Assembly (NCBI GenBank): GCA_017523995.1
Contig: JAFWUX010000003.1
Location: 1 to 57,150, forward strand
Source of the DNA: Oscillospiraceae bacterium
Lineage (GTDB): Bacteria; Bacillota_A; Clostridia; Oscillospirales; Ruminococcaceae
DNA length: 57,150 bases
Direction: 5' to 3'
Of this stretch, positions 1 to 57,150 are shown piece after piece (position 1 is the first letter of the stretch; each line of letters starts with the position of its first letter). The position numbers were made by a program, and so were the translations under genes. Under the pieces are notes generated by a model that searched no databases, was not told the DNA's origin, and saw nothing but the letters and a program-made list of their open reading frames with translations.

Positions 1-862
1 CGTTCTCCAGGCACTTCATGTGGGTCAGATAGCTCTGACCGAAGGTCATGAAGAAGCGGATGCGCTTGACATTCGGGATGTTCTTGGCGAGGGATTCGAT
101 CTCCTCGTGGTGCAGCAGATACATATCCTTCTGACCGACCTGCGGGAAATCATAGACGCGCTTGATCTCCATCGGCTTGGTTTCGACCCAGTGGCCGTTC
201 TCCCAGTAGGAGCCGTTTGCAGAGACCTCGCGGAGATTGATTTCCGGATTGAAGTTCGTTGCGAACGGATAGCCGTGGTCGCCGCCGTTGCAGTCGAGAA
301 TGTCGATATAGTGGATTTCATCGAAGTAGTGCTTCAGCGCATATGCGGTGAACACAGAGGTCACGCCCGGATCGAAGCCCGAGCCGCAGAGTGCTGTCAG
401 CCCTGCCTTCTCAAACTGCTCCTGATATGCCCACTGCCACGAATAATCGAAATATGCGGTGAAGCCGAGCTCCTTGCAGCGCTTTTCATAGATCGCGCGC
501 CACTCGGGATCGTCGGTGTCCTCCGGCTCATAGTTTGCGGTGTCGATGTAGTGGACGCCGCCCTCGAGGCATGCCTGCATGATCGTCAGATCCTGATAGG
601 GGAGTGCGAGGTTCAGCACGGCATCCGGCTTGTATGCCTTGATCAGGGCAAGAACTGCATCCTTGTTGTCTGCATCGAGTGCAGCCGTTGTGATGACGGT
701 TTTTGTTTTGCCCTCTGCTTCGATTTTTGCTTTCAGCGCATCGCATTTGCTGACGGTTCTGCTTGCGATGCAGATTTCGGTGAAGACTGCGTCATTCTGG
801 CAGCACTTCTGAATTGCGACGGATGCGACACCGCCGCAGCCGATGATCAATACTCTGCTCAT
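1..862 (-). CDS. carboxynorspermidine dehydrogenase-like (saccharopine dehydrogenase family), 3' end cut by window
   Basis: Only the first 287 codons are present; the gene runs off the left edge, and family members are usually near 400 aa. The N-terminus (MSRVLIIGCGGVASVA) is a Rossmann NAD(P)-binding glycine motif. Further segments (YIDTANYEPEDTDDPEW, GSGFDPGVTSVF) are typical of the Lys9/saccharopine dehydrogenase family. The start is ATG at 862, with AGGAGG 7 nt upstream. In bacteria this family makes carboxynorspermidine or carboxyspermidine from aspartate semialdehyde plus a diamine. The neighbouring decarboxylase and spermidine synthase support a polyamine role over lysine breakdown. 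A carboxynorspermidine decarboxylase would be expected beyond the edge. The family is clear; the exact substrate is inferred. Confidence 0.85.
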   Translation of the reverse strand, partial: MSRVLIIGCGGVASVAIQKCCQNDAVFTEICIASRTVSKCDALKAKIEAEGKTKTVITTAALDADNKDAVLALIKAYKPDAVLNLALPYQDLTIMQACLEGGVHYIDTANYEPEDTDDPEWRAIYEKRCKELGFTAYFDYSWQWAYQEQFEKAGLTALCGSGFDPGVTSVFTAYALKHYFDEIHYIDILDCNGGDHGYPFATNFNPEINLREVSANGSYWENGHWVETKPMEIKRVYDFPQVGQKDMYLLHHEEIESLAKNIPNVKRIRFFMTFGQSYLTHMKCLEN

Positions 863-914
863 TGTATGTTTCCTCCTGTATGTGTCCGCTGTGCGGATAG
901 ATTCAATTATTTGG

Positions 915-1550
915 TTATTCTGTGGGCTCCGGCAGCAGTCTGAGCTGTACCACATAGCAAACTTTTTCGCCGGAAACGAAGCACATATCGTAAAGTCCTT
1001 CGCCCGATTCCGGATGCACATAAAAGTTCAACAGATATCCGTTTTCATCTGCATTCGGCGTGATATTGTTTTGATAAATCAGATGTTGTGACTCACCGCT
1101 GGCCTTGATCAGGTCGAGTTCAGACATTGCGGCATAGTCTATGTCCGGTTGATTCTTCACGACATAAAGGCTCATCGTCTGATTGCAGTCCGCATAGACG
1201 CCGATCCATTCGTTGAGATAAAATTCGCTGCAAAGCCCTTCGGTCTTGTATCCGTCCTTGATCTGCTCGTCGATCGCCGGATAATCGTGGTGTCCGCTGT
1301 CGGAGGTGAGAATCAGTCCCTTGATTTCAAAGTCATCCTGCTCTGCGCTCTTTTGCAGAATGCCGCATTTGCTGCCGTCTGTGACAACACCGGAGACCTG
1401 CGCGGTGCTTTCCGCATTTGCAGATGCGCTGTTTTCTGCGGCTGTGCTGTTCTGAGCTGCCGGATTATCCGTCTGTGTGCCGCTGCTGCCGCAGCCCGTA
1501 CATGATGCCGCAAGCAGGATTGCTGCGAGAATGGCTGCTGTTCGTTTCAT
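915..1550 (-). CDS. hypothetical lipoprotein
   Basis: A 211-aa exported protein I do not recognise. The start is placed at MKRTAAIL because GGAGGT lies 6 nt upstream; an in-frame start six codons earlier has no ribosome site. A hydrophobic signal peptide (AAILAAILLAAS) leads to Cys residues (SCTGCGSSG) that probably form a lipobox, although the residues before Cys are not ideal. An Ala/Asn/Ser/Thr-rich linker follows (about residues 25-55). The C-terminal domain is compact and acidic, with several Cys and Tyr (LCSEFYLNEWIGVYADC). It lies between spermidine synthase and the dehydrogenase gene on the same strand, but a hairpin downstream of speE may separate it transcriptionally. No function is proposed. 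Confidence 0.8.
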   Translation of the reverse strand: MKRTAAILAAILLAASCTGCGSSGTQTDNPAAQNSTAAENSASANAESTAQVSGVVTDGSKCGILQKSAEQDDFEIKGLILTSDSGHHDYPAIDEQIKDGYKTEGLCSEFYLNEWIGVYADCNQTMSLYVVKNQPDIDYAAMSELDLIKASGESQHLIYQNNITPNADENGYLLNFYVHPESGEGLYDMCFVSGEKVCYVVQLRLLPEPTE

Positions 1551-1645
1551 GCTGTGACCTCCGTTCATTATGCGCAGTGCCGGTAGAACCGGCAGCCGAT
1601 TGTCTATAGCCGTCTGAAAACCATGCTCCGTTGCGATGAAATGGG

Positions 1646-1720
1646 CTGAAAAGAGTCAATGCCCGATAATTGGAATGGTTTTTGGACAGCTATAGAAAAA
1701 TGGCTGCGGGCACTGCCCGC
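1646..1720. repeat. dispersed ~75-bp repeat ending in a GC palindrome (copy 1)
   Basis: The segment ends AGCTATAGAAAAATGG followed by the palindrome GCGGGCACTGCCCGC (1706-1720). It matches a second copy at 4935-5009, including the shared upstream words TGAAAAGAGTC and TGGTT. The palindrome abuts the speE stop codon. Read on the minus strand the hairpin is followed by ATTTTTCT, so it could also terminate speE transcription. Confidence 0.65.
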
Positions 1721-2583
1721 TATTTTTTGCGGTCTTCGGCGCCCTCCATCAGCTCCTCGACATATTTCGGGAGCATGAATGCGCCGGTGTGCAGGTTCGG
1801 GGTGTAGTACCATGTTTTGATTTCGCGCTTTTTCCAGCGCTTGGGATCGAAATCACGCAGCGGATGATATTTTTTCGACGCAAATCCGAACAGCCAGTAG
1901 CCCGCCGGACAGGTCGGGATATGTGCCTGATAAACGCGGCAGATCGGGAAGACGCGAAACGCTTTCTGGTGCATTGCCTGACACGCCGCCTCGTCCTCGT
2001 CATAGAACGGGCTGCCGTGCTGATAGACCATGATGCCGTCATCCTCGAGCGCCTTGTAGCAGAGCCCGTAGAACTCCTTGGTGAACAGACCCGCGGTGTG
2101 TCCGAACGGATCGGTTGCATCGTTGATGATGAGGTCATATTCGCCGTGACGGGTGCGCAGTGCGCGCAGACCGTCCTGATTGTAGATCGTCACGCGCGGA
2201 TCGTCAAGACCCTTTGCGTTATCCGGAAAATACTTGCGGCAGACCTCGACGAACATCTCATCCGGCTCGATGACGTCGATTGTTTTGATCTCGTCATAAT
2301 ACGAAAGCTCACGCGCAACGCCGCCGTCGCCGCCGCCGATGACCAGCACATGCTTGACATCCGGATGCACCGCCATCGGGACATGCACGATCATCTCATC
2401 ATAGATAAACTCGTCCTTCTCAGAGAAGATCACGCTGCCGTTTGAGACCAGAAAGCGGCCGAATTCCGCGGAATCGAAAACGTCGATGCGCTGGAAATCG
2501 CTCTGACCGCTGTAAAGCTGCTTTTCGCACCGGATCGACGCCTTGACGTTATCCGTGTGCAGTTCGGAAAACCAGAATTCCAT
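1720..2583 (-). CDS. speE: spermidine synthase (polyamine aminopropyltransferase)
   Basis: The 287-aa length is normal for the family. It transfers aminopropyl from decarboxylated S-adenosylmethionine to putrescine. The sequence shows MEFWFSELHTDNVKASI at the N-terminus and the glycine-rich nucleotide motif VLVIGGGDGGVARELSYY. It also shows the acidic IDVIEPDEMFVEVCRKYF segment and the catalytic-loop motif DLIINDATDPFGHTAGLF. The start is supported by AAGGAGG 7 nt upstream. It follows the 2H-like gene by 47 nt in the same direction, within one polyamine block. No S-adenosylmethionine decarboxylase gene is visible in the window, so that step must be encoded elsewhere. Confidence 0.95.
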   Translation of the reverse strand: MEFWFSELHTDNVKASIRCEKQLYSGQSDFQRIDVFDSAEFGRFLVSNGSVIFSEKDEFIYDEMIVHVPMAVHPDVKHVLVIGGGDGGVARELSYYDEIKTIDVIEPDEMFVEVCRKYFPDNAKGLDDPRVTIYNQDGLRALRTRHGEYDLIINDATDPFGHTAGLFTKEFYGLCYKALEDDGIMVYQHGSPFYDEDEAACQAMHQKAFRVFPICRVYQAHIPTCPAGYWLFGFASKKYHPLRDFDPKRWKKREIKTWYYTPNLHTGAFMLPKYVEELMEGAEDRKK

Positions 2584-2630
2584 TTCTGTTCCTCCTTTTC
2601 GGGGATATCAAAATCGGAGTGAGCACCTGC

Positions 2631-3173
2631 TCAGTCCGGAATGAGAATATTGCCGACTTCATTGACAGTCCGGATGCGCTTGACCGGATCCCAGATGTGA
2701 AAGACCTCCAGCCCACGGATCGGGAGCTCGACCGGCAGCTTGATTGTTTTCGTCAGTGCCTTGTACTGCTGGCGGATCTGCTTCTGATCCTTGCTGACGG
2801 AGATCGACACGCGCAGATAGCTCTCGAGCGGTCTGCCTGTGACCGCTGCGATGCTCTGGCAGAGTTCCTCAAAGCCCTCGCCCGGTGTGACGCGCGTGAA
2901 CAGCAGATAGCTGTAGCCGGTGCTGTTCATGATTGCAAACTCCTCCGCGACAACCTTACACGGGCTGAATGTGAGATTCTCCATTTTCTGCAGATAAAAG
3001 ATATCCTGCTGCTTATCCCACTGGAACAGCGTTGTGTGATAGGGCATCACGCTGTTCGCCGCCTCCCGGTCGAGAAACGGGCGAAAGGGGATCTTATTGT
3101 TGTTGATCACGCCGGCGGTCAGAATCAGACGCGGCAGCTCATGACCGAGCACGGCAACTAGCTTATGTCCCAT
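2631..3173 (-). CDS. small protein resembling the 2H phosphoesterase / 2'-5' RNA ligase fold
   Basis: A 180-aa soluble protein with no signal peptide. The layout resembles 2H phosphoesterases: an HxT motif (YHTTLFQW, His46-Thr48), a central beta/alpha region, then a strand where the second HxT/S motif should lie. Here that strand reads LRVSISVSKD, so the second histidine is missing. If the assignment is right, the protein is probably catalytically altered. It starts 17 nt after the decarboxylase stop, with GAGAGG as ribosome site, which indicates co-transcription with speA and speE. It might instead be an unrelated small polyamine-locus protein; the fold call is a tentative visual match. Confidence 0.75.
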   Translation of the reverse strand: MGHKLVAVLGHELPRLILTAGVINNNKIPFRPFLDREAANSVMPYHTTLFQWDKQQDIFYLQKMENLTFSPCKVVAEEFAIMNSTGYSYLLFTRVTPGEGFEELCQSIAAVTGRPLESYLRVSISVSKDQKQIRQQYKALTKTIKLPVELPIRGLEVFHIWDPVKRIRTVNEVGNILIPD

Positions 3174-3190
3174 AATCCTCTCATCTCATC

Positions 3191-4639
3191 TTATCGTAAT
3201 ACATTCAGGTGCTCGATCTCGGGATCTTCCGTACCCTGCATTGAGCATCCTTTTTCTTTCGCATAGCGTATATAATTGATAATATCTTCTGTAATGATCT
3301 CGCCGGGGGCAAGGATCGGGATGCCCGGCGGATAGCACATGACAAATTCTGAGCAGATACGTCCGTTTGTCTGCTCAAGGGGCAGCATTTCCTTGTCGGC
3401 ATAGAAGGCTTCCTGCGGTGTCGCAACGACCTTCGGCGGGATGTACTCCTGACTGAGCATGCCCGTTGTATCGCAGGAATAGAGCCGCTTGATATCAGCG
3501 AGTGCGCCGACCAGACGCTCGATATCCTGAATGCGGTCGCCGATGGAGATATACGCGAGGATATTGCCGATGTCGCCGAATTCGATCTGGATATCGTATT
3601 CATCGCGCAGGAGATCATAGACCTCGATGCCGGCAAGTCCGATATCGCGCGTATAGACCGAGAGCTTCGTAACGTCATATCCGACGCAGCTTGTGCCGTT
3701 GCAGAGCTCGGAGCTGTAGGCGTAATAGCCGCCGATCTCGTTAATCTCGGCGCGTGCGTATTCCGCGATCTGAATGACCTTTGCAAAGGATTCGCTGCCG
3801 CGCAGTGCCAGATTCCGGCGCGAGATATCAAGGCTCGAAATCAGCAGATACGAGGCGCTGGTTGTCTGCGTCAGATTGATGATCTGGCGGACATAGCCTT
3901 CGTTGACGGCGCTGCCGAGCAGCAGCAGAGAGCTCTGCGTCAGGCTGCCGCCGGATTTGTGCATCGAGACGGCTGCCATATCTGCACCGGCTGCCATTGC
4001 GGAAACCGGCAGCTGATCGTTGAAATAGAAGTGTGTGCCGTGGGCTTCATCCGCGAGCACAAGCATGCCGTGCGCATGGGCAAGCTCCACGATCCGCCGG
4101 ATATCCGAGCAGATGCCGTAATAGGTCGGGTTGTTGACCAGAACCGCGACTGCATCCGGATTCTCCCGGATTGCCTGCTCGACCTGCGAGAACTCCATGC
4201 CGAGCGCAATGCCGATCCGCGGTTCGACATCCGGATTGACATAGACCGGAATCGCGCCGCAGAGCACCATCGCATTGATGACACTCTTGTGGACATTGCG
4301 CGGAACGATCAGCTTCTGCCCTGCCTTGCAGGCGGAAAGGATCATGCTCTGCACGGCGGAGGTTGTGCCGCCGACCATGAAAAACGCATGCGCAGCGCCG
4401 AAGGCATCCGCGGCGAGATTCTCCGCTTCCAGAATCACCGAGACCGGATGGCAGAGATTATCGAGCGGCTTCATGGAGTTGACGTCGATGCCGACGCACT
4501 GCTCACCGAGCAGCTTGACAAGCTCCGGATTGCCCCTGCCGCGCTTGTGACCGGGGACATCAAAGGGAACGACACGCTGTCTGCGGAGCCGTTCGAGCGC
4601 CTCATAGACGGGCGCGCGCTTTTGCTGTTCAAGGTTCAT
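3191..4639 (-). CDS. speA: Orn/Lys/Arg decarboxylase, short PLP fold-type I form
   Basis: A 482-aa PLP enzyme that decarboxylates a basic amino acid to start polyamine synthesis. It shows the N-terminal PFDVPGHKRGRGNPEL motif and the substrate/PLP segment AFFMVGGTTSAVQSMI. It also shows VLADEAHGTHFYF (PLP-binding Asp) and the Schiff-base lysine in SMHKSGGSLTQSS (Lys228). The C-terminal domain has the usual YPPGIPILAPGE motif. Length matches the Gram-positive SpeA/Lys decarboxylase class rather than the 700-aa inducible enzymes. Arginine, lysine or ornithine specificity cannot be read from sequence, so the symbol is provisional. It is the first gene of the block, behind a strong promoter and a ~170-nt leader. 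Confidence 0.93.
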   Translation of the reverse strand: MNLEQQKRAPVYEALERLRRQRVVPFDVPGHKRGRGNPELVKLLGEQCVGIDVNSMKPLDNLCHPVSVILEAENLAADAFGAAHAFFMVGGTTSAVQSMILSACKAGQKLIVPRNVHKSVINAMVLCGAIPVYVNPDVEPRIGIALGMEFSQVEQAIRENPDAVAVLVNNPTYYGICSDIRRIVELAHAHGMLVLADEAHGTHFYFNDQLPVSAMAAGADMAAVSMHKSGGSLTQSSLLLLGSAVNEGYVRQIINLTQTTSASYLLISSLDISRRNLALRGSESFAKVIQIAEYARAEINEIGGYYAYSSELCNGTSCVGYDVTKLSVYTRDIGLAGIEVYDLLRDEYDIQIEFGDIGNILAYISIGDRIQDIERLVGALADIKRLYSCDTTGMLSQEYIPPKVVATPQEAFYADKEMLPLEQTNGRICSEFVMCYPPGIPILAPGEIITEDIINYIRYAKEKGCSMQGTEDPEIEHLNVLR

Positions 4640-4808
4640 CGTTTGTTTGACCGTTCCTTTACGTATACTGAAGCGGAGTGCTGTGTTCCGCCGAAAACGC
4701 TGAAAAGAGAAAAAGCACCCTGCACGAAGTCACCGTACCGGAGGCGGTGCGGAAAACACCGCGGCGAACCAGGATGTTCCGAAGCAGTTTGCCTTTCAAA
4801 TATACTTA
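4640..4808 (-). promoter_or_regulatory. polyamine operon leader with competing hairpins (possible attenuator)
   Basis: In RNA order on the minus strand, GCGGTG (4762-4757) can pair with CACCGC (4749-4744). The same central block can instead pair with CGGTG (4735-4731), or as GCACC (4750-4746) with GGTGC (4719-4715). The last pairing is directly followed by TTTTT. Mutually exclusive pairing with a terminal T-run is the arrangement expected of a transcription attenuator. No ligand motif was recognised. Confidence 0.4.
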
Positions 4809-4814
4809 TTCATA

Positions 4815-4843
4815 ATTATATCACAGCCGCGCCGGACTGTCAA
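4815..4843 (-). promoter_or_regulatory. sigma-A promoter of the polyamine operon
   Basis: On the minus strand TTGACA (4843-4838), exactly 17 nt and TATAAT (4820-4815) form a perfect consensus promoter. Transcription should begin near 4808, leaving a leader of about 170 nt before the decarboxylase ATG. Confidence 0.9.
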
Positions 4844-4934
4844 GTGATTTGCAAAAGATTCCGCACACTTGCATTTCCGGCGCTTTTGTATTATAATAGT
4901 GGAAACCGCGCACGGCTATGATATGAGAATTGTA

Positions 4935-5009
4935 ACTGAAAAGAGTCTGTGCCTGAATAAAGCGTGGTTCTAAGAAAGCTATAGAAAAATGGAGGCGGGC
5001 ACTGCCCGC
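4935..5009. repeat. dispersed ~75-bp repeat (copy 2)
   Basis: It shares the core AGCTATAGAAAAATGG plus the palindrome GCGGGCACTGCCCGC with the copy at 1646-1720, and more loosely the preceding ~40 bp. This copy lies upstream of the polyamine promoter and downstream, on the minus strand, of the candidate small RNA. Confidence 0.65.
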
Positions 5010-5095
5010 ATATGGGCGCAGGCACAGCCAACTGTGATTGATTCATAAACACATAATGAAGACAGCATACGCAAAAAAGACCTTTAGCAAATTGG

Positions 5096-5122
5096 AAGCG
5101 GGCACTGCCCGCCACTGCCCGC
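5096..5122. repeat. extra copy of the GCGGGCACTGCCCGC palindrome with partial duplication
   Basis: The palindrome is followed at once by a second CACTGCCCGC, so the 3' half is duplicated in tandem. It sits immediately beyond the terminator of the small-RNA candidate. Only the palindrome, not the longer repeat, is shared with the copies at 1706 and 4995. Confidence 0.6.
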
Positions 5123-5222
5123 AAAAAGAAAACCGCCCTGATCGGACGGTTCCCACATGAAAGATAGAGAGGGTTTTTTCAAACGCCGGATGAGAGGGTG
5201 TCGGCGCTTGATTGAAATGATT
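5123..5222 (-). ncRNA. candidate ~100-nt small RNA with own promoter and terminator
   Basis: A consensus promoter at 5229-5257 points into this stretch. It ends in a GC hairpin (arms within 5131-5151) followed on the minus strand by TTTTCTTTTT. The deduced RNA has a 5' hairpin with CGCCG/CGGCG arms (5206-5202 and 5188-5184). Its 13-nt loop holds ACCCUCUC, and the same ACCCUCUC recurs in the single-stranded linker (5174-5167). C-rich loops of this kind often pair with Shine-Dalgarno sequences. A 74-codon frame spans the region but begins upstream of the promoter, lacks a ribosome site and would be cut by the terminator. The RNA matches no family I recognise (not SRP, 6S or a T-box). Confidence 0.6.
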
Positions 5223-5228
5223 AACCTG

Positions 5229-5257
5229 ATTATACCATATCATGCGGTGAATTTCAA
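5229..5257 (-). promoter_or_regulatory. promoter of the small-RNA candidate
   Basis: The minus strand reads TTGAAA (5257-5252), 17 nt, then TATAAT (5234-5229). No protein-coding gene begins within the next 170 nt in that direction, so the promoter must serve a short transcript. Between here and 5427 I see only AT-rich leader sequence for the divergent sigma operon, without a convincing sigma-A promoter. Confidence 0.8.
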
Positions 5258-5426
5258 TAGATTTCACATGGATTCTACGAATCTTATATAAACTATTGAT
5301 AAAATTTGTGCAATCAGACGAAATCCAAGGACAATATAAGGAATTTCAGACGCCGGAACGTAACTGTTTATGAAAGCAGCTTTCAGGGAAGCGCAAAACG
5401 CCTTTCCGGCAGATTGGAGAAAACAT

Positions 5427-5978
5427 ATGGAACAGGACGCTCAGATTTTCCGCCGGTATCTCGACGGAGACCAGACCGCGTTCGCTGAGATCATCGAGGC
5501 GTACCGCGATCCGGTCACATTCTTCATTCAGCGGTATGTGCATGATATCTGCACCGCTGAGGATCTCGCTGCGGATGTGTTTATGCAGCTTGTGGTCCAC
5601 CCGCAGAAGTACAACTTCAAATCATCACTGAAAACCTATCTGTTTGTGCTGGCGCGCAGCAGAGCGCTGGATTATCTGCGCAAACAGAAACGGCATCCGT
5701 CGGTTTCCATCGAGGATGAAGCCGAGGCGCTTGCCGATACGCAGGATCTTGAAGCGCATGTCCTGCAGAATGAGGAGCACCGCAGACTGCACGAGGCGAT
5801 CGGGCAGCTGCCGGAGCCGCAGCAGGTCGCTGTACATCTGGTATACTTCGAGGAGTATTCCTATGAGGATGCCGCGAAAATTATGAAGAAAACACGCAAG
5901 CAGATCGACAATCTGCTGTATCGCGCCAAGCAGGCGCTCCGAAGCCTGCTCGGAGAAAGGGGGGAGCAGACCGTATGA
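5427..5978 (+). CDS. ECF RNA polymerase sigma factor (serpin operon)
   Basis: A 183-aa sigma-70 family ECF protein with region 2 (FAEIIEAYRDPVTFFIQRYV, AEDLAADVFMQLVVHP, LARSRALDYLRKQKR) and region 4 (LPEPQQVAVHLVYFEEYSYEDAAKIMKKTRKQIDNLLYRAKQAL). The start at MEQDAQIF has GGAG 8 nt upstream; an in-frame ATG 19 codons earlier has no ribosome site. The stop overlaps the next gene's start by 4 nt (ATGA), the usual sigma/anti-sigma coupling. It heads an eight-gene same-strand unit whose gaps are all at most 24 nt, so it is likely to control the lipoproteins and serpins behind it. That control is inferred from gene order. Confidence 0.93.
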   Translation: MEQDAQIFRRYLDGDQTAFAEIIEAYRDPVTFFIQRYVHDICTAEDLAADVFMQLVVHPQKYNFKSSLKTYLFVLARSRALDYLRKQKRHPSVSIEDEAEALADTQDLEAHVLQNEEHRRLHEAIGQLPEPQQVAVHLVYFEEYSYEDAAKIMKKTRKQIDNLLYRAKQALRSLLGERGEQTV

Positions 5979-7105
5979 GAATGACAAACGAGGAGTTTCA
6001 GGCGGAGGTGTTCCGCCGCAGCAATGTCTATCTGCAGCAGAAAAAGCAGAATCACAGACGGTTCTTTTACGGCGCGGCTGCATTTGCGTGCTGCTTTGGA
6101 ATCGTCGCAAGCGGACTTGCGCTCAAGAGCAGAATGTACGGCGATCACGCGGCTTTTTCCAATCTGCTTGACAATGCAACAGCATCCGAGGCGGTAATGG
6201 AATCCAGTGAGAAATACCGTGAGGAGGAATCCTGCGAGGAAAATTCGGAGGCTGCTGACGAAGCGGTACAGGACGGCGCATCCCTGAATGCAAAACCGGG
6301 GCAGTACAAAGGTGATACTGAATATGCCAGCGAGGAAGAACAGTGGGAAAACCTCACTGCGGACGAATATTTCCGTGCACTGAATCTCAATCCGCTGCCG
6401 GAGACGCTCGGTCAGCTTCATCTGAATCAGATTCCTTCTGATATGCGCTTCAATCCCGACGAATACACAACCTATGACGAGGGCTGCTATTCCTTCACGT
6501 ACAGCGACGGAAACGGCAAGCCTGCGCTTCAGATCGAAATGCGCAGAAAGCAGGATTTTGAGCTGGAGTTTGAGCCTGATATCTATCCGGCGCATACGGA
6601 GGAAGAACTGGAATTTCCGACGCGCGCGTGCTTTGTCTCCGGTGAAGCACAGTTCTGGGTGATCGCTGCGGACTATGATACAAATGATACCGAACAGATC
6701 AGGGCGCTGGCGCAGGAGCTTTATGATGCACTGCGCGCGGATGAAATCCACGATCTGACCGCAGAAGAATACTTCCGCGCGCTGGGGATCAATCCGCTGC
6801 CGGAAACGCTCGGCGGCTGCACGCTGCAAGCCGAAACCGAGATGCATGATGTCGGCTTTTACAACCGGTTCACCTATCTGAATGCGGACGGGGAACCGGA
6901 AATGTATGTCGATATCTGCGACTCGAAGGGCTGGGCAACCAGCGACGGTGTCTATCTCTGGACAAGTGCCGGTGAGCCGACCACTGCCGAGTTTTCGGCA
7001 GGCAAGGCGAAAGTGGAGCTGAAAGCTGCACAGCTTGTAGAAGGCGACGCGGCTAAAATCGAAGAGCTCGCCGAAGAACTGATGCACACACTCCGGAAGG
7101 AGTAA
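5975..7105 (+). CDS. single-span membrane anti-sigma-like protein with two copies of an extracellular domain
   Basis: A 376-aa protein with a short charged cytoplasmic N-terminus (residues 1-30), one membrane span (about 31-50) and a long exterior. Two similar ~110-residue domains begin at LTADEYFRALNLNPLPETLG (about 127) and LTAEEYFRALGINPLPETLG (about 261), separated by acidic sequence. The same domain occurs once in the next gene's lipoprotein. No zinc-binding anti-sigma motif is present. The anti-sigma role is inferred from the 4-nt overlap with the ECF gene and the topology. The outer domain may be the sensor, perhaps able to interact with the matching lipoprotein. Confidence 0.88.
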   Translation: MRMTNEEFQAEVFRRSNVYLQQKKQNHRRFFYGAAAFACCFGIVASGLALKSRMYGDHAAFSNLLDNATASEAVMESSEKYREEESCEENSEAADEAVQDGASLNAKPGQYKGDTEYASEEEQWENLTADEYFRALNLNPLPETLGQLHLNQIPSDMRFNPDEYTTYDEGCYSFTYSDGNGKPALQIEMRRKQDFELEFEPDIYPAHTEEELEFPTRACFVSGEAQFWVIAADYDTNDTEQIRALAQELYDALRADEIHDLTAEEYFRALGINPLPETLGGCTLQAETEMHDVGFYNRFTYLNADGEPEMYVDICDSKGWATSDGVYLWTSAGEPTTAEFSAGKAKVELKAAQLVEGDAAKIEELAEELMHTLRKE

Positions 7106-7115
7106 GGAGAATATC

Positions 7116-7772
7116 ATGAAAAAATATGTTATCCTGCCGCTCGCGGCGCTGCTTCTGACAGGCTGCGGCGCGCAGAATCTCACACAGGATACTGCGGAGA
7201 ATGTCGCGGAGGAACAGGCATCTGCTGCGGCACAGGACGGCGCTGCTGTCACGGATTTTGCAGGCAGAACGGGATACATCGACGAAAACGGCATTTTTAT
7301 CCCCGATCCGAGCAACAGCGGCATATCGTCAGTCGAATCCGATGAAACACATACAGATACGGCGGAAGAACTGCCGCTCTTTACCACAGGTCCCTATGAC
7401 GCGGAGGAATGGCATGCGCTGAGCGCGGCGGAATACTTTGAAGCGCTCGGCATCCGCCCGATGCCCGATCCCTTTGATGAGCTGACGCTCGGATGGGATC
7501 CGGATGCAAAATTCGATATGCGGGGCCGCAATGCGTTCCTGTATTTCGATGAAACTGACAAAAAAGTGCTGACTGTCTACCTCAGCGCGGAATCGGAGTT
7601 TGAGCTAGAGGACGGTGAAATTCTGATTCATCATGCCGAGGACGGGCAGGCGGCGGATTTTCTCGCCGGAAAAGCGCATGTCACGGTGCTCGGCAGCGGC
7701 ATGACAACAAAGGATCTCGACACGCTCAAAACCTATGCGAAGGATCTGCAGAAATATCTCCCTTTACAGTGA
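7116..7772 (+). CDS. lipoprotein carrying the same domain as the anti-sigma-like protein
   Basis: A 218-aa lipoprotein with signal MKKYVILPLAALLLTGCG, lipid-attachment Cys17 and an AGGAG ribosome site. A low-complexity acidic linker runs to about residue 95. The rest is one copy of the domain starting LSAAEYFEALGIRPMPDPF, aligning with both copies in the upstream membrane protein (shared S/TAxEYFxALGIxPxP). It lies 10 nt after that gene. Because it shares the putative sensor's domain on the same membrane face, it could compete for a ligand or pair with the sensor. The biochemical function is unknown. Confidence 0.85.
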   Translation: MKKYVILPLAALLLTGCGAQNLTQDTAENVAEEQASAAAQDGAAVTDFAGRTGYIDENGIFIPDPSNSGISSVESDETHTDTAEELPLFTTGPYDAEEWHALSAAEYFEALGIRPMPDPFDELTLGWDPDAKFDMRGRNAFLYFDETDKKVLTVYLSAESEFELEDGEILIHHAEDGQAADFLAGKAHVTVLGSGMTTKDLDTLKTYAKDLQKYLPLQ

Positions 7773-7782
7773 GGTGATTGAT

Positions 7783-8616
7783 ATGAAAAAGCGCGTATTT
7801 GCATGCATTCTGCTCGCCGTGCTGCTGACCGGCTGCGGCGCGGATCCGCTCAGCTCGCGTGCTGACCATGTACCGCCGGAGAGCAGCGGCGCGGAGGCTC
7901 CGCTCGCGGCAGGCACAATGCCGCCGCCGGAGCAGATTGAGGGCATCACGCTCAAAGCAGAGCCGTTTACATATCCGTTTGATGTCAGCAGAATCACGCT
8001 GCTTGCAACCAATGATACGGACACGGATTTCAGTCTGCCGGAGACCTTCACGCTGTGGAATATCAATGAAATTGAACTCGAATATATCACCGACTATGTG
8101 CCCTACAAAGAGGGCGGCGATTACTTCAACGAGACCGCGCAGATCATTCCGGCGCATGAATCGGCGGAGGTGATACTCGATCTGGCAGCGCACTATGATC
8201 TGCCGCTGGAGCAGGAGGCTTCCGATTCGCTCTTTCGCGTGTCGATCGGCGGTCTCAGCGCGGATTTCACGCTCTCGCCCGAAGCGCCGGAGCCGGAACC
8301 GAAGGCGGAGATTCAGCTCGAAACCGAGCAGGAAAGCTATCCTGCCGGTACGGAGGAGATCACCGTGCGCATCACGAACACCGGCACGGAGAATTTCACT
8401 TTCAACAATGCACTGTTCCGCATCGAGCAGTTTTTTGAGGGCTCTGTCGCCGTGATCGCATACGAGGATCAGGTGACGGAGATCGGACGGACACTCGCGC
8501 CCGGTGAAAGCATTATGTGGCCGCTGCGGCTCGCTGAGTTTCACAATCTGAAGCTGGAGTCCGGTGAATATGCCGTGTATCTGGAAGGGAACGAGGCGCG
8601 CTTTACGGTAACATAA
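7783..8616 (+). CDS. lipoprotein with C-terminal Ig-like domain
   Basis: A 277-aa lipoprotein starting MKKRVFACILLAVLLTGCG (Cys19), with GAGGTG upstream; the longer frame from 7735 lacks a ribosome site and overlaps the previous gene. Residues from about 45 to 165 form a beta-rich region (SRITLLATNDTDTDFSLPETFTLWNINEIELEY). The last ~100 residues have the bacterial Ig-like pattern (ESYPAGTEEITVRITNTGTENF, then LAPGESIMWPLRLAEF). Such modules stand off or bind other surface molecules. The gene lies 10 nt after its neighbour and 13 nt before the first serpin, so it is part of the same unit. Confidence 0.85.
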   Translation: MKKRVFACILLAVLLTGCGADPLSSRADHVPPESSGAEAPLAAGTMPPPEQIEGITLKAEPFTYPFDVSRITLLATNDTDTDFSLPETFTLWNINEIELEYITDYVPYKEGGDYFNETAQIIPAHESAEVILDLAAHYDLPLEQEASDSLFRVSIGGLSADFTLSPEAPEPEPKAEIQLETEQESYPAGTEEITVRITNTGTENFTFNNALFRIEQFFEGSVAVIAYEDQVTEIGRTLAPGESIMWPLRLAEFHNLKLESGEYAVYLEGNEARFTVT

Positions 8617-8629
8617 GGGAGGAATCATC

Positions 8630-9850
8630 ATGAAACAACAATTTACAGCAATTCTGGCTTCCTGTTTGCTGCTCGGCATCCTGACCGGATGTGGTGATCC
8701 GGTACAGCAGCAGGCGGCAGATGTCATTAAAGCAAAGCCGGCACCTGTTTCCGAAGCGGCAGAGGCGCAAACTGCGTTTGCGCTGAATCTTGTGCAGCAG
8801 GCATATCAGAGCGATCCGGAGCAGAATGTCCTGCTCTCGCCCTATTCCGCGATGCAGGCGCTCGCCATGACCGCAAACGGCGCTGCCTATCAGACACGCA
8901 CCGAAATGGAGCAGGCACTCGGCGGCATTCCGCTGGATTCGCTCAATGCTTCGCTGAGAGATCTGCGCAACACACTGACGGAATCTAAGAAAGCCACATT
9001 TCAATCTGCAAATGCCGTCTGGGTGAATGACCCTGACCGGAAGATTGTGCTGAATCAGAATTTTGAACAGATGGTCACGAACGGTTACAATGCAAAGATT
9101 TCAGCCGGTGCCTTCGATGACGCAGCGCGGAATGATATCAATGCATGGTGTCGGGAGAACACCGGCGGCATGATTCCGGAAATCCTGAACACTGCCATTT
9201 CGCCGGAAACCGCAATGATTCTGCTCAATGCCGCATACTTCGACGGCAAATGGGAGGAGGCGTTTGCAGACGTCAGAAGCGGATATGATTTTACCTGCGC
9301 TGACCGCCAAGTGCAGTCTGTCAGCATGATGATAAATGAGGAAAAATATTATCTGGAAGGCGAGGGTATCAAGGGCTTCGTCAAATACTATCAGGGCGGC
9401 GACTTTGCCTTTGCTGCGATTCTGCCCGATGCTGACTTGCAGTCCTATCTTCCTTCGCTGACGGCGGAGAATCTGCGCGCGCTGCTGCTGCATGTCAAAA
9501 CTGCGAGCACACCGTTTATAGTTGTGCTGCCGCAGTTCAGGCTCGATTGCAGCACCGATCTTGCACCGCTGCTCAAAAATATGGGCATGGCGTCAGCATT
9601 CGATCAGAGCACTGCGGATTTCTCCGGTATGCTGGAAAATGATACACCGCTCTGGATCAGCAAGGTGCAGCAGCGCGTCTATATTGATGTCAACCGGAAA
9701 GGCACGGCTGCCGCAGCCGCAACAGAGGTAGAAGTGGAAAGCTGTGAACCCAGAGAGATCGTCTTTGACCGCCCGTTCCTCTACATGATTATTGAGACGA
9801 AAAATATGACGCCGCTTTATGCAGGCGTTCTCAATGCAGTACCGCAATAA
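8630..9850 (+). CDS. serpin 1, surface lipoprotein serine protease inhibitor
   Basis: A 406-aa serpin with lipobox ILTGC (Cys21). Family motifs are NVLLSPYSAMQALAMTANGA, TRTEMEQALGG, NAAYFDGKWEEAF and the C-terminal DRPFLYMIIETKNMTPLYAGVL. The reactive-centre hinge KGTAAAAATEVEVE has the small residues at P12-P9 that loop insertion, and hence inhibition, require. Counting 14 residues on from the P15 Gly gives P1-P1' as Cys-Glu (in VESCEPRE), though a one-residue shift is possible. Serpins trap serine or cysteine proteases as covalent complexes. Lipid anchoring puts this one on the outer membrane face. It is the first of four tandem paralogues. Confidence 0.95.
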   Translation: MKQQFTAILASCLLLGILTGCGDPVQQQAADVIKAKPAPVSEAAEAQTAFALNLVQQAYQSDPEQNVLLSPYSAMQALAMTANGAAYQTRTEMEQALGGIPLDSLNASLRDLRNTLTESKKATFQSANAVWVNDPDRKIVLNQNFEQMVTNGYNAKISAGAFDDAARNDINAWCRENTGGMIPEILNTAISPETAMILLNAAYFDGKWEEAFADVRSGYDFTCADRQVQSVSMMINEEKYYLEGEGIKGFVKYYQGGDFAFAAILPDADLQSYLPSLTAENLRALLLHVKTASTPFIVVLPQFRLDCSTDLAPLLKNMGMASAFDQSTADFSGMLENDTPLWISKVQQRVYIDVNRKGTAAAAATEVEVESCEPREIVFDRPFLYMIIETKNMTPLYAGVLNAVPQ

Positions 9851-9870
9851 CATCAAAGGAGTATACATAT

Positions 9871-11148
9871 ATGAAAACCAACAGAGTTTTCGCATCCGTT
9901 CTTGCATCCATGCTGCTTTGCAGCGCACTGACCGCATGCGGCAATATCCAGACTGTACAGCCTGCGGTACAGGCTGCCGATCCTGCCGCGGAGATCAAGC
10001 CGCAGCAGGTTTCCGGCATGGAACCGGATGAAACCTTTATCAACGCGCAGACCGGCTTTGCGCTCAATCTCCTGCGCGAAACTGCCTTGGCAGAAGCAGG
10101 AAAAAATATCCTGATCTCGCCGGAATCGGTGATGCAGGCGCTTGCCATGACCGCAAACGGCGCTGCAAATCAGACGCTTTCCGAAATGGAACAGGCGCTC
10201 GGCGGCATTCCCGTCAATACGCTGAATGAATATCTCTATACGCAGAGAACCGCCATTCCGGAGAACGAAAACTGCAAATTCAAAATGGCAAATTCGATCT
10301 GGGTGCGCGATGATGCGGACAGAATCAAGCTCGATCCGGCATTCCTGCAGAAGAATGCGAACTACTACGCGGCGAATGCGTTTCTTGCGCCGTTTGACGA
10401 ATCCACACGCCTTGATATCAACAACTGGTGCAGCGAACGGACAAACAACATGATCCCCGAAATGCTCACCGAACCCATCTCGCCCGATACTGTAATGTAT
10501 CTCGTCAACGCGGTGTGCTTCGAGGCGAAGTGGGAAAAGGTCTATGAGGAGGAGCCTGCGCCGCAGAATTTCCATGCGGCAAACGGTACCGAGCAGACCG
10601 CACAGATGATGTATTCGGAGGAGCACACCTATCTTTCCGATGCGCACGCGACCGGATTCCTGAAAAACTATCAGGGCGGAAAATACGCATTTGCGGCGAT
10701 TCTCCCTGAGGAGGGCATGACGCCGGAGCAGTATCTCGCGGATTTGCAGCCCGAGGCGCTCCATGCCATGCTTGCAAATGCGGAGCAGGCAGCCGTGCAG
10801 GCAGCTCTGCCGCAGTTCAGCTATGACTATAAAAATGAGCTTTCCGGTGTGCTGAGCAGCATGGGCATGCCTTCTGCATTCGATGTGTTCAGCGCGGATT
10901 TTTCCGGCATGACCGGCTCGCAGAATCAGCTTTTCATCAACCGCGTGCTGCATAAAACACATATCGACGTCGATACTGAGGGCACAAAGGCGGCGGCTGT
11001 CACCGCAGTTGAAGTGAACGATGAATGTGCTGCCGAGATGCCGGATGATCTGAAATATGTTATCCTTGACCGCCCGTTTGTCTATCTGATCGTCGATACC
11101 GAGACGATGCTGCCAGTCTTCTCCGGTGTGCTGAACGAGATCCCCTGA
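9871..11148 (+). CDS. serpin 2, surface lipoprotein
   Basis: A 425-aa serpin with signal and lipobox SALTAC (Cys23). Motifs are NILISPESVMQALAMTANGA, EMEQALGGIPVNTLN, LVNAVCFEAKWEKVY, and DRPFVYLIVDTETMLPVFSGVL near the end. The hinge EGTKAAAVTAVEV is compatible with an inhibitory serpin. The exposed loop is long and acidic (NDECAAEMPDD), about six residues longer than in serpin 1. By count from the hinge Gly, P1-P1' falls at Glu-Cys. An acidic P1 would suit a Glu-specific protease better than a trypsin-like one. The gene lies 20 nt after serpin 1, and its closest relatives in the window are serpins 1 and 4. Confidence 0.95.
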   Translation: MKTNRVFASVLASMLLCSALTACGNIQTVQPAVQAADPAAEIKPQQVSGMEPDETFINAQTGFALNLLRETALAEAGKNILISPESVMQALAMTANGAANQTLSEMEQALGGIPVNTLNEYLYTQRTAIPENENCKFKMANSIWVRDDADRIKLDPAFLQKNANYYAANAFLAPFDESTRLDINNWCSERTNNMIPEMLTEPISPDTVMYLVNAVCFEAKWEKVYEEEPAPQNFHAANGTEQTAQMMYSEEHTYLSDAHATGFLKNYQGGKYAFAAILPEEGMTPEQYLADLQPEALHAMLANAEQAAVQAALPQFSYDYKNELSGVLSSMGMPSAFDVFSADFSGMTGSQNQLFINRVLHKTHIDVDTEGTKAAAVTAVEVNDECAAEMPDDLKYVILDRPFVYLIVDTETMLPVFSGVLNEIP

Positions 11149-11172
11149 ATCAAAACGAAGGAGCCTTGATCC

Positions 11173-12273
11173 ATGAAAATACGCTGTCTGGCTGCCGCGC
11201 TTTCTGCGGCGATCCTGATGACTGCCTGCGGAACCTCCGCTGAACTGACAAAGAATGTAAAGCCGCTTGATATCGCGCCGGTTGACGGCACGCCGGAATT
11301 CCGCAATGCACAGATGCAGTTTACCGTCTCACTGCTGCAAAAGGCGGCGGAGCAGAATGACGGGAATCTGCTGCTCTCGCCCTATCTTGCGGCGTCGCAG
11401 TGGCTGACCGCTGCGGATGAAAGCATCACGGCGCCGGAGATTTTCGGCGGCATGGCGCGCGCAGAGCTCAACGGCAGTATGGTCAAGTGGCGCGGGACGC
11501 TGGCAGTGCTGCAGAAAGCACAGTCGCTCTGGATTGCGCCGGAGCAGCGCAGCAGCCTGAAGCCGGATTATCTCCGCTTCTGTCTCGGGCTGAGCGGCAC
11601 GCAGGTCTTTGCGGCAGAGCGGACACCGGCGGCGCTGAATCAATGGGTTTCGGAGGCGACAGGCGGTGCCGTGAGTGAAATCACCGCGCCGCAGAATGCA
11701 GATGCCGCCATGCTCGGCGCGCTCTCCTATGCGCTGACATGGAGCAGCCCCTACGGCGACAATGAAATCCGGAATGTGCTGTTTTACAATGCGGACGGCA
11801 GTCAGAAATCCGCGCCGTTCCTCTGCAAGGATGCGGACAGCGTGATGTATCTGGAGGATGAAGCCGTCACCGGCATGCGCAAGGACTGCGACGGAAATCA
11901 GCTTGCATTTGTTGCGGTGATGCCGAAAAGCGGCACGGTCGATTCGCTGCTGCAGAATCTGACGGCGGAGCAGCTCTCCGATTACATCAGCTTCGGCGTG
12001 CAGCAGACCATGCGGACACAGTTCCCGCAGTTCAATGCGGATGATACGCAGGATATCGCGGCGCTGCTCCCTGAGACCGGCTGCGGCACGATCATCCAGC
12101 ATGTCTGCACGGAAATCGGCAAGGGCACGCAGAAGGCGACATTCTCCATGCAGATCGGGGATGGTGAATCATCCAAAACGGAGCTCGTGTTCGATCATCC
12201 CTTTGCCTTTTTTGTGGTGGACCGGTATTACGGTCTGCCGCTGATCGCGGGCACGGTCGAGCAGCTTTCGTAA
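11173..12273 (+). CDS. serpin 3, shortened and divergent paralogue (possibly non-inhibitory)
   Basis: A 366-aa lipoprotein (LMTAC, Cys19) with a recognisable serpin framework: NLLLSPYLAASQWL, FAFFVVDRYYGLPLIAGTV, and a DHPF motif before the last strand. It is 40-60 residues shorter than its neighbours and lacks the MTANGA helix motif. Its hinge reads KGTQKATFSMQIG, with Lys, Thr and Phe where small residues are needed at P12-P9. Bulky hinge residues usually abolish inhibition and give storage, carrier or chaperone-like serpins. The exposed loop is GDGESSKTE. It lies between two apparently competent paralogues with intact reading frame and ribosome site, so it is retained rather than a pseudogene. 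Confidence 0.88.
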   Translation: MKIRCLAAALSAAILMTACGTSAELTKNVKPLDIAPVDGTPEFRNAQMQFTVSLLQKAAEQNDGNLLLSPYLAASQWLTAADESITAPEIFGGMARAELNGSMVKWRGTLAVLQKAQSLWIAPEQRSSLKPDYLRFCLGLSGTQVFAAERTPAALNQWVSEATGGAVSEITAPQNADAAMLGALSYALTWSSPYGDNEIRNVLFYNADGSQKSAPFLCKDADSVMYLEDEAVTGMRKDCDGNQLAFVAVMPKSGTVDSLLQNLTAEQLSDYISFGVQQTMRTQFPQFNADDTQDIAALLPETGCGTIIQHVCTEIGKGTQKATFSMQIGDGESSKTELVFDHPFAFFVVDRYYGLPLIAGTVEQLS

Positions 12274-12288
12274 TGTGAGGCGGATATC

Positions 12289-13530
12289 ATGGGAAAACAG
12301 AAATACAGCGCGCTGCTGCTCTCTGCACTGCTGCTGACAGGCTGCGGTGCGGCAAAGACTCCGGCGCAGACACCGGCGATCCCCGCTGCGGATATGATGC
12401 AGCTGGATGCAGAGGGCAAAGAAGCGGATGCCGGATTCTCGATGGCGCAGTACCGGTTTGCACTGGAGCTTCTGCGGAATGTCCAGCGTGCAAAGGGGCA
12501 GACGAATGTCATGGTCTCGCCCTATTCCGTGATGCAGGCGCTCTCTATGACCGCAAACGGCGCCGCCAATCAGACGCGCACGGAAATGGAGCAGGTGCTC
12601 GGAAACGGCATCTCTGTCAACGATCTGAACAAGTATCTCTATACATGGCGCACGGAGCAGCCGGAAAGCGATGCGTGCAGACTCCATACGGCAAACGGCA
12701 TCTGGATCAACCGTGAGGTCGAGCAGATCAATAATCTCTTTGCAGAGCAGGTGCGCAATTTCTATGCGGCTGAGATCCGGAAGCGTGCGTTCGATCAGAA
12801 AACGCTCAGGGAGATCAACGGCTTTGTCAAAAAGGAGACAGACGGCATGATCCCCGACATCCTCAAGCAGCTTGAACTGGATGCGACGGCGGTGCTTGTC
12901 AACGCGGTCGGCTTTGAGAGCAGGTGGGCGGTTCCCTATGAGAAGGACAAGGTTTGTGACGGCATCTTCCGGAATGCGGACGGCAGTGAATCAACCGTGC
13001 AGATGATGACCGGCTCGGAATCCGATTATCTGGAATCGGAGGGTGCGGTCGGATTTCTGCGTGATTATGACGGACAGTATGCGTTTGCGGGCATTCTGCC
13101 GCCGGAGGATGTCTCCGTGCAGGCATGGCTCGATGCGCAGACGCCTGAGGATCTGATCGCGATGGTGGCAGGGCGCACGGATACTTCCGTCACATCGGTC
13201 ATGCCGGCATTTACGGCGGATACCGATGTGCATCTCGAGGAGATTCTGCCGGAGATGGGCATGCAGTCGGCGTTCAGCGGGGCTGCGGATTTCTCCTGCC
13301 TTTCCGATACACCCATGAAGATCGACGAGGTTATTCACAAGACGCATATCGAGGTTGATGAGAAGGGCACGAAAGCGGCTGCCGCGACCGCTGTCGTCAT
13401 GCAGAAGAATGATGCTGAAATGCTCGGCACGGAGAAAACCGTCCGGCTCGACCGTCCGTTTGTGTATTTGATCCTTGATATGAACAATGAGCTGCCTGTC
13501 TTTATCGGGACTGTGCAGACGCTTGCATAA
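12289..13530 (+). CDS. serpin 4, surface lipoprotein
   Basis: A 413-aa serpin lipoprotein (LLLTGC, Cys19) with NVMVSPYSVMQALSMTANGA, TRTEMEQVLGNG, VNAVGFESRWAVPYE, and DRPFVYLILDMNNELPVFIGTV. The hinge EKGTKAAAATAVVM is the best consensus hinge of the four, predicting an active inhibitor. The loop continues QKNDAEMLGTEK; by count P1-P1' is about Asn-Asp, leaving Lys13 and Met18 as alternative cleavage points. It is the last gene of the sigma-led unit, 15 nt after serpin 3, and ends 41 nt before a strong terminator shared with the convergent subtilase gene. Confidence 0.95.
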   Translation: MGKQKYSALLLSALLLTGCGAAKTPAQTPAIPAADMMQLDAEGKEADAGFSMAQYRFALELLRNVQRAKGQTNVMVSPYSVMQALSMTANGAANQTRTEMEQVLGNGISVNDLNKYLYTWRTEQPESDACRLHTANGIWINREVEQINNLFAEQVRNFYAAEIRKRAFDQKTLREINGFVKKETDGMIPDILKQLELDATAVLVNAVGFESRWAVPYEKDKVCDGIFRNADGSESTVQMMTGSESDYLESEGAVGFLRDYDGQYAFAGILPPEDVSVQAWLDAQTPEDLIAMVAGRTDTSVTSVMPAFTADTDVHLEEILPEMGMQSAFSGAADFSCLSDTPMKIDEVIHKTHIEVDEKGTKAAAATAVVMQKNDAEMLGTEKTVRLDRPFVYLILDMNNELPVFIGTVQTLA

Positions 13531-13570
13531 GCGGGTATATCTATAAGACGCGATCAAAAACCTCGCGCAG

Positions 13571-13608
13571 AAAACCGCTCCGGTCATGTTGAACCGGAGC
13601 GGCTTTTT
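13571..13608. terminator. bidirectional rho-independent terminator between the serpin operon and subtilase
   Basis: A perfect 10-bp stem, CCGCTCCGGT (13575-13584) with ACCGGAGCGG (13593-13602), is flanked by AAAA on the left and TTTTT on the right. It can therefore stop transcription from both sides. Confidence 0.95.
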
Positions 13609-13623
13609 CTGCTTGTATGCGTT

Positions 13624-16600
13624 TTAGAGTGTGATGAGCTTGACAATTGCCTGCAGCAGGCTGAATACATCGTTATGGGTGAGTGTGAGGTTATAATCAC
13701 AATCGGCGTTTGCCTTGCCCTCGGCGGAGATGACCGCAGTCCGGTCCTCTGCAAGCAGGCGCGCAAGCAGCACGGCATCCGAAACATCCACGGAGCCGTC
13801 GCAGTTGACATCGCCGCGCTTCGACAGCACAGGGGTGAGGCTGCCTGTTGCGGGGTCTGCCAGATACTTCGCGATGAGATCCGATTGGAGCGTCTGCACG
13901 ATCACCAGCACCTGCCCGTCACTCCGCAGGATCGGGATGGCATCCATGACATTTGTTTCGTCTCTGCCGCATGCTTCTGCTGCCTTATCGCAAAGCTCCC
14001 GCAGCGTAAAGGCGGCATTCTGCGGCATTTTCAGCGGCTTTAACAGATTGCCCTGATTGCCGTTCTGATCGGTGACATCCAGCGTGAACGGATCAATCGT
14101 CAGCACAAATATATAGTAGTAGTCGCCGGTGTAGCGCCTCTTGTAAATATATTTTCCGTTGTCGGGATTGTAATCCATGCGCTGTTCCTGCGGCAGGCTG
14201 AGTCCGCTGTATGCATTGATATATGCTGTTGCCAGATCGCAGATTTCATCCGTCGGGCGGAGCGCTGCGAGCTTTTCAGAATCATCTGTGATCAGCTCCA
14301 GCTCCCATTTGTAAAGAACGGAGTTCGGCGCAAAGCTGATGACGGGTTTTCCGGTTGTCAGATCGCGCGTGACACTGCCGTGCTGCGTTTTGTTGAGATA
14401 CTCCATCGTGAAGTTGCCGTTTTCGTCGAGTGTATAGGTGAACGGTGTATCATTGAAACCGAGTTCCGCGATGGTTCCGGGGTTGACAATCGTACCGGTT
14501 TTGCCGTCTTTGTTAAACAGCAGCAGGGCATTAAGGTGCTTGATATCATACAGACCTGCCGGAATCTCTGTGAGATACTGCTGGAGCAGTTCGACATTAC
14601 GGTGTTCGACATCCGTATTTCCTTTTTCGTCGCGCTGCCTGTAGAGAAAAGCGGTTCCCTGACCGTCGAAGATGCTGACATCGTATCGCTCTGAAAGCTG
14701 CAGACCGGATTCGGTCTCATATTCCAGCAGGAATGAGAGTTCGCCCCGGAAAATGCCTGCATCTTTCAGGGCAGGAAGGGGTGTGTTCTGCGTTTTCGCG
14801 CCTTCTTTTTTGGCTGCCTCGATCAGCTGATTCGCGGGAATAAACTTCCTGCCTTCATATTGCATCTGCAGAATCTTCGAGGAGACGAGTTCCGCATATG
14901 TCTTGCTGTCCGTATCTTCCAGCTGATAGTTGGTGTCAGCATATGCACGGACGCTGCAGTGTTTTGTTTCACTGCCGGAGACAAGCGTCAGGTCGCTGCC
15001 CTTTGCTGTATAGGTATAGGTTGTCTCGGAGCCGTCCCAGAAGCTTGTGAATGTGATATCCTTTTCGCCGATCACATAGATGCCGTTTTTCTCATCCACC
15101 CAGCAGCCGGTTTTGCGGACAAGCTCCTCTGCGGCGTTGTCATCAGAGCGGATTTCAACAAAGTTATAAGCCTCGTCCAGAACGGTGAAAGAATAGTTTT
15201 TCAGATCGGTGATATCATATTTCACGTTCCAGACGTCCTTCTGATCGGGCTCCGGTGCGAGCACATCCGCAAAGTTGTAATACTGACCCTCCTCGCGATT
15301 TGCGATATCCGAATACTTGCGGAGCACATAGGGAAGCGTGCCGATGTTTTCATATTCTTTTCCTGTCAGCACGGTTCCGCTGCCATTTGAATAGGCAAAG
15401 AGGATATTGGCAAAATTCACCTGTTCGATCAGCTGCTGCTTGCCGCCCGGCTGATAGACACCGGCCTGACCGCCGGCGCCGCTGCCGACCACCGCAAGAC
15501 CCTGCAGCTTTCCGTTATCGGATGCCGTGATCTCCAGATAGGTTCTGCCTTTTTCCGCTGTGATTTTATGCGTGACCTTCGGCGCCTGTCTGTCGATGTG
15601 AACCGTCTCGCTGAATACCTGCGGATGCTCCTCGGAGCCGGGATATGCGATCCATCTTTTTGTTGTGTATTTGTAATCGCCTTCCTCCAGCACATCAAAC
15701 GGGATATCGAAGGCTTCGCCGTATTTCTGCTGATAGAGAACTGTTCCGTCTGCAGCATCCAGCTCGTGTAAAGATTTGTATGTTCCGCGTCTGCAGCTGT
15801 AGAAATAGGTGCCGGTGATGCAGTCGGCGATGCTGTCTTTGTTCGGGGAGATCCAGCACTCCTCCGGAATGGCGTTCAGCTGTGCCTTTTCTTCCTCTGT
15901 TCCGTAGGTTTCGGCAAGGAAAAAGCCTGTTTTCTCGTCGATCTTTTTGAGCTCGTCGATCGGCGCATGTGCAAGAATCTGTTTGTAGATCAGTCCTTTT
16001 TGAATCAGAGAGGACGGAACGGCATCCGTATTGGCGCCGAGCTGGATCAGGACGCTGTCCATTTCCGGATCAAAGATCGGGAGCTGTGCCCAGTCGCCGT
16101 GGTAGCCGAGCAGCGGGATCGAGATATCCGCGCTGTTCTCCGCACCGGAGAGCAGCACATAGCCTTCTGTAAAGAAGCCGTATTTGAACAGCTTTTCCAG
16201 ATCGCGGCACTGTGCAGCATCCAGCGTGACGCTGATTTTGACGGTTCTGCTTTCTCCTGCGGCAACTGTGACCGGACCGCTGAAATCCGTTGTGCACTTG
16301 AGCTTCTGCTGACCGCCGGTTCTGTCGCAGTTCAGCTCGTTGTCATAGTAGGTGCCGTCGGTTGTCAGGCAGACATCCGCCTGTTTGAAGGTCACATCCT
16401 CGCTGCCGGAATTGGTCAGCGTGACATGGAAGCTGAAGCTGTCGCCGAGCTTGTCAAACAGATTGATCTTTGCATCGCCGGTTTCACCGCTCATCAGCAC
16501 CTTTGCGTTCAGTGCCCTGTCCAGCGCAACCAGACCGGCGCCCTGCCGTCTCGGTGTGACAAATACGCCGTTCTCCTGATAGGGGACTGCGGTATTCATC

Positions 16601-18450
16601 ATCAGGCGGCGGAGATAGGAGGCAAACTCCGCACCGGAAAGTTTGATATCCTGCTTTTCGAGATATTCGCGGAGCACCGCCGTGCAGCCTGCAACATAGG
16701 GCGAGGACATGGATGTTCCGGATGCGGTCATCGTGCCGCCGTCATATGCGGCAGAGCGCACACTTCCGCCGATGCCCATGATATCGGGGCGCAGATCCAG
16801 AGACTGTTTGACGCCCCAAGCGGTATAAGAGCTGACGCGCTCTTTGACATCGCGCAGGGCCTTTTCGCCGGAAACGGAAATGTACTTCTTTTCCGCATTG
16901 CGCAGCACCTGACCGTCTTCATACGAGACGCCGCTGACCCAGATTCCGGATTCGGAATAGATGTAGTCCATGCCGTCCGGTTTCTCCTTGTCGATCAGGA
17001 GCAGTCCGGCGGCGTTTTTCTGAATCGCGCGCTCTGCAATGTCGGCGGTTTTGAACGAGGTGCGCTGTACCAGTGCGATGCGGTCCTGCAGATCCCCGAT
17101 TTCATCAAACTCCGCCTGCGATCCGTTGCCGCAGTCTGCATAGGAATAATCGCCCGGCTGCAGGACATCGGAAAGAAAGTAGGTTGAACCGTTGTTGTTG
17201 ATCATCGGGATGAGCACCATTTTTCTGTCCTCGTGGCGGATCACGCCGAACTCTGCCGGACCGACATTGTTCGCGGAGGCAACCAGCAGGATCGGGGAAC
17301 CGAGCTCCGCTTTGTCACAGATCATGCCGGTATCGGGATTTTCGGGAATTGTTACAATGCCCCATGAATAAGCGCCGTTATCCGCATTGCCGGCAGAGTT
17401 GCAGATGATGACACCGGCACGGTCTGCGGCTGCGACGGCTTCTGAGACCGGATTTTCGCCCCAGTATTCGATGGCGTCTGCGCCCCAGCTCATGTTGATG
17501 ACATCGGCATGCAGTTTGACGGCGTCCTCGATTGCGGCAAGTCCGGCATCTGCGTTGATGTGACCGCCGTTTGCGCAGACACCGAAGAACATCAGCTGTG
17601 CATCCTTTGCAATGCCGGAGAGCGTTGTACCGTCGCTGTCCGTGAAGGTGTTTCCTGCCGCAATGCCGCTGACATGCGTGCCGTGATATTCATACGGGTT
17701 TGAGATTCCCTCATAGGGATTGTCAGGGTTCGCGTAGTTCATGACATAGGGCAGCTTACTGCTGATGTAGGAGCGGTCTGCATCCGCCTTCACATTCAGT
17801 GTGCCGCTGCTGATGACTTTCTCGATATCTTCCTTGCTGACCGCTGTTTCGATGTCATCCGCAAGCGGTTTGAACATCGGGTGCGTGACATCCAGCTCCG
17901 AGTCAATGACCGCGATGACCTGTCCCTCGCCGGAGCAGCCGGTCTCCGCATGAAATGCAGGGAATCCGCTGAACGCAGCCGCACGGTTCATCTGCGGCAC
18001 GGCGATGTCCGCGGTCTCCGTCACGCTGACGACGTCCGGGAGTGCGCGCACACGTTCGATCAGGTTTGCGGGCAGCTTGCAGCTGAATCCGTTGTAGAGC
18101 GCGCTGTAGCTGAATCCGACCTGCAGCGCCGGATAAAACTGCCGGATGCGCTCCTGCACAGCCTGCTGCTGTTTTTCGTACTGCGCTGTCAGCTCTGCCG
18201 CCCGTTCTGTTTCCAGAAAACCGGCGCCCTGCCCGAGTGCCTCGGGCTGTGCCATGAGCGCGTCGCCCGTGATCTTGACAATGACTGTAACGGGTTCGCT
18301 GCTGTCACTTTGCTGCGCGGGGACATCAGCGGCTGCGGGCGGTGCTGTCTGTGCAGATGCCCGCGGGATGCCTGCCCCGCAGACAGCAGACCATGACATG
18401 ACGGCTGCCGCTGCAAGACAGAGCGCTTTGACTGGGATGTTGTGCTTCAA
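13624..18450 (-). CDS. secreted S8 subtilisin-like protease with C-terminal dockerin
   Basis: A 1,608-aa exported protease starting at TTG (18450) with AAAGGA upstream. The signal peptide is residues 1-33 and an inhibitor-like propeptide follows (about 50-150). The catalytic triad is Asp183 (AVIDSELDVTHP), His256 (YHGTHVSGIAAG) and Ser580 (ASGTSMSSPYVAG), with oxyanion Asn355 (NSAGN). A PA-like insertion (about 400-530) sits before the Ser, and an Fn3-like domain follows the catalytic domain, as in lactocepin/C5a-peptidase types. A long beta-rich stretch leads to a type I dockerin (RGDVNCDGSVDVSDAVLLARLL, second repeat NADCDYNLTLTHNDVF), which would dock the enzyme on a scaffoldin. It is convergent with the serpin operon. 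Confidence 0.95.
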   Translation of the reverse strand: MKHNIPVKALCLAAAAVMSWSAVCGAGIPRASAQTAPPAAADVPAQQSDSSEPVTVIVKITGDALMAQPEALGQGAGFLETERAAELTAQYEKQQQAVQERIRQFYPALQVGFSYSALYNGFSCKLPANLIERVRALPDVVSVTETADIAVPQMNRAAAFSGFPAFHAETGCSGEGQVIAVIDSELDVTHPMFKPLADDIETAVSKEDIEKVISSGTLNVKADADRSYISSKLPYVMNYANPDNPYEGISNPYEYHGTHVSGIAAGNTFTDSDGTTLSGIAKDAQLMFFGVCANGGHINADAGLAAIEDAVKLHADVINMSWGADAIEYWGENPVSEAVAAADRAGVIICNSAGNADNGAYSWGIVTIPENPDTGMICDKAELGSPILLVASANNVGPAEFGVIRHEDRKMVLIPMINNNGSTYFLSDVLQPGDYSYADCGNGSQAEFDEIGDLQDRIALVQRTSFKTADIAERAIQKNAAGLLLIDKEKPDGMDYIYSESGIWVSGVSYEDGQVLRNAEKKYISVSGEKALRDVKERVSSYTAWGVKQSLDLRPDIMGIGGSVRSAAYDGGTMTASGTSMSSPYVAGCTAVLREYLEKQDIKLSGAEFASYLRRLMMNTAVPYQENGVFVTPRRQGAGLVALDRALNAKVLMSGETGDAKINLFDKLGDSFSFHVTLTNSGSEDVTFKQADVCLTTDGTYYDNELNCDRTGGQQKLKCTTDFSGPVTVAAGESRTVKISVTLDAAQCRDLEKLFKYGFFTEGYVLLSGAENSADISIPLLGYHGDWAQLPIFDPEMDSVLIQLGANTDAVPSSLIQKGLIYKQILAHAPIDELKKIDEKTGFFLAETYGTEEEKAQLNAIPEECWISPNKDSIADCITGTYFYSCRRGTYKSLHELDAADGTVLYQQKYGEAFDIPFDVLEEGDYKYTTKRWIAYPGSEEHPQVFSETVHIDRQAPKVTHKITAEKGRTYLEITASDNGKLQGLAVVGSGAGGQAGVYQPGGKQQLIEQVNFANILFAYSNGSGTVLTGKEYENIGTLPYVLRKYSDIANREEGQYYNFADVLAPEPDQKDVWNVKYDITDLKNYSFTVLDEAYNFVEIRSDDNAAEELVRKTGCWVDEKNGIYVIGEKDITFTSFWDGSETTYTYTAKGSDLTLVSGSETKHCSVRAYADTNYQLEDTDSKTYAELVSSKILQMQYEGRKFIPANQLIEAAKKEGAKTQNTPLPALKDAGIFRGELSFLLEYETESGLQLSERYDVSIFDGQGTAFLYRQRDEKGNTDVEHRNVELLQQYLTEIPAGLYDIKHLNALLLFNKDGKTGTIVNPGTIAELGFNDTPFTYTLDENGNFTMEYLNKTQHGSVTRDLTTGKPVISFAPNSVLYKWELELITDDSEKLAALRPTDEICDLATAYINAYSGLSLPQEQRMDYNPDNGKYIYKRRYTGDYYYIFVLTIDPFTLDVTDQNGNQGNLLKPLKMPQNAAFTLRELCDKAAEACGRDETNVMDAIPILRSDGQVLVIVQTLQSDLIAKYLADPATGSLTPVLSKRGDVNCDGSVDVSDAVLLARLLAEDRTAVISAEGKANADCDYNLTLTHNDVFSLLQAIVKLITL

Positions 18451-18602
18451 TGTGATCAGTCCTTTCTAAAACTGTGTCAGATGTGCGTGTCTCCGGATTT
18501 TTCTGTGCCGGATCTTTTTTCTGCGCCGGCTTTCTGCGAAACCTGCTGTGCGGAATCCGGAACCATGCGATTCGGTTTCCCCCGTTACAATTCATAAAAA
18601 TG

Positions 18603-18632
18603 ATACTATTATCTTAGCATATTTCTTGTCAA
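18603..18632 (-). promoter_or_regulatory. probable promoter of the subtilase gene
   Basis: TTGACA (18632-18627) on the minus strand is followed after 18 nt by TAGTAT (18608-18603). This leaves a leader of about 150 nt before the TTG start. The -35 is perfect but the -10 matches only 4 of 6 positions. Confidence 0.5.
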
Positions 18633-18665
18633 AATGCAAGCACTTTCCGGAATCTGCCAGAAAAT

Positions 18666-18845
18666 TTAAGGCAATACCGCACAATGCTGGTGGTGCAGAT
18701 GCGCAGTCAGATTTTTCGTCAGATTGTATGAAAATGACGCCGCTGGGCTTACGCCCAGCAAGGAATTTTCGTGCAAGATGGCGGAAAATATGCAAGCAGA
18801 TGTGCCGCCAAGCCGTCAGGCGGGCGTTGTGCGGTGTTGCCTTAA
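18666..18845. mobile_element. 180-bp palindromic MITE-like element
   Basis: The ends are 22-bp inverted repeats: left TTAAGGCAATACCGCACAAT, then GC (18666-18687); right the complement with 2 mismatches (18824-18845). The interior also folds back on itself, with a perfect GCTGGGC/GCCCAGC hairpin at the centre (18742-18759). The terminal repeats flank no transposase, so this would be non-autonomous. It lies between the subtilase promoter and the next gene's promoter. No clear target-site duplication was identified. Confidence 0.65.
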
Positions 18846-18911
18846 GAATTACAGCTGCGGGCGGTTTTCTGCTGCTGTGTCCGCAGCGCAAAGACTGCCG
18901 GAGCGCTGCGC

Positions 18912-18940
18912 TTGACAAAACGGTTATGATGACATATAAT
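18912..18940 (+). promoter_or_regulatory. consensus sigma-A promoter upstream of the PstS-like gene
   Basis: TTGACA (18912-18917), 17 nt, TATAAT (18935-18940) is a perfect match. The start point would be near 18947, giving a ~180-nt leader before the ATG at 19126. The leader coincides with the inverted-repeat element beginning at 18940. Confidence 0.85.
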
Positions 18941-19072
18941 ATTGATGTCCCAACTATCTCTTGAAGATATCTGCTTGTCTTTTTGCCATGATACTGCGTT
19001 AGAAATCCTTGCCTTGTCTCATGACAAAAATCCTGCGCATCTATTCTTCAAGATTTAATTGGTACATCAATA
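18940..19072. repeat. 133-bp imperfect inverted repeat forming the leader of the PstS-like gene
   Basis: The left arm starts TATTGATGTCCCAAC (18940) and the right arm ends as its complement (GGTACATCAATA, to 19072). TCTTGAAGA-type blocks pair further in, then TTTTTGCCATGA with TCATGACAAAAA, leaving a ~27-nt loop. The arms are about 52 nt. The element could be a MITE-like insertion that brought, or inserted at, the promoter's -10 box. It could also be a structured leader RNA. Confidence 0.55.
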
Positions 19073-19125
19073 AGAAAAAAGGCACCAAGCATGCAGATAT
19101 TCACAGTATGATCGGAGAATGAACC

Positions 19126-20856
19126 ATGATGAAAAAACATCTTATTCTGTTCGCGGCTGCGCTGCTCGCCCTGTCTGCTCTGACAGGCTGCGTGGAGGAT
19201 ATCCCGCCGGTCACGGATGTGGAGCCGGTATTCATCGAAACGGAACCGGTGACCACTGCGCCGCCCGAAAAGCAGCTTGTGGAGATTGATCCGTTTGAGG
19301 GGCTGGATTTCAAGTTCTATCATGATGAAGACGGACAGCTGACGGAGAAAGCCTACAAAAAATATTTCGGAGAGCCGCAGGAGACGGAGGAGAACGGCGA
19401 AACAAAGCGCATCCAGATTCTTTCTGCAACAGGGGCAAAGGGGCTGCAGAAGTGCAGAAACCTCAAATGCAGTCTGGATATCTGGCGCGAGGTTCTGCCT
19501 GCGGAGCTGCAGGAGGGCGACACGGTCACATACCGGCTCCTGCTGGATGACGGCAAGGTTTCCGAAGCGAAAATCTCTTCCGTTCTCGAAAAGGAGTACG
19601 GCATCCGGCTGAAACAGACAAAGCTGGATGTCAAGGCGCATTTTGAGGAGGATGCCGTCAAGGAAATTGACCCCTTTGAGGGCGGAAATGTGCACTTCAA
19701 TCTGAGCCGCGATCACTTTGAGATTTCGCACAACCTCAAAGAGAAGCTTGCAGATCTCGGCAAAAAGCTCGATACGCCGGAGTTTGATGTCACGCTCTCG
19801 CTTGTCGAGGGTGAGGATCTTGACTATCTGGCATTCGGCGACAAGGTCAAGTATACGCTCAAGCTTGCGGCAGACGGCAGGGAGTATCAGGGCGAGGAGA
19901 TCAACCAGTACCTTGCCGCAAACTGGAAACGCGCACATTTTTCGCAGACCGAAAAAGAGTTTGTTGTAAAGCCGGATGAGCAGGAGAATGCGAATGCGCA
20001 GAATGTCAATGCGGCACTGAAGCGTCCGGAGGGCTGGCGGCAGATTGCAGCAGACCCGCCGAAATTCAGCAAAGCTGATCTGCGGCATATCGACGGCTCC
20101 ACCGCAACGATTCCGATTACGGCGGAGCTGATCCGGCAGTTTGTGAAGCCGGAGGACGCAGACATCCAGTATTATGTCAACCACAACACAACCGGTCCTG
20201 CTTACGAAAATCTCATTCTCGGCAAAGCCAAAAAGACAATCCTGTTTGCGACAGAGCCCTCTGAGGCGGAACGCAAACTTGCCGCGGATAACAATGTCGA
20301 GCTGGATATCGCACCGATCGCGCAGGACGGATTCGTGTTCATCACGCACAAGGACAACCCCGTTGACAGCCTGACCGTCTGGCAGATTCAGGCGATCTAC
20401 AGCGGACAGATCACGAACTGGTCGCAGGTCGGCGGAAAGGACGAACCAATCGTTGCCTATCAGCGGGAGGCGGATTCCGGCAGCCAGACCGTCATGGAAA
20501 ATATGGTCATGAAGGGGCTTGAGATGACAAAGGCGCCGGAAGAAACGATCGTTCACGGCATGGACGAGCTGGTGAACACCGTCGCGAAGTATCAGAATGA
20601 AACCTGCAGCATCGGATATTCGTTCTATTATTACATCAAGAATCTCTACCAGAATCCGGATATCAAGGTGCTGAAAATCAACGGCGTTACGCCGGAAAAT
20701 GAGAACCTGCTCAACAAGAGCTATCCGTTCACCTCTGCCTATTACGCCGTGACGCGCAAGGGCGGCGATCAGAAGGCTGAGGAGATCAAGCAGTATCTCC
20801 TTTCCGACGAAGGACAGGAGATTGTCAAGCTTGCAGGCTACTGCCCTGTGAAGTGA
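19126..20856 (+). CDS. PstS-like substrate-binding lipoprotein with duplicated N-terminal domain
   Basis: A 576-aa lipoprotein (ALTGC, Cys22). After a Pro/Thr linker come two related ~120-residue segments, each introduced by IDPFEG (about residues 45 and 180). A periplasmic-binding-like domain of the PstS type fills about residues 330-576 (AQDGFVFITHKDNPVDSLTVWQIQAIYSGQITNWSQVGG, then YQREADSGSQTVMENMVM). Those last motifs are the phosphate-binding loop region of PstS proteins. No pstCAB transporter genes follow, so it is an orphan. It may sense or deliver a ligand rather than feed an adjacent permease. The ribosome site is CGGAGA; the next codon is also ATG. Confidence 0.88.
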   Translation: MMKKHLILFAAALLALSALTGCVEDIPPVTDVEPVFIETEPVTTAPPEKQLVEIDPFEGLDFKFYHDEDGQLTEKAYKKYFGEPQETEENGETKRIQILSATGAKGLQKCRNLKCSLDIWREVLPAELQEGDTVTYRLLLDDGKVSEAKISSVLEKEYGIRLKQTKLDVKAHFEEDAVKEIDPFEGGNVHFNLSRDHFEISHNLKEKLADLGKKLDTPEFDVTLSLVEGEDLDYLAFGDKVKYTLKLAADGREYQGEEINQYLAANWKRAHFSQTEKEFVVKPDEQENANAQNVNAALKRPEGWRQIAADPPKFSKADLRHIDGSTATIPITAELIRQFVKPEDADIQYYVNHNTTGPAYENLILGKAKKTILFATEPSEAERKLAADNNVELDIAPIAQDGFVFITHKDNPVDSLTVWQIQAIYSGQITNWSQVGGKDEPIVAYQREADSGSQTVMENMVMKGLEMTKAPEETIVHGMDELVNTVAKYQNETCSIGYSFYYYIKNLYQNPDIKVLKINGVTPENENLLNKSYPFTSAYYAVTRKGGDQKAEEIKQYLLSDEGQEIVKLAGYCPVK

Positions 20857-20924
20857 TCCGGCGAACGGAACCCATATATCACCGGTTTCGCATGAAACTG
20901 TGTGATGCCTTTTCCGACAAACTG

Positions 20925-20949
20925 ACAGCGCTCCGTGACGGGGCGCTGT
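20925..20949 (+). terminator. possible terminator hairpin after the PstS-like gene
   Basis: ACAGCGCTCC (20925-20934) pairs with GGGGCGCTGT (20940-20949) with one G-T pair. Only a weak T-rich tail follows, so termination may be inefficient. Confidence 0.45.
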
Positions 20950-21051
20950 TCGCTTATCTGAAATTTTTTCCGGAATCTGTGACCTGTTCCGGACAATTCG
21001 AGTCGTATTAGATAGAGGACCTCAATCCATAACATGAAAGGGGCGACGGAC

Positions 21052-21618
21052 ATGGCAATATTCAGTGATGCCGAGCTGCTGACGCTGTTCAATTCGCGCG
21101 ATCAGGCGGCACTCTCGGCGACGGAAAAACAATACGGCAAACTCTGCCTCTGCATCGCCGATCATATTCTCGGCTGCCGCGAGGATGCGGAGGAGTGCGT
21201 CAATGATGCGCTGATGAAGCTCTGGAACAGCATCCCGCCGGAGCAGCCGCGCAGCTTTGCAGCATATCTCAGCGTGATTGTGCGCAATCTTGCATGCACG
21301 CGGCGGACTGCTGCACAGACAAAGAAACGGGGCGGCGGCGAATTCACGGTCGCCCTCTCGGAGATCGAGGATACACTTGCCGCACCGGAGCATCCGGAGG
21401 CGGTGCTCGATACCATTGCAATCGGCGATGCGTTGAACCGCTTTCTCGATACGCTGCCCGCGGAGACAAACGCGATGTTTGTCATGCGCTACTGGAGCGA
21501 CATGAGCATCAAAGAAATCGCGGCGCGCTGCGGCAAAAGTCAGAGCAAAGTGAAAATGACGCTGCTGCGCACGCGCAATGCGCTGAAAGCCTTTTTGGAA
21601 CAGGAGGGTCTACGATGA
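21052..21618 (+). CDS. ECF RNA polymerase sigma factor
   Basis: A 188-aa ECF sigma factor with region 2 (SATEKQYGKLCLCIADHILGCREDAEECVNDALMKLWNSIPP) and region 4 (LPAETNAMFVMRYWSDMSIKEIAARCGKSQSKVKMTLLRTRNALKAFL). The start at MAIFSDAELL is chosen because AAGGGG precedes it; ATG at 21034 is in frame but poorly spaced. It closely resembles the sigma factors at 33957-34550 and 54618-55175, especially the EDAEExVNDxxxxxWxSIPPxxP stretch. Its stop overlaps the start of the membrane protein behind it (ATGA). Upstream sequence 20960-21015 contains TGTGACC and CGTATTA, but their 19-nt spacing is unusual for an ECF promoter. Confidence 0.93.
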   Translation: MAIFSDAELLTLFNSRDQAALSATEKQYGKLCLCIADHILGCREDAEECVNDALMKLWNSIPPEQPRSFAAYLSVIVRNLACTRRTAAQTKKRGGGEFTVALSEIEDTLAAPEHPEAVLDTIAIGDALNRFLDTLPAETNAMFVMRYWSDMSIKEIAARCGKSQSKVKMTLLRTRNALKAFLEQEGLR

Positions 21619-24092
21619 AGGAACAGGATTACATCCGGATCATGGATCGCATCCGGAACGATCATATCGAAAACGCAATGCTCTGGGATGTTTCGGCTCA
21701 GCAGCAGAACCGGCGCTCGATCCGGCGGCTGAGTCTCGGCGTCGGCGCAATTGCGGCATGTATTGCAGTTGTGATCGGCTGCATCGGATACAGTGTTCAC
21801 CGTGAGCATCTTGCGAATCCGTCCGGCGAGACAAGCGGCGCGGAGAACGGAGATCAGCTCAATCTCTTTGGCGGACACGGCGAAATCAAATGCACACTCG
21901 GAAATGACAGCAGCATCCTTTACAGCGACGATGAATACTATTATTTCCCGACGAACATCGGCGCCGCACAGGAAGATGCAGCGGTCGGGGGGCCCTCTCC
22001 GGATTCGTTTTCGTATCTCCGCTGGGAGAAAGAGGGCGGCTCCGTCTGCGAGCAGCGCACCTATGAAGGCATCCTGCTGAGCGACGGCGAACAGCTCTAT
22101 ACCTATCATGACGGGCAGCTTTTCATCACGGACAGCCGCGGCAATGAGACATTCTTCTCCGGTGTGCCGTGGAAGCCCTGCCGCATTCAGAAGCTCGGCG
22201 ATGACTGGTATTTGCTCTCCGCCTTTCTTGAGGATTCGTGGATTGACGGTCATCCGCAGCCCTATCTGTTTCTGGATAAGCCGGGCGAAGGCATCTATCA
22301 GCAATACGGCAATTACGGCGATGTCCGTTCGGACGGCAAGGGTGATACGGTCTACTTCCGCTCGGAAAATCAGATTTACAGCGCCCCGCGCAAATCTCCG
22401 AATCAGAAGACCTTGCTTGCAGATGCCGGTGATGCGCCCGATGCGATCGCGGACTGGACCGTTGACGAAAACAATCTGTATTATATCGCCGTTTCGGACG
22501 GCAGCGTGTGGTATCGCATGAAACCGCTTGATCTCGACACACAGGAGCAGTCTTGGGAATGCATGTATCCGGATTTGTCCGGCACGGATAAACAGAGCCT
22601 CCGCGATGCGGATGATTCCGAATTGCCGACACGTCTGTGGAACTACTACTATTTCAATGATGGGCAAAATCAGAGGCTTTTCACGGTCACATATACCTAC
22701 CGTGCTGATGTACCGGAGTTTCAGGTTTATTCCACCGGCAGCCCGATCTTTCCGCCCGGTATCTCCTCCGCGATGTGGTATCGGTATTCTGTCACCGCGG
22801 CGGAACTCTGGGGCGATCATCTGCCGGATCCGGATGTGCGCCTGGACATGACATTCTTTGAGACGGACGAACACTTCATCTTCACGCTGCCGCAGGAAGG
22901 CATGCACGGCGAACAGATCGTGCAGCTCCAAAAGAGTACGCAGGACTGCCGCTATCTCGGCGTGAATTATGTGCAGCAGGAGACAAAACCGCAGGAGACC
23001 GAATCACAGGAAACAAAACCGCAGGAAACTGAACCTGCGGACATCACAAATGCTGCATCCGATCTCAACGCGCTCGGCGGAAAGGGAAAGCTCCGCAGCT
23101 ACGATCCATATAGCCTGAACTATCTTGGAAGTTCCGAAATCGCAGAAGATGATGAATATATCTATTATTATACCTATGGTGTGCGCGCCCGCAAAACCGG
23201 CGGCGATACGGTATTTGAACCGCTGAATCTGCCGCAGATTCCGCAGTACAATCCGGATCCTGAAGCAGGACGAAACCTTTATGTCTCAGACGGCTTGGTT
23301 CTGCTTACAGATAACAATGCACTGATTGCGGTGCATCCGGACGGCACGCAGACTGTTCTTCTCTCCGATCTCGGAACGTATGATATCATCGGCTTCATCC
23401 ATGATGCATCCGGCAACCCTGCCAGACTCATCCTGAACAATTACACGCAGGTGAACGATTCTATCGTAGTTCTGGATCTTGAAACCGGAACACTCCGTCA
23501 GAAGCATACCACTAATTATTCATTTAACGATTGGAAATTCGTTGACGGGAAACTTTATGCGATCGGGTGGAATACGGGCAAACATTCATGGGACACAGAC
23601 TCAGATTCTCTTAATTTTGAATTGTTCCGATTTGATGAAGACGGAACCCCCATTCAGGTCAGTACACCGGAATGGAAAATTGCCTCAATCTATACGGTAA
23701 TAATTGAAGACAACGAAACAATCTGGTTCCGCAATTTAGATGAGGAGCCGTGCAGAGGCAATTTGCTGGATCGTTCTGTCACTGTCGTTTCAGAGGACGA
23801 ATACAGCAAACACGGCATGATTCCGGGTACCGCACGTTCTGTCTATCTGAATATGCTTGATTCAGATGCAAAGAAGATTATATTCCTGAATCATGAAACC
23901 TCCGGCGAGCAAATCCTGAAAGAATTCAATAATCCGGAATGGGAGATCGTCATCCAGGGTTTTTATGTCGAAAACGGCGTCATCCATATTGCTGTCAGCG
24001 CGCATGAATACGAGTCGGAAAAGCTCGTCAGTCTGACCGTATTTACGATTGACGGCGACAAGATTTCCTCCTATGAGATCACCGCACCGTGA
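21615..24092 (+). CDS. membrane anti-sigma-like protein with two beta-propeller-like halves
   Basis: An 825-aa protein with a 36-residue cytoplasmic N-terminus (MKEQDYIRIMDRIRND), one membrane span (about 38-58) and a large exterior. The exterior has two halves rich in short beta repeats (DDEYYYFPTN, ENNLYYIAVSDGSVWYR; then EDDEYIYYYTYG, DGKLYAIGWN, DNETIWFRN), suggesting beta-propellers. They are joined by a low-complexity KPQETESQETKPQETEP linker near residue 460. The 4-nt overlap with the ECF gene implies an anti-sigma role with an extracellular sensor. A frame continuing upstream of the ATG to 21294 is an overlap with the sigma gene, not coding. The ligand is unknown. Confidence 0.9.
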   Translation: MKEQDYIRIMDRIRNDHIENAMLWDVSAQQQNRRSIRRLSLGVGAIAACIAVVIGCIGYSVHREHLANPSGETSGAENGDQLNLFGGHGEIKCTLGNDSSILYSDDEYYYFPTNIGAAQEDAAVGGPSPDSFSYLRWEKEGGSVCEQRTYEGILLSDGEQLYTYHDGQLFITDSRGNETFFSGVPWKPCRIQKLGDDWYLLSAFLEDSWIDGHPQPYLFLDKPGEGIYQQYGNYGDVRSDGKGDTVYFRSENQIYSAPRKSPNQKTLLADAGDAPDAIADWTVDENNLYYIAVSDGSVWYRMKPLDLDTQEQSWECMYPDLSGTDKQSLRDADDSELPTRLWNYYYFNDGQNQRLFTVTYTYRADVPEFQVYSTGSPIFPPGISSAMWYRYSVTAAELWGDHLPDPDVRLDMTFFETDEHFIFTLPQEGMHGEQIVQLQKSTQDCRYLGVNYVQQETKPQETESQETKPQETEPADITNAASDLNALGGKGKLRSYDPYSLNYLGSSEIAEDDEYIYYYTYGVRARKTGGDTVFEPLNLPQIPQYNPDPEAGRNLYVSDGLVLLTDNNALIAVHPDGTQTVLLSDLGTYDIIGFIHDASGNPARLILNNYTQVNDSIVVLDLETGTLRQKHTTNYSFNDWKFVDGKLYAIGWNTGKHSWDTDSDSLNFELFRFDEDGTPIQVSTPEWKIASIYTVIIEDNETIWFRNLDEEPCRGNLLDRSVTVVSEDEYSKHGMIPGTARSVYLNMLDSDAKKIIFLNHETSGEQILKEFNNPEWEIVIQGFYVENGVIHIAVSAHEYESEKLVSLTVFTIDGDKISSYEITAP

Positions 24093-24304
24093 GATGCGCC
24101 TGACTGCGTGCAAAAAAATCAGCCTGCCGCGGCAGAACCGCAGACAGGCGTTCAACATGGGGATTCTTATCAAGCGTATGGCGCAGGGGAAACCGTGCCG
24201 CATGCTCTGTGATGATTATACACGATCACGGATGCAATTGCAATCACGGAACTGCTCATTTTCCTGCACATTTGCATCATCCGGAGCGATCCCGTAAAAA
24301 TATA

Positions 24305-24344
24305 AGCCCCGAAGCGGTTTGACTGCGCCGCTTCGGGGCTTTTT
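24305..24344 (+). terminator. rho-independent terminator
   Basis: AGCCCCGAAGCGG (24305-24317) pairs perfectly with CCGCTTCGGGGCT (24328-24340) and is followed by TTTTT. It ends the sigma/anti-sigma unit. Between 24092 and 24305 no gene is seen. Confidence 0.92.
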
Positions 24345-24369
24345 GTCTGATTCCGTTATTCCGGTTCCT

Positions 24370-24690
24370 CTATGAATGCTTTAACAGCGCACCGCATTCC
24401 CCGGGCTTATCAAACATGATCTCATGCCTGCCGCGGAGCTCGGTGAGTTCGCAGCTGCCCAGCTTTTCGACATAGGTGTTGAGCGCAGGAACGCTCTGCG
24501 CAATCGAGGAAAGATAGTTCTCGCAGACCTCATCATCGCTTGCGCCCCCGACAGCCATTTCAGACCTGAGCCTGTCGGAAATCCATCCCTCGCTGATGAG
24601 CTCCTCCTTTGTGTGAAGGCGCGCATGACGCTGATATACATCTTCGGGACATCGTCCGGCTTGCCATTGTTTTTTCCGTCAGTGCAGATT
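24370..24690 (-). pseudogene. frameshifted gene remnant, unidentified
   Basis: A protein-like stretch on the minus strand reads ICTDGKNNGKPDDVPKMYIS in one frame, then near 24620 continues in another frame as KEELISEGWISDRLRSEM and on to FDKPGECGALLKHS with a stop at 24370. Neither frame alone has a good start and ribosome site. The composition looks protein-like rather than a shadow of the plus strand. I read it as the C-terminal remnant of a decayed gene, possibly with an error at the shift. The family is not recognised. Confidence 0.35.
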
Positions 24691-24697
24691 TGTAATT

Positions 24698-26941
24698 TTA
24701 TGGTTCGGCTTGATTGGCAGCGGGCAGTGCGCGGTGTTCTCTGCGGTACTGCAGTGCGGTGATGCCGCATTTCTCCTTGAACTGCCGCATAAAATGCGAC
24801 TCGTTCCGGTAGCCGCACTGCAGGGCGATCTCCTGAATGCGCAGCTCCGTATACTGCAGCAGCTTCTGTGCCTTGCCGATGCGTGCATTGATGATATCGT
24901 CCATGCAGCTTGCAGAGAAATACTGCTTATAGAGCCGCTGCAGGTGGCTCCGGCTGATGCCGATTTCCGCTGCAATATCTGCGATGTTCCAGTCGCGCTG
25001 CGGCTCTGCGATGATCTCACCGCGCAGACGCAGGAGCTGTTCCTTGTAATCCGGCGCAAATCCGGTTTCCGCTGCAGTGCGGTCCAGAACCGCCTGCTCA
25101 CAGGCTTCTGTTTCTGTGGCAGCCTGCGCAAGCGAACTGCATGTCAGCCAGCTTGTCACCGCAGTCAGATGCGGCAGGGCAGCGCCCGTTTTTCCGAGCA
25201 GATGCTGCATTCTATGCTCTGCCTTTGTCATGATATCGACAGAAACCGCTGCATCGTCCGTCTCCGGTTCTGCCTGCAGAATCAGCGCAAAGACGCGCGG
25301 CTGCATACGGGCGAGAAATCCGTTCTCCGGCAGGATATCACGCAGCGCATTGGCAAGCAGCAGCGCCGTATCGTATTCGGGGGCAGCGTGCGGTGAATCG
25401 GCAAAGCTCAGCATGATCAGCAGCGGCACACCGTCCTCACACTGCAGCAGCCTGTGCAGATGCTCGGCAAGCCCGCGGCGGTTATAGAGACCGGTCTCAG
25501 GATCATGCGTGGAGAGCACTGCCATCTGTTCGCGCCGGTAGTCGGCGTAGAGCGCCTGCTGCAGCTGATATAATCCGTGCGCTGCCGCATCGCACCAGCC
25601 GGTGTAATATTCATCCGGCTCCATGTCCAAAGGTGTGCGGTAAGCAGTTGCGATGTATCCGAAAATCTGCCCGTGGGTGTGCAGAGAGGTCATCAGAATC
25701 AGCATCGGCTCGTGCAGCTTCTGCAGTGCCGGCAGAATCTCCCGCGTATCAAAGAGATACTGATCCGGCGCATTCTGCCCGCGGCGTTTGGAGAGCGCGA
25801 GCAGCATCTGCTCCGGATAGCCGTGCTGCCGGATGATCTCCGGATGCGCGAAATCCATGCACCAGTCTGCGCAGAGACAGACATCCAGCCAGAGCCAGTT
25901 CAGCAGCACATGCCCGACGCTGTCTATCTTCCGGATCCAGCCGTTCAGATCTGCGGCGCCGCCTGTCTGCGCAAACAGATTGGCGGCAAGGAAAGTCCGC
26001 TTCTGAATCTGATTCTGCACCCTTGCGCGGATATATTCTGTGAGCGCGGAATCGGCACTCTGCTGCGTTTTTGCAGGATCGCAGCCGCAGCTTTCACCGT
26101 AGCGAATGGTCTGCCGGATATCGGAGACGCCGGTCGGTTCGCCGGTGATCATCTCGTGCAGCATCAAGGCGGCATCTGCGCCGTACTGCCGCTCGCGCCC
26201 CTCAATCGTTGTGATGCGCGGGCGGTTGAGCCATGAATCCCAGCTGCCGTCATAGCCGGTGATGCGGATGTCATCGGGGACTGCGATGCCGTTCTGCATC
26301 AGAGATTCGCAGAGCGCGGCTGCCATGACATCGCTGGCGCAGACAACTGCATCCGGCTTCGGGATGGTGCCCGCTGCGATCTTTCTGCCGATCTCAGCAG
26401 GGATATCCCGCCAGAATCCGCCGTAGAAAACGCACGCATCGGTAAACGGCAGACCGGCTTCGTGCATGGCCTGCCGCCATCCGGCGATGCGCTCCTCGGA
26501 GGCGCGGCTGTCCTCATTTCCGGAGATGCAGTAGATTGTTCTGCAGCCGTGCACTTCGATCATGTGCTTTGTGATCCGGTACATGCTTTCCTGCTGGCGC
26601 GGCCGGATATTCTCGAACGGGAGCAGGTCTTCTCCCATGACAAGGCAGGGGATATTTGTCTGCATCAGTTTCCGCCGGATGCTGCTGCATACCTGCTGAT
26701 TGTGAAAGCGCTCCGCTGCAAACAGGATGCCGTCGAGCTGCTGCATCGCGGGCAGTGTATAGATGTTTTCCAGTCCGCGGATATAGCTGTCCTGCTGCAG
26801 ATCCATGTGTGAATCGTAGATTCCGGTATATACGAAAACATCGTAGGCAAGTGCTTTTGCTGTATCAAAAAAGCCCTGCAGCATTTCGTAGTCCAGCGGG
26901 TCTGTGACCGTCGGCAGGATGACGCCGAGCCGCTTCAGCAA
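24698..26941 (-). CDS. LacI-type sensor plus degenerate GGDEF plus AraC DNA-binding regulator
   Basis: A 747-aa regulator starting at TTG (26941) behind GGGAGGGG. Residues 1-290 form a periplasmic-binding/LacI-type sugar sensor (LKRLGVILPTVTDPLDYEML, PDAVVCASDVMAAAL, DDIRITGYDGSWDS). A middle region leads into a GGDEF-like start (STHDPETGLYNRRGLAEHL) without a recognisable GGDEF signature, so cyclase activity is unlikely. An AraC/XylS HTH pair ends the protein (IADIAAEIGISRSHLQRLYKQYF, ALQCGYRNESHFMRQFK). There is no signal peptide, so it is cytoplasmic. A plausible target is the xylan esterase downstream of the divergent bioB, but nothing in the sequence proves this. Confidence 0.92.
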   Translation of the reverse strand: MLKRLGVILPTVTDPLDYEMLQGFFDTAKALAYDVFVYTGIYDSHMDLQQDSYIRGLENIYTLPAMQQLDGILFAAERFHNQQVCSSIRRKLMQTNIPCLVMGEDLLPFENIRPRQQESMYRITKHMIEVHGCRTIYCISGNEDSRASEERIAGWRQAMHEAGLPFTDACVFYGGFWRDIPAEIGRKIAAGTIPKPDAVVCASDVMAAALCESLMQNGIAVPDDIRITGYDGSWDSWLNRPRITTIEGRERQYGADAALMLHEMITGEPTGVSDIRQTIRYGESCGCDPAKTQQSADSALTEYIRARVQNQIQKRTFLAANLFAQTGGAADLNGWIRKIDSVGHVLLNWLWLDVCLCADWCMDFAHPEIIRQHGYPEQMLLALSKRRGQNAPDQYLFDTREILPALQKLHEPMLILMTSLHTHGQIFGYIATAYRTPLDMEPDEYYTGWCDAAAHGLYQLQQALYADYRREQMAVLSTHDPETGLYNRRGLAEHLHRLLQCEDGVPLLIMLSFADSPHAAPEYDTALLLANALRDILPENGFLARMQPRVFALILQAEPETDDAAVSVDIMTKAEHRMQHLLGKTGAALPHLTAVTSWLTCSSLAQAATETEACEQAVLDRTAAETGFAPDYKEQLLRLRGEIIAEPQRDWNIADIAAEIGISRSHLQRLYKQYFSASCMDDIINARIGKAQKLLQYTELRIQEIALQCGYRNESHFMRQFKEKCGITALQYRREHRALPAANQAEP

Positions 26942-26975
26942 AGTGATCCCCTCCCTTCATGTTGATCTGTAGACA

Positions 26976-27004
26976 GTATAGCATGCTTTGCGGAAATTGT
27001 CAAT
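26976..27004 (-). promoter_or_regulatory. probable promoter of the AraC-type regulator
   Basis: On the minus strand TATACT (26981-26976) lies 17 nt downstream of a TTGACA-like box near 27000. It drives the regulator gene divergently from bioB. The exact -35 coordinates are less certain than the -10. Confidence 0.65.
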
Positions 27005-27038
27005 TATACAGACCGCCGCACTGCCGGTCAGAGATATG

Positions 27039-27070
27039 TTGTCAACCTATCTGATGTATACGGTTGACAA
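27039..27070 (+). promoter_or_regulatory. BirA (biotin repressor) operator
   Basis: A perfect palindrome, TTGTCAACC (27039-27047), N14, GGTTGACAA (27062-27070), matches the known bacterial BirA operator pattern (TTGTxAACC-N14/16-GGTTxACAA). It overlaps the bioB -35 box, so bound BirA would block transcription when biotin is plentiful. Confidence 0.92.
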
Positions 27071-27092
27071 TCGAGCGGCGAAGTGGTATAAT
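27064..27092 (+). promoter_or_regulatory. bioB promoter
   Basis: TTGACA (27064-27069), 17 nt, TATAAT (27087-27092) is a perfect consensus. The -35 box is embedded in the right half of the BirA operator. Confidence 0.92.
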
Positions 27093-27127
27093 ACCGGAAG
27101 AATCATTCTTTGGATAAGGAGCGCATT

Positions 27128-28093
27128 ATGGATATTGAAGCAATGACCGGAGAAATCATCGCCGGAAGAAGACTGAACAGAGCGGATGATCTGCAGGTTC
27201 TGCTGCAGACAGACCTGCGCACACTGACCGCATGTGCAGACCGGCTCCGGCGGCATTTCAGCGGCGATGCTGCCAATCTGTGCAGCATCATAAACGGGCG
27301 CAGCGGACGATGTTCCGAGAACTGCAAATTCTGTGCGCAGTCGGCGCATTACTGCACCGGTATCGAGGAATACGGCTTTCTCGGGCAGGAGAAGATCGCG
27401 GCGGAGTGTCAGCACAATGCGGAACAGGGCGTGCACCGCTTTGCGATTGTGACAGCAGGGCGCAGACTCTCCGGCGCAGAATTTGAACAGGCACTCGAAG
27501 CCTTCCGCAGGCTCTCCCGCACGCAGCATGTCGGGCTGTGTGCTTCATTCGGATTGCTGGAGCCAGAGCAGTTTGTGCAGCTGCGTGAAGCGGGCGTGAC
27601 GCGATATCACGCCAATATCGAGACCTCGCGGCGGAACTTTCCGAATATCTGCACAACGCACACATTTGACGATAAGCTGACATGCATCCGCAGGGCAAAG
27701 GCGGCAGGGTTGGAGGTCTGTTCCGGCGGCATCATCGGGATGGGCGAGAGCTGGGCGGACCGCATTGACATGGCGCTGACGCTTGCCGAACTCGGCGTCC
27801 GGTCTGTCCCGATCAATGCGCTGATCCCGATTGCCGGAACGCCGCTTGCGGATATTGAACGCATCACCGAACCGGATATTCTCCGCACTGTTGCGATCTT
27901 CCGGTTTCTGGTTCCCGAGGCGGATATCCGGCTTGCTGCGGGGCGCAATCTGATGACGAACTGCGGTGAACAGGCTTTCCGCTCCGGCGCCAACGCTGCG
28001 ATCACCGGCGATATGCTCACAACATCCGGCAACCGGATTCGGGAGGATATTGCAATGCTCAGCCGCATCGGATTTTCTGTGAAACAGGATTGA
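27128..28093 (+). CDS. bioB: biotin synthase (radical SAM)
   Basis: A 321-aa enzyme inserting sulfur into dethiobiotin to make biotin. It shows the radical-SAM cysteine motif in SENCKFCAQSAHYCTG, the second-cluster region (HANIETSRRNFPNICTTHTF), GGIIGMGESWADRIDMA, and the C-terminal LAAGRNLMTNCGEQAFRSGANAAITGDMLTT split by short spacers. The start is ATG 27128 with AAGGAG at 27116-27121; a TTG at 27110 lacks this spacing. No bioA, bioD, bioF or transporter gene is adjacent, so it is a stand-alone BirA-regulated gene. The organism may make biotin from imported dethiobiotin, or carry the other genes elsewhere. Confidence 0.97.
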   Translation: MDIEAMTGEIIAGRRLNRADDLQVLLQTDLRTLTACADRLRRHFSGDAANLCSIINGRSGRCSENCKFCAQSAHYCTGIEEYGFLGQEKIAAECQHNAEQGVHRFAIVTAGRRLSGAEFEQALEAFRRLSRTQHVGLCASFGLLEPEQFVQLREAGVTRYHANIETSRRNFPNICTTHTFDDKLTCIRRAKAAGLEVCSGGIIGMGESWADRIDMALTLAELGVRSVPINALIPIAGTPLADIERITEPDILRTVAIFRFLVPEADIRLAAGRNLMTNCGEQAFRSGANAAITGDMLTTSGNRIREDIAMLSRIGFSVKQD

Positions 28094-28248
28094 GTTGCTG
28101 CAATATATGCATAAAGCGCAAATTTTAAGAAGTTTTTGACGAAATTTAAGCAAATCTTTGCTAGACTTTCCCCTTGGTTATCATTTATAATGAATATACG
28201 GTGCGGATAACCGCATGCAGCCAATTCTTGATAAAGGGGGATTCGATT

Positions 28249-30600
28249 ATGAAAAAACACATCTCAGCACTGTCAGCGATGATGCTGGCAGCCACCACGC
28301 TGCTTTCACCGGGCTTCTGTAAGCCGGTTGAAACGGCAGCGGCAGCCGATCCGGTCCGGATCATGCCGGTCGGTGATTCCATCACAAACGGTGACGGCGA
28401 AACCGGCGGCTATCGGAAATATCTTGACTATGCACTCAAGCAGAAGAATATTTCCTTTGATATGGTCGGACCGAAAAAAGACATGAACGCATCATTCAAT
28501 TACAACGGACAGAACGTGCAGTATGACAGCGATCACGCCGGTTTCAGCGGATTCCAGATCAAGGAGGTGCCCGGCTGGGGACAGGCGCAGAACACCGGCA
28601 GTCTCTATAACGAGCTGAAAAACGGGAACAAGGTCAAGCAGTATGATCCGGATATCATTCTGCTGATCATCGGCACAAACGATATGACCGCGAACCGTGA
28701 TCTCGGCGCGTGTTCGGATGATCTGCATGCGCTGCTCGATTACATGCTCGAAAACATGGATCAGGACGGCATGATCTTCCTTGCATCCATCCCCGAATTT
28801 ACGGCATACGGCGGCAGTCCGCAGCGTGTCGGCAATTATAACAATACTGTCAAAAAGGTTGCGGAGGATTACAAAGGCTCCGGCAAGCATGTGCAGTTTG
28901 CGGATATCCACGGCTGCCTGAGCACTTCCGATCTCAGCAGCGACAATCTCCACCCGAGCGGCAAGGGCTATGAGAAAATGGGCAAGTTCTGGGCAGAGAC
29001 CATCGCGGATTATCTGGCGGGCAGCAGTCCTGCTGTCACGGATGAGCCGCAGCAGTCTGATCCTGCCGATACGCCTGCAACGCCTGCGCGCACCGGTTCC
29101 GAGCTGCTGTATTCCGATTTCGAGAGCGGACTTTCCGGCTGGACAGCGCGCGGCAGTGCATCGGTTGCGGTCAGCAAGACGGAGGCGGCAGGCGGCAAGC
29201 AGTCGGCAGCCGTGACGGACCGCAGCGACGCATGGAACGGCATCGCATATGATATCAGCAGTATTTGTCCGGCGGGCACGGTTATTGATGTATCCGCGAG
29301 TGTGAAGCAGACATCCGGTTCCGCGGTCAAATTCAAGATGACCGTTCAGTACGGCTCCGGCAACGGTGCGGAATATGACACCTTTGTTGAGGAGAGTGTC
29401 GCCTCCGGAAAATGGGGCACGCTTTCCGGTGAGCAGTATACCGTCAAGAGCGGGTCCTCGCCGGTGCTGTATATCGAAACAGATACCGACAAATGCGATT
29501 TCTATGTGGATGACATCATCGTGAAAAAAACGCCGGGCGCTGCACAGCCTGCGGTCTATAAGCTCGGCGATGTGGACGGTGACGGTGCGATCAATGCAGC
29601 CGACCTTTCCCACGCGAAAAAAGGCATGAAGGATAAGTTTGCGAACAACAGCATGAAGAAAATGGCGGATGTCAACTGTGACGGCAATGTCGATCAGACG
29701 GATATCGAATGGTTTGTGCAGTATCTGCTCGGCAAGGTCAGCGAATTCCCTGAGCCGCTGACGCCTGCAAAGGGCGACATGCGCACGATCTCGGAATATA
29801 CGCCGGTCTGTGAGGCGGAGCTCAAGCCGCTTGATTACGGCATCCTCGATGCAAAGGCCGGCACTGCTTACGGCACACTCAAGAAGGAATATTACAGATC
29901 GAAGGCGGCAAATAAGGATAAGCCCTATAACATCCTGCTTCCGGCGAACTACGATCCGAGCAGAGAATATCCGGTTCTCTATATCCTGCACGGCTATTAT
30001 GAGGACGAGGACAGACTGATGACCAAGGGCAACAACGGCGATGCCATGCGGACAAAGGAGCTTGTCGGAAACCTGATCGCACAGGGCAAGGCAGAGGAAA
30101 TGATCGTTGTCAGCCCGCTTGTCTTTACAAGTGCGACCATGAACAGCCCGAGCGGCATGGATAACCAGAGCAACGCTGCCTATGATGCATTCGTCGATGA
30201 TATCGTGGACAGCCTGATGCCGCATATCGAGAGCAAGTACAGCGTCGCGACCGGCAGAGAGAATACGGCAGTCACCGGCTTCTCGATGGGCGGCAGAGAA
30301 TCGCTCCAGATCGGCATGAAGTATGCGGATAAGTTCGGCTATGTCGGCGCAGCGTGTCCGGCACCGGGCGTTTCCGGCAGCTTCAAGTGGAGCAGCGAGG
30401 CAGAGGCGCCGTCGCTCGTGTACATCACCGCCGGTACTGCTGATGATGTTGTCGGCACCTCGATTCCGGAGGGCTACCACAACAACTTCACGAAGAACAA
30501 TGTCCCGAATATCTGGCAGGTCGTGCAGAACGGTCATCACGGCGATGATTCCATCCGCACACATTTCTACAATTTCGTGCAGTTTATTTTCAAGGCATAA
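28249..30600 (+). CDS. bifunctional xylan esterase: CE3-type SGNH esterase, CBM, internal dockerin, CE1-type esterase
   Basis: A 783-aa secreted enzyme with a signal peptide (about 1-33) and GGGGG ribosome site. The first domain is an SGNH acetylxylan esterase (CE3 type): GDS with Ser44, GTNDMT, and the Asp/His block DNLHPSG near 231-234. A CBM22-like beta-sandwich (about 270-430, SDFESGLSGWTARGSASV) follows. A type I dockerin lies inside the chain (about 438-498; LGDVDGDGAINAADLSHAKK, ADVNCDGNVDQTDIEWFVQYLL). The last domain is a CE1/feruloyl-esterase fold with nucleophile GFSMGG (Ser near 678) and His in NGHHGDD. It would strip acetyl and feruloyl groups from xylan on a cellulosome. The exact substrates are inferred. 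Confidence 0.93.
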   Translation: MKKHISALSAMMLAATTLLSPGFCKPVETAAAADPVRIMPVGDSITNGDGETGGYRKYLDYALKQKNISFDMVGPKKDMNASFNYNGQNVQYDSDHAGFSGFQIKEVPGWGQAQNTGSLYNELKNGNKVKQYDPDIILLIIGTNDMTANRDLGACSDDLHALLDYMLENMDQDGMIFLASIPEFTAYGGSPQRVGNYNNTVKKVAEDYKGSGKHVQFADIHGCLSTSDLSSDNLHPSGKGYEKMGKFWAETIADYLAGSSPAVTDEPQQSDPADTPATPARTGSELLYSDFESGLSGWTARGSASVAVSKTEAAGGKQSAAVTDRSDAWNGIAYDISSICPAGTVIDVSASVKQTSGSAVKFKMTVQYGSGNGAEYDTFVEESVASGKWGTLSGEQYTVKSGSSPVLYIETDTDKCDFYVDDIIVKKTPGAAQPAVYKLGDVDGDGAINAADLSHAKKGMKDKFANNSMKKMADVNCDGNVDQTDIEWFVQYLLGKVSEFPEPLTPAKGDMRTISEYTPVCEAELKPLDYGILDAKAGTAYGTLKKEYYRSKAANKDKPYNILLPANYDPSREYPVLYILHGYYEDEDRLMTKGNNGDAMRTKELVGNLIAQGKAEEMIVVSPLVFTSATMNSPSGMDNQSNAAYDAFVDDIVDSLMPHIESKYSVATGRENTAVTGFSMGGRESLQIGMKYADKFGYVGAACPAPGVSGSFKWSSEAEAPSLVYITAGTADDVVGTSIPEGYHNNFTKNNVPNIWQVVQNGHHGDDSIRTHFYNFVQFIFKA

Positions 30601-30614
30601 TCTGCAGATCAGAA

Positions 30615-30645
30615 AACAGCACTCCGGCTTCGGGGTGCTGTTTTT
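30615..30645 (+). terminator. rho-independent terminator after the esterase
   Basis: ACAGCACTCC (30616-30625) pairs with GGGGTGCTGT (30632-30641) with one G-T pair, followed by TTTT. Confidence 0.9.
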
Positions 30646-30671
30646 CGTACCGGAATATTGCAGGGCATAGA

Positions 30672-30700
30672 AAATGCAGAGCTGTAACTGCTCTGCATTT
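30672..30700. terminator. palindromic terminator, probably for the minus-strand membrane-protein operon
   Basis: AAATGCAGAGC (30672-30682) and GCTCTGCATTT (30690-30700) form a perfect 11-bp stem. On the minus strand the stem runs into ATTTTCT, 35 nt past the stop of the gene at 30735. Confidence 0.75.
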
Positions 30701-30734
30701 GTAATCCGTATGATATGCTCCCTGTTCTCTGCGT

Positions 30735-31349
30735 TCAGATCAGAATGACCGCAGCAATATACACAGCCGTCATGATGAGCGGAACCATGAGAAAGAACAT
30801 TCGGGATTTTTTACTTTCTGTATTCTGCGCATTCTTTAAGATGTCTGAATCCAGCAGCGCAAGTTTCGGGCATTTTTCCAGATATTTCACCGGAATTTCC
30901 TGCCCTTCTTCGCATGAAAGCGGATACAGCGCCTGCCTGCTTGTCAGGGGAGTCGGGGGGAATTCCTTAGAATACTCTTTTGCGCCCGCATGATATTTCA
31001 CAGTGAATGAAAAAAGCGCTTTCCTTACCCACTCATCCAAACCAAGCTGATCCGGACGCGGGATTTCTTTTACGGATTCGATAACCCCTTTTGTCTGTCT
31101 GCCGTGCTTCTCAATATACCCCCTGATAATGGGCTGACAGAGCGCGCATGCAAACAGGATATCTATCATCAGAACGATTATTCCGATGCCGGCTTTTATG
31201 ACGATTCCGGATACAGCCGCCGCCTGATCACCGGGGATGATACCCGCCACCGCCATCACGCCTATGACCGAGCCGATGACTGCTCCTGCAAGTATCCATC
31301 TGACCGTCATTCTGAAAGCGCGGCTGTCCTGCGGATCATATGTCTGCAT
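30735..31349 (-). CDS. multi-span membrane protein, DUF3592-like
   Basis: A 204-aa protein with three predicted membrane spans: residues about 14-38, about 48-72 and near the C-terminus (FFLMVPLIMTAVYIAAVILI). A soluble segment lies between the second and third. That segment (GVIESVKEI, FSFTVKYHAGAKEYSKEF, GQEIPVKYLEKCPKLALL) has the spacing seen in DUF3592-type beta domains, in which a Y-x-V-x-Y core precedes a short Pro-containing loop. AGGAGG precedes the ATG. It is 34 nt after the small membrane protein gene, likely in the same transcript. The function is unknown. Confidence 0.82.
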   Translation of the reverse strand: MQTYDPQDSRAFRMTVRWILAGAVIGSVIGVMAVAGIIPGDQAAAVSGIVIKAGIGIIVLMIDILFACALCQPIIRGYIEKHGRQTKGVIESVKEIPRPDQLGLDEWVRKALFSFTVKYHAGAKEYSKEFPPTPLTSRQALYPLSCEEGQEIPVKYLEKCPKLALLDSDILKNAQNTESKKSRMFFLMVPLIMTAVYIAAVILI

Positions 31350-31383
31350 GTTGTCTGACCTCCTGCTGTTCTGTGTCTGTGGT

Positions 31384-31638
31384 TTATTTTCTGCGGTTCT
31401 TGTATGCTTTGAGAAATCCGAAGCCGAAAAATATCAGCAGTCCGATGCTAAAGATGATCAATAAAAAATTTTTGTTGTGTATTCCCAAATAGAGAATGAA
31501 GCCGACAAATCCGCCGTAAACGGTCAGAAGTACCGCAGCCGCCGCTATGCGCAGAAACAGCGGAATCTTTTTATCCTGAACAGCCTGCAAAGAGCCGTCT
31601 ATGATAAGATCAAGCAGTATTTCAAATATCATTTCCAT
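31384..31638 (-). CDS. small membrane protein
   Basis: An 84-aa protein with two hydrophobic spans (IAAAAVLLTVYGGFVGFILYL and LLIIFSIGLLIFFGFGFL with a short loop) and a basic C-terminus (KAYKNRRK). AAAGGA lies 7 nt before the ATG, and a strong promoter is upstream at 31690-31718. It is probably co-transcribed with the larger membrane protein. No family is recognised. Confidence 0.75.
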   Translation of the reverse strand: MEMIFEILLDLIIDGSLQAVQDKKIPLFLRIAAAAVLLTVYGGFVGFILYLGIHNKNFLLIIFSIGLLIFFGFGFLKAYKNRRK

Positions 31639-31689
31639 GTCATAATCCTTTCGCAGTCAGGTTTGCGTCTCAATATGAAGTATGCTGTT

Positions 31690-31718
31690 ATTATAGCACA
31701 CCGTATCCGAAAAAGCAA
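31690..31718 (-). promoter_or_regulatory. promoter of the two membrane-protein genes
   Basis: On the minus strand TTGCTT (31718-31713), 17 nt, TATAAT (31695-31690), with an extended TGTGC before the -10 box. Confidence 0.82.
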
Positions 31719-31737
31719 GCTTCTTCATAGAAATTTA

Positions 31738-31770
31738 AGCCGCCGATGTGTCCGAAGCACACCGGCGGCT
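31738..31770 (-). terminator. terminator of the third sigma/anti-sigma/dockerin operon
   Basis: A long GC-rich hairpin has arms built on GCCGCCG and CGGCGGC (within 31739-31770). On the minus strand it is followed by TTAAATTTCT, a weak T tract. Confidence 0.6.
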
Positions 31771-31788
31771 GTTCGTCTTTATTCAGGA

Positions 31789-32652
31789 TCAATCGAGCTT
31801 TGCAATTTTGCGGAGAATTGCAATCACATCATCTCCGGTGAGACTGCCGTCACGGTTCATGTCAGCGTTTTGCTTGCCCCGTTCTGTAATAACTGCCGTA
31901 TTGTCCTCTGCGGCAAAGCGCGCAACCAGCACAGCATCCGAGACATCGACATTGTTGTCGCAGTTTGCATCGCCGTAGGGCGCATTCTCAATTTCCGGAT
32001 TGACTGTAGTAATCGGCTTGCCCTCAACAATCGGAACCACATTGATATGAAAATTGTCGATATTCTGCTCTTTGATGTAGTCACACACAGCAGCCCAGGC
32101 ATTGATCTCGGCATCCTGATGAAACTCAACTACGATTGGTTGATAGCCGGGATACTCTTTATCGCTGACTATCCTGGCATCCAGTCCGTTTTCCTTGACA
32201 AATGCAATCAGCATGGCGCGAATCTGCTCAATATCAGTAATTTTCTCTGCTTCCGCTGTTGTCATTGTCGTAGTAGTTGTTGTATTATCAGCAGTGGGAT
32301 TCGCTGTCATAATCGGGCTTCCGTCAGCGCAAGGAACCAAATTGAACGCAGTTCTTTCAATGGCGTTCTTTTCAGCAAATTCCAGAATCTGTCTGTTGGC
32401 GGATGTTTCCGAATCAAACTCTACGATGACAGTACCGGCATACTGCGGATATGCTTCATCGCTCACGCATTTGGCATCTATGTCACTCTCTGCGATATAC
32501 TGTGTAAACAGTTCGCGGATTGTATCAGAATCTGTAATCTTTTCAGCTGTGACCGCTGTTTCATCTGCGGATGCAGGAAATGCATTCCATACAGAAAAAG
32601 TCATCAGCATGGCAACAACCGTGCAGATGGTCGAAATGATACGCTTTTTCAT
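31789..32652 (-). CDS. secreted dockerin protein with two copies of the anti-sigma's outer domain
   Basis: A 287-aa exported protein with a signal peptide (about 1-29), then two ~85-residue repeats: DSDTIRELFTQYIAESDIDAK (first) and DIEQIRAMLIAFVKENGLDAR (second). Each continues through a VxxEFxxxxxxNxx strand and ends with a G-S/K-PI motif. A Thr-rich linker separates them. The C-terminus is a type I dockerin (GDANCDNNVDVSDAVLVARF, NADMNRDGSLTGDDVIAILRKI). The repeat recurs at the C-terminus of the adjacent anti-sigma-like protein. GGAGGGAG precedes the ATG, and the gene is 30 nt behind the anti-sigma gene in the same operon. The domain's role is unknown. Confidence 0.9.
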   Translation of the reverse strand: MKKRIISTICTVVAMLMTFSVWNAFPASADETAVTAEKITDSDTIRELFTQYIAESDIDAKCVSDEAYPQYAGTVIVEFDSETSANRQILEFAEKNAIERTAFNLVPCADGSPIMTANPTADNTTTTTTMTTAEAEKITDIEQIRAMLIAFVKENGLDARIVSDKEYPGYQPIVVEFHQDAEINAWAAVCDYIKEQNIDNFHINVVPIVEGKPITTVNPEIENAPYGDANCDNNVDVSDAVLVARFAAEDNTAVITERGKQNADMNRDGSLTGDDVIAILRKIAKLD

Positions 32653-32682
32653 ATTTCTCCCTCCTTGCTTATCATCGGTTTG

Positions 32683-33960
32683 TCAGGTATGCAATTCAGC
32701 ATCTATCGGCTCGTTCCGTTGTCCGTCAGTCAGCGCAACTATTTTATATGCGTACCTGTCAATGTGATACTTTGCTGCAAAATCCTGAATGATAAAGCTG
32801 CATGGAATATCAGCTTTTGTGTTCCACTCAATTACAAGTTGAACCTGTCCGTTCGGTAAAGTGATGTTTTCGGCGCACCGTGCATCCAGAGCGTTTTCTT
32901 CAAAAAGTGCTGTATACATTGCGCGGATTGTATCCGGATCTGTGATTTCGTCATCGGGAATCGTGAATCCCTCCGGATCCTTCCACGCATAGCCCAATAC
33001 AATACTCCGGACATTTTCGTTTTTGTCTGCAAGCAGAATCTGCTCCGGTGTCAGTGTGCAGAAAATACGCGGATAATACGGAAAGCAGATTGCATTTTCG
33101 CGATCCGCTCCGATTGCCGAAAGAATCGCAGAAATCTGTTCTTCCTTTGCGGCACGGTACAGTTTCTCCTGCGTTTCCATATAATAATCCCATTCCATCA
33201 GAGAAATTTCTTCCTCAGAATACAGATTCGGATCAAGCGTTTCAGCATATTTTCTGCCTGCTTCTTTCGCTTGGTCTGACAGTCCGGCTGTATGCTCATA
33301 ATAAGTCAGGTGAACAGGAATCAGTGTTTCGCCCGAACGGATCTTCTGTCTGACCTTTTCTTCCGCCTTGGCTGACAGTTGATCGGGATCGACTGACGGT
33401 ACCGCTTTTGTGGTGACTGTGGTCATTGCCGCGGTTGTGGATGTTTCGGATGATATAACAGCTTTTGCTGAACTTGTAGTGCGCACAGATGTCTGATTGT
33501 CTGCGGCCGGAGATGCCGATTCGGATGATGTCACATTTGTCACAGCCTGTTCTGTTGCGACTTTGCGCATTGTTGTGGCAGCCGGTTCTGTACGCAGCGA
33601 TGTCACCGTCAAAGGCTTTGCAGTTGCGGTCTGAGCGGATGTGGCTGCCGCGGTCACTTCTTCGAGGAGCGAATCAACCTGACTGTTCTGCGGAATCAGA
33701 TCATCCTGATTTCCGTGCAGCATCACCGCACCGAATCCGACCGCAAACAGCAGACAGGCTGCAAGGACGGCTCCGACCGTCCGGCGAGGGACTGCGGCTG
33801 TTCTGTTTGAAGCTGCAATGTGACCGCCTGAGCGCTTTGCCGGAGCAGATGCGCAGGCAGCAGGGGCAGGCGCTCTGCCGCGGCGGGGGTGTTTGTATGC
33901 CGAAACGATCATCTGATCCGGCAGATCGTTCAGCAATTCAGCAAGCTCCGTTGCATTCAA
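32683..33960 (-). CDS. membrane anti-sigma-like protein
   Basis: A 425-aa protein starting at TTG (33960), overlapping the sigma stop by 4 nt (TTGA), with AGGAGG upstream. The cytoplasmic part is residues 1-60 (MNATELAELLNDLPDQMIVSAYKH at the start, split by basic linker), the membrane span 61-81, then a Thr/Ala/Ser-rich stalk to about 190. A helical domain (DQLSAKAEEKVRQKIRSGE onward) follows. At the end lies one copy (DPDTIRAMYTALFEENALDAR onward) of the domain duplicated in the dockerin protein downstream. The pairing suggests sensing through a domain also displayed on the scaffold. The anti-sigma role is inferred from the overlap and topology. Confidence 0.88.
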   Translation of the reverse strand: MNATELAELLNDLPDQMIVSAYKHPRRGRAPAPAACASAPAKRSGGHIAASNRTAAVPRRTVGAVLAACLLFAVGFGAVMLHGNQDDLIPQNSQVDSLLEEVTAAATSAQTATAKPLTVTSLRTEPAATTMRKVATEQAVTNVTSSESASPAADNQTSVRTTSSAKAVISSETSTTAAMTTVTTKAVPSVDPDQLSAKAEEKVRQKIRSGETLIPVHLTYYEHTAGLSDQAKEAGRKYAETLDPNLYSEEEISLMEWDYYMETQEKLYRAAKEEQISAILSAIGADRENAICFPYYPRIFCTLTPEQILLADKNENVRSIVLGYAWKDPEGFTIPDDEITDPDTIRAMYTALFEENALDARCAENITLPNGQVQLVIEWNTKADIPCSFIIQDFAAKYHIDRYAYKIVALTDGQRNEPIDAELHT

Positions 33961-34550
33961 AGCAATCCCTCCTTTCTGAGATATGCCAGCAGCTTTTTCC
34001 GGATATGCGACAATGTCACCTGCACGTTATTCTCGCGCATTCCGGATTCCGCCGCAAGATCGGAAAAGGATGTGAAGCCCCAGTATCTGCGGATAAACAG
34101 GTTTCGCTTTTTGACCGGCAGCGATTGCAGAAACCGGCTGATTGCCTCCAGCAGTTCGCGCCGCTCCAGCTCAGAGAGTACATTTTCAGATGAAGGCAGC
34201 AATTCTGAAAGTTCTTCGAGCGCCGCAGCCTGCTGACCGCCGCCGCGTTTTGTACGGTGTCCTGCTTTATACCGGTTCAGCGCATGGTTGCGGACCGTTT
34301 TCAGCAGATAGGCGCAGAAGTTTTCCGGCTGTGCAGGCGGAATCGCATTCCAGATCTGCAGCAGCGCATCGTTCAGGCACTCTTCTGCATCCTGCTCACT
34401 GCCCAGAATATCGCGCGCAACGGTCCGGCAGAGCGCGCCGTACTGTTCCGCGATCACGGCAAGCGCCTGCTCATCTCTGTTATTCAGCATCAAAAGAATT
34501 CTTTTGTCATCTATGGCAATCACCGCCCTTCGCGTTTTGCCTTCATCCAT
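33957..34550 (-). CDS. ECF RNA polymerase sigma factor
   Basis: A 197-aa ECF sigma factor similar to those at 21052 and 54618: EQYGALCRTVARDILGSEQ, DAEECLNDALLQIWNAIPP, TVRNHALNRYKAGHRTKRGG, and region 4 IRRYWGFTSFSDLAAESGMRENNVQVTLSHIRKKL split by short spacers. The ATG at 34550 has no ribosome site. Alignment with the paralogues suggests translation may begin nearer IAIDDKRILL (about 34523), where AAGGG precedes GTG/ATT codons, so the start is uncertain. It is divergent from the 3,227-aa surface protein and leads a three-gene operon. Confidence 0.9.
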   Translation of the reverse strand: MDEGKTRRAVIAIDDKRILLMLNNRDEQALAVIAEQYGALCRTVARDILGSEQDAEECLNDALLQIWNAIPPAQPENFCAYLLKTVRNHALNRYKAGHRTKRGGGQQAAALEELSELLPSSENVLSELERRELLEAISRFLQSLPVKKRNLFIRRYWGFTSFSDLAAESGMRENNVQVTLSHIRKKLLAYLRKEGLL

Positions 34551-34609
34551 AAAGACAACAAAACGCCGGAAAACTTAAAGCGTTTTCAAAAATATTTTTC
34601 TTTGTCTGC

Positions 34610-34638
34610 ATTGTAGCATCTGCGGCGGCGTTTGTCAA
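34610..34638 (-). promoter_or_regulatory. sigma-A promoter of the third sigma operon
   Basis: The minus strand has TTGACA (34638-34633), 17 nt, TACAAT (34615-34610). A second ECF-like pair, TGAAAAC (34588-34582) and CGTTTTG (34565-34559) with 16-nt spacing, lies downstream and could be an autoregulatory promoter. It is too close to the annotated ATG to leave a leader. Confidence 0.8.
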
Positions 34639-34672
34639 TATGCAGGCAGAAACAGCCGCTGCTTTCCGCATT

Positions 34673-34688
34673 CCCCCCAGTTGGGGGG
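34673..34688. other. perfect C6/G6 hairpin in the divergent intergenic region
   Basis: CCCCCC (34673-34678), AGTT, GGGGGG (34683-34688). It lies between the sigma operon promoter and the surface-protein gene. The rest of 34689-34905 is an AT-rich leader with a weak TAAAAT -10 candidate near 34710 and no clear -35. Confidence 0.5.
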
Positions 34689-34905
34689 TAGTATTCAGAT
34701 TGAAAATATGATAAAATAATTACAACAATGGGGATCGCTGGATTCCGGCGCTCCTTTGTCTGATGTGTATTCCGGAAAGGAGCGAAAGCGATGATGATAC
34801 GGCAGGTGATGCGGATGTGTGTACACCGTACAGCGGAATGACCGTTTGAACAATCAAGGATGAAACAGCCCATAAAAATCTATTTTGAAGGCGAGGTACA
34901 GACTT

Positions 34906-37900
34906 ATGAAACACACGCGAAAACGCATCTTCTCTTTGCTGATGTCAGGTATCATGACAGCATCGCTGCTGCCTGCATATCTGGCTGAGCTGCCCATTCC
35001 GGCAGCAGCGGACGATCCGGTGGAGGACAACGATCCGACGATCGACTTTGACTACGCAAACGATCCGAATCACATTATTCTGAATGCAGACGATGCGCTG
35101 AAGGATCTTGCACAGCAGAAAAAAGACAGCATGGATTCCGGCAAAACAGAAGATATGAAGCAGAGATTCCCGTGGCAGCACGCGACATATGTGACTGCCG
35201 AAGGAGACAGCGGCCATTCGCTCCGCACGCTGCTTGAATCCAGAGACACCGATGTTCAGTATGTTTCGCTCGTAAAAGACTATAAAGGTTATTGGGATCA
35301 TTGGGACAAGCAGAAATGGGAGCCGATCAAAATCACCACGGACAAGGTGCTTGACCTGAACGGACACCAGTTTTTGCTTCAATATGATGCAAACATCAAT
35401 CACAAAGAAAACGGCCACGAGCAGGAATATAGCTGGGAGGGTGCACATTATCTGAGTGCCTTTGAAATCTCCGAGGGTGCAACGCTGACGATCATCGACT
35501 CCTCTGAATGGCGCGGAGACGGGAAGGGCACAGGTAAAATCGGATTTTATGCCGGCTGGTGTGACCATTATACCTATGACTACAAATGGTACGGCCACCG
35601 TGATCTGTTCCATGTACTGGACGGAAATCTGATCATTTACGGCGGCACCTATGAAGCCGGCGAAACCAAGATGCAGAGAAAAGTAGTTTCAAATTTCTCC
35701 ATGAAAAAACTGACAACGGCCATCGGAACGGCGGTCGGACTCGGCGTGAACATTGCAAAATATGCAACGGGCATCTCAACTGCCGAAGCCGCATATCAGG
35801 ATGTGCTGGAAGAAGTTGCTGATCTGGATGCAGGCACAGCAGATCCGAAGCCGCCGAAGACCTCAGAAACACAGAAGAATCAGCCGGACGGCAAAGCCAG
35901 CACCAGAAATCTGTCTGTCAGCGAAAAATCGGCGGAAAAAGACAAGAAGATTGCTGAAGGCGATAAGCAGGGAACACCGGAAGGCGAGAACAAGGCTGAT
36001 GAAGAAGAAAAGGCAAAATACGATAAAAACACCAAGGTTGCAAAGGCGAAGAACGAAATTGTCAATCAGGCTGTCAATAAAGACGGCATCATGGGCATTG
36101 TCAACGAGGGCTTTTCGCTCGTGGATCAGGTCATAGATATGTTTGGCACAACAGAGTACCCGCCGATCTCCAATACGATTATGGGTACGGCTGTCCGTGT
36201 GGGAACCGCCGGCACCTTTGCCTGCTACGGCGGCAGCTACATCGGCAACGGCAGCACGCCGGATACACGGAATGCTGTTGTGGAAGTGATAATCAGTCCG
36301 AGTGCAGGTGCATGGACATATGATGCAAGAAAGCGGGAAGGCGGCAGAGCCTATATCTATGACGGCGATTTTACAGCCAATGCCGGTGCAAATGTGTTCA
36401 ACATCTGCCGCGGCATTAAAGACAAAGAACTGAAAACAACCCAATATAGGCTCAACGCGAATAACAGTTCTGAAGTTGCGATTACCTATGACGAACATTT
36501 CGGCGTGGAGGAGCTCTTTTATCAGAATCAGGATCAGCTGGAAAAGGGAAGAATCGAAAACGGCACCGTCTATGACCAATACAACCAGGAAATCATCCCT
36601 GAACCGCTGACAACCGCCAATATTCAGGTGCGCGGCGGCACCTTCCACTGCCATTATAATGTGATCAACATGGCAAAGCTGGAAAAAGACGCGCGCACAA
36701 AAGCAGGTACCTCCGTTGACGCGCATTACCGCAAGTTCCCCGGCACCTCCGGCTCCGTGAACCTCGGCGTGGATTCCTTCGGCGAAGACATCATCCGCGA
36801 CGGCAGAATCCAGATCGTCGATAATGCAGAGGGCTGTCTCGTTCTGATGGACGATCAGGAACCGGGCAAAGAAAACGGACTGTATCACTACCGCCTGTTC
36901 TGCGGCGACAACGAGCTGCGTACAAAATCCTATCTGAAGGTCTATCCGAATGAGGCAGTCACGAATTCATCGAATTCCATGCAGCTTGCCTATTATCTCG
37001 GTACAGGCACGCAGACGAAAGATATCTTCACGGATGACGAGGATAATATCCGTTCGCCTTACCGCCAGATGGAAAGATATTTTGATTTCCAGATTGACGA
37101 TCCGAAGCACAGACAGGCGTATTCCGTCAAACCGAATTTCCGTAATTCGACAACGGAACAAATGGATGCCTACGGCGAAAAGACTGCGGCATCTGAGGTC
37201 TGGTATTATCCGGCGCCGCTGGATAAATACGGCAATGAAATCAAAGATGTCTCCTACGGATTTTCTGAGCTTAGGTTTAAGGTGCATCCCAATAATATCG
37301 GAAAATTCCAGAGATGGGCTGGCTCGGAGCTGCTCGGCACCATGCACCATTATGAACCGGACGCAGGCGTTTACTGGCTCTATGACAAGGACTTTATCGA
37401 CGATAATGCATGGCAGGATGTGATTGACGGAGAAGACCGCTATGTGGGCGGCACACTCACTATCAAAAAAGCAACATACGAAAAAGTCCGCACGAACATG
37501 AAATACTTTACCTACAAGGTCTATCAGGTCGATCCGCTGACGCGCGAAAATCTCAACGCGAACGGCACCTACGGCGGCGATGATCCGCTGCTCACAGTCC
37601 GCTACGGCTGTGCGCCGGAGGAGACTGCGCTCAAGTGCAAGCTGCCGCTGGACGAGGTCGAGCAGCGCATCAAAAACGCCCACCCTGAATGGCAGGGCTA
37701 CCGCGCAGGTGAAATGTACCGCATCGTGCTGGAAGTGGAAGAGCAGATCGGCATCGGTGAAAAAGCTGCGAGTGCGGATAGTCTCTGGTTAGATAAGTCA
37801 TTCAATGACTTCGGCAAGAAGCTGAGACCGGCTTCCACCACGACTTCCATTCTGTTCCGCTGCTTTGAGCAATCAGAGCAGATGAAAGATGAGCGCCTGT

Positions 37901-40900
37901 ATCTCGACACAGCCTTTACACCGCTCCAGTGGCCGGAATATCCGACCAATATGCATACAATCCCGGCAGGTCAGAAGCATACCATTGAGCTGCGCAACGG
38001 CAAGACCGGTATGGTTGACTGGGAAGCAGACGCAAGAGTCTTTGACATCTACTATCAGTGGTGGGAACTGGACGAGAACGGCGAGCCTTATAAGCTGCTT
38101 GCCGGAACCGACAACATCTTCAATGACGGACTGAGTAAATATACGGAATTCGGCACACTGAAAGATTATCAGAGCGGCATGGCTGAAATCATCAAGAATG
38201 ATAAGAACGCCAGCAGCACCGATGATGACGATGTCTATGAGCTGAAGGATAAAGCAAAGCATAAGCCCGGTTCATGGAATCTCGAATACGTCAAGAAGAG
38301 CGACGGAAAGCGGTTCCTGTATGCAAATACCGTCGATCCGGACGATCCGCGTGCAGATACCTATGTCAATCCGGATTATCCGAATGTCACCGGTCTGCCG
38401 TATATCTCTCCGGAGGGAGAATACAATTGGACAGCAGAACAGCTCCATATGTATACATCCGAGACAACCGGAACAGATATCCTGAAATCAGACAAGAGCC
38501 GGAATCTGAGCCTCTATTACAACGATGTGACTGCAAACCAGACCGATTCCTGCTATATCCCGAAGGAACTGATCGGCAAACGGATCCGTGTCTGTGCGAT
38601 TGCACTGAACTCGCGCTGGCCGCTCGCCTTCGACAAAAAGCAGACCTTCTGGTCGCACACGATGGAGGTTTGTGATCCGAACAGCCCTGAGGGCTATGTC
38701 AACGTTCAGACTGACGAGAAAGAGGACTTCGGCGAAGATATCCCGGCAACGCTTTCTGTCCAGAAGCTGAGAGACTTCTATAACGGCAGCAAGATTGCCT
38801 CTGTCACCTACTATGCTTACGGCAAATACAAGCAATTTGCATATGATCCTAAATACATCCTTTCCAATCTGGGTGAAGTGCCGCCTGTCAGATATCCGAA
38901 GGATTTTTCTGATAAGGTTCCGGATTTCATCGCGGATGAGAACCGAAATGCAAAATTAAAGGATTTCCTGCAGGATTACGATGATGTCTGTGTTGTGCTC
39001 GGACTGACAAACACCCAGCGGATGAAGCAGATTCAGTGCAATGAATATTCGCTGGATATGGTCACCGATTTTGTCGTGCTGTATCCGGCACCCGAAATCT
39101 ACGGCACCTTTGCAATCAAGCCGATCGGCACGCCGGATCCGAGCAAAAAGCCGTATGAGCAGTCGGCTGTATTCTCCGTCACAAATCTGGGCGGACTGCA
39201 AGCAGGCGAAACCGTCAGCTCTGTTTACTACTATGCATACGGAAAAGAAAAATCCTTTGACGGGCTGAGCGTTTATAATTGGAAGGATCTGCCGGAAGCA
39301 AGATATCCGATCGGTTTTACCGAGAAGGAGACTTCACCGCGTTTTGCACTGTCACAGCGTGATGTGTATGTCAGAGTGGAGACAAGCAAAAACAACGCGC
39401 CGTACAGATCGTTCACCCTCACGGAACAAAAGCCCGATCTGAAAGGCACCGTCGGCTTCACCTATGACAAAGACCTCAGCTATGCGACATACGATCATCC
39501 GGTGACGCTCTCGCTTGATGATTTCCAAGGTCTTGCGTACAATGAGGAGATCGTCGAGGTGGAGTACAGGGTTGACAGCGCAACCAAGGTATTCAGCACC
39601 GAAGATGATCCGGACGTGTTCAAGAACGGGATTCCTTCCGCCGCATTCCCGACTGATTTTTACGGAGAAAACTCAGCAAACAAAATCCGCAGCAAAAACT
39701 ACATCCCATATGTAACAGTCAAAGTGGCGAGAAAACCGGTTAAGTCGGATAAATCAAAGACGGAACAGGGAACAGGCACGATTGTTCAGACACCGACTGA
39801 CATGGATCCGTCAACGCTTGAGCAATTACAGGAGTTAATCGGAAAAACGCCGGTAGAAGGTACAGTCAAAAGGACAGAAATACTGGAAGAAACAGATATC
39901 ATTGGCAGAACAGGTAAAACCGGAACGATTTATAATCCGTCTGATTCGCAGTTCTTACTCCAGACCGATAAAACAGAAACCCGCGAAAAGACATTCTCCA
40001 CGGAGAATTATGAATCCTTCCGCTGTGAAGTCAAGGCGACGGATATTCATTGCTTCGGCGATGAAGTCATGGAGATCAAGGTCTCGGACGTTCTGGACGG
40101 TAAGTATGAGAAAGGTATCGGTGCATTCAATGCTTACCCGACGAATGCCACAATCGGCTTCGACTTCAGCGATTATACCAACACAAATGAAAAGGTTGCA
40201 GTTCTGGAGCAGCATCCGACGATCAGCTGGCTGTCAGTCATCAAACCGACCGGCGAGCGCGGTGAGGCGACCTTCACCATGAAAACACCGGACGGCGGCA
40301 GCGTTTCCATGACGATCCGCGTGATCGAGGAATATGACAGCTTTACGATCAAAGGCATTTCCGCACCGGTAATCGGCAAGCCGCTTGATTATGATGTTGA
40401 AATTCCGGAGGACGCACCCTACCATATCAAAGAGGTCAGCTGGTCTACCAATTCCGATACACCGATTACAAAGGATTCTGTGGCAGAATACTACCATCCG
40501 TACAGTATCCGGATCACACTGGAATCCGAGTCCTGCTGCCAAAGCAGCTTCTGGGATGCTTCATTCACCATGGAGGCTGCGCAGCTTGACGGTTCTGTCG
40601 AGACAATCAGCGAGCGTTTCCGGGATCCGGCCACCGCACGAAGCTCGTCTTATGCATATCAGATATATGATTATGACGCAGACGAATATCGGCAGGAGTT
40701 TGTATTCAACTACACCTACCCGGCACAGTCCGATCATGCGGCATCCGTCATTGACGAGGTGCATCTGGACTTCCCGACCGAGGTACCGGAGGGCACGTAT
40801 TTCAGCGATTATCTGAAGCAGGTGCATCTCTATACGAACGGTCATGACGATACACTGCTCAGCACCATCCTGCCGACCTACAGCGCAGAAGCCTATGAAA

Positions 40901-43900
40901 TCGGAGATGCATCCGGCTATGATGTGAGCCTGCTTGATCTCCGTGTTCAGAGCTTTATCAAGGGCATGCAGGACGGTCTCAGCGCAACAATCGAAATTCC
41001 GGAGAAGATGCAGAATACCGGCGACAAATTTGCCGAGAATGTCAAAATCTATATCAACGGCGAAGAGGGTGAGGTTTTCCTCAGAACAGACGGTAAAATC
41101 ACATTTTACGCACCGGAGACAATCACGGTCACGGACGGCAAAGCTGTCCCGAATATGCCGCAGTATTCCATGCAGGCATTCAATCCGGTCGTCGGTGAAA
41201 CCATCACGCTGAGCGATCTGCTGATTTGCAGTGATGACAGAGTTTCTGTGAAGCTGACAAGCGTTGAATGCGACAGCGATCCGGAAAAATACTTCACCTA
41301 TGATCTTAAAGAAGGCACATTTACGCCGATCGCCGAGAAGCCGAATAATGCGAACAGCATTGTTCTGCGCTACACAGTCAGCTTTGATGCAGACGGCGAC
41401 GGCAAGCCGGAGTATGAAAAGAATGATTCCTACTCCTTCTACCAGATCTATGCGAGCAAAAAGGACGCTCCGGAAATCCAGTCTCAGAAGAAGGATGTCA
41501 AGGTCACCGCGCTGACGCCGGTCGGCAAAACAGCCTACAGCGAAAGCTATCATTTTGATACAACGGCAGAGGGCATTCCGGAAATTGACAACGCATTTAT
41601 CTCCGGCGTCTATGATTCCTCCGAAAAGCTCGTGTCAAACAAAGATTCATTCCGGTACGGTGCCGACGGTCTTGCAAAGATTTTCAAGGACGGCGAAAGC
41701 TATACCGTCAGGACTGCTTCGGTATTCAACATCGAGATTCATGCCGGCACAGATGATGTCTATGCAACTGTATTTGACGCAGACGGAAACAAGGTTCCCG
41801 GCATCTGCATTTCGGTTGACAACGAGCATTATCTCTGCGGCGAGCATCTGACCGGTTTGCAGCCTGACACAGACTACACCCTCTATTACAAGCAGGGCAT
41901 GAACGGCACCTTCTACAAGGCGGCGTTCCGCACCGGTTCACAGGGCTACGGCGTGACAGTCGGCAAGACGCAGGTCACCGCGGAAAACACCGGCGATCTT
42001 GAAAAAGACGGCTGGCATTATGATCCTGAAACCAAAACACTGACGCTCAAAAACCTGACACTGAAGAGTGACGGAACAGTCGCAGCAGAGTGGCAGCTTG
42101 TCGGCAGTACGATTCCGACCTATGCGGCGATTGTAGCGAATGACGAGCTGACCGTCGAGCTCATCGGTAACAACACCCTTGCCTACACCGGCAAGGAACT
42201 CGGCAGCTCCATCATCTATGCGGCGAAGAATCTGACCGTGACCGGCACCGGCAATCTGACATTTACAAATCCGGCTAACAGCGATGCATACGGTCTTTAC
42301 AGCGAGTCGGGCGACATCATTCTCAGCGGCTCCGGCACGCTGAACTTCGACGGTATCGGCTCCGGCGTTTATTCCTACAAGGGCATGCTGTATTACAAGA
42401 ACGGAACGGTCGATTTCAAGCCGTTCATCAAACACAGCGAATATATCGGAGATTATCAGCTCGGCAATCTGATTTCCAGAGAAGATATGCTCGATTGCTC
42501 GGGCGCGGTGCATGCAGTGACCATCAGCGTTGCCTCGCTCGACGAGAAGTATCAGGAGGTCGCTGAAGCTGACATTCCGGGCATCATCAAGACAAATAAC
42601 AAGACTTCAAATGAAGAAAACGCTAAGCACTATATACGCATCGTCCCGCTGCACAGCGATACGGAGAAAAATACCGATCCGGTCTATCTGGAATCCGGTT
42701 CCTGTGAGGACGGCCGCGTTTATCATTATTCCTGCAAATGCGGTCACATCGGAACGGCAACCTTTACCGATGCGCCGGAAGCCTGCGTATTCCATCATCA
42801 TGAGGCGAAAGCCGCGAGCTGTACCGAATCCGGCAATATCGAATACTGGGAATGCGAAATCTGCGGCAAGCTGGCAGAAGATGAAAACGGCGAAACCGAA
42901 CTCACCGCAGAAGACCTGATCACGGCTCCGCTCGGACATGACGGTGTGCATCATGCGGCGAAGGAGGCAGCCTGCACCGAAGCAGGATCAGCGGAACACT
43001 GGACTTGCAGCCGCTGCGGCGAACACTTTGCTGACGTAAACTGCACAGTCCGGCTCTTTGATGCGAATCTGATAATTCCGGCGATTGGTCACGAGTGGAT
43101 TCAGCAATTCGCAAAGGCTGCAACCTGCGAAACAGACGGTGCCATTGCACACTGGAGGTGTTCGCACTGCGGTCTGTGCAGCGCAAATCAGATCGGCACC
43201 AAGCTCCTGAAAAAGGAAGATGTTACCTTACCGGCATTCGGTCACAGCTGGAGCGAATGGACGGTATCCAAGTCATCGACTGAAACCGAAGAAGGTGAGG
43301 AAGTCCGTATCTGCAGTGTTTGCGGGAAAAAGGAAACCAGAGTGATCCCGAAGAAGGCGGCGGAAACCACAACCGCAGTTACCACCACAACCACGCGGGC
43401 GACTACCACTACCGCCAAGGCGACTACCACTGCCGCTAAGGCGACAACTACAACTGCTAAGGCGACAACCACCACCGCCAAAGCGACCACCACTACCACC
43501 GCCAAGGCGACTACCACAACCGCCAAGGCAACAACCACCACCGCCAAGGCGACAACCACCACCACCAAAGCGACCACCACAACCGCTAAGGCGACCACCA
43601 CTACCGCCGAGGCAACTACCACTACCGCTAAGGCGACAACCACAACCGCTAAGGCGACTACCACTACCGCTAAGGCGACTACCACAACCGCTAAGGCAAC
43701 AACCACTACCGCCAAAGCGACCACCACTACCGCTAAGGCAACAACCACTACCGCCAAGGCAACCACCACTACCGCTAAGGCAACTACCACAACTGCTAAG
43801 GCAACAACCACAACCGCTAAGGCAACCACCACAACCGCTAAGGCAACCACCACAACCGCTAAGGCGACTACCACAACCGCCAAGGTAACCACCACTACCG

Positions 43901-44589
43901 CCAAGGCGACCACCACTACCACCGCTAAGGCAACCACCACAACCGCAAAGGCAACAACCACTACCGCCAAGGCAACAACCACCACCGCCAAGGTAACCAC
44001 CACCACCGCCCAAGCGACCACCACTACCGCTAAGGCGACAACCACAACCGCCAAGGCAACAACCACAACCGCTAAGGCAACAACTACAACATCCATGACG
44101 GTCACCACCACAACAACAGAACCGGCTACTACCACCGCAACCGTCATGACAACAACAGAACCGGCAATTGTCACCACAACGATCACAAGCGGCAGCGAGA
44201 CAACCACATCCGGGACAACCACCACCGGCGAAACCACACCGACCGAACCGGCGTACACACGCGGAGACGTCAACGAAGACGGTGAAATCAATGTCGCGGA
44301 TGCACAGCTTGCGCTGAATGCGTACGTCAAGGCAATGGCGGGCAAGGAAAGCGATCTGACTGAACAGCAGACACTTGCAGCGGATGTCAACGAGGATCAG
44401 GAAATCTCGGTGAATGACGCGCAGACGATCCTGCTTTACTATGTCAAGAACACGCTTTCCAGTACCCCGACCGCATGGGAGGAGCTGCTCGGCAATCAGC
44501 GGCAGCCGCAGCCTTATCCGGATTTGTCAATCCCGCATGAGGATTTCCGGATTGAAGCGGACAGGTATCTCACAGAAACTGAGACGTGA
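34906..44589 (+). CDS. giant (3,227-aa) secreted dockerin surface protein
   Basis: The start is ATG 34906 with GAGG 8 nt upstream; a frame extending to 34885 uses TTG without a site. A signal peptide (about 1-35) is followed by a beta-helix-like region (about 100-560; LDLNGHQFLL, GATLTIIDSS, LIIYGGTYEAG). Three ~110-residue repeats around VSSVYYYAYGKEKSF and ARYPIGF span about 1270-1605. A second beta-helix-like stretch is at about 2350-2510 (LTVTGTGNLTF, IILSGSGTLNF). Three to four Cys-pair repeats (YWECEICGK, HWTCSRCGEHF, HWRCSHCGLC, RICSVCGKK) fill about 2600-2815. A ~33-unit ATTTTAK linker follows, then a type I dockerin (about 3119-3185) and a WEELLG tail. No catalytic motif is evident. 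It is probably an adhesin or substrate-binding component on a scaffoldin. Confidence 0.93.
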   Translation: MKHTRKRIFSLLMSGIMTASLLPAYLAELPIPAAADDPVEDNDPTIDFDYANDPNHIILNADDALKDLAQQKKDSMDSGKTEDMKQRFPWQHATYVTAEGDSGHSLRTLLESRDTDVQYVSLVKDYKGYWDHWDKQKWEPIKITTDKVLDLNGHQFLLQYDANINHKENGHEQEYSWEGAHYLSAFEISEGATLTIIDSSEWRGDGKGTGKIGFYAGWCDHYTYDYKWYGHRDLFHVLDGNLIIYGGTYEAGETKMQRKVVSNFSMKKLTTAIGTAVGLGVNIAKYATGISTAEAAYQDVLEEVADLDAGTADPKPPKTSETQKNQPDGKASTRNLSVSEKSAEKDKKIAEGDKQGTPEGENKADEEEKAKYDKNTKVAKAKNEIVNQAVNKDGIMGIVNEGFSLVDQVIDMFGTTEYPPISNTIMGTAVRVGTAGTFACYGGSYIGNGSTPDTRNAVVEVIISPSAGAWTYDARKREGGRAYIYDGDFTANAGANVFNICRGIKDKELKTTQYRLNANNSSEVAITYDEHFGVEELFYQNQDQLEKGRIENGTVYDQYNQEIIPEPLTTANIQVRGGTFHCHYNVINMAKLEKDARTKAGTSVDAHYRKFPGTSGSVNLGVDSFGEDIIRDGRIQIVDNAEGCLVLMDDQEPGKENGLYHYRLFCGDNELRTKSYLKVYPNEAVTNSSNSMQLAYYLGTGTQTKDIFTDDEDNIRSPYRQMERYFDFQIDDPKHRQAYSVKPNFRNSTTEQMDAYGEKTAASEVWYYPAPLDKYGNEIKDVSYGFSELRFKVHPNNIGKFQRWAGSELLGTMHHYEPDAGVYWLYDKDFIDDNAWQDVIDGEDRYVGGTLTIKKATYEKVRTNMKYFTYKVYQVDPLTRENLNANGTYGGDDPLLTVRYGCAPEETALKCKLPLDEVEQRIKNAHPEWQGYRAGEMYRIVLEVEEQIGIGEKAASADSLWLDKSFNDFGKKLRPASTTTSILFRCFEQSEQMKDERLYLDTAFTPLQWPEYPTNMHTIPAGQKHTIELRNGKTGMVDWEADARVFDIYYQWWELDENGEPYKLLAGTDNIFNDGLSKYTEFGTLKDYQSGMAEIIKNDKNASSTDDDDVYELKDKAKHKPGSWNLEYVKKSDGKRFLYANTVDPDDPRADTYVNPDYPNVTGLPYISPEGEYNWTAEQLHMYTSETTGTDILKSDKSRNLSLYYNDVTANQTDSCYIPKELIGKRIRVCAIALNSRWPLAFDKKQTFWSHTMEVCDPNSPEGYVNVQTDEKEDFGEDIPATLSVQKLRDFYNGSKIASVTYYAYGKYKQFAYDPKYILSNLGEVPPVRYPKDFSDKVPDFIADENRNAKLKDFLQDYDDVCVVLGLTNTQRMKQIQCNEYSLDMVTDFVVLYPAPEIYGTFAIKPIGTPDPSKKPYEQSAVFSVTNLGGLQAGETVSSVYYYAYGKEKSFDGLSVYNWKDLPEARYPIGFTEKETSPRFALSQRDVYVRVETSKNNAPYRSFTLTEQKPDLKGTVGFTYDKDLSYATYDHPVTLSLDDFQGLAYNEEIVEVEYRVDSATKVFSTEDDPDVFKNGIPSAAFPTDFYGENSANKIRSKNYIPYVTVKVARKPVKSDKSKTEQGTGTIVQTPTDMDPSTLEQLQELIGKTPVEGTVKRTEILEETDIIGRTGKTGTIYNPSDSQFLLQTDKTETREKTFSTENYESFRCEVKATDIHCFGDEVMEIKVSDVLDGKYEKGIGAFNAYPTNATIGFDFSDYTNTNEKVAVLEQHPTISWLSVIKPTGERGEATFTMKTPDGGSVSMTIRVIEEYDSFTIKGISAPVIGKPLDYDVEIPEDAPYHIKEVSWSTNSDTPITKDSVAEYYHPYSIRITLESESCCQSSFWDASFTMEAAQLDGSVETISERFRDPATARSSSYAYQIYDYDADEYRQEFVFNYTYPAQSDHAASVIDEVHLDFPTEVPEGTYFSDYLKQVHLYTNGHDDTLLSTILPTYSAEAYEIGDASGYDVSLLDLRVQSFIKGMQDGLSATIEIPEKMQNTGDKFAENVKIYINGEEGEVFLRTDGKITFYAPETITVTDGKAVPNMPQYSMQAFNPVVGETITLSDLLICSDDRVSVKLTSVECDSDPEKYFTYDLKEGTFTPIAEKPNNANSIVLRYTVSFDADGDGKPEYEKNDSYSFYQIYASKKDAPEIQSQKKDVKVTALTPVGKTAYSESYHFDTTAEGIPEIDNAFISGVYDSSEKLVSNKDSFRYGADGLAKIFKDGESYTVRTASVFNIEIHAGTDDVYATVFDADGNKVPGICISVDNEHYLCGEHLTGLQPDTDYTLYYKQGMNGTFYKAAFRTGSQGYGVTVGKTQVTAENTGDLEKDGWHYDPETKTLTLKNLTLKSDGTVAAEWQLVGSTIPTYAAIVANDELTVELIGNNTLAYTGKELGSSIIYAAKNLTVTGTGNLTFTNPANSDAYGLYSESGDIILSGSGTLNFDGIGSGVYSYKGMLYYKNGTVDFKPFIKHSEYIGDYQLGNLISREDMLDCSGAVHAVTISVASLDEKYQEVAEADIPGIIKTNNKTSNEENAKHYIRIVPLHSDTEKNTDPVYLESGSCEDGRVYHYSCKCGHIGTATFTDAPEACVFHHHEAKAASCTESGNIEYWECEICGKLAEDENGETELTAEDLITAPLGHDGVHHAAKEAACTEAGSAEHWTCSRCGEHFADVNCTVRLFDANLIIPAIGHEWIQQFAKAATCETDGAIAHWRCSHCGLCSANQIGTKLLKKEDVTLPAFGHSWSEWTVSKSSTETEEGEEVRICSVCGKKETRVIPKKAAETTTAVTTTTTRATTTTAKATTTAAKATTTTAKATTTTAKATTTTTAKATTTTAKATTTTAKATTTTTKATTTTAKATTTTAEATTTTAKATTTTAKATTTTAKATTTTAKATTTTAKATTTTAKATTTTAKATTTTAKATTTTAKATTTTAKATTTTAKATTTTAKATTTTAKVTTTTAKATTTTTAKATTTTAKATTTTAKATTTTAKVTTTTAQATTTTAKATTTTAKATTTTAKATTTTSMTVTTTTTEPATTTATVMTTTEPAIVTTTITSGSETTTSGTTTTGETTPTEPAYTRGDVNEDGEINVADAQLALNAYVKAMAGKESDLTEQQTLAADVNEDQEISVNDAQTILLYYVKNTLSSTPTAWEELLGNQRQPQPYPDLSIPHEDFRIEADRYLTETET
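43400..44090 (+). repeat. 21-bp tandem repeat encoding about 33 ATTTTAK heptads
   Basis: In-frame 21-bp units (GCGACTACCACTACCGCCAAG and variants) run without interruption. Most vary only at third positions; a few carry an extra Thr, AE, VT or AQ. The tract codes for a Thr/Lys linker before the dockerin. Its repetition makes slippage and length variation likely. Confidence 0.93.
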
Positions 44590-44626
44590 CGAATCGTTTG
44601 CGTGAACAGTCAGACATCATATGCAG

Positions 44627-44660
44627 CAAGCATCGCCCGCACAGGGCGATGCTTGTTTTT
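44627..44660 (+). terminator. rho-independent terminator of the giant surface protein
   Basis: CAAGCATCGCCC (44627-44638) pairs with GGGCGATGCTTG (44644-44655) in a perfect 12-bp stem, followed by TTTTT. Confidence 0.95.
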
Positions 44661-44716
44661 CAACCGGAATACAGAGCGGGCAGCACATTTTGTGCAAATG
44701 ACAAAATGCTCCCATC

Positions 44717-44744
44717 TTGCTATTTGCGGGAGAATGTGCTATAA
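44717..44744 (+). repeat. 28-bp direct repeat, copy 1 (decayed promoter)
   Basis: TTGCTATTTG, C, GGGAGAATGTGCTATAA is identical to copy 2 at 44821 except for one base. Here the -10 reads TATAAG, and the repeat runs into a GCGGGCAGCGCCCGC palindrome. Confidence 0.75.
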
Positions 44745-44820
44745 GCGGGCAGCGCCCGCCTGCATTGATCTAAAGCACTCCGGCAAGAAGACCGTTTCAC
44801 AAAAGAGTCCTTCTCTCCGG

Positions 44821-44849
44821 TTGCTATTTGTGGGAGAATGTGCTATAAT
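44821..44849 (+). promoter_or_regulatory. promoter of the LRR dockerin gene (28-bp repeat, copy 2)
   Basis: TTGCTA (44821-44826), 17 nt, TATAAT (44844-44849) with extended TGTGC. The start would be near 44856, giving a ~250-nt leader before the ATG at 45106. Confidence 0.75.
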
Positions 44850-44861
44850 AGATGCATCAGA

Positions 44862-44948
44862 ATCCAATCTGTTTTGCAATATGTTCAACGATGCGAAATA
44901 TCTGAATGTGCATATTTGAAGAAATCAGATTGGATATGTAACTTTTTT
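44862..44948 (+). promoter_or_regulatory. structured leader hairpin ahead of the LRR dockerin gene
   Basis: ATCCAATCTG (44862-44871) pairs perfectly with CAGATTGGAT (44926-44935), with GCAATATG/CATATTTG nested inside. TTTTTT follows at 44943-44948, so this could be an attenuator or simply a stabilising 5' structure. From there to 45106 I see only a small GTCT/AGAC hairpin and the ribosome site. Confidence 0.4.
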
Positions 44949-45105
44949 ACTGCTATGAGGTCTTTATATATAGACAGGTTCATGATTGCCCGTTTATGTA
45001 TGCAGCCCCCGAAACAGTCAAGCATCTGTATGAGGCGCCTGTCCATGCCATCCGGCATCCGCATGTTCATGATATGCCAAAAAGGCAGCAGAAAGGAATG
45101 ATTCT

Positions 45106-47868
45106 ATGAAAAGTCAGAAGATTGCAGCATTTATTGCAGCAGGTATGATGCTCAGCAGTGTCTGCGGCGGCGCACAGTTTCCGGTCGGTGCGGCAGCCGC
45201 TCCGAAGAATGTGCAGCAGAGCGCAGCTCCGGTTCTCGCAGCAGCTGAGACAACTCCCGTCGCGACAACCACCGCGCCCGCTGTGACCACGGCGGCAAAG
45301 TCTGTAACAACTGCACCGAAAGCCACAACAACCGCTGTCACAACCACGGAGAATACCGCGCATCTGCCTAAGGAAGCTACAATCACAGGCGTTTTTGATC
45401 GCCTCGAGAACAACGCTATCTATTTGAGTAATGACGTCAGGTTTGACTACAGCGCTGAACGGATCGGTGAGGAGGGCATGAAGAAGCTCGAACAGATGAA
45501 GAAGGGCGATCATGTGACCATCAAATGCATCATGGATACCTACGGCATAGGGACGGTTATTTCCATTTCGGAGATTCTGTATGAAAACCCGTCTGCTGCC
45601 GTGGTGACAACCGCCGCGCCCGCTGTGACCACTGCGGCAAAATCCACAACAACTTCACCCAAAGCCACAACCGCCGCGCCCGCTGTGACCACGGCGGCAA
45701 AGTCCGCAACAACTGCACCGAAAGCCACAACAACCGCTGTCATAACCACGGTGAATCCCGCACATCAGCCTATGAAAGCTGAGATCTCAGGTGTTTTTGA
45801 TCGCTTTGAGAACAACACGATCTATATGAATAATGACATCATGTATTACTGCCGCGCTGACGAGATCGGTGACGAGGGCATGAAGAAGCTCAAGCAGATA
45901 AAAAAAGGCGATCAGGTGACAATCAAATTCATCGTTGATAACTACAGCCTTTCGACAATCGTTTCCGTTTTGGAGATTCTGTATGAAAAACCGTCTACTA
46001 CCGTGGTGACAACTACTGTGACCACAACAACGGAAACCGTGACCACCATCGCCGAAGCAGAAAAGGCGGATTCGGATTTCGACTACAGCCTGACCGAGGA
46101 CGGCAAGGGCGTGGTGATCAAAGAATACAAGGGCAAGGATACCGCAGTCAAGATTCCGGAGAAGATCGAGGGACTGCCGGTTGTCGAGATCGGCAGCATG
46201 GCGTTCTTCAGCAATGACAAGATGACTTCGGTCACCATTCCGGAGACAGTGAACGTGATCGGCAGCAATGCATTCAGCGGCTGCAGCGGTCTGACGGCGG
46301 TTACAATCCCTTCAAAGGTGACAACGCTCGATGACAGCGCGTTTGCCGGATGTTCCGGTCTGACAAAGATCACGATTCCCGGCAGCGTGACGAAGATCGG
46401 TTCGCAGACATTCTCCAGCTGCTCGAATCTTGCGGATATCGTGATTCCGGAGACGGTCACGGAGATCGGCGGCGGTGCATTCCGCGGCACACCGTGGCTG
46501 AAAGCACTGCAGGAGAAAGAGCCGCTTGTTGTTGTCAATCACATTCTGATTGACGGTTCAACGGCTTCCGGCGATGTGATTGTGCCTGCAGGCGTCACGG
46601 CAATCAGCGGCATGGCATTCTCGAACTGCCGCGCTCTGACCTCCGTGAAGCTGCCTGAGGGCGTCAAGACGATCGGCGAGAGCGCATTCTATAATTCCGG
46701 CGTCACATCGGTGACCGTTCCGGACGGCGTCACAAGTATCGGCTCGCAGGCATTCGGCATGTGCAGCAAGCTGACCGCTCTGAACCTGCCGGACAGCGTT
46801 ACGGAGATCGGCGGCAGTGCATTTATGGCATGTGAATCGCTTAAGGAGATTAAGCTGCCCAAGAGCCTGACTGCTATCGGCAATTCTTTGTTTGCAAGCT
46901 GCCCTGCGTTGAGCAGCGTGGAGATTCCGGAGGGCGTGAAGTCCATTGATGTCCGTGCATTTGCAGGATGCGCCGCCCTGAAGGAGATCGTGATTCCGGA
47001 AGGAACTGAAAGCATCGGTTTTGCTGCATTTATGATGTGCTCCAGTCTCGAGAGCGTGACAATTCCGGAGAGCGTCAAGAGCATCGGACCGACAGCGTTC
47101 AGCGGCTGCCCGAAGCTGACTGTCCGCGGCTATGAAGGCTCTGCGGCAGAGACCTATGCACAGCAGAACAGCCTGACCTTTGAAGCAATCGCAGTGGAGC
47201 CGCTTGAAACGGGCGATGTCACCGGCGATGAGCTCATCACCGTTGAGGATGCGCAGACGGTCCTGAATGACTATGTCAGAACGGTCGCAGGCAAAGAGAG
47301 CGCGCTTTCGGCACGGCAGCGCAAGGCTGCAGATGTCAACGGGGATGCTGCTATCAGCGCCGATGATGCGCAGCTGATTCTGCTCTACTATGTGCAGAAC
47401 AGCATTGCCAAAAGGGAGACCTCATGGGGTGAGCTGCTCGGAAAATGGGGTGTTAAGAAGCTTCGCATCAGCTGGCGTGAAGCGGAATATCCCGAGGTGA
47501 AGAAGATCGGTTCCCGCGCCGAAGCTGAGGCGTATGTCGCTGAGAAAGAGAAGCTTTATCAGCTCGATGGACCGAATTCCGCCGCTGTGTTTGATCAGGC
47601 ATCCGAAACCTACACCGAGGACTGGTTCAAGGAGCATCAGCTGGTTGTTGTACTTCTGGGTGAGGGCAGCGGCTCGATCAGTCATCAGGTGACCGGTGTC
47701 AGCGAGGACGAGATTCAGATCACGCGCAGCTGCCCGGCGAGTATGACTGCGGATATGGCTGCATGGGCGATCGTGATTGAACTGGATAAATCTGTCAGCA
47801 TTTCGGATTCCGTCAAGGTGCAGACGAGCCTTCTTGACTGGGAAAAGAACGTCGAGAAAAAGTCTTAA
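45106..47868 (+). CDS. secreted BspA-type leucine-rich-repeat dockerin protein
   Basis: A 920-aa exported protein with AAAGGA before the ATG. A signal peptide (about 1-31) is followed by two copies of a ~75-residue domain (TGVFDRLENNAIYLSNDV and SGVFDRFENNTIYMNNDI; both contain EEGMKKL/DEGMKKL and KKGDxVTIK) between Thr/Ala linkers. BspA-like LRR_5 repeats span about 325-690 (SVTIPETVNVIGSNAFSGCS and many variants). A dockerin is at about 702-768 (GDVTGDELITVEDAQ, ADVNGDAAISADDAQLILLYY), with imperfect calcium positions in the first loop. A WGELLG motif and a C-terminal ~130-residue domain follow (EDWFKEHQLVVVLLGEGSGS). LRR_5 proteins bind surfaces or substrates. Confidence 0.93.
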   Translation: MKSQKIAAFIAAGMMLSSVCGGAQFPVGAAAAPKNVQQSAAPVLAAAETTPVATTTAPAVTTAAKSVTTAPKATTTAVTTTENTAHLPKEATITGVFDRLENNAIYLSNDVRFDYSAERIGEEGMKKLEQMKKGDHVTIKCIMDTYGIGTVISISEILYENPSAAVVTTAAPAVTTAAKSTTTSPKATTAAPAVTTAAKSATTAPKATTTAVITTVNPAHQPMKAEISGVFDRFENNTIYMNNDIMYYCRADEIGDEGMKKLKQIKKGDQVTIKFIVDNYSLSTIVSVLEILYEKPSTTVVTTTVTTTTETVTTIAEAEKADSDFDYSLTEDGKGVVIKEYKGKDTAVKIPEKIEGLPVVEIGSMAFFSNDKMTSVTIPETVNVIGSNAFSGCSGLTAVTIPSKVTTLDDSAFAGCSGLTKITIPGSVTKIGSQTFSSCSNLADIVIPETVTEIGGGAFRGTPWLKALQEKEPLVVVNHILIDGSTASGDVIVPAGVTAISGMAFSNCRALTSVKLPEGVKTIGESAFYNSGVTSVTVPDGVTSIGSQAFGMCSKLTALNLPDSVTEIGGSAFMACESLKEIKLPKSLTAIGNSLFASCPALSSVEIPEGVKSIDVRAFAGCAALKEIVIPEGTESIGFAAFMMCSSLESVTIPESVKSIGPTAFSGCPKLTVRGYEGSAAETYAQQNSLTFEAIAVEPLETGDVTGDELITVEDAQTVLNDYVRTVAGKESALSARQRKAADVNGDAAISADDAQLILLYYVQNSIAKRETSWGELLGKWGVKKLRISWREAEYPEVKKIGSRAEAEAYVAEKEKLYQLDGPNSAAVFDQASETYTEDWFKEHQLVVVLLGEGSGSISHQVTGVSEDEIQITRSCPASMTADMAAWAIVIELDKSVSISDSVKVQTSLLDWEKNVEKKS

Positions 47869-47888
47869 ATATTTTTCTGAACATAAAA

Positions 47889-47924
47889 AAGCAGGGGAGC
47901 ACGAAAAATGCTCTCCTGCTTTTG
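47889..47924. terminator. bidirectional rho-independent terminator
   Basis: AAGCAGGGGAGCA and TGCTCTCCTGCTT (within 47889-47922) form a stem flanked by A-run and T-run. It is shared by the LRR gene and the convergent histidine kinase gene. Confidence 0.92.
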
Positions 47925-47944
47925 TATTGTGTATCACATCCGGT

Positions 47945-48811
47945 TCAGAGCATGACGGTGATTGTCAGTCTGCCGCCTTCATACTCCGCTTTGACGGTTC
48001 CGCCCATCCGCTCTGTCAGTGTCCGGACGATGGAAAGTCCCAGTCCCGAGGAATTGCGCGCCGCTTCGACTGTATAGAACCTGTCAAACAGCAGGTTGAC
48101 ATCGACAAGTGAGAGCGCCGATGCCGCATTGGAAAATGTGATTGTACCTGCATCCGTCATGGTGATCGACAGGTCGCCGTCGCTGTATTTGAGCGCGTTG
48201 TTCAGCAGATTTGCGAAAATGCGGGAGACATCCGCTTTGTGCAGCATCCGGATGACCTTTGTCTCCGTGATCTGCACGGCGGGGACGATGCCTTTCTCGC
48301 TGAGTGCGCCGTAATGCCCCATGATGCTGTCCTCAAGTATCTGGTTGAGACAGACCTCCTCTGCGGGTTCTTCCGGTTCTGCGGACTGGATAACCGAAAA
48401 CCGGAACAGCTCCTCGGTGAGCTGCTTCATTGCCTCCGTGCGCTCCTCGATGAACCCGAGATACTTGTGCATCTGTGCGGCGTCATCGGTTTTCCGGAGC
48501 ATATAGAGATATCCGCAGATCGCTGTCAGCGGTGTGCGGAGATCGTGTGAGATATTCGTAACGGCATTTTTCAGCTCGGTGTCGCCCTGATGATAGCGCA
48601 GATGCTCTTGCCGCAGAATGCGCAGCTGCGTGTTGATGCTGTCTGCCAGCGTACACATGTCTTTATCGCGCGAGGAGATGTCGATCAGGGTGTTTGTATC
48701 GGTTTGCAGTCTGTCCGCGAAGGCGGCAGTGATCTCCCTTGCGGCTTTTTTGAGCCGGTATATTTTGATGACCGCTGCTGCCAGCAGGATCGCGAACAGA
48801 CTGTAAAGCAT
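47945..48811 (-). CDS. sensor histidine kinase
   Basis: A 288-aa kinase with a single N-terminal membrane helix (LYSLFAILLAAAVIKIY) and no sizeable extracellular domain. Then come a linker helix, the phosphoacceptor box TNISHDLRTPLTAICGYLY, and the ATPase domain with N box IFANLLNNALKYSD and G motif SGLGLSIVRTL. It lacks an input domain, as in intramembrane-sensing kinases that listen to an ABC transporter for antimicrobial peptides. It is last in the regulator-ATPase-permease-kinase unit, 14 nt after the permease, with CGGAGG before the ATG. The signal is inferred from architecture. Confidence 0.95.
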   Translation of the reverse strand: MLYSLFAILLAAAVIKIYRLKKAAREITAAFADRLQTDTNTLIDISSRDKDMCTLADSINTQLRILRQEHLRYHQGDTELKNAVTNISHDLRTPLTAICGYLYMLRKTDDAAQMHKYLGFIEERTEAMKQLTEELFRFSVIQSAEPEEPAEEVCLNQILEDSIMGHYGALSEKGIVPAVQITETKVIRMLHKADVSRIFANLLNNALKYSDGDLSITMTDAGTITFSNAASALSLVDVNLLFDRFYTVEAARNSSGLGLSIVRTLTERMGGTVKAEYEGGRLTITVML

Positions 48812-48825
48812 AGAATTACCTCCGG

Positions 48826-49611
48826 TTAGTTGATGTCGGTTCTGCGGAAATACAGGCTGCCGAGCATATAGACGATTACCGTTTCTGCAATCATTGCGAG
48901 CAGTCCCGGCCAGAAATCGGGATCAACCGCAAAGGAGCTTTGCCGCATGCAGACAACGGACGGCAGCAGATTGAGAAGCATATCCGGCAGGTCATATTTT
49001 CCGCTCAGCGATGCAATGCCGATGCTGCCGATCATGAGCATCTGATTGCCGAGATAGATCGCAAGAAAGCTCTTGACGCCCTTGAGCATCACACAGAACA
49101 GCTGCGTGACAGTTGTAAAGAAGATGATCTGCCCAACTGAAAGCGTCACGCCGCAGAGAACAGCCTTGAACGATGCAGCCGCTTCCGGATTGACTTCCAT
49201 TGCAGAGGGCAGCCCTTCAATCATTACCGGATTCTGTCCGGCTGTCATGGCTTCGCCGCAGAGGGCCAGCGTGATGAAGAATCCGATTGCGAAAACCAGA
49301 TACAGCGCAACCGAAAAAACATTGGAGGCTGCCCAGTCCGCCAGATAGATATGGCTGCGGCGGTGACCGACGGAAATCTGATTCCGGATCGTGCCGTTTG
49401 TGAACAGCGGATAGTTAAACAGTCCGATGATTACGCCGACATAGTGCGGAAACATCAGAAATGCCATTATGTACGGTATATTCCATGCGCCCGGAATTTT
49501 GCGCATGAGGAGCGCGCCGCCGATGCCGCCGATGAGCATCAGCAAAAGCAGAATGCGGAAGATCAGCCATTTGGAAAGCCGGCTGAAATAGGCACCAAGC
49601 AGCTTAAACAT
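48826..49611 (-). CDS. ABC transporter permease (ABC-2 type)
   Basis: A 261-aa protein with about six hydrophobic spans (FRILLLLMLIGGIGGALLM near the start, VALYLVFAIGFFITLAL in the middle). I start it at MFKLLGAYF because GGAGG lies 8 nt upstream; this overlaps the ATPase stop by 8 nt. The size and partner match permeases of lantibiotic- or bacitracin-type immunity transporters. It forms the exporter with the ATPase upstream. Substrate unknown. Confidence 0.9.
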   Translation of the reverse strand: MFKLLGAYFSRLSKWLIFRILLLLMLIGGIGGALLMRKIPGAWNIPYIMAFLMFPHYVGVIIGLFNYPLFTNGTIRNQISVGHRRSHIYLADWAASNVFSVALYLVFAIGFFITLALCGEAMTAGQNPVMIEGLPSAMEVNPEAAASFKAVLCGVTLSVGQIIFFTTVTQLFCVMLKGVKSFLAIYLGNQMLMIGSIGIASLSGKYDLPDMLLNLLPSVVCMRQSSFAVDPDFWPGLLAMIAETVIVYMLGSLYFRRTDIN

Positions 49612-50518
49612 GCTCACCACCTCCGATCAGCGAGATATAGAAGCTTTCGAGACTCTCGTCATGCTCCTCAACGGAGACGAGCTCGCAGCCCTCCTCTTTG
49701 AGCGAAAGGGCAAGCTCTGTAATCACCGGATTTGCGAAGATATCCGCATGCTTGTCATCCAGAATCTGATATTCAAGCTGCTTGCGTTCCAGTACACGCG
49801 CAAGCGCTGCTGTGTCGGTGACCGTGACGCGCATACACTTGCGGCAGGCGGCTTCGAGCTCCTCCGCGCTCATTTCACGGATGATTCTGCCGCTGTTGAT
49901 AAAGCCGTAATGCGTTGCAAGCTTTGCCAGTTCATCGAGGATGTGCGAGGAGATCAGCACGGTGATTTTCTTCTCGCGGTTGAGCTTCAGGATCAGCTCA
50001 CGAATCTCGATGATGCCCTCCGGATCAAGGCCGTTGACCGGTTCATCGAGCACGAGAAAATCCGGATTGCCGCAGAGCGCGACTGCAATACCGAGCCGCT
50101 GCCGCATGCCGAGCGAAAACTGCCGCGCTTTCTTTTTGCCCGTATCGCCGAGCCCGACGAGACGCAGCAGTTCGGGGATGCCCTCAAAGCTCGGCAGACC
50201 GAGCACGCGGTACTGCTGTTTGAGATTCTCCTCTGCCGTCATATCCAGATAGAGCGACGGTGTCTCGACAACCGCGCCGATTCGTCTTCTCGAATGTGCG
50301 ATTTTCGCGTCGGTATGCTGCACGCCGTAGAGCTCCAGCTCGCCGGATGTCGGGTGCTGCAATCCGCAGACAAGGCGGATCAGTGTGGTTTTGCCCGCAC
50401 CGTTTCTGCCGACAAAGCCGTAGATTGCGCCCTTCGGCACTTGCATCGTCAGACCGTCCAGCGCTTTGAAGTGTTTGTAATGTTTGCAGAGATTGTTCGT
50501 TTTCAGAACATAGTCCAT
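49604..50518 (-). CDS. ABC transporter ATP-binding protein
   Basis: A 304-aa ATPase with Walker A GRNGAGKTT, a Q-loop near LVCGLQHPTSGEL, signature FSLGMRQRLGIAVAL, Walker B FLVLDEPVNGLDP and a switch His in ISSHILDEL. The C-terminal ~90 residues form the accessory domain common in peptide-immunity transporters. The start at MDYVLKTNN has AAGGAGG 7 nt upstream; an extra 19 upstream codons overlap the promoter and repeat array and are rejected. The gene is preceded by four direct repeats that look like the response-regulator site. Confidence 0.95.
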   Translation of the reverse strand: MDYVLKTNNLCKHYKHFKALDGLTMQVPKGAIYGFVGRNGAGKTTLIRLVCGLQHPTSGELELYGVQHTDAKIAHSRRRIGAVVETPSLYLDMTAEENLKQQYRVLGLPSFEGIPELLRLVGLGDTGKKKARQFSLGMRQRLGIAVALCGNPDFLVLDEPVNGLDPEGIIEIRELILKLNREKKITVLISSHILDELAKLATHYGFINSGRIIREMSAEELEAACRKCMRVTVTDTAALARVLERKQLEYQILDDKHADIFANPVITELALSLKEEGCELVSVEEHDESLESFYISLIGGGEHV

Positions 50519-50540
50519 ATTCAGACCTCCTTTTCTGAGA

Positions 50541-50597
50541 TCAGTATAGCATAAAAAGGTCAAGAAACCGGACAAGAAAAAGTCAATATTTCGTCAA
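50541..50597 (-). promoter_or_regulatory. ABC operon promoter with four phased direct repeats (response-regulator site)
   Basis: Plus-strand words GGTCAAGA (50558), GGACAAGA (50570), AGTCAATA (50581) and CGTCAAGA (50592) recur at 12, 11 and 11 bp, about one helical turn. They sit directly upstream of an extended -10 (TGC, TATACT at 50549-50544, minus strand) that lacks a good -35. This is the arrangement of an activator-dependent promoter. The last repeat overlaps the regulator's stop codon. Confidence 0.7.
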
Positions 50598-51250
50598 GAA
50601 CGCAGACGGAACCCGATGCCGTATACGGCTTCGATATAGTCTTTGCCGCTGACCGACTGCAGCTTGTGCCGGATATTGCTGATATGCTGCTTGAGCGAAC
50701 GCTCGGTGCAGTCCGGCGTATCATAGCTGATTTTTTCGAGGATGGTTGTCTTGCCGACGGGCGTCTGCGGATTCTGCATCAGCAGCTTCAGGATGGCGCA
50801 TTCGGTTCTGGTCAGGCGGATCTCCGCCCCGCCGATGACCGCAGTCAGCGTATCTGCATGCAGCGTCAGATCCGCAAACGCCAGCGTATCGGTATCGCTG
50901 GTTTTTCCGCGCAGCTGCACGGCAATCCGCGCCAGAAGCTCCTGCATGTCAAAGGGCTTTGTGATGTAATCCGCCGCACCGCCGCGCAGCAGATCGACCT
51001 TGCCTGCAATATCGCATTTTGCACTGACCACGATCACCGGAATATCCCGGATCTGCGGCAGCAGCGCCTCGCCGGAAAGTCCCGGCAGCATCAGATCCAG
51101 CAGCACCAGATCGGGCTTTATCCGCGAAAGAAGCATCGCAGCCTCGGTGCCGGAGTATGCGGCGGAAACGGTATAGCCCTCTGCCTGCAGGGCTTCCGTC
51201 AGCATTCCGCTGATATGGGTATCATCGTCCACGATGAGAATATGCGGCAT
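50594..51250 (-). CDS. OmpR-family response regulator
   Basis: A 218-aa regulator starting MPHILIVDDDTHISGML, with GGGAGG before the ATG at 51250. The longer frame upstream lacks a site and crosses the promoter. The receiver domain has the acidic pair DDD, phosphoacceptor Asp in DLVLLDLMLPGLSG, and Lys in DYITKPFDMQELLARI. The C-terminal winged helix (LTRTECAILKLLMQNP, SLKQHISNIRHKLQ, YGIGFRL) is OmpR/PhoB type. It has its own promoter and lies 76 bp before the ABC gene, whose upstream repeats it probably binds. It pairs with the histidine kinase at 47945. Confidence 0.95.
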   Translation of the reverse strand: MPHILIVDDDTHISGMLTEALQAEGYTVSAAYSGTEAAMLLSRIKPDLVLLDLMLPGLSGEALLPQIRDIPVIVVSAKCDIAGKVDLLRGGAADYITKPFDMQELLARIAVQLRGKTSDTDTLAFADLTLHADTLTAVIGGAEIRLTRTECAILKLLMQNPQTPVGKTTILEKISYDTPDCTERSLKQHISNIRHKLQSVSGKDYIEAVYGIGFRLRS

Positions 51251-51278
51251 CAGATCACCTCCCGTGATTTCAGGTTCT

Positions 51279-51307
51279 ATTATAGCATGAATTGCGCCGG
51301 AATGCAA
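51279..51307 (-). promoter_or_regulatory. promoter of the response regulator
   Basis: On the minus strand TTGCAT (51307-51302), 17 nt, TATAAT (51284-51279) with extended TGC. Confidence 0.85.
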
Positions 51308-51385
51308 CTCGGGGGCAATCAAGGTGCGGATATTCGGGGATTTTAATATTTCGCATCCGGCGATGTCAATATAAAAGTTTTGATC

Positions 51386-51545
51386 AAACTTTTTCAAAAG
51401 TTTGCGGGTCGAGGGCAGAGCCCTCGTCGCTCGTCGCAACGAGCGAAACTCCCCCTTGCGTATTAAGAGCTCGCGGGTTTGGGAGCCTGCGATAGAGGCT
51501 CCCATACTATAATAGCATCCGCGAAGCGGATTCCTCTTTTTATTT
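51386..51545. repeat. chain of five short perfect hairpins, intergenic repeat-like element
   Basis: In order: AAACTTTT/AAAAGTTT (51386-51403), GAGGGC/GCCCTC (51411-51425), GCTCGT/ACGAGC (51429-51444), GGGAGCCT/AGGCTCCC (51481-51503) and ATCCGC/GCGGAT (51517-51531). The last is followed by TCCTCTTTTT, which would act as a terminator on the plus strand. No coding frame fits. The AAACTTTTTCAAAAGTTTGC start resembles intergenic repeats I recall from related gut Firmicutes. Confidence 0.6.
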
Positions 51546-51611
51546 GTAAACTCCCTGTTTCAGCCACTGCCGGGCAATCATGCCAGAGCGGATATGCCGT
51601 AAAGAAAAACA

Positions 51612-51637
51612 GCAGGGGAGCCGGTTGACTCCCCTGC
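51612..51637. terminator. terminator of the dockerin-fused binding protein gene
   Basis: GCAGGGGAG (51612-51620) pairs perfectly with CTCCCCTGC (51629-51637). On the minus strand TGTTTTTCTTT follows, and on the plus strand ATTTTTATT. Confidence 0.92.
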
Positions 51638-51645
51638 ATTTTTAT

Positions 51646-53241
51646 TCAGTCCGGATATACAACAATGTTTTCATACTTTGCAGCCTGCTCCTTGAAATCC
51701 TTAACAGCGTCTTCATAGCGGCTTTTTTTGATCGCCGAATCACTGAGCTCATAGGACAGATCAAAGTATTTCGGTGCAAGCACATCTTTGAGGTCGATTT
51801 TCTTTGCGGTGCGGTCGAGTGCGGCAAAGGGGGACTGCCCGCCGAGCAGCGGATTCGGGGTTTTGACCTGCTTCATCGCCCACGAGTTGTTGACCATTTC
51901 ACCGGAAAACTCCGCATAGGATTTCATGGTTTCCGGATTGACAACGAAGTGCTCGATGAAATCATGCGCGATACTTCCGGAGTTCGTTTTGTTCGAGAGT
52001 GCCATGAAGTTTCCGCCCCAGAACCACGGTGCCGGTCCCTCGGTAATGCGGTATTTGCCGTAAGCGGCTTTCTGTTCCAGCGTCTCTGCCTGCTCGAGCA
52101 TGGAGCCTTCATAGAGGCACCAATCAGTGAAGAAATAGCCGAGTGATTTGCCGTTTGCGCCGACCTCATACCATTCCTCACTCCACTGATGATCCGCAGC
52201 ATAGTATTTCTCATTGATTGCAGTCCGCATGCGGGTATGGAATGCCTTGAATGCATCCGGAATCGTGACCTTGTCAGAGCCGGGATTCTCCTCGTCCGGT
52301 GTGAGCAGCACACCGTGATTGGAATAGATCATCGGCTGTGCGAGGTCGCCGCGGGTTGCGATCATCGCTGTCTGACCGTTCGATGCCTGCTTCAGCTTTG
52401 CAGCGGTATCCATAAAGGTATCCCAGTCTTTGACAAGCGGCTGCATTTCCTCCGGAGACGAAACACCGAGATATTCCTTTGCAAGGTCGCTGCGGTAGAC
52501 AAAGGCGCCGGGGCTCACAGCCCATGCGACTGCTTTCAGGCTGCCGCTGCTGTCTCTGCCGAGGTCGCGGGTATAAGAATAGCAGCCGTCAAAATCGGCT
52601 TCGCTGAACCCGAGATCGGTGACCGGACGGGTGTATTTGTCGCTGTTGATATAATCGAGCATCCACTCTGGTTCTGTGATGAACAGATCTGCATCTTCGT
52701 CACCGGCAAAGTAGGACGCATATAATTCGCGTGCCTCGCCGCCGCTGGAACCGACGTTTACATACCGGATTTTTCCGCTGTACTGCGGATTGGCTTCGGT
52801 GAAATGCGCAATCAGGGGGGTGACACAGTCATCTGTCCAGCTGATGATCGAGAGGATGTCATCGGCATCCGGAACCTGATTCTCCGGACGTTCTCCGATG
52901 ATCACTTTGTCCCAGTCGGTATCCGCTTTGGAGAGTGTGTTCAGGCAGTAATAGCGCAGAATGCACTGCGCATCTTTCACGGTGAGATCGCCGTCGCGGT
53001 CAACGTCTGCGAGCGGCTGCACTGCCTCATCGAGCCCGGTCTCGTGCCCTGCAACGGCTGCGGTCGCTGCAGAGAGCGCAAGCTGTGCATCCTCAACAGA
53101 GACCTTTACGTCGCCGTTGAGATTGCCGCGGAGCATGCTGTCTCCGGTCGGCGCATCTGCGGCACAGACGTTTGCGGATGCAGCACTGATTGTCAGAAGC
53201 GCTGCGGTGAGTGCGATTGCTTTTTTTGCGTAATGTTTCAT
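51646..53241 (-). CDS. secreted fusion of N-terminal dockerin and ABC-type solute-binding protein
   Basis: A 531-aa exported protein with AAAGGA before the ATG. The signal peptide is about 1-29, with no lipobox. A type I dockerin follows directly (about 38-105): RGNLNGDVKVSVEDAQLAL and ADVDRDGDLTVKDAQCILRYY, both calcium loops largely intact. Residues about 125-531 are a family 1 extracellular solute-binding fold: ILSIISWTDDCVTPLIAHFTEA at the start, LFITEPEWMLDYI, DLAQPMIYSNHGVLL, PAPWFWGGNFMALSNKT. Such proteins normally sit on a lipid anchor beside a permease, but here no permease is adjacent and the dockerin would place it on a scaffoldin. The ligand is probably an oligosaccharide, from family alone. 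Confidence 0.92.
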   Translation of the reverse strand: MKHYAKKAIALTAALLTISAASANVCAADAPTGDSMLRGNLNGDVKVSVEDAQLALSAATAAVAGHETGLDEAVQPLADVDRDGDLTVKDAQCILRYYCLNTLSKADTDWDKVIIGERPENQVPDADDILSIISWTDDCVTPLIAHFTEANPQYSGKIRYVNVGSSGGEARELYASYFAGDEDADLFITEPEWMLDYINSDKYTRPVTDLGFSEADFDGCYSYTRDLGRDSSGSLKAVAWAVSPGAFVYRSDLAKEYLGVSSPEEMQPLVKDWDTFMDTAAKLKQASNGQTAMIATRGDLAQPMIYSNHGVLLTPDEENPGSDKVTIPDAFKAFHTRMRTAINEKYYAADHQWSEEWYEVGANGKSLGYFFTDWCLYEGSMLEQAETLEQKAAYGKYRITEGPAPWFWGGNFMALSNKTNSGSIAHDFIEHFVVNPETMKSYAEFSGEMVNNSWAMKQVKTPNPLLGGQSPFAALDRTAKKIDLKDVLAPKYFDLSYELSDSAIKKSRYEDAVKDFKEQAAKYENIVVYPD

Positions 53242-53283
53242 GTGTAAAATCCTTTCTGTCAGTTGTGGGTTTGCGGATATATT

Positions 53284-53312
53284 ATTATAGCACGTTGGCG
53301 CACGGCAGTCAA
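53284..53312 (-). promoter_or_regulatory. promoter of the dockerin-SBP gene
   Basis: On the minus strand TTGACT (53312-53307), 17 nt, TATAAT (53289-53284) with extended TGC. Confidence 0.88.
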
Positions 53313-53459
53313 GAGGTAAAATATAATGCTGAATGTTATTTATTTTAAGGCTGTAACCGCTTTTTTATGCATCTTCGTGCATTCAGGATAAAAAGCGCGA
53401 ACCATGTGCGGCAGAATCGGCAAAATGCGAAAAAGAGCGTTACAATTCGATAAAAATGC

Positions 53460-53488
53460 TGTACATTTGCAGGCTGATGTGCTATAAT
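53460..53488 (+). promoter_or_regulatory. promoter of the IseA-like lipoprotein
   Basis: TGTACA (53460-53465), 17 nt, TATAAT (53483-53488) with extended TGTGC. The extended -10 is strong, the -35 moderate. The remaining sequence between 53313 and 53459 shows no gene. Confidence 0.65.
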
Positions 53489-53554
53489 CGAGCCGTCGCA
53501 GGGAGAGAGGGCACTGCCTGCCGCGGCTTATACGCAAAACGAAAAGGAGAAATT

Positions 53555-54319
53555 ATGATGAAGAAAACAATGATTGCACTGGCTGCACTGACACTTGCAA
53601 TTGCATTTACCGGATGCAGCGACAGCTCCGCAACGAATAACGATTCTGCTGCGGAAACAACAACAGTCGTCACCGGGACTGAGATCACCGATGTCACTGC
53701 GGATACACAGACTGCGGCAGAGACCGCAGATACAACGGCTGTGACCGCGGCGGAATCCGATACACAGACCGCTGCGGAATCTGAGACGGCTGCTGCGGAG
53801 ACCGTCACCACTGCTGCGGAGGAAGGCACACAGGCTGCTGCCGCTGTCGATGAGGCAAAGCTTGCGGATGTGGTCATGCAGCTGCTGGATGAATACATGC
53901 AGATTAACTATATCAGCGGCATGGGGCTGGATGCGAACACCGAGGAGTCTTATCAGCCGGAGAATTCCGAGATGCCGTATCATCCGGTGACGGACCCGAA
54001 ATATCAGTCCATTGCCGATCTCAAGGCAAAGGTCGAGAAATCCATGACCGGCGCGCTGAAGGATGAGTTTGAAAACATCATGTTCGATCCGAAGGATCCG
54101 ATCTTCATTGAGCATGACGGCAAGCTGTACATGCGTACCGGCGGCACCGGTTGGATGTATGATTTCCAGAAGGACACGATCAAGTTCTCGGATGTGACCG
54201 ACAAGGGCTTCAAGGCAACGATCCTGAACAAGACCTACGGCGATGAGCTCGCCGAAATCGCGCTGACCGTTGAATGCATCGACGGAAAATATTACCTCAG
54301 CGCTTATGATCCTGCATGA
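53555..54319 (+). CDS. lipoprotein with IseA-like C-terminal domain
   Basis: A 254-aa lipoprotein starting MMKKTMIALAALTLAIAFTG with lipid Cys21 and AAAGGAG upstream. The ORF's longer frame crosses the promoter and is rejected. Residues about 25-105 are a Thr/Ala/Glu linker. The last ~145 residues form one domain with LKAKVEKSMTGALKDEFEN, then FIEHDGKLYMRTGGTGWM, then CIDGKYYLSAYDPA. The spacing resembles IseA-type domains, which in Bacillus inhibit DL-endopeptidases that cut peptidoglycan. It is monocistronic, with its own promoter and terminator. The IseA match is by eye and moderate. Confidence 0.85.
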   Translation: MMKKTMIALAALTLAIAFTGCSDSSATNNDSAAETTTVVTGTEITDVTADTQTAAETADTTAVTAAESDTQTAAESETAAAETVTTAAEEGTQAAAAVDEAKLADVVMQLLDEYMQINYISGMGLDANTEESYQPENSEMPYHPVTDPKYQSIADLKAKVEKSMTGALKDEFENIMFDPKDPIFIEHDGKLYMRTGGTGWMYDFQKDTIKFSDVTDKGFKATILNKTYGDELAEIALTVECIDGKYYLSAYDPA

Positions 54320-54347
54320 TTCGCTGAAATGTGAATCGGATTCTGCA

Positions 54348-54378
54348 GCACCTCTGACTCTGCGTCAGGGGTGCTTTT
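54348..54378 (+). terminator. rho-independent terminator after the IseA-like gene
   Basis: GCACCTCTGAC (54348-54358) pairs with GTCAGGGGTGC (54364-54374) with one G-T pair, followed by TTTT. Confidence 0.9.
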
Positions 54379-54406
54379 CATATATGTGCGGAACGGATGA
54401 TACCGC

Positions 54407-54435
54407 TTGCATTTTCAGGACGGTTGTGGTACAAT
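54407..54435 (+). promoter_or_regulatory. sigma-A-type promoter of the fourth sigma operon
   Basis: TTGCAT (54407-54412), 17 nt, TACAAT (54430-54435). It would give basal expression upstream of the two ECF-type promoters. Confidence 0.65.
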
Positions 54436-54467
54436 CAGGATGCATCAGGCAATTTTTTTCAGGAGAC

Positions 54468-54497
54468 TGTAACCCGCATGCTGTGGATTCCGTTATT
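54468..54497 (+). promoter_or_regulatory. ECF-type promoter, copy 1
   Basis: TGTAACC (54468-54474), exactly 16 nt, CGTTATT (54491-54497). This is the form typical of ECF sigma promoters (AAC motif, 16 nt, CGT). TTTCAATTGAAC follows. Confidence 0.65.
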
Positions 54498-54559
54498 TCA
54501 ATTGAACCGCTCATGAGACGGTTTGAGATTCCGGAATCTGCAAAAAAACTGACTGAATC

Positions 54560-54589
54560 TGTAACCGGATCGGCATAGATCCCGTTATT
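54560..54589 (+). promoter_or_regulatory. ECF-type promoter, copy 2
   Basis: TGTAACC (54560-54566), 16 nt, CGTTATT (54583-54589), followed by TCAGTTGAAC. The -35, spacing, -10 and downstream word are the same as copy 1, 92 bp away. This copy is closest to the sigma gene, so autoregulation is likely. Confidence 0.65.
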
Positions 54590-54617
54590 TCAGTTGAACG
54601 TAAGGAGGTGGCGCACG

Positions 54618-55175
54618 ATGAATGACACACAAATACTGGAACTGTTTGCTGCGCGCGATGAGCGTGCGATCTCAGCGGCAAAGCAGCAATATGAAAACGG
54701 CTGCTTCAAAATTGCACTGCAGATCCTGCGCCGCCGTGAGGATGCGGAGGAGGCGGTCAATGACATGTGGCTGAAGGTCTGGGATTCGATCCCGCCCGCA
54801 AAGCCGGAAAAGCTGTTTGCATATCTTTCTGCGGCGGTGCGCAACTGCGCGCTGGATCAGCTGGCGGCGCGGAATGCGGCAAAGCGCGGCGCAGGGGAAT
54901 ATCCTGCGGCACTGGAGGAGCTTTCGGATTGCCTTGCCTCGGATGAGAATCCGGAGAAACAGGTCGATGCAAAGCTTTTATCCGATGCGATCGGTACATT
55001 TCTGGACGGCATCTCCGCAGATGCACGGACGATTTTTGTGGAGCGCTATACACGGCTGACACCCGTCAATGAGATTGCGGAGAAATTCGGCATCTCGGTC
55101 AGCAAGGTCAAGATTTCGCTGATGCGCACCCGCAATAAACTCAAAACCTATCTGAAAAAGGAGGGCTGGCTATGA
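54618..55175 (+). CDS. ECF RNA polymerase sigma factor
   Basis: A 185-aa ECF sigma factor: ISAAKQQYENGCFKIALQIL, RREDAEEAVNDMWLKVWDSI, LSAAVRNCALDQLAARN, and region 4 FVERYTRLTPVNEIAEKFGI, SKVKISLMRTRNKLKTYL. The start at MNDTQILEL has AGGAGG at 54603-54608; the TTG-started frame at 54594 is rejected. The stop overlaps the next gene by 4 nt (ATGA). It is the closest paralogue in the window to the sigma factor at 21052. The tandem TGTAACC-N16-CGTTATT promoters upstream are candidates for its own binding sites. Confidence 0.94.
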   Translation: MNDTQILELFAARDERAISAAKQQYENGCFKIALQILRRREDAEEAVNDMWLKVWDSIPPAKPEKLFAYLSAAVRNCALDQLAARNAAKRGAGEYPAALEELSDCLASDENPEKQVDAKLLSDAIGTFLDGISADARTIFVERYTRLTPVNEIAEKFGISVSKVKISLMRTRNKLKTYLKKEGWL

Positions 55176-56968
55176 CCGCAAAAGATTTGCTTGATGCAGC
55201 AAGTGTGCTGGATGATAAATATATACAGGAGGCAGAAGCACGCGCTGCCGCAGTTGTACCGGCAAAGCGGAGGAATATCCGGATCATCTCCGGCATAACG
55301 GCGGCAGCTGCCTGCCTGACGGTTGCTGTCGGGCTGCGGCTGCACAATATCGGCATGACGGAGCAGAGCAGCACGGCGGAATCCGAGATTGCAGAAATGA
55401 CGGAAACGGAGATTCCGGCTGTCACGGATATCACCGGCGAGAAGCCGCAGATTGTCACGACAATTGCAGAATCTGCAGAGCATGCTCAGAAGGTGACCGG
55501 CGCTGCCGGAACCACAACAGCGCCTTATGCGCAGACTTCTAAAACCACATCTGCGAAAAACGGCGCTGCATCAGACACAACAAAGACCGGCGCCGCAAAA
55601 GCATCCGGAGAGAAGCAGCAGCCGGTTCCGGTGCAGTTTGTATTTGAACATCTGCAGGCATTGAATGACAACGGAATCTATCACATGGAGCTGCGGGAAA
55701 ACGGCAGGGTTCGGTTTACCGGTCCTTCGTTCGCGGCGCGCGATATCGGAGACTGGCTGAATATTACAATGACTGCGGAAGGAACCGGCACTGCAGTATA
55801 TGATGCGGTGCTCGTCAGGGAGGATACCGGCAGCGAAGCCGCGTACAGCAAATTCCGCGTGAACTATGAGAACCGGACTGCGGGGACAATTTCAGACAGC
55901 GCAGCCGCTGCCTGCGAGCAGCTCGACGGATCGTATTTCGACAAGGACTTTATTGATTATTACGGTCCGGTCACATTCTTCAATTTCCTCGCAGATGAGA
56001 ACAATCAGACGAAAACGCTCAGCGTTTTTATCCCGCACAGTGCAAAGGGCAGATTTGCAATTACGGCAGCAGCGGAGAACGGCTCGGATGAAGCGCGCAG
56101 ACAGTTTACGGCTGGTTCCGGTGATCCGTTCACGCTCACACTCAGGAATGCCGGTCTTGTTCGCTATCATTTCACGCTGACAAATCTGGAGAACGGCAGA
56201 ACAGTATCGCTCCCTGATTCGCTGCTTGACTTCAATGCGCCGGGCAGTACGCCGTGGCTGCGCAGCGATCTGCAGCTGAACGAATTGCAGGTCGAATTTG
56301 ATGCCTTCCGTCAGCTGGACGGTATTGACACAGAAACAGTCTACGGCGGCGACTTTGACCTTGACGGCAGAATCACGGCAGCAGACTGTCTGATCGCCGA
56401 GATGATCCGGAAAGCGGAAGACGAGCGGGTGCTGGATATGCTGCCGCTGACAGCGGAGCAGCTTGCGCGCGCGGAGATCGGTGCGGAAGTCTGCCCGTCG
56501 GAAGCAATCTGCGATACATGGCAGACGATTCAGGTGCTCGGATGCACCGGACTCAGTGTTGAGGGATATCTTGCAAATGAGGAATCCTACAAGAAGCTTT
56601 GCTGGGAAGTGTATAAGAATCAGATCGACTGGACAAAGCTCGGACTGAACGCTGTACCGACCTACGAGGAATTCCTGATGCTGACGGACACCGGATATAT
56701 GTCTGCGCATACGGAAAACTGGGAATCGCTTTTGGATTATGAGCAGCGGCGCCTGTGGCAGATCTGCCTGCAGAATCATGAGACATATGAGCAGATGGAA
56801 AACCAGCTGCGGATTCGTCCTTCTGGCATGATAAACACCGCCAATCAGACATATGTTTATGTGTTTGATCTGGCATCGCAGAGATACGGGGAGGAGAGCA
56901 TTTACGATGAGAAACCTCTGACATGGGAGGAACTCTGGAGCAAAATCGAATCTTATCGGGACAAATAA
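55172..56968 (+). CDS. membrane anti-sigma-like protein with a degenerate internal dockerin-like segment
   Basis: A 598-aa protein with cytoplasmic residues 1-36 (MTAKDLLDAASVLDDKYIQE), a membrane span about 37-55, a Thr/Ala stalk to about 150 and a beta-rich exterior (about 150-385; GIYHMELRENGRVRFTGPSF). Residues about 390-455 resemble a dockerin: the first loop GGDFDLDGRITAADCLIAEM keeps Asp/Asn-type calcium positions. The second (LTAEQLARAEIGAEVCPSEA) keeps the framework but has lost the calcium ligands. A helical C-terminus (YKKLCWEVYKNQIDWTKLGL onward) follows. The 4-nt overlap with the sigma gene implies an anti-sigma role. The dockerin-like part could let the sensor read scaffoldin occupancy, which is speculative. 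Confidence 0.88.
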   Translation: MTAKDLLDAASVLDDKYIQEAEARAAAVVPAKRRNIRIISGITAAAACLTVAVGLRLHNIGMTEQSSTAESEIAEMTETEIPAVTDITGEKPQIVTTIAESAEHAQKVTGAAGTTTAPYAQTSKTTSAKNGAASDTTKTGAAKASGEKQQPVPVQFVFEHLQALNDNGIYHMELRENGRVRFTGPSFAARDIGDWLNITMTAEGTGTAVYDAVLVREDTGSEAAYSKFRVNYENRTAGTISDSAAAACEQLDGSYFDKDFIDYYGPVTFFNFLADENNQTKTLSVFIPHSAKGRFAITAAAENGSDEARRQFTAGSGDPFTLTLRNAGLVRYHFTLTNLENGRTVSLPDSLLDFNAPGSTPWLRSDLQLNELQVEFDAFRQLDGIDTETVYGGDFDLDGRITAADCLIAEMIRKAEDERVLDMLPLTAEQLARAEIGAEVCPSEAICDTWQTIQVLGCTGLSVEGYLANEESYKKLCWEVYKNQIDWTKLGLNAVPTYEEFLMLTDTGYMSAHTENWESLLDYEQRRLWQICLQNHETYEQMENQLRIRPSGMINTANQTYVYVFDLASQRYGEESIYDEKPLTWEELWSKIESYRDK

Positions 56969-57150
56969 AAAACATATCCGGCAAAAACAAGAACCCCCTC
57001 AGTGCGAGGTAATGTCATTAAGCTAACAATAATAGGAAAGAATACAGGAGTATGTTCAAGAGACAGCGGCATACTCGTGTTCAATTTAGGATTAGAAAGG
57101 CACGACAAACAGACAGACCAAAAGATCTGCCTATATAGGTATTGATACAG
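56969..57150. other. right-edge AT-rich region without a gene
   Basis: The base composition shifts to A-rich after the anti-sigma stop. A short CCCCCTCAGTGCGAGG-like word at 56994 is not a convincing terminator. The only open frame (ATG near 57052) is under 30 codons, very basic, and stops at about 57135. The segment could be the outer edge of an insertion sequence lying beyond the window, but no transposase or terminal repeat can be shown. Confidence 0.4.

Follow-up and report, generated by a model that had tools for sequence, protein, structure and literature searches.

What switches on a row of serpin genes that stands behind the gene of an ECF sigma factor, and against what would these serpins be made? 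The question is raised by positions 5427-13530 of the window, as we call the whole stretch of 57,150 nucleotides that was analysed. The cluster is carried by a gut bacterium. Its eight genes lie head to tail on one strand and encode an ECF sigma factor, an anti-sigma-like protein, two lipoproteins and four lipoprotein serpins (S1-S4). Genes and predicted signals are as follows:

5336..5362, plus strand: predicted ECF promoter of the operon, ATAAGGA-N16-CGTA, a conserved motif and candidate site of autoregulation
5371..5385, plus strand: palindrome TGAAAGCAGCTTTCA of 15 bp, located where the mRNA is predicted to begin
5427..5978, plus strand: ECF sigma factor, 183 aa (Pfam Sigma70_r2 50.3 bits, Sigma70_r4_2 46.6 bits)
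5975..7105, plus strand: putative transmembrane anti-sigma factor, 4-nt overlap with the sigma gene, conserved N-terminus
7116..7772, plus strand: lipoprotein 1, lipobox C17, third copy of the anti-sigma ectodomain
7783..8616, plus strand: lipoprotein 2 with lipobox and Big_14 Ig-like domain (Pfam PF20251, 54.5 bits)
8630..9850, plus strand: serpin S1, lipoprotein (PF00079 283 bits), inhibitory-type hinge GTAAAAAT, loop Cys
9871..11148, plus strand: serpin S2, lipoprotein (PF00079 278 bits), inhibitory-type hinge GTKAAAVT, loop NDEC
11173..12273, plus strand: serpin S3, lipoprotein, degenerate (PF00079 95 bits)
12289..13530, plus strand: serpin S4, lipoprotein (PF00079 265 bits), inhibitory-type hinge GTKAAAAT
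13575..13602, plus strand: Rho-independent terminator at the cluster end, 10-pair stem with 8 G-C pairs, then a T run

Gene layout and predicted transcription signals

As calculated from the gene coordinates, the intergenic distances are, in order, -4, 10, 10, 13, 20, 24 and 15 nt, and the first-pass annotation, which had described this series of genes with gaps of at most 24 nt and a lipobox on each serpin, was borne out for all eight genes in order and strand. ECF promoters typically combine a GGAA-type -35 with a CGT-type -10 element; judged by its letters, the predicted promoter fits this expectation and lies upstream of the sigma factor's own operon. Its pattern has a single match in the window, and 2 of 100 shuffles gave one. 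The terminator ranks best among the plus-strand candidates in 4500-15000, a region with 10 terminator candidates in total versus 10.5 in shuffles. As the gaps are tiny, a conserved ECF-type promoter precedes the sigma gene and a strong terminator follows S4, the genes from sigma through S4 likely form a single transcription unit.

It could also be imagined that the serpins are mere neighbours with internal promoters of their own, which the sigma factor does not regulate. Indeed, both strands of 4500-15000 hold 18 promoter-like sites versus 7.8 in shuffles, some of them within the cluster, and one weak terminator-like site is found at 8412-8431 within lipoprotein 2. However, none of the sites within the cluster is strong and all lie in coding sequence, the plus-strand promoter-like ones being 9-of-12 matches, and the short gaps, the 4-nt overlap and the gene order kept across genomes argue for shared control. 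We therefore consider such independence very improbable.

The putative regulatory pair and the predicted surface proteins

The sigma factor, for which an alternative start exists at 5370, consists of Sigma-70 regions 2 and 4 only, has a size within the 180-200 aa range of ECF factors and is 62-96% identical to 12 relatives. The protein encoded directly after it has, by hydropathy, a predicted topology with a short cytosolic N-terminus, which is highly conserved in an alignment of 12 relatives, and a single membrane helix near residue 30. Outside, an acidic low-confidence linker is followed by two repeat ectodomains; in the AlphaFold model, residues 14-122 have a pLDDT below 50, and the two similar alpha/beta domains are mostly confident. 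No match, and no known anti-sigma domain, was obtained with Pfam and NCBIfam at the cut-offs used, nor did Pfam reveal a carbohydrate-binding family. With its position, cytosolic N-terminus, one helix and extracellular domain, the protein is laid out like an anti-sigma factor, and we regard it as a putative one. The best structural matches of its modelled ectodomain, which is not a serpin, are RseB and MucB, and these matches are weak. RseB and MucB are envelope-stress sensors. Lipoprotein 1 matches the anti-sigma protein in phmmer with 65 and 37 bits.

All six genes of 7116-13530, that is the two lipoproteins and S1-S4, encode a lipobox as recognized by pattern, and all four serpins score above the curated PF00079 cut-off of 27 bits. 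Inhibitory serpins have a hinge of small residues, ExGTEAAAA-like according to an excerpt of one account (PMC8233489), and a sequence of this kind is present in S1, S2 and S4. The S3 hinge, GTQKATFS, departs from it, as do those of the orthologues in the related genomes L001-L003, which are degenerate too, and about 23 residues are missing ahead of the S3 reactive loop. Because of this gap and the broken hinge, S3 is probably non-inhibitory and the cluster probably encodes only three inhibitors, and the proposed coat of four inhibitors was too strong a claim. The S3 stem branch measures 2.37 in the tree, and pairwise dN/dS is 0.27-0.48. Its fold is kept: the AlphaFold model has a pLDDT of 87, with loop 320-334 below 50, and resembles serpins, with tengpin as best match (E 2.5e-26). 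Tandem serpins, which had been thought exceptional among usually single bacterial serpin genes, are not rare here, since at least two are present in 14 of the 94 serpin regions fetched, and four in one.

Conservation of the cluster and of its predicted promoter

The genomes L001, L002 and L003 share with the window the order of sigma, anti-sigma and S1-S4, L002 being without the two separate lipoproteins. Since this order is kept, a tree supports orthology and pairwise dN/dS is 0.06-0.48, the layout is not due to chance. When 51 related loci, found by serpin similarity, were read for the order sigma, anti-sigma, (lipoproteins), serpins, a sigma/anti-sigma pair from two related groups stood upstream of the serpin or serpins in 21, so the order recurs, with lipoproteins not everywhere. 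In a further 15 loci (two of them checked with Pfam), an ECF gene of a third, distant kind lies immediately downstream of the serpin, and behind it comes a putative anti-sigma gene. By these gene orders, the window arrangement is part of a broader sigma-serpin association. The statement that no described system has this layout holds in that the open-licence literature matches listed include no paper on such a sigma/anti-sigma/serpin arrangement, but the layout is not unique to this genome.

One possible use of the serpins is in feeding: the sigma factor would answer plant polysaccharide or feeding cues, and the serpins would shield enzymes of the surface or the cellulosome against proteases, be they from the cell itself or from its neighbours. 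All three clade II serpins submitted to Pfam have a dockerin, cellulosomal serpins have been proposed to protect the complex (PMC5301203), and the gene at 13624-18450, which is convergent with the operon, encodes a subtilase whose end is dockerin-like. In contrast, S1-S4 gave no dockerin hit at E 0.01, for which reason dockerin anchoring was dropped, and the anti-sigma protein is without a carbohydrate-binding family. The subtilase was likewise dropped as the serpins' partner because it does not adjoin the operon in L001, which ends soon after the cluster, L002 or L003. We think that a role in substrate use is quite unlikely.

The larger set comprises 94 serpin regions, drawn from 74 of 297 genomes; 31 of them have a same-strand ECF gene within 4 kb, and 63, some of which stop at contig ends, have none. 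The 815 kb near serpins contain 33 ECF genes versus 1 in 535 kb farther off, and about 4 to 9 would be expected near serpins from the density of Pfam matches, counted independently (PF08281: 114 in ~22.4 Mb of eight genomes; 156 in ~13.9 Mb of four genomes of the window's kin). As sigmas neighbouring serpins served as seeds of the ECF search model, as the 94 regions include near-duplicates (L079 equals L003, L068 equals L005, L065 equals L011 and L070 equals L020; L081, L082, L085 and L091 are alike), and as the kin are rich in ECF genes, some of this adjacency is expected by chance. Considering the best 5-11 candidates per genome, a serpin adjoins sigma relatives of at least 230 bits in 7 of 8 places, and the clade I sigma search gave 67 places, mostly weaker relatives away from serpins. 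Genome G011 has two sigma relatives above 215 bits and no serpin was found there, which, like the 63 regions without such an ECF gene nearby, we count against a role in protease defence.

Of 14 clade I loci, 12, among them that of the window, have the motif ATAAGGA-N16/17-CGTA; it reads GTAAGGA in L003 and is diverged in L013. The palindrome TGAAAGCAGCTTTCA is found exactly in 11 of the 51 loci, always at the sigma start, and nine of 11 whole genomes contain a single exact copy, again at the sigma start; a role as RNA hairpin was discarded, as only some of the leaders fold into a small hairpin. Genome-wide counts of the motif were rejected as evidence, since its 40 matches in ten genomes with the operon do not exceed the 60 of a reversed-pattern control, and just its position before lipoprotein genes was used. 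Among the 31 non-sigma sites, 28 were read (the other three are one repeated sequence), and 12 of the 28 precede a lipoprotein gene, a figure for the motif sites alone. Ten of the 12 were flagged by script and two (L146, L150) judged by eye; the first eight sites, chosen by eye as promoter-like, all precede lipoproteins (8/8), and the other 20, taken as a check, gave 4/20. The lipoprotein at L171, initially grouped with the YfbK-like VWA lipoproteins, is of the DUF4349 type.

The motif-linked lipoproteins are without a known protease link, which also counts against protease defence, as do the match frequency of the motif, no higher than that of its control, and the structural matches of the window's anti-sigma ectodomain to RseB and MucB. 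A rival reading is a general envelope-stress response, in which the RseB-like domains of the anti-sigma protein and lipoprotein 1 would sense lipoprotein or envelope damage, the signal would not be proteases, and the serpins would be passengers among several lipoprotein outputs. We regard this as a weighty but rather unlikely explanation.

Serpin/anti-sigma fusions and the proposed circuit

In eight regions, the gene overlapping the ECF gene encodes an anti-sigma-like N-terminus, a membrane helix and a serpin. The same architecture is indicated by hydropathy in 111 of the 120 homologues listed; 116 of the 120 match the hinge pattern, with Thr at P8 in 115 of these 116. In some relatives the serpin thus appears to be the ectodomain, or sensor part, of the anti-sigma factor, suggesting that these bacteria perceive an attack by proteases and respond with inhibitors. 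These fusions, which lie beyond the view of the first-pass annotation, are the strongest clue to the signal.

Our preferred reading, with a probability of about 0.5, is an autoregulated protease-defence circuit of the cell surface, with the serpins as output and, in relatives, also as input. That an extracellular signal turns on the serpins, as first proposed, is the natural reading of a membrane anti-sigma factor, whereas the four-inhibitor coat did not stand. With its short cytosolic N-terminus, the anti-sigma protein would hold the sigma factor at the membrane, and outside it would display its long acidic linker and the sensor domains related to lipoprotein 1. When extracellular proteases attack the surface, the sensor would be cut or unfolded, membrane proteolysis would follow and the freed sigma factor would transcribe its own operon from ATAAGGA-N16-CGTA. 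The cell would then wear a coat of lipoprotein serpins, three of them inhibitory and differing in their bait loops and one degenerate, until the protease is trapped, so that the feedback would be negative. The sensor of relatives would be the serpin itself, fused to the anti-sigma-like segment. Of all this, the sequence shows the gene order, the conserved promoter, the orthology and the fusions; joint transcription, binding of sigma by the anti-sigma protein, regulated proteolysis and proteases as signal and targets are inferred. We tentatively go one step further: a serpin ectodomain may read the conformational change of a suicide inhibitor across the membrane, the window operon being the branch with serpins as output lipoproteins and its regulon a protective surface coat. 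Such anti-sigma factors, if this is true, would be protease-triggered conformational receptors, with none among the literature matches listed, and could possibly be used as live protease sensors. Through a dedicated ECF/anti-sigma module, it can be asked directly under which conditions serpins are made and at which attackers they are aimed; in gut or rumen, the candidates are digestive and immune proteases of the host as well as those of neighbours.

Membrane anti-sigma systems include RpoE/RseA/RseB of Escherichia coli and MucA/MucB of Pseudomonas. Like them, the window has a putative membrane anti-sigma factor; its ectodomain may resemble the C-terminal part of RseB and recurs in a lipoprotein of its own, but here the domain also lies within the anti-sigma protein, the structural match is weak and serpins are the neighbours. 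The SigI/RsgI systems of Clostridium thermocellum (PMC3413522, PMC12484212) likewise pair a sigma gene with a membrane anti-sigma factor that has an exchangeable extracellular sensor; the sensors named for them are carbohydrate-sensing CBM, GH or PA14-like modules. The window protein is without a Pfam match. The serpin of Bifidobacterium breve is protease-induced through a two-component system, as described in an extract of PMC8012564; there too a serpin is the output and a dedicated regulator is adjacent, but that system has a single serpin and the window an ECF sigma/anti-sigma pair with several lipoprotein serpins, and the protease inducer would be common to both. With PinA of C. thermocellum, Doc-Serpin of R. 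flavefaciens and the siropins of Eubacterium siraeum, as far as the partial accounts of them go, the window serpins share the family, the inhibitory-type hinge and an origin in gut or cellulolytic Clostridia; unlike them, they are dockerin-free lipoproteins whose four genes stand in a row downstream of that of an ECF sigma factor. Miropin, a lipoprotein of Tannerella forsythia, has to our knowledge not been reported with an ECF sigma/anti-sigma pair. The window serpins resemble it as bacterial surface serpins, and its structure 5ncs also appears in the structure search with the S3 model.

Layout of the operon and its surroundings

Direct reading of 5427-13530 gives eight plus-strand genes, namely an ECF sigma gene, a membrane anti-sigma-like gene, two lipoprotein genes and four serpin genes, with intergenic gaps of -4, 10, 10, 13, 20, 24 and 15 nt. 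This bears out the order and the gaps of at most 24 nt described in the first-pass annotation, and the lipobox it assigned to each serpin was recovered as a pattern match in all six genes from 7116 onward. By Pfam, the first gene encodes both sigma regions (2 and 4) and each of the last four a serpin domain; for the anti-sigma-like protein neither Pfam nor NCBIfam gives a match at the cut-offs used. The terminator scan closes the cluster with one feature:

13575-13602, plus strand, strong terminator at the end of the cluster

The best internal plus-strand terminator-like site (8412-8431, 7 pairs, within the second lipoprotein gene) is weaker, and all internal plus-strand terminator-like and 9-of-12 promoter-like sites lie in coding sequence; over the scanned stretch (4500-15000) terminator-like sites are as frequent as in shuffled sequence and promoter-like sites more frequent. 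The eight genes would be transcribed together.

Among the matches listed from the open-licence literature, the portions available hold no description of this arrangement, which fits the earlier statement that no such layout was known. These matches include neighbour systems: the Bifidobacterium breve serpin, which is induced by protease (PMC8012564), carbohydrate sensing by SigI/RsgI (PMC3413522, PMC12484212), cellulosomal serpins (PMC5301203, PMC3573020), among them the consecutive locus tags Cthe_0190 and Cthe_0191 (PMC3990059), and the siropins (PMC5127057).

The rest of the window contains further ECF pairs and a large protease gene:

13624-18450, minus strand, subtilase of 1608 aa, convergent to the operon, carrying PA and Fn3_5 domains; its dockerin match is borderline
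21034-21618 and 21615-24092, plus strand, ECF sigma-like and anti-sigma-like pair, 4-nt overlap
33957-34550 and 32683-33960, minus strand, ECF sigma-like and anti-sigma-like pair, 4-nt overlap
54594-55175 and 55172-56968, plus strand, ECF sigma-like and anti-sigma-like pair, 4-nt overlap

The three additional anti-sigma-like genes encode predicted membrane proteins for which no convincing Pfam match was found, and PF08281 has 32-45 matches per genome in four related genomes. The subtilase does not adjoin the operon in L001-L003, the loci of related genomes that share the sigma, anti-sigma and four-serpin order. A single open frame of 3234 residues occupies 34885-44589 (plus strand).

The four serpins

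That all four serpins (S1 to S4 in operon order) are protease inhibitors, as first proposed, holds for S1, S2 and S4 as far as their predicted inhibitory-type hinges go, and their bait loops differ; it probably does not hold for S3, which lacks about 23 residues ahead of the loop and has a broken hinge, likewise in three S3 orthologues. Alpha-1-antitrypsin numbering would put Cys at P1 of S1 and Glu, with Cys next, at P1 of S2. In a tree of 48 serpins, in which orthology was compared across the window and L001-L003, the orthologous groups are supported at 100/100 (S1), 100/100 (S3) and 100/99 (S4), and for S2 support is 98/88 when three genomes are counted, falling to 83/40 once L003 is included. 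The S3 stem is long (2.37 changes per site), and S3 is regarded as maintained because its pairwise dN/dS is 0.27-0.48; S1, S2 and S4 have 0.18-0.34, the anti-sigma protein and the lipoproteins 0.24-0.30, and sigma 0.06-0.09. AlphaFold models S3 with pLDDT 87 (below 50 in loop 320-334) and pTM 0.85, and the model matches solved serpins, best tengpin (E 2.5e-26); S3 probably folds as a serpin but does not inhibit.

Related loci and the sigma promoter

The search of relatives that the first-pass annotation had suggested, made over 51 related loci collected by serpin similarity, located same-strand sigma genes upstream of serpins in 13 loci with a close sigma (>240 bits) and in 8 with a second group (119-137 bits). 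Fifteen further loci have, just downstream of the serpin, a distant sigma-like gene (19-34 bits), followed by a putative anti-sigma gene in all 14 displayed; in the two checked, Pfam recognises both sigma regions (2 and 4). The other 15 have no sigma gene beside the serpin, some of them because the contig ends there. In clade II, the loci of the second sigma group, most displayed serpins lack a lipobox and all three scanned carry a dockerin.

A dockerin protein is encoded directly upstream of a long serpin at L028 6983-8938, L029 3058-5004, L037 6907-8871 and L051 6824-8884, and Pfam gives dockerin alone in the three scanned (L028, L029, L051). The genome of L013 holds four further tandem serpins (G009:C56:3774-11568, open frames of 530-636 aa), and in the L004 MAG a serpin gene is split by a stop (9283-9807 and 9826-10605), which may reflect gene decay or a fault of assembly.

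Upstream of sigma, ATAAGGA-N16/17-CGTA is conserved in 12 of the 14 clade I loci (those with the close sigma, window counted); L003 has GTAAGGA and L013 has diverged. The pattern occurs once in the window, at 5336-5362 as the N16 form, with no second site, and is followed by a palindrome:

5371-5385, palindrome TGAAAGCAGCTTTCA, starting 8 nt after the promoter pattern, at the sigma start

This palindrome is present in 11 of the 51 loci, and 9 of 11 whole genomes contain it exactly once, always at the sigma-start position; its arms are separated by a long hairpin in L009, and L004 has an altered version. Across ten operon-carrying genomes the promoter pattern has 40 matches, not more than the reversed control (60); nine of the 40 sit at the sigma gene and 31 at other places. 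Twenty-eight of the 31 were read, eight of these being initial picks by eye, and 12 have a same-strand lipoprotein gene 24-107 nt downstream:

L146, L150, L151, L152, L160: short lipoproteins (no Pfam match in the three scanned, L151, L152, L160)
L147, L148: YfbK-like VWA lipoproteins
L149, L153, L167, L172: second VWA lipoprotein group
L171: DUF4349 lipoprotein

The L153 protein also has a weak match to the bacterial alpha-2-macroglobulin MG3 domain (E 4e-4, below the cut-off).

ECF genes and serpins across the family

Of the 297 genomes in the family of G003, 75 encode serpins at E 1e-10, and 94 serpin regions from 74 genomes were compared, leaving out four contig-end fragments (two from G295, one each from G206 and G251). 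A same-strand ECF gene lies within 4 kb in 31 regions, with none in range in 63. Near serpins there are 33 ECF genes in 815 kb, versus 1 in the remaining 535 kb of these regions; about 4.15 are expected at the Pfam density of eight genomes (Poisson P ~5e-19, the regions being partly non-independent) and about 9 at that of the window's ECF-rich kin. Pfam recovered both sigma regions, 2 and 4, in all ten of the serpin-near ECF genes that were checked.

In eight of the 94 regions the gene overlapping the ECF gene encodes an anti-sigma-like N-terminus, a membrane helix and then a serpin:

L115, L116, L118, L120, L128, L131, L136, L144: serpin-fused anti-sigma-like membrane proteins directly after an ECF sigma gene

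The overlap is 4 nt (8 nt in one region) and the helix lies at about residue 30-37. PF00079 is matched by all seven fusions other than L144, whose gene is cut off by the contig end, and the N-termini resemble non-serpin anti-sigma-like proteins of the same set (e.g. L098, L135, L138).

We favour, at roughly even odds, a protease-defence circuit, in which the anti-sigma protein would bind sigma, a protease would be the signal, regulated proteolysis would release sigma and the serpins would inhibit. The operon could instead be an envelope-stress system that carries the serpins as passengers, which we consider less likely.

A profile search returned 1002 homologues at E 1e-20. Among the 120 listed, hydropathy gives the N-terminus, helix and serpin architecture in 111, with 6 lipoprotein-like and 3 with a signal-peptide-like start; a directly preceding ECF gene is a finding for the eight regions only, not for these 120. 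A hinge pattern is matched by 116; their P14 residue is Cys in 91 and Val in 25, and 115 have Thr at P8. In one of the listed homologues, P0114, the N-terminus belongs to the type found in the window.
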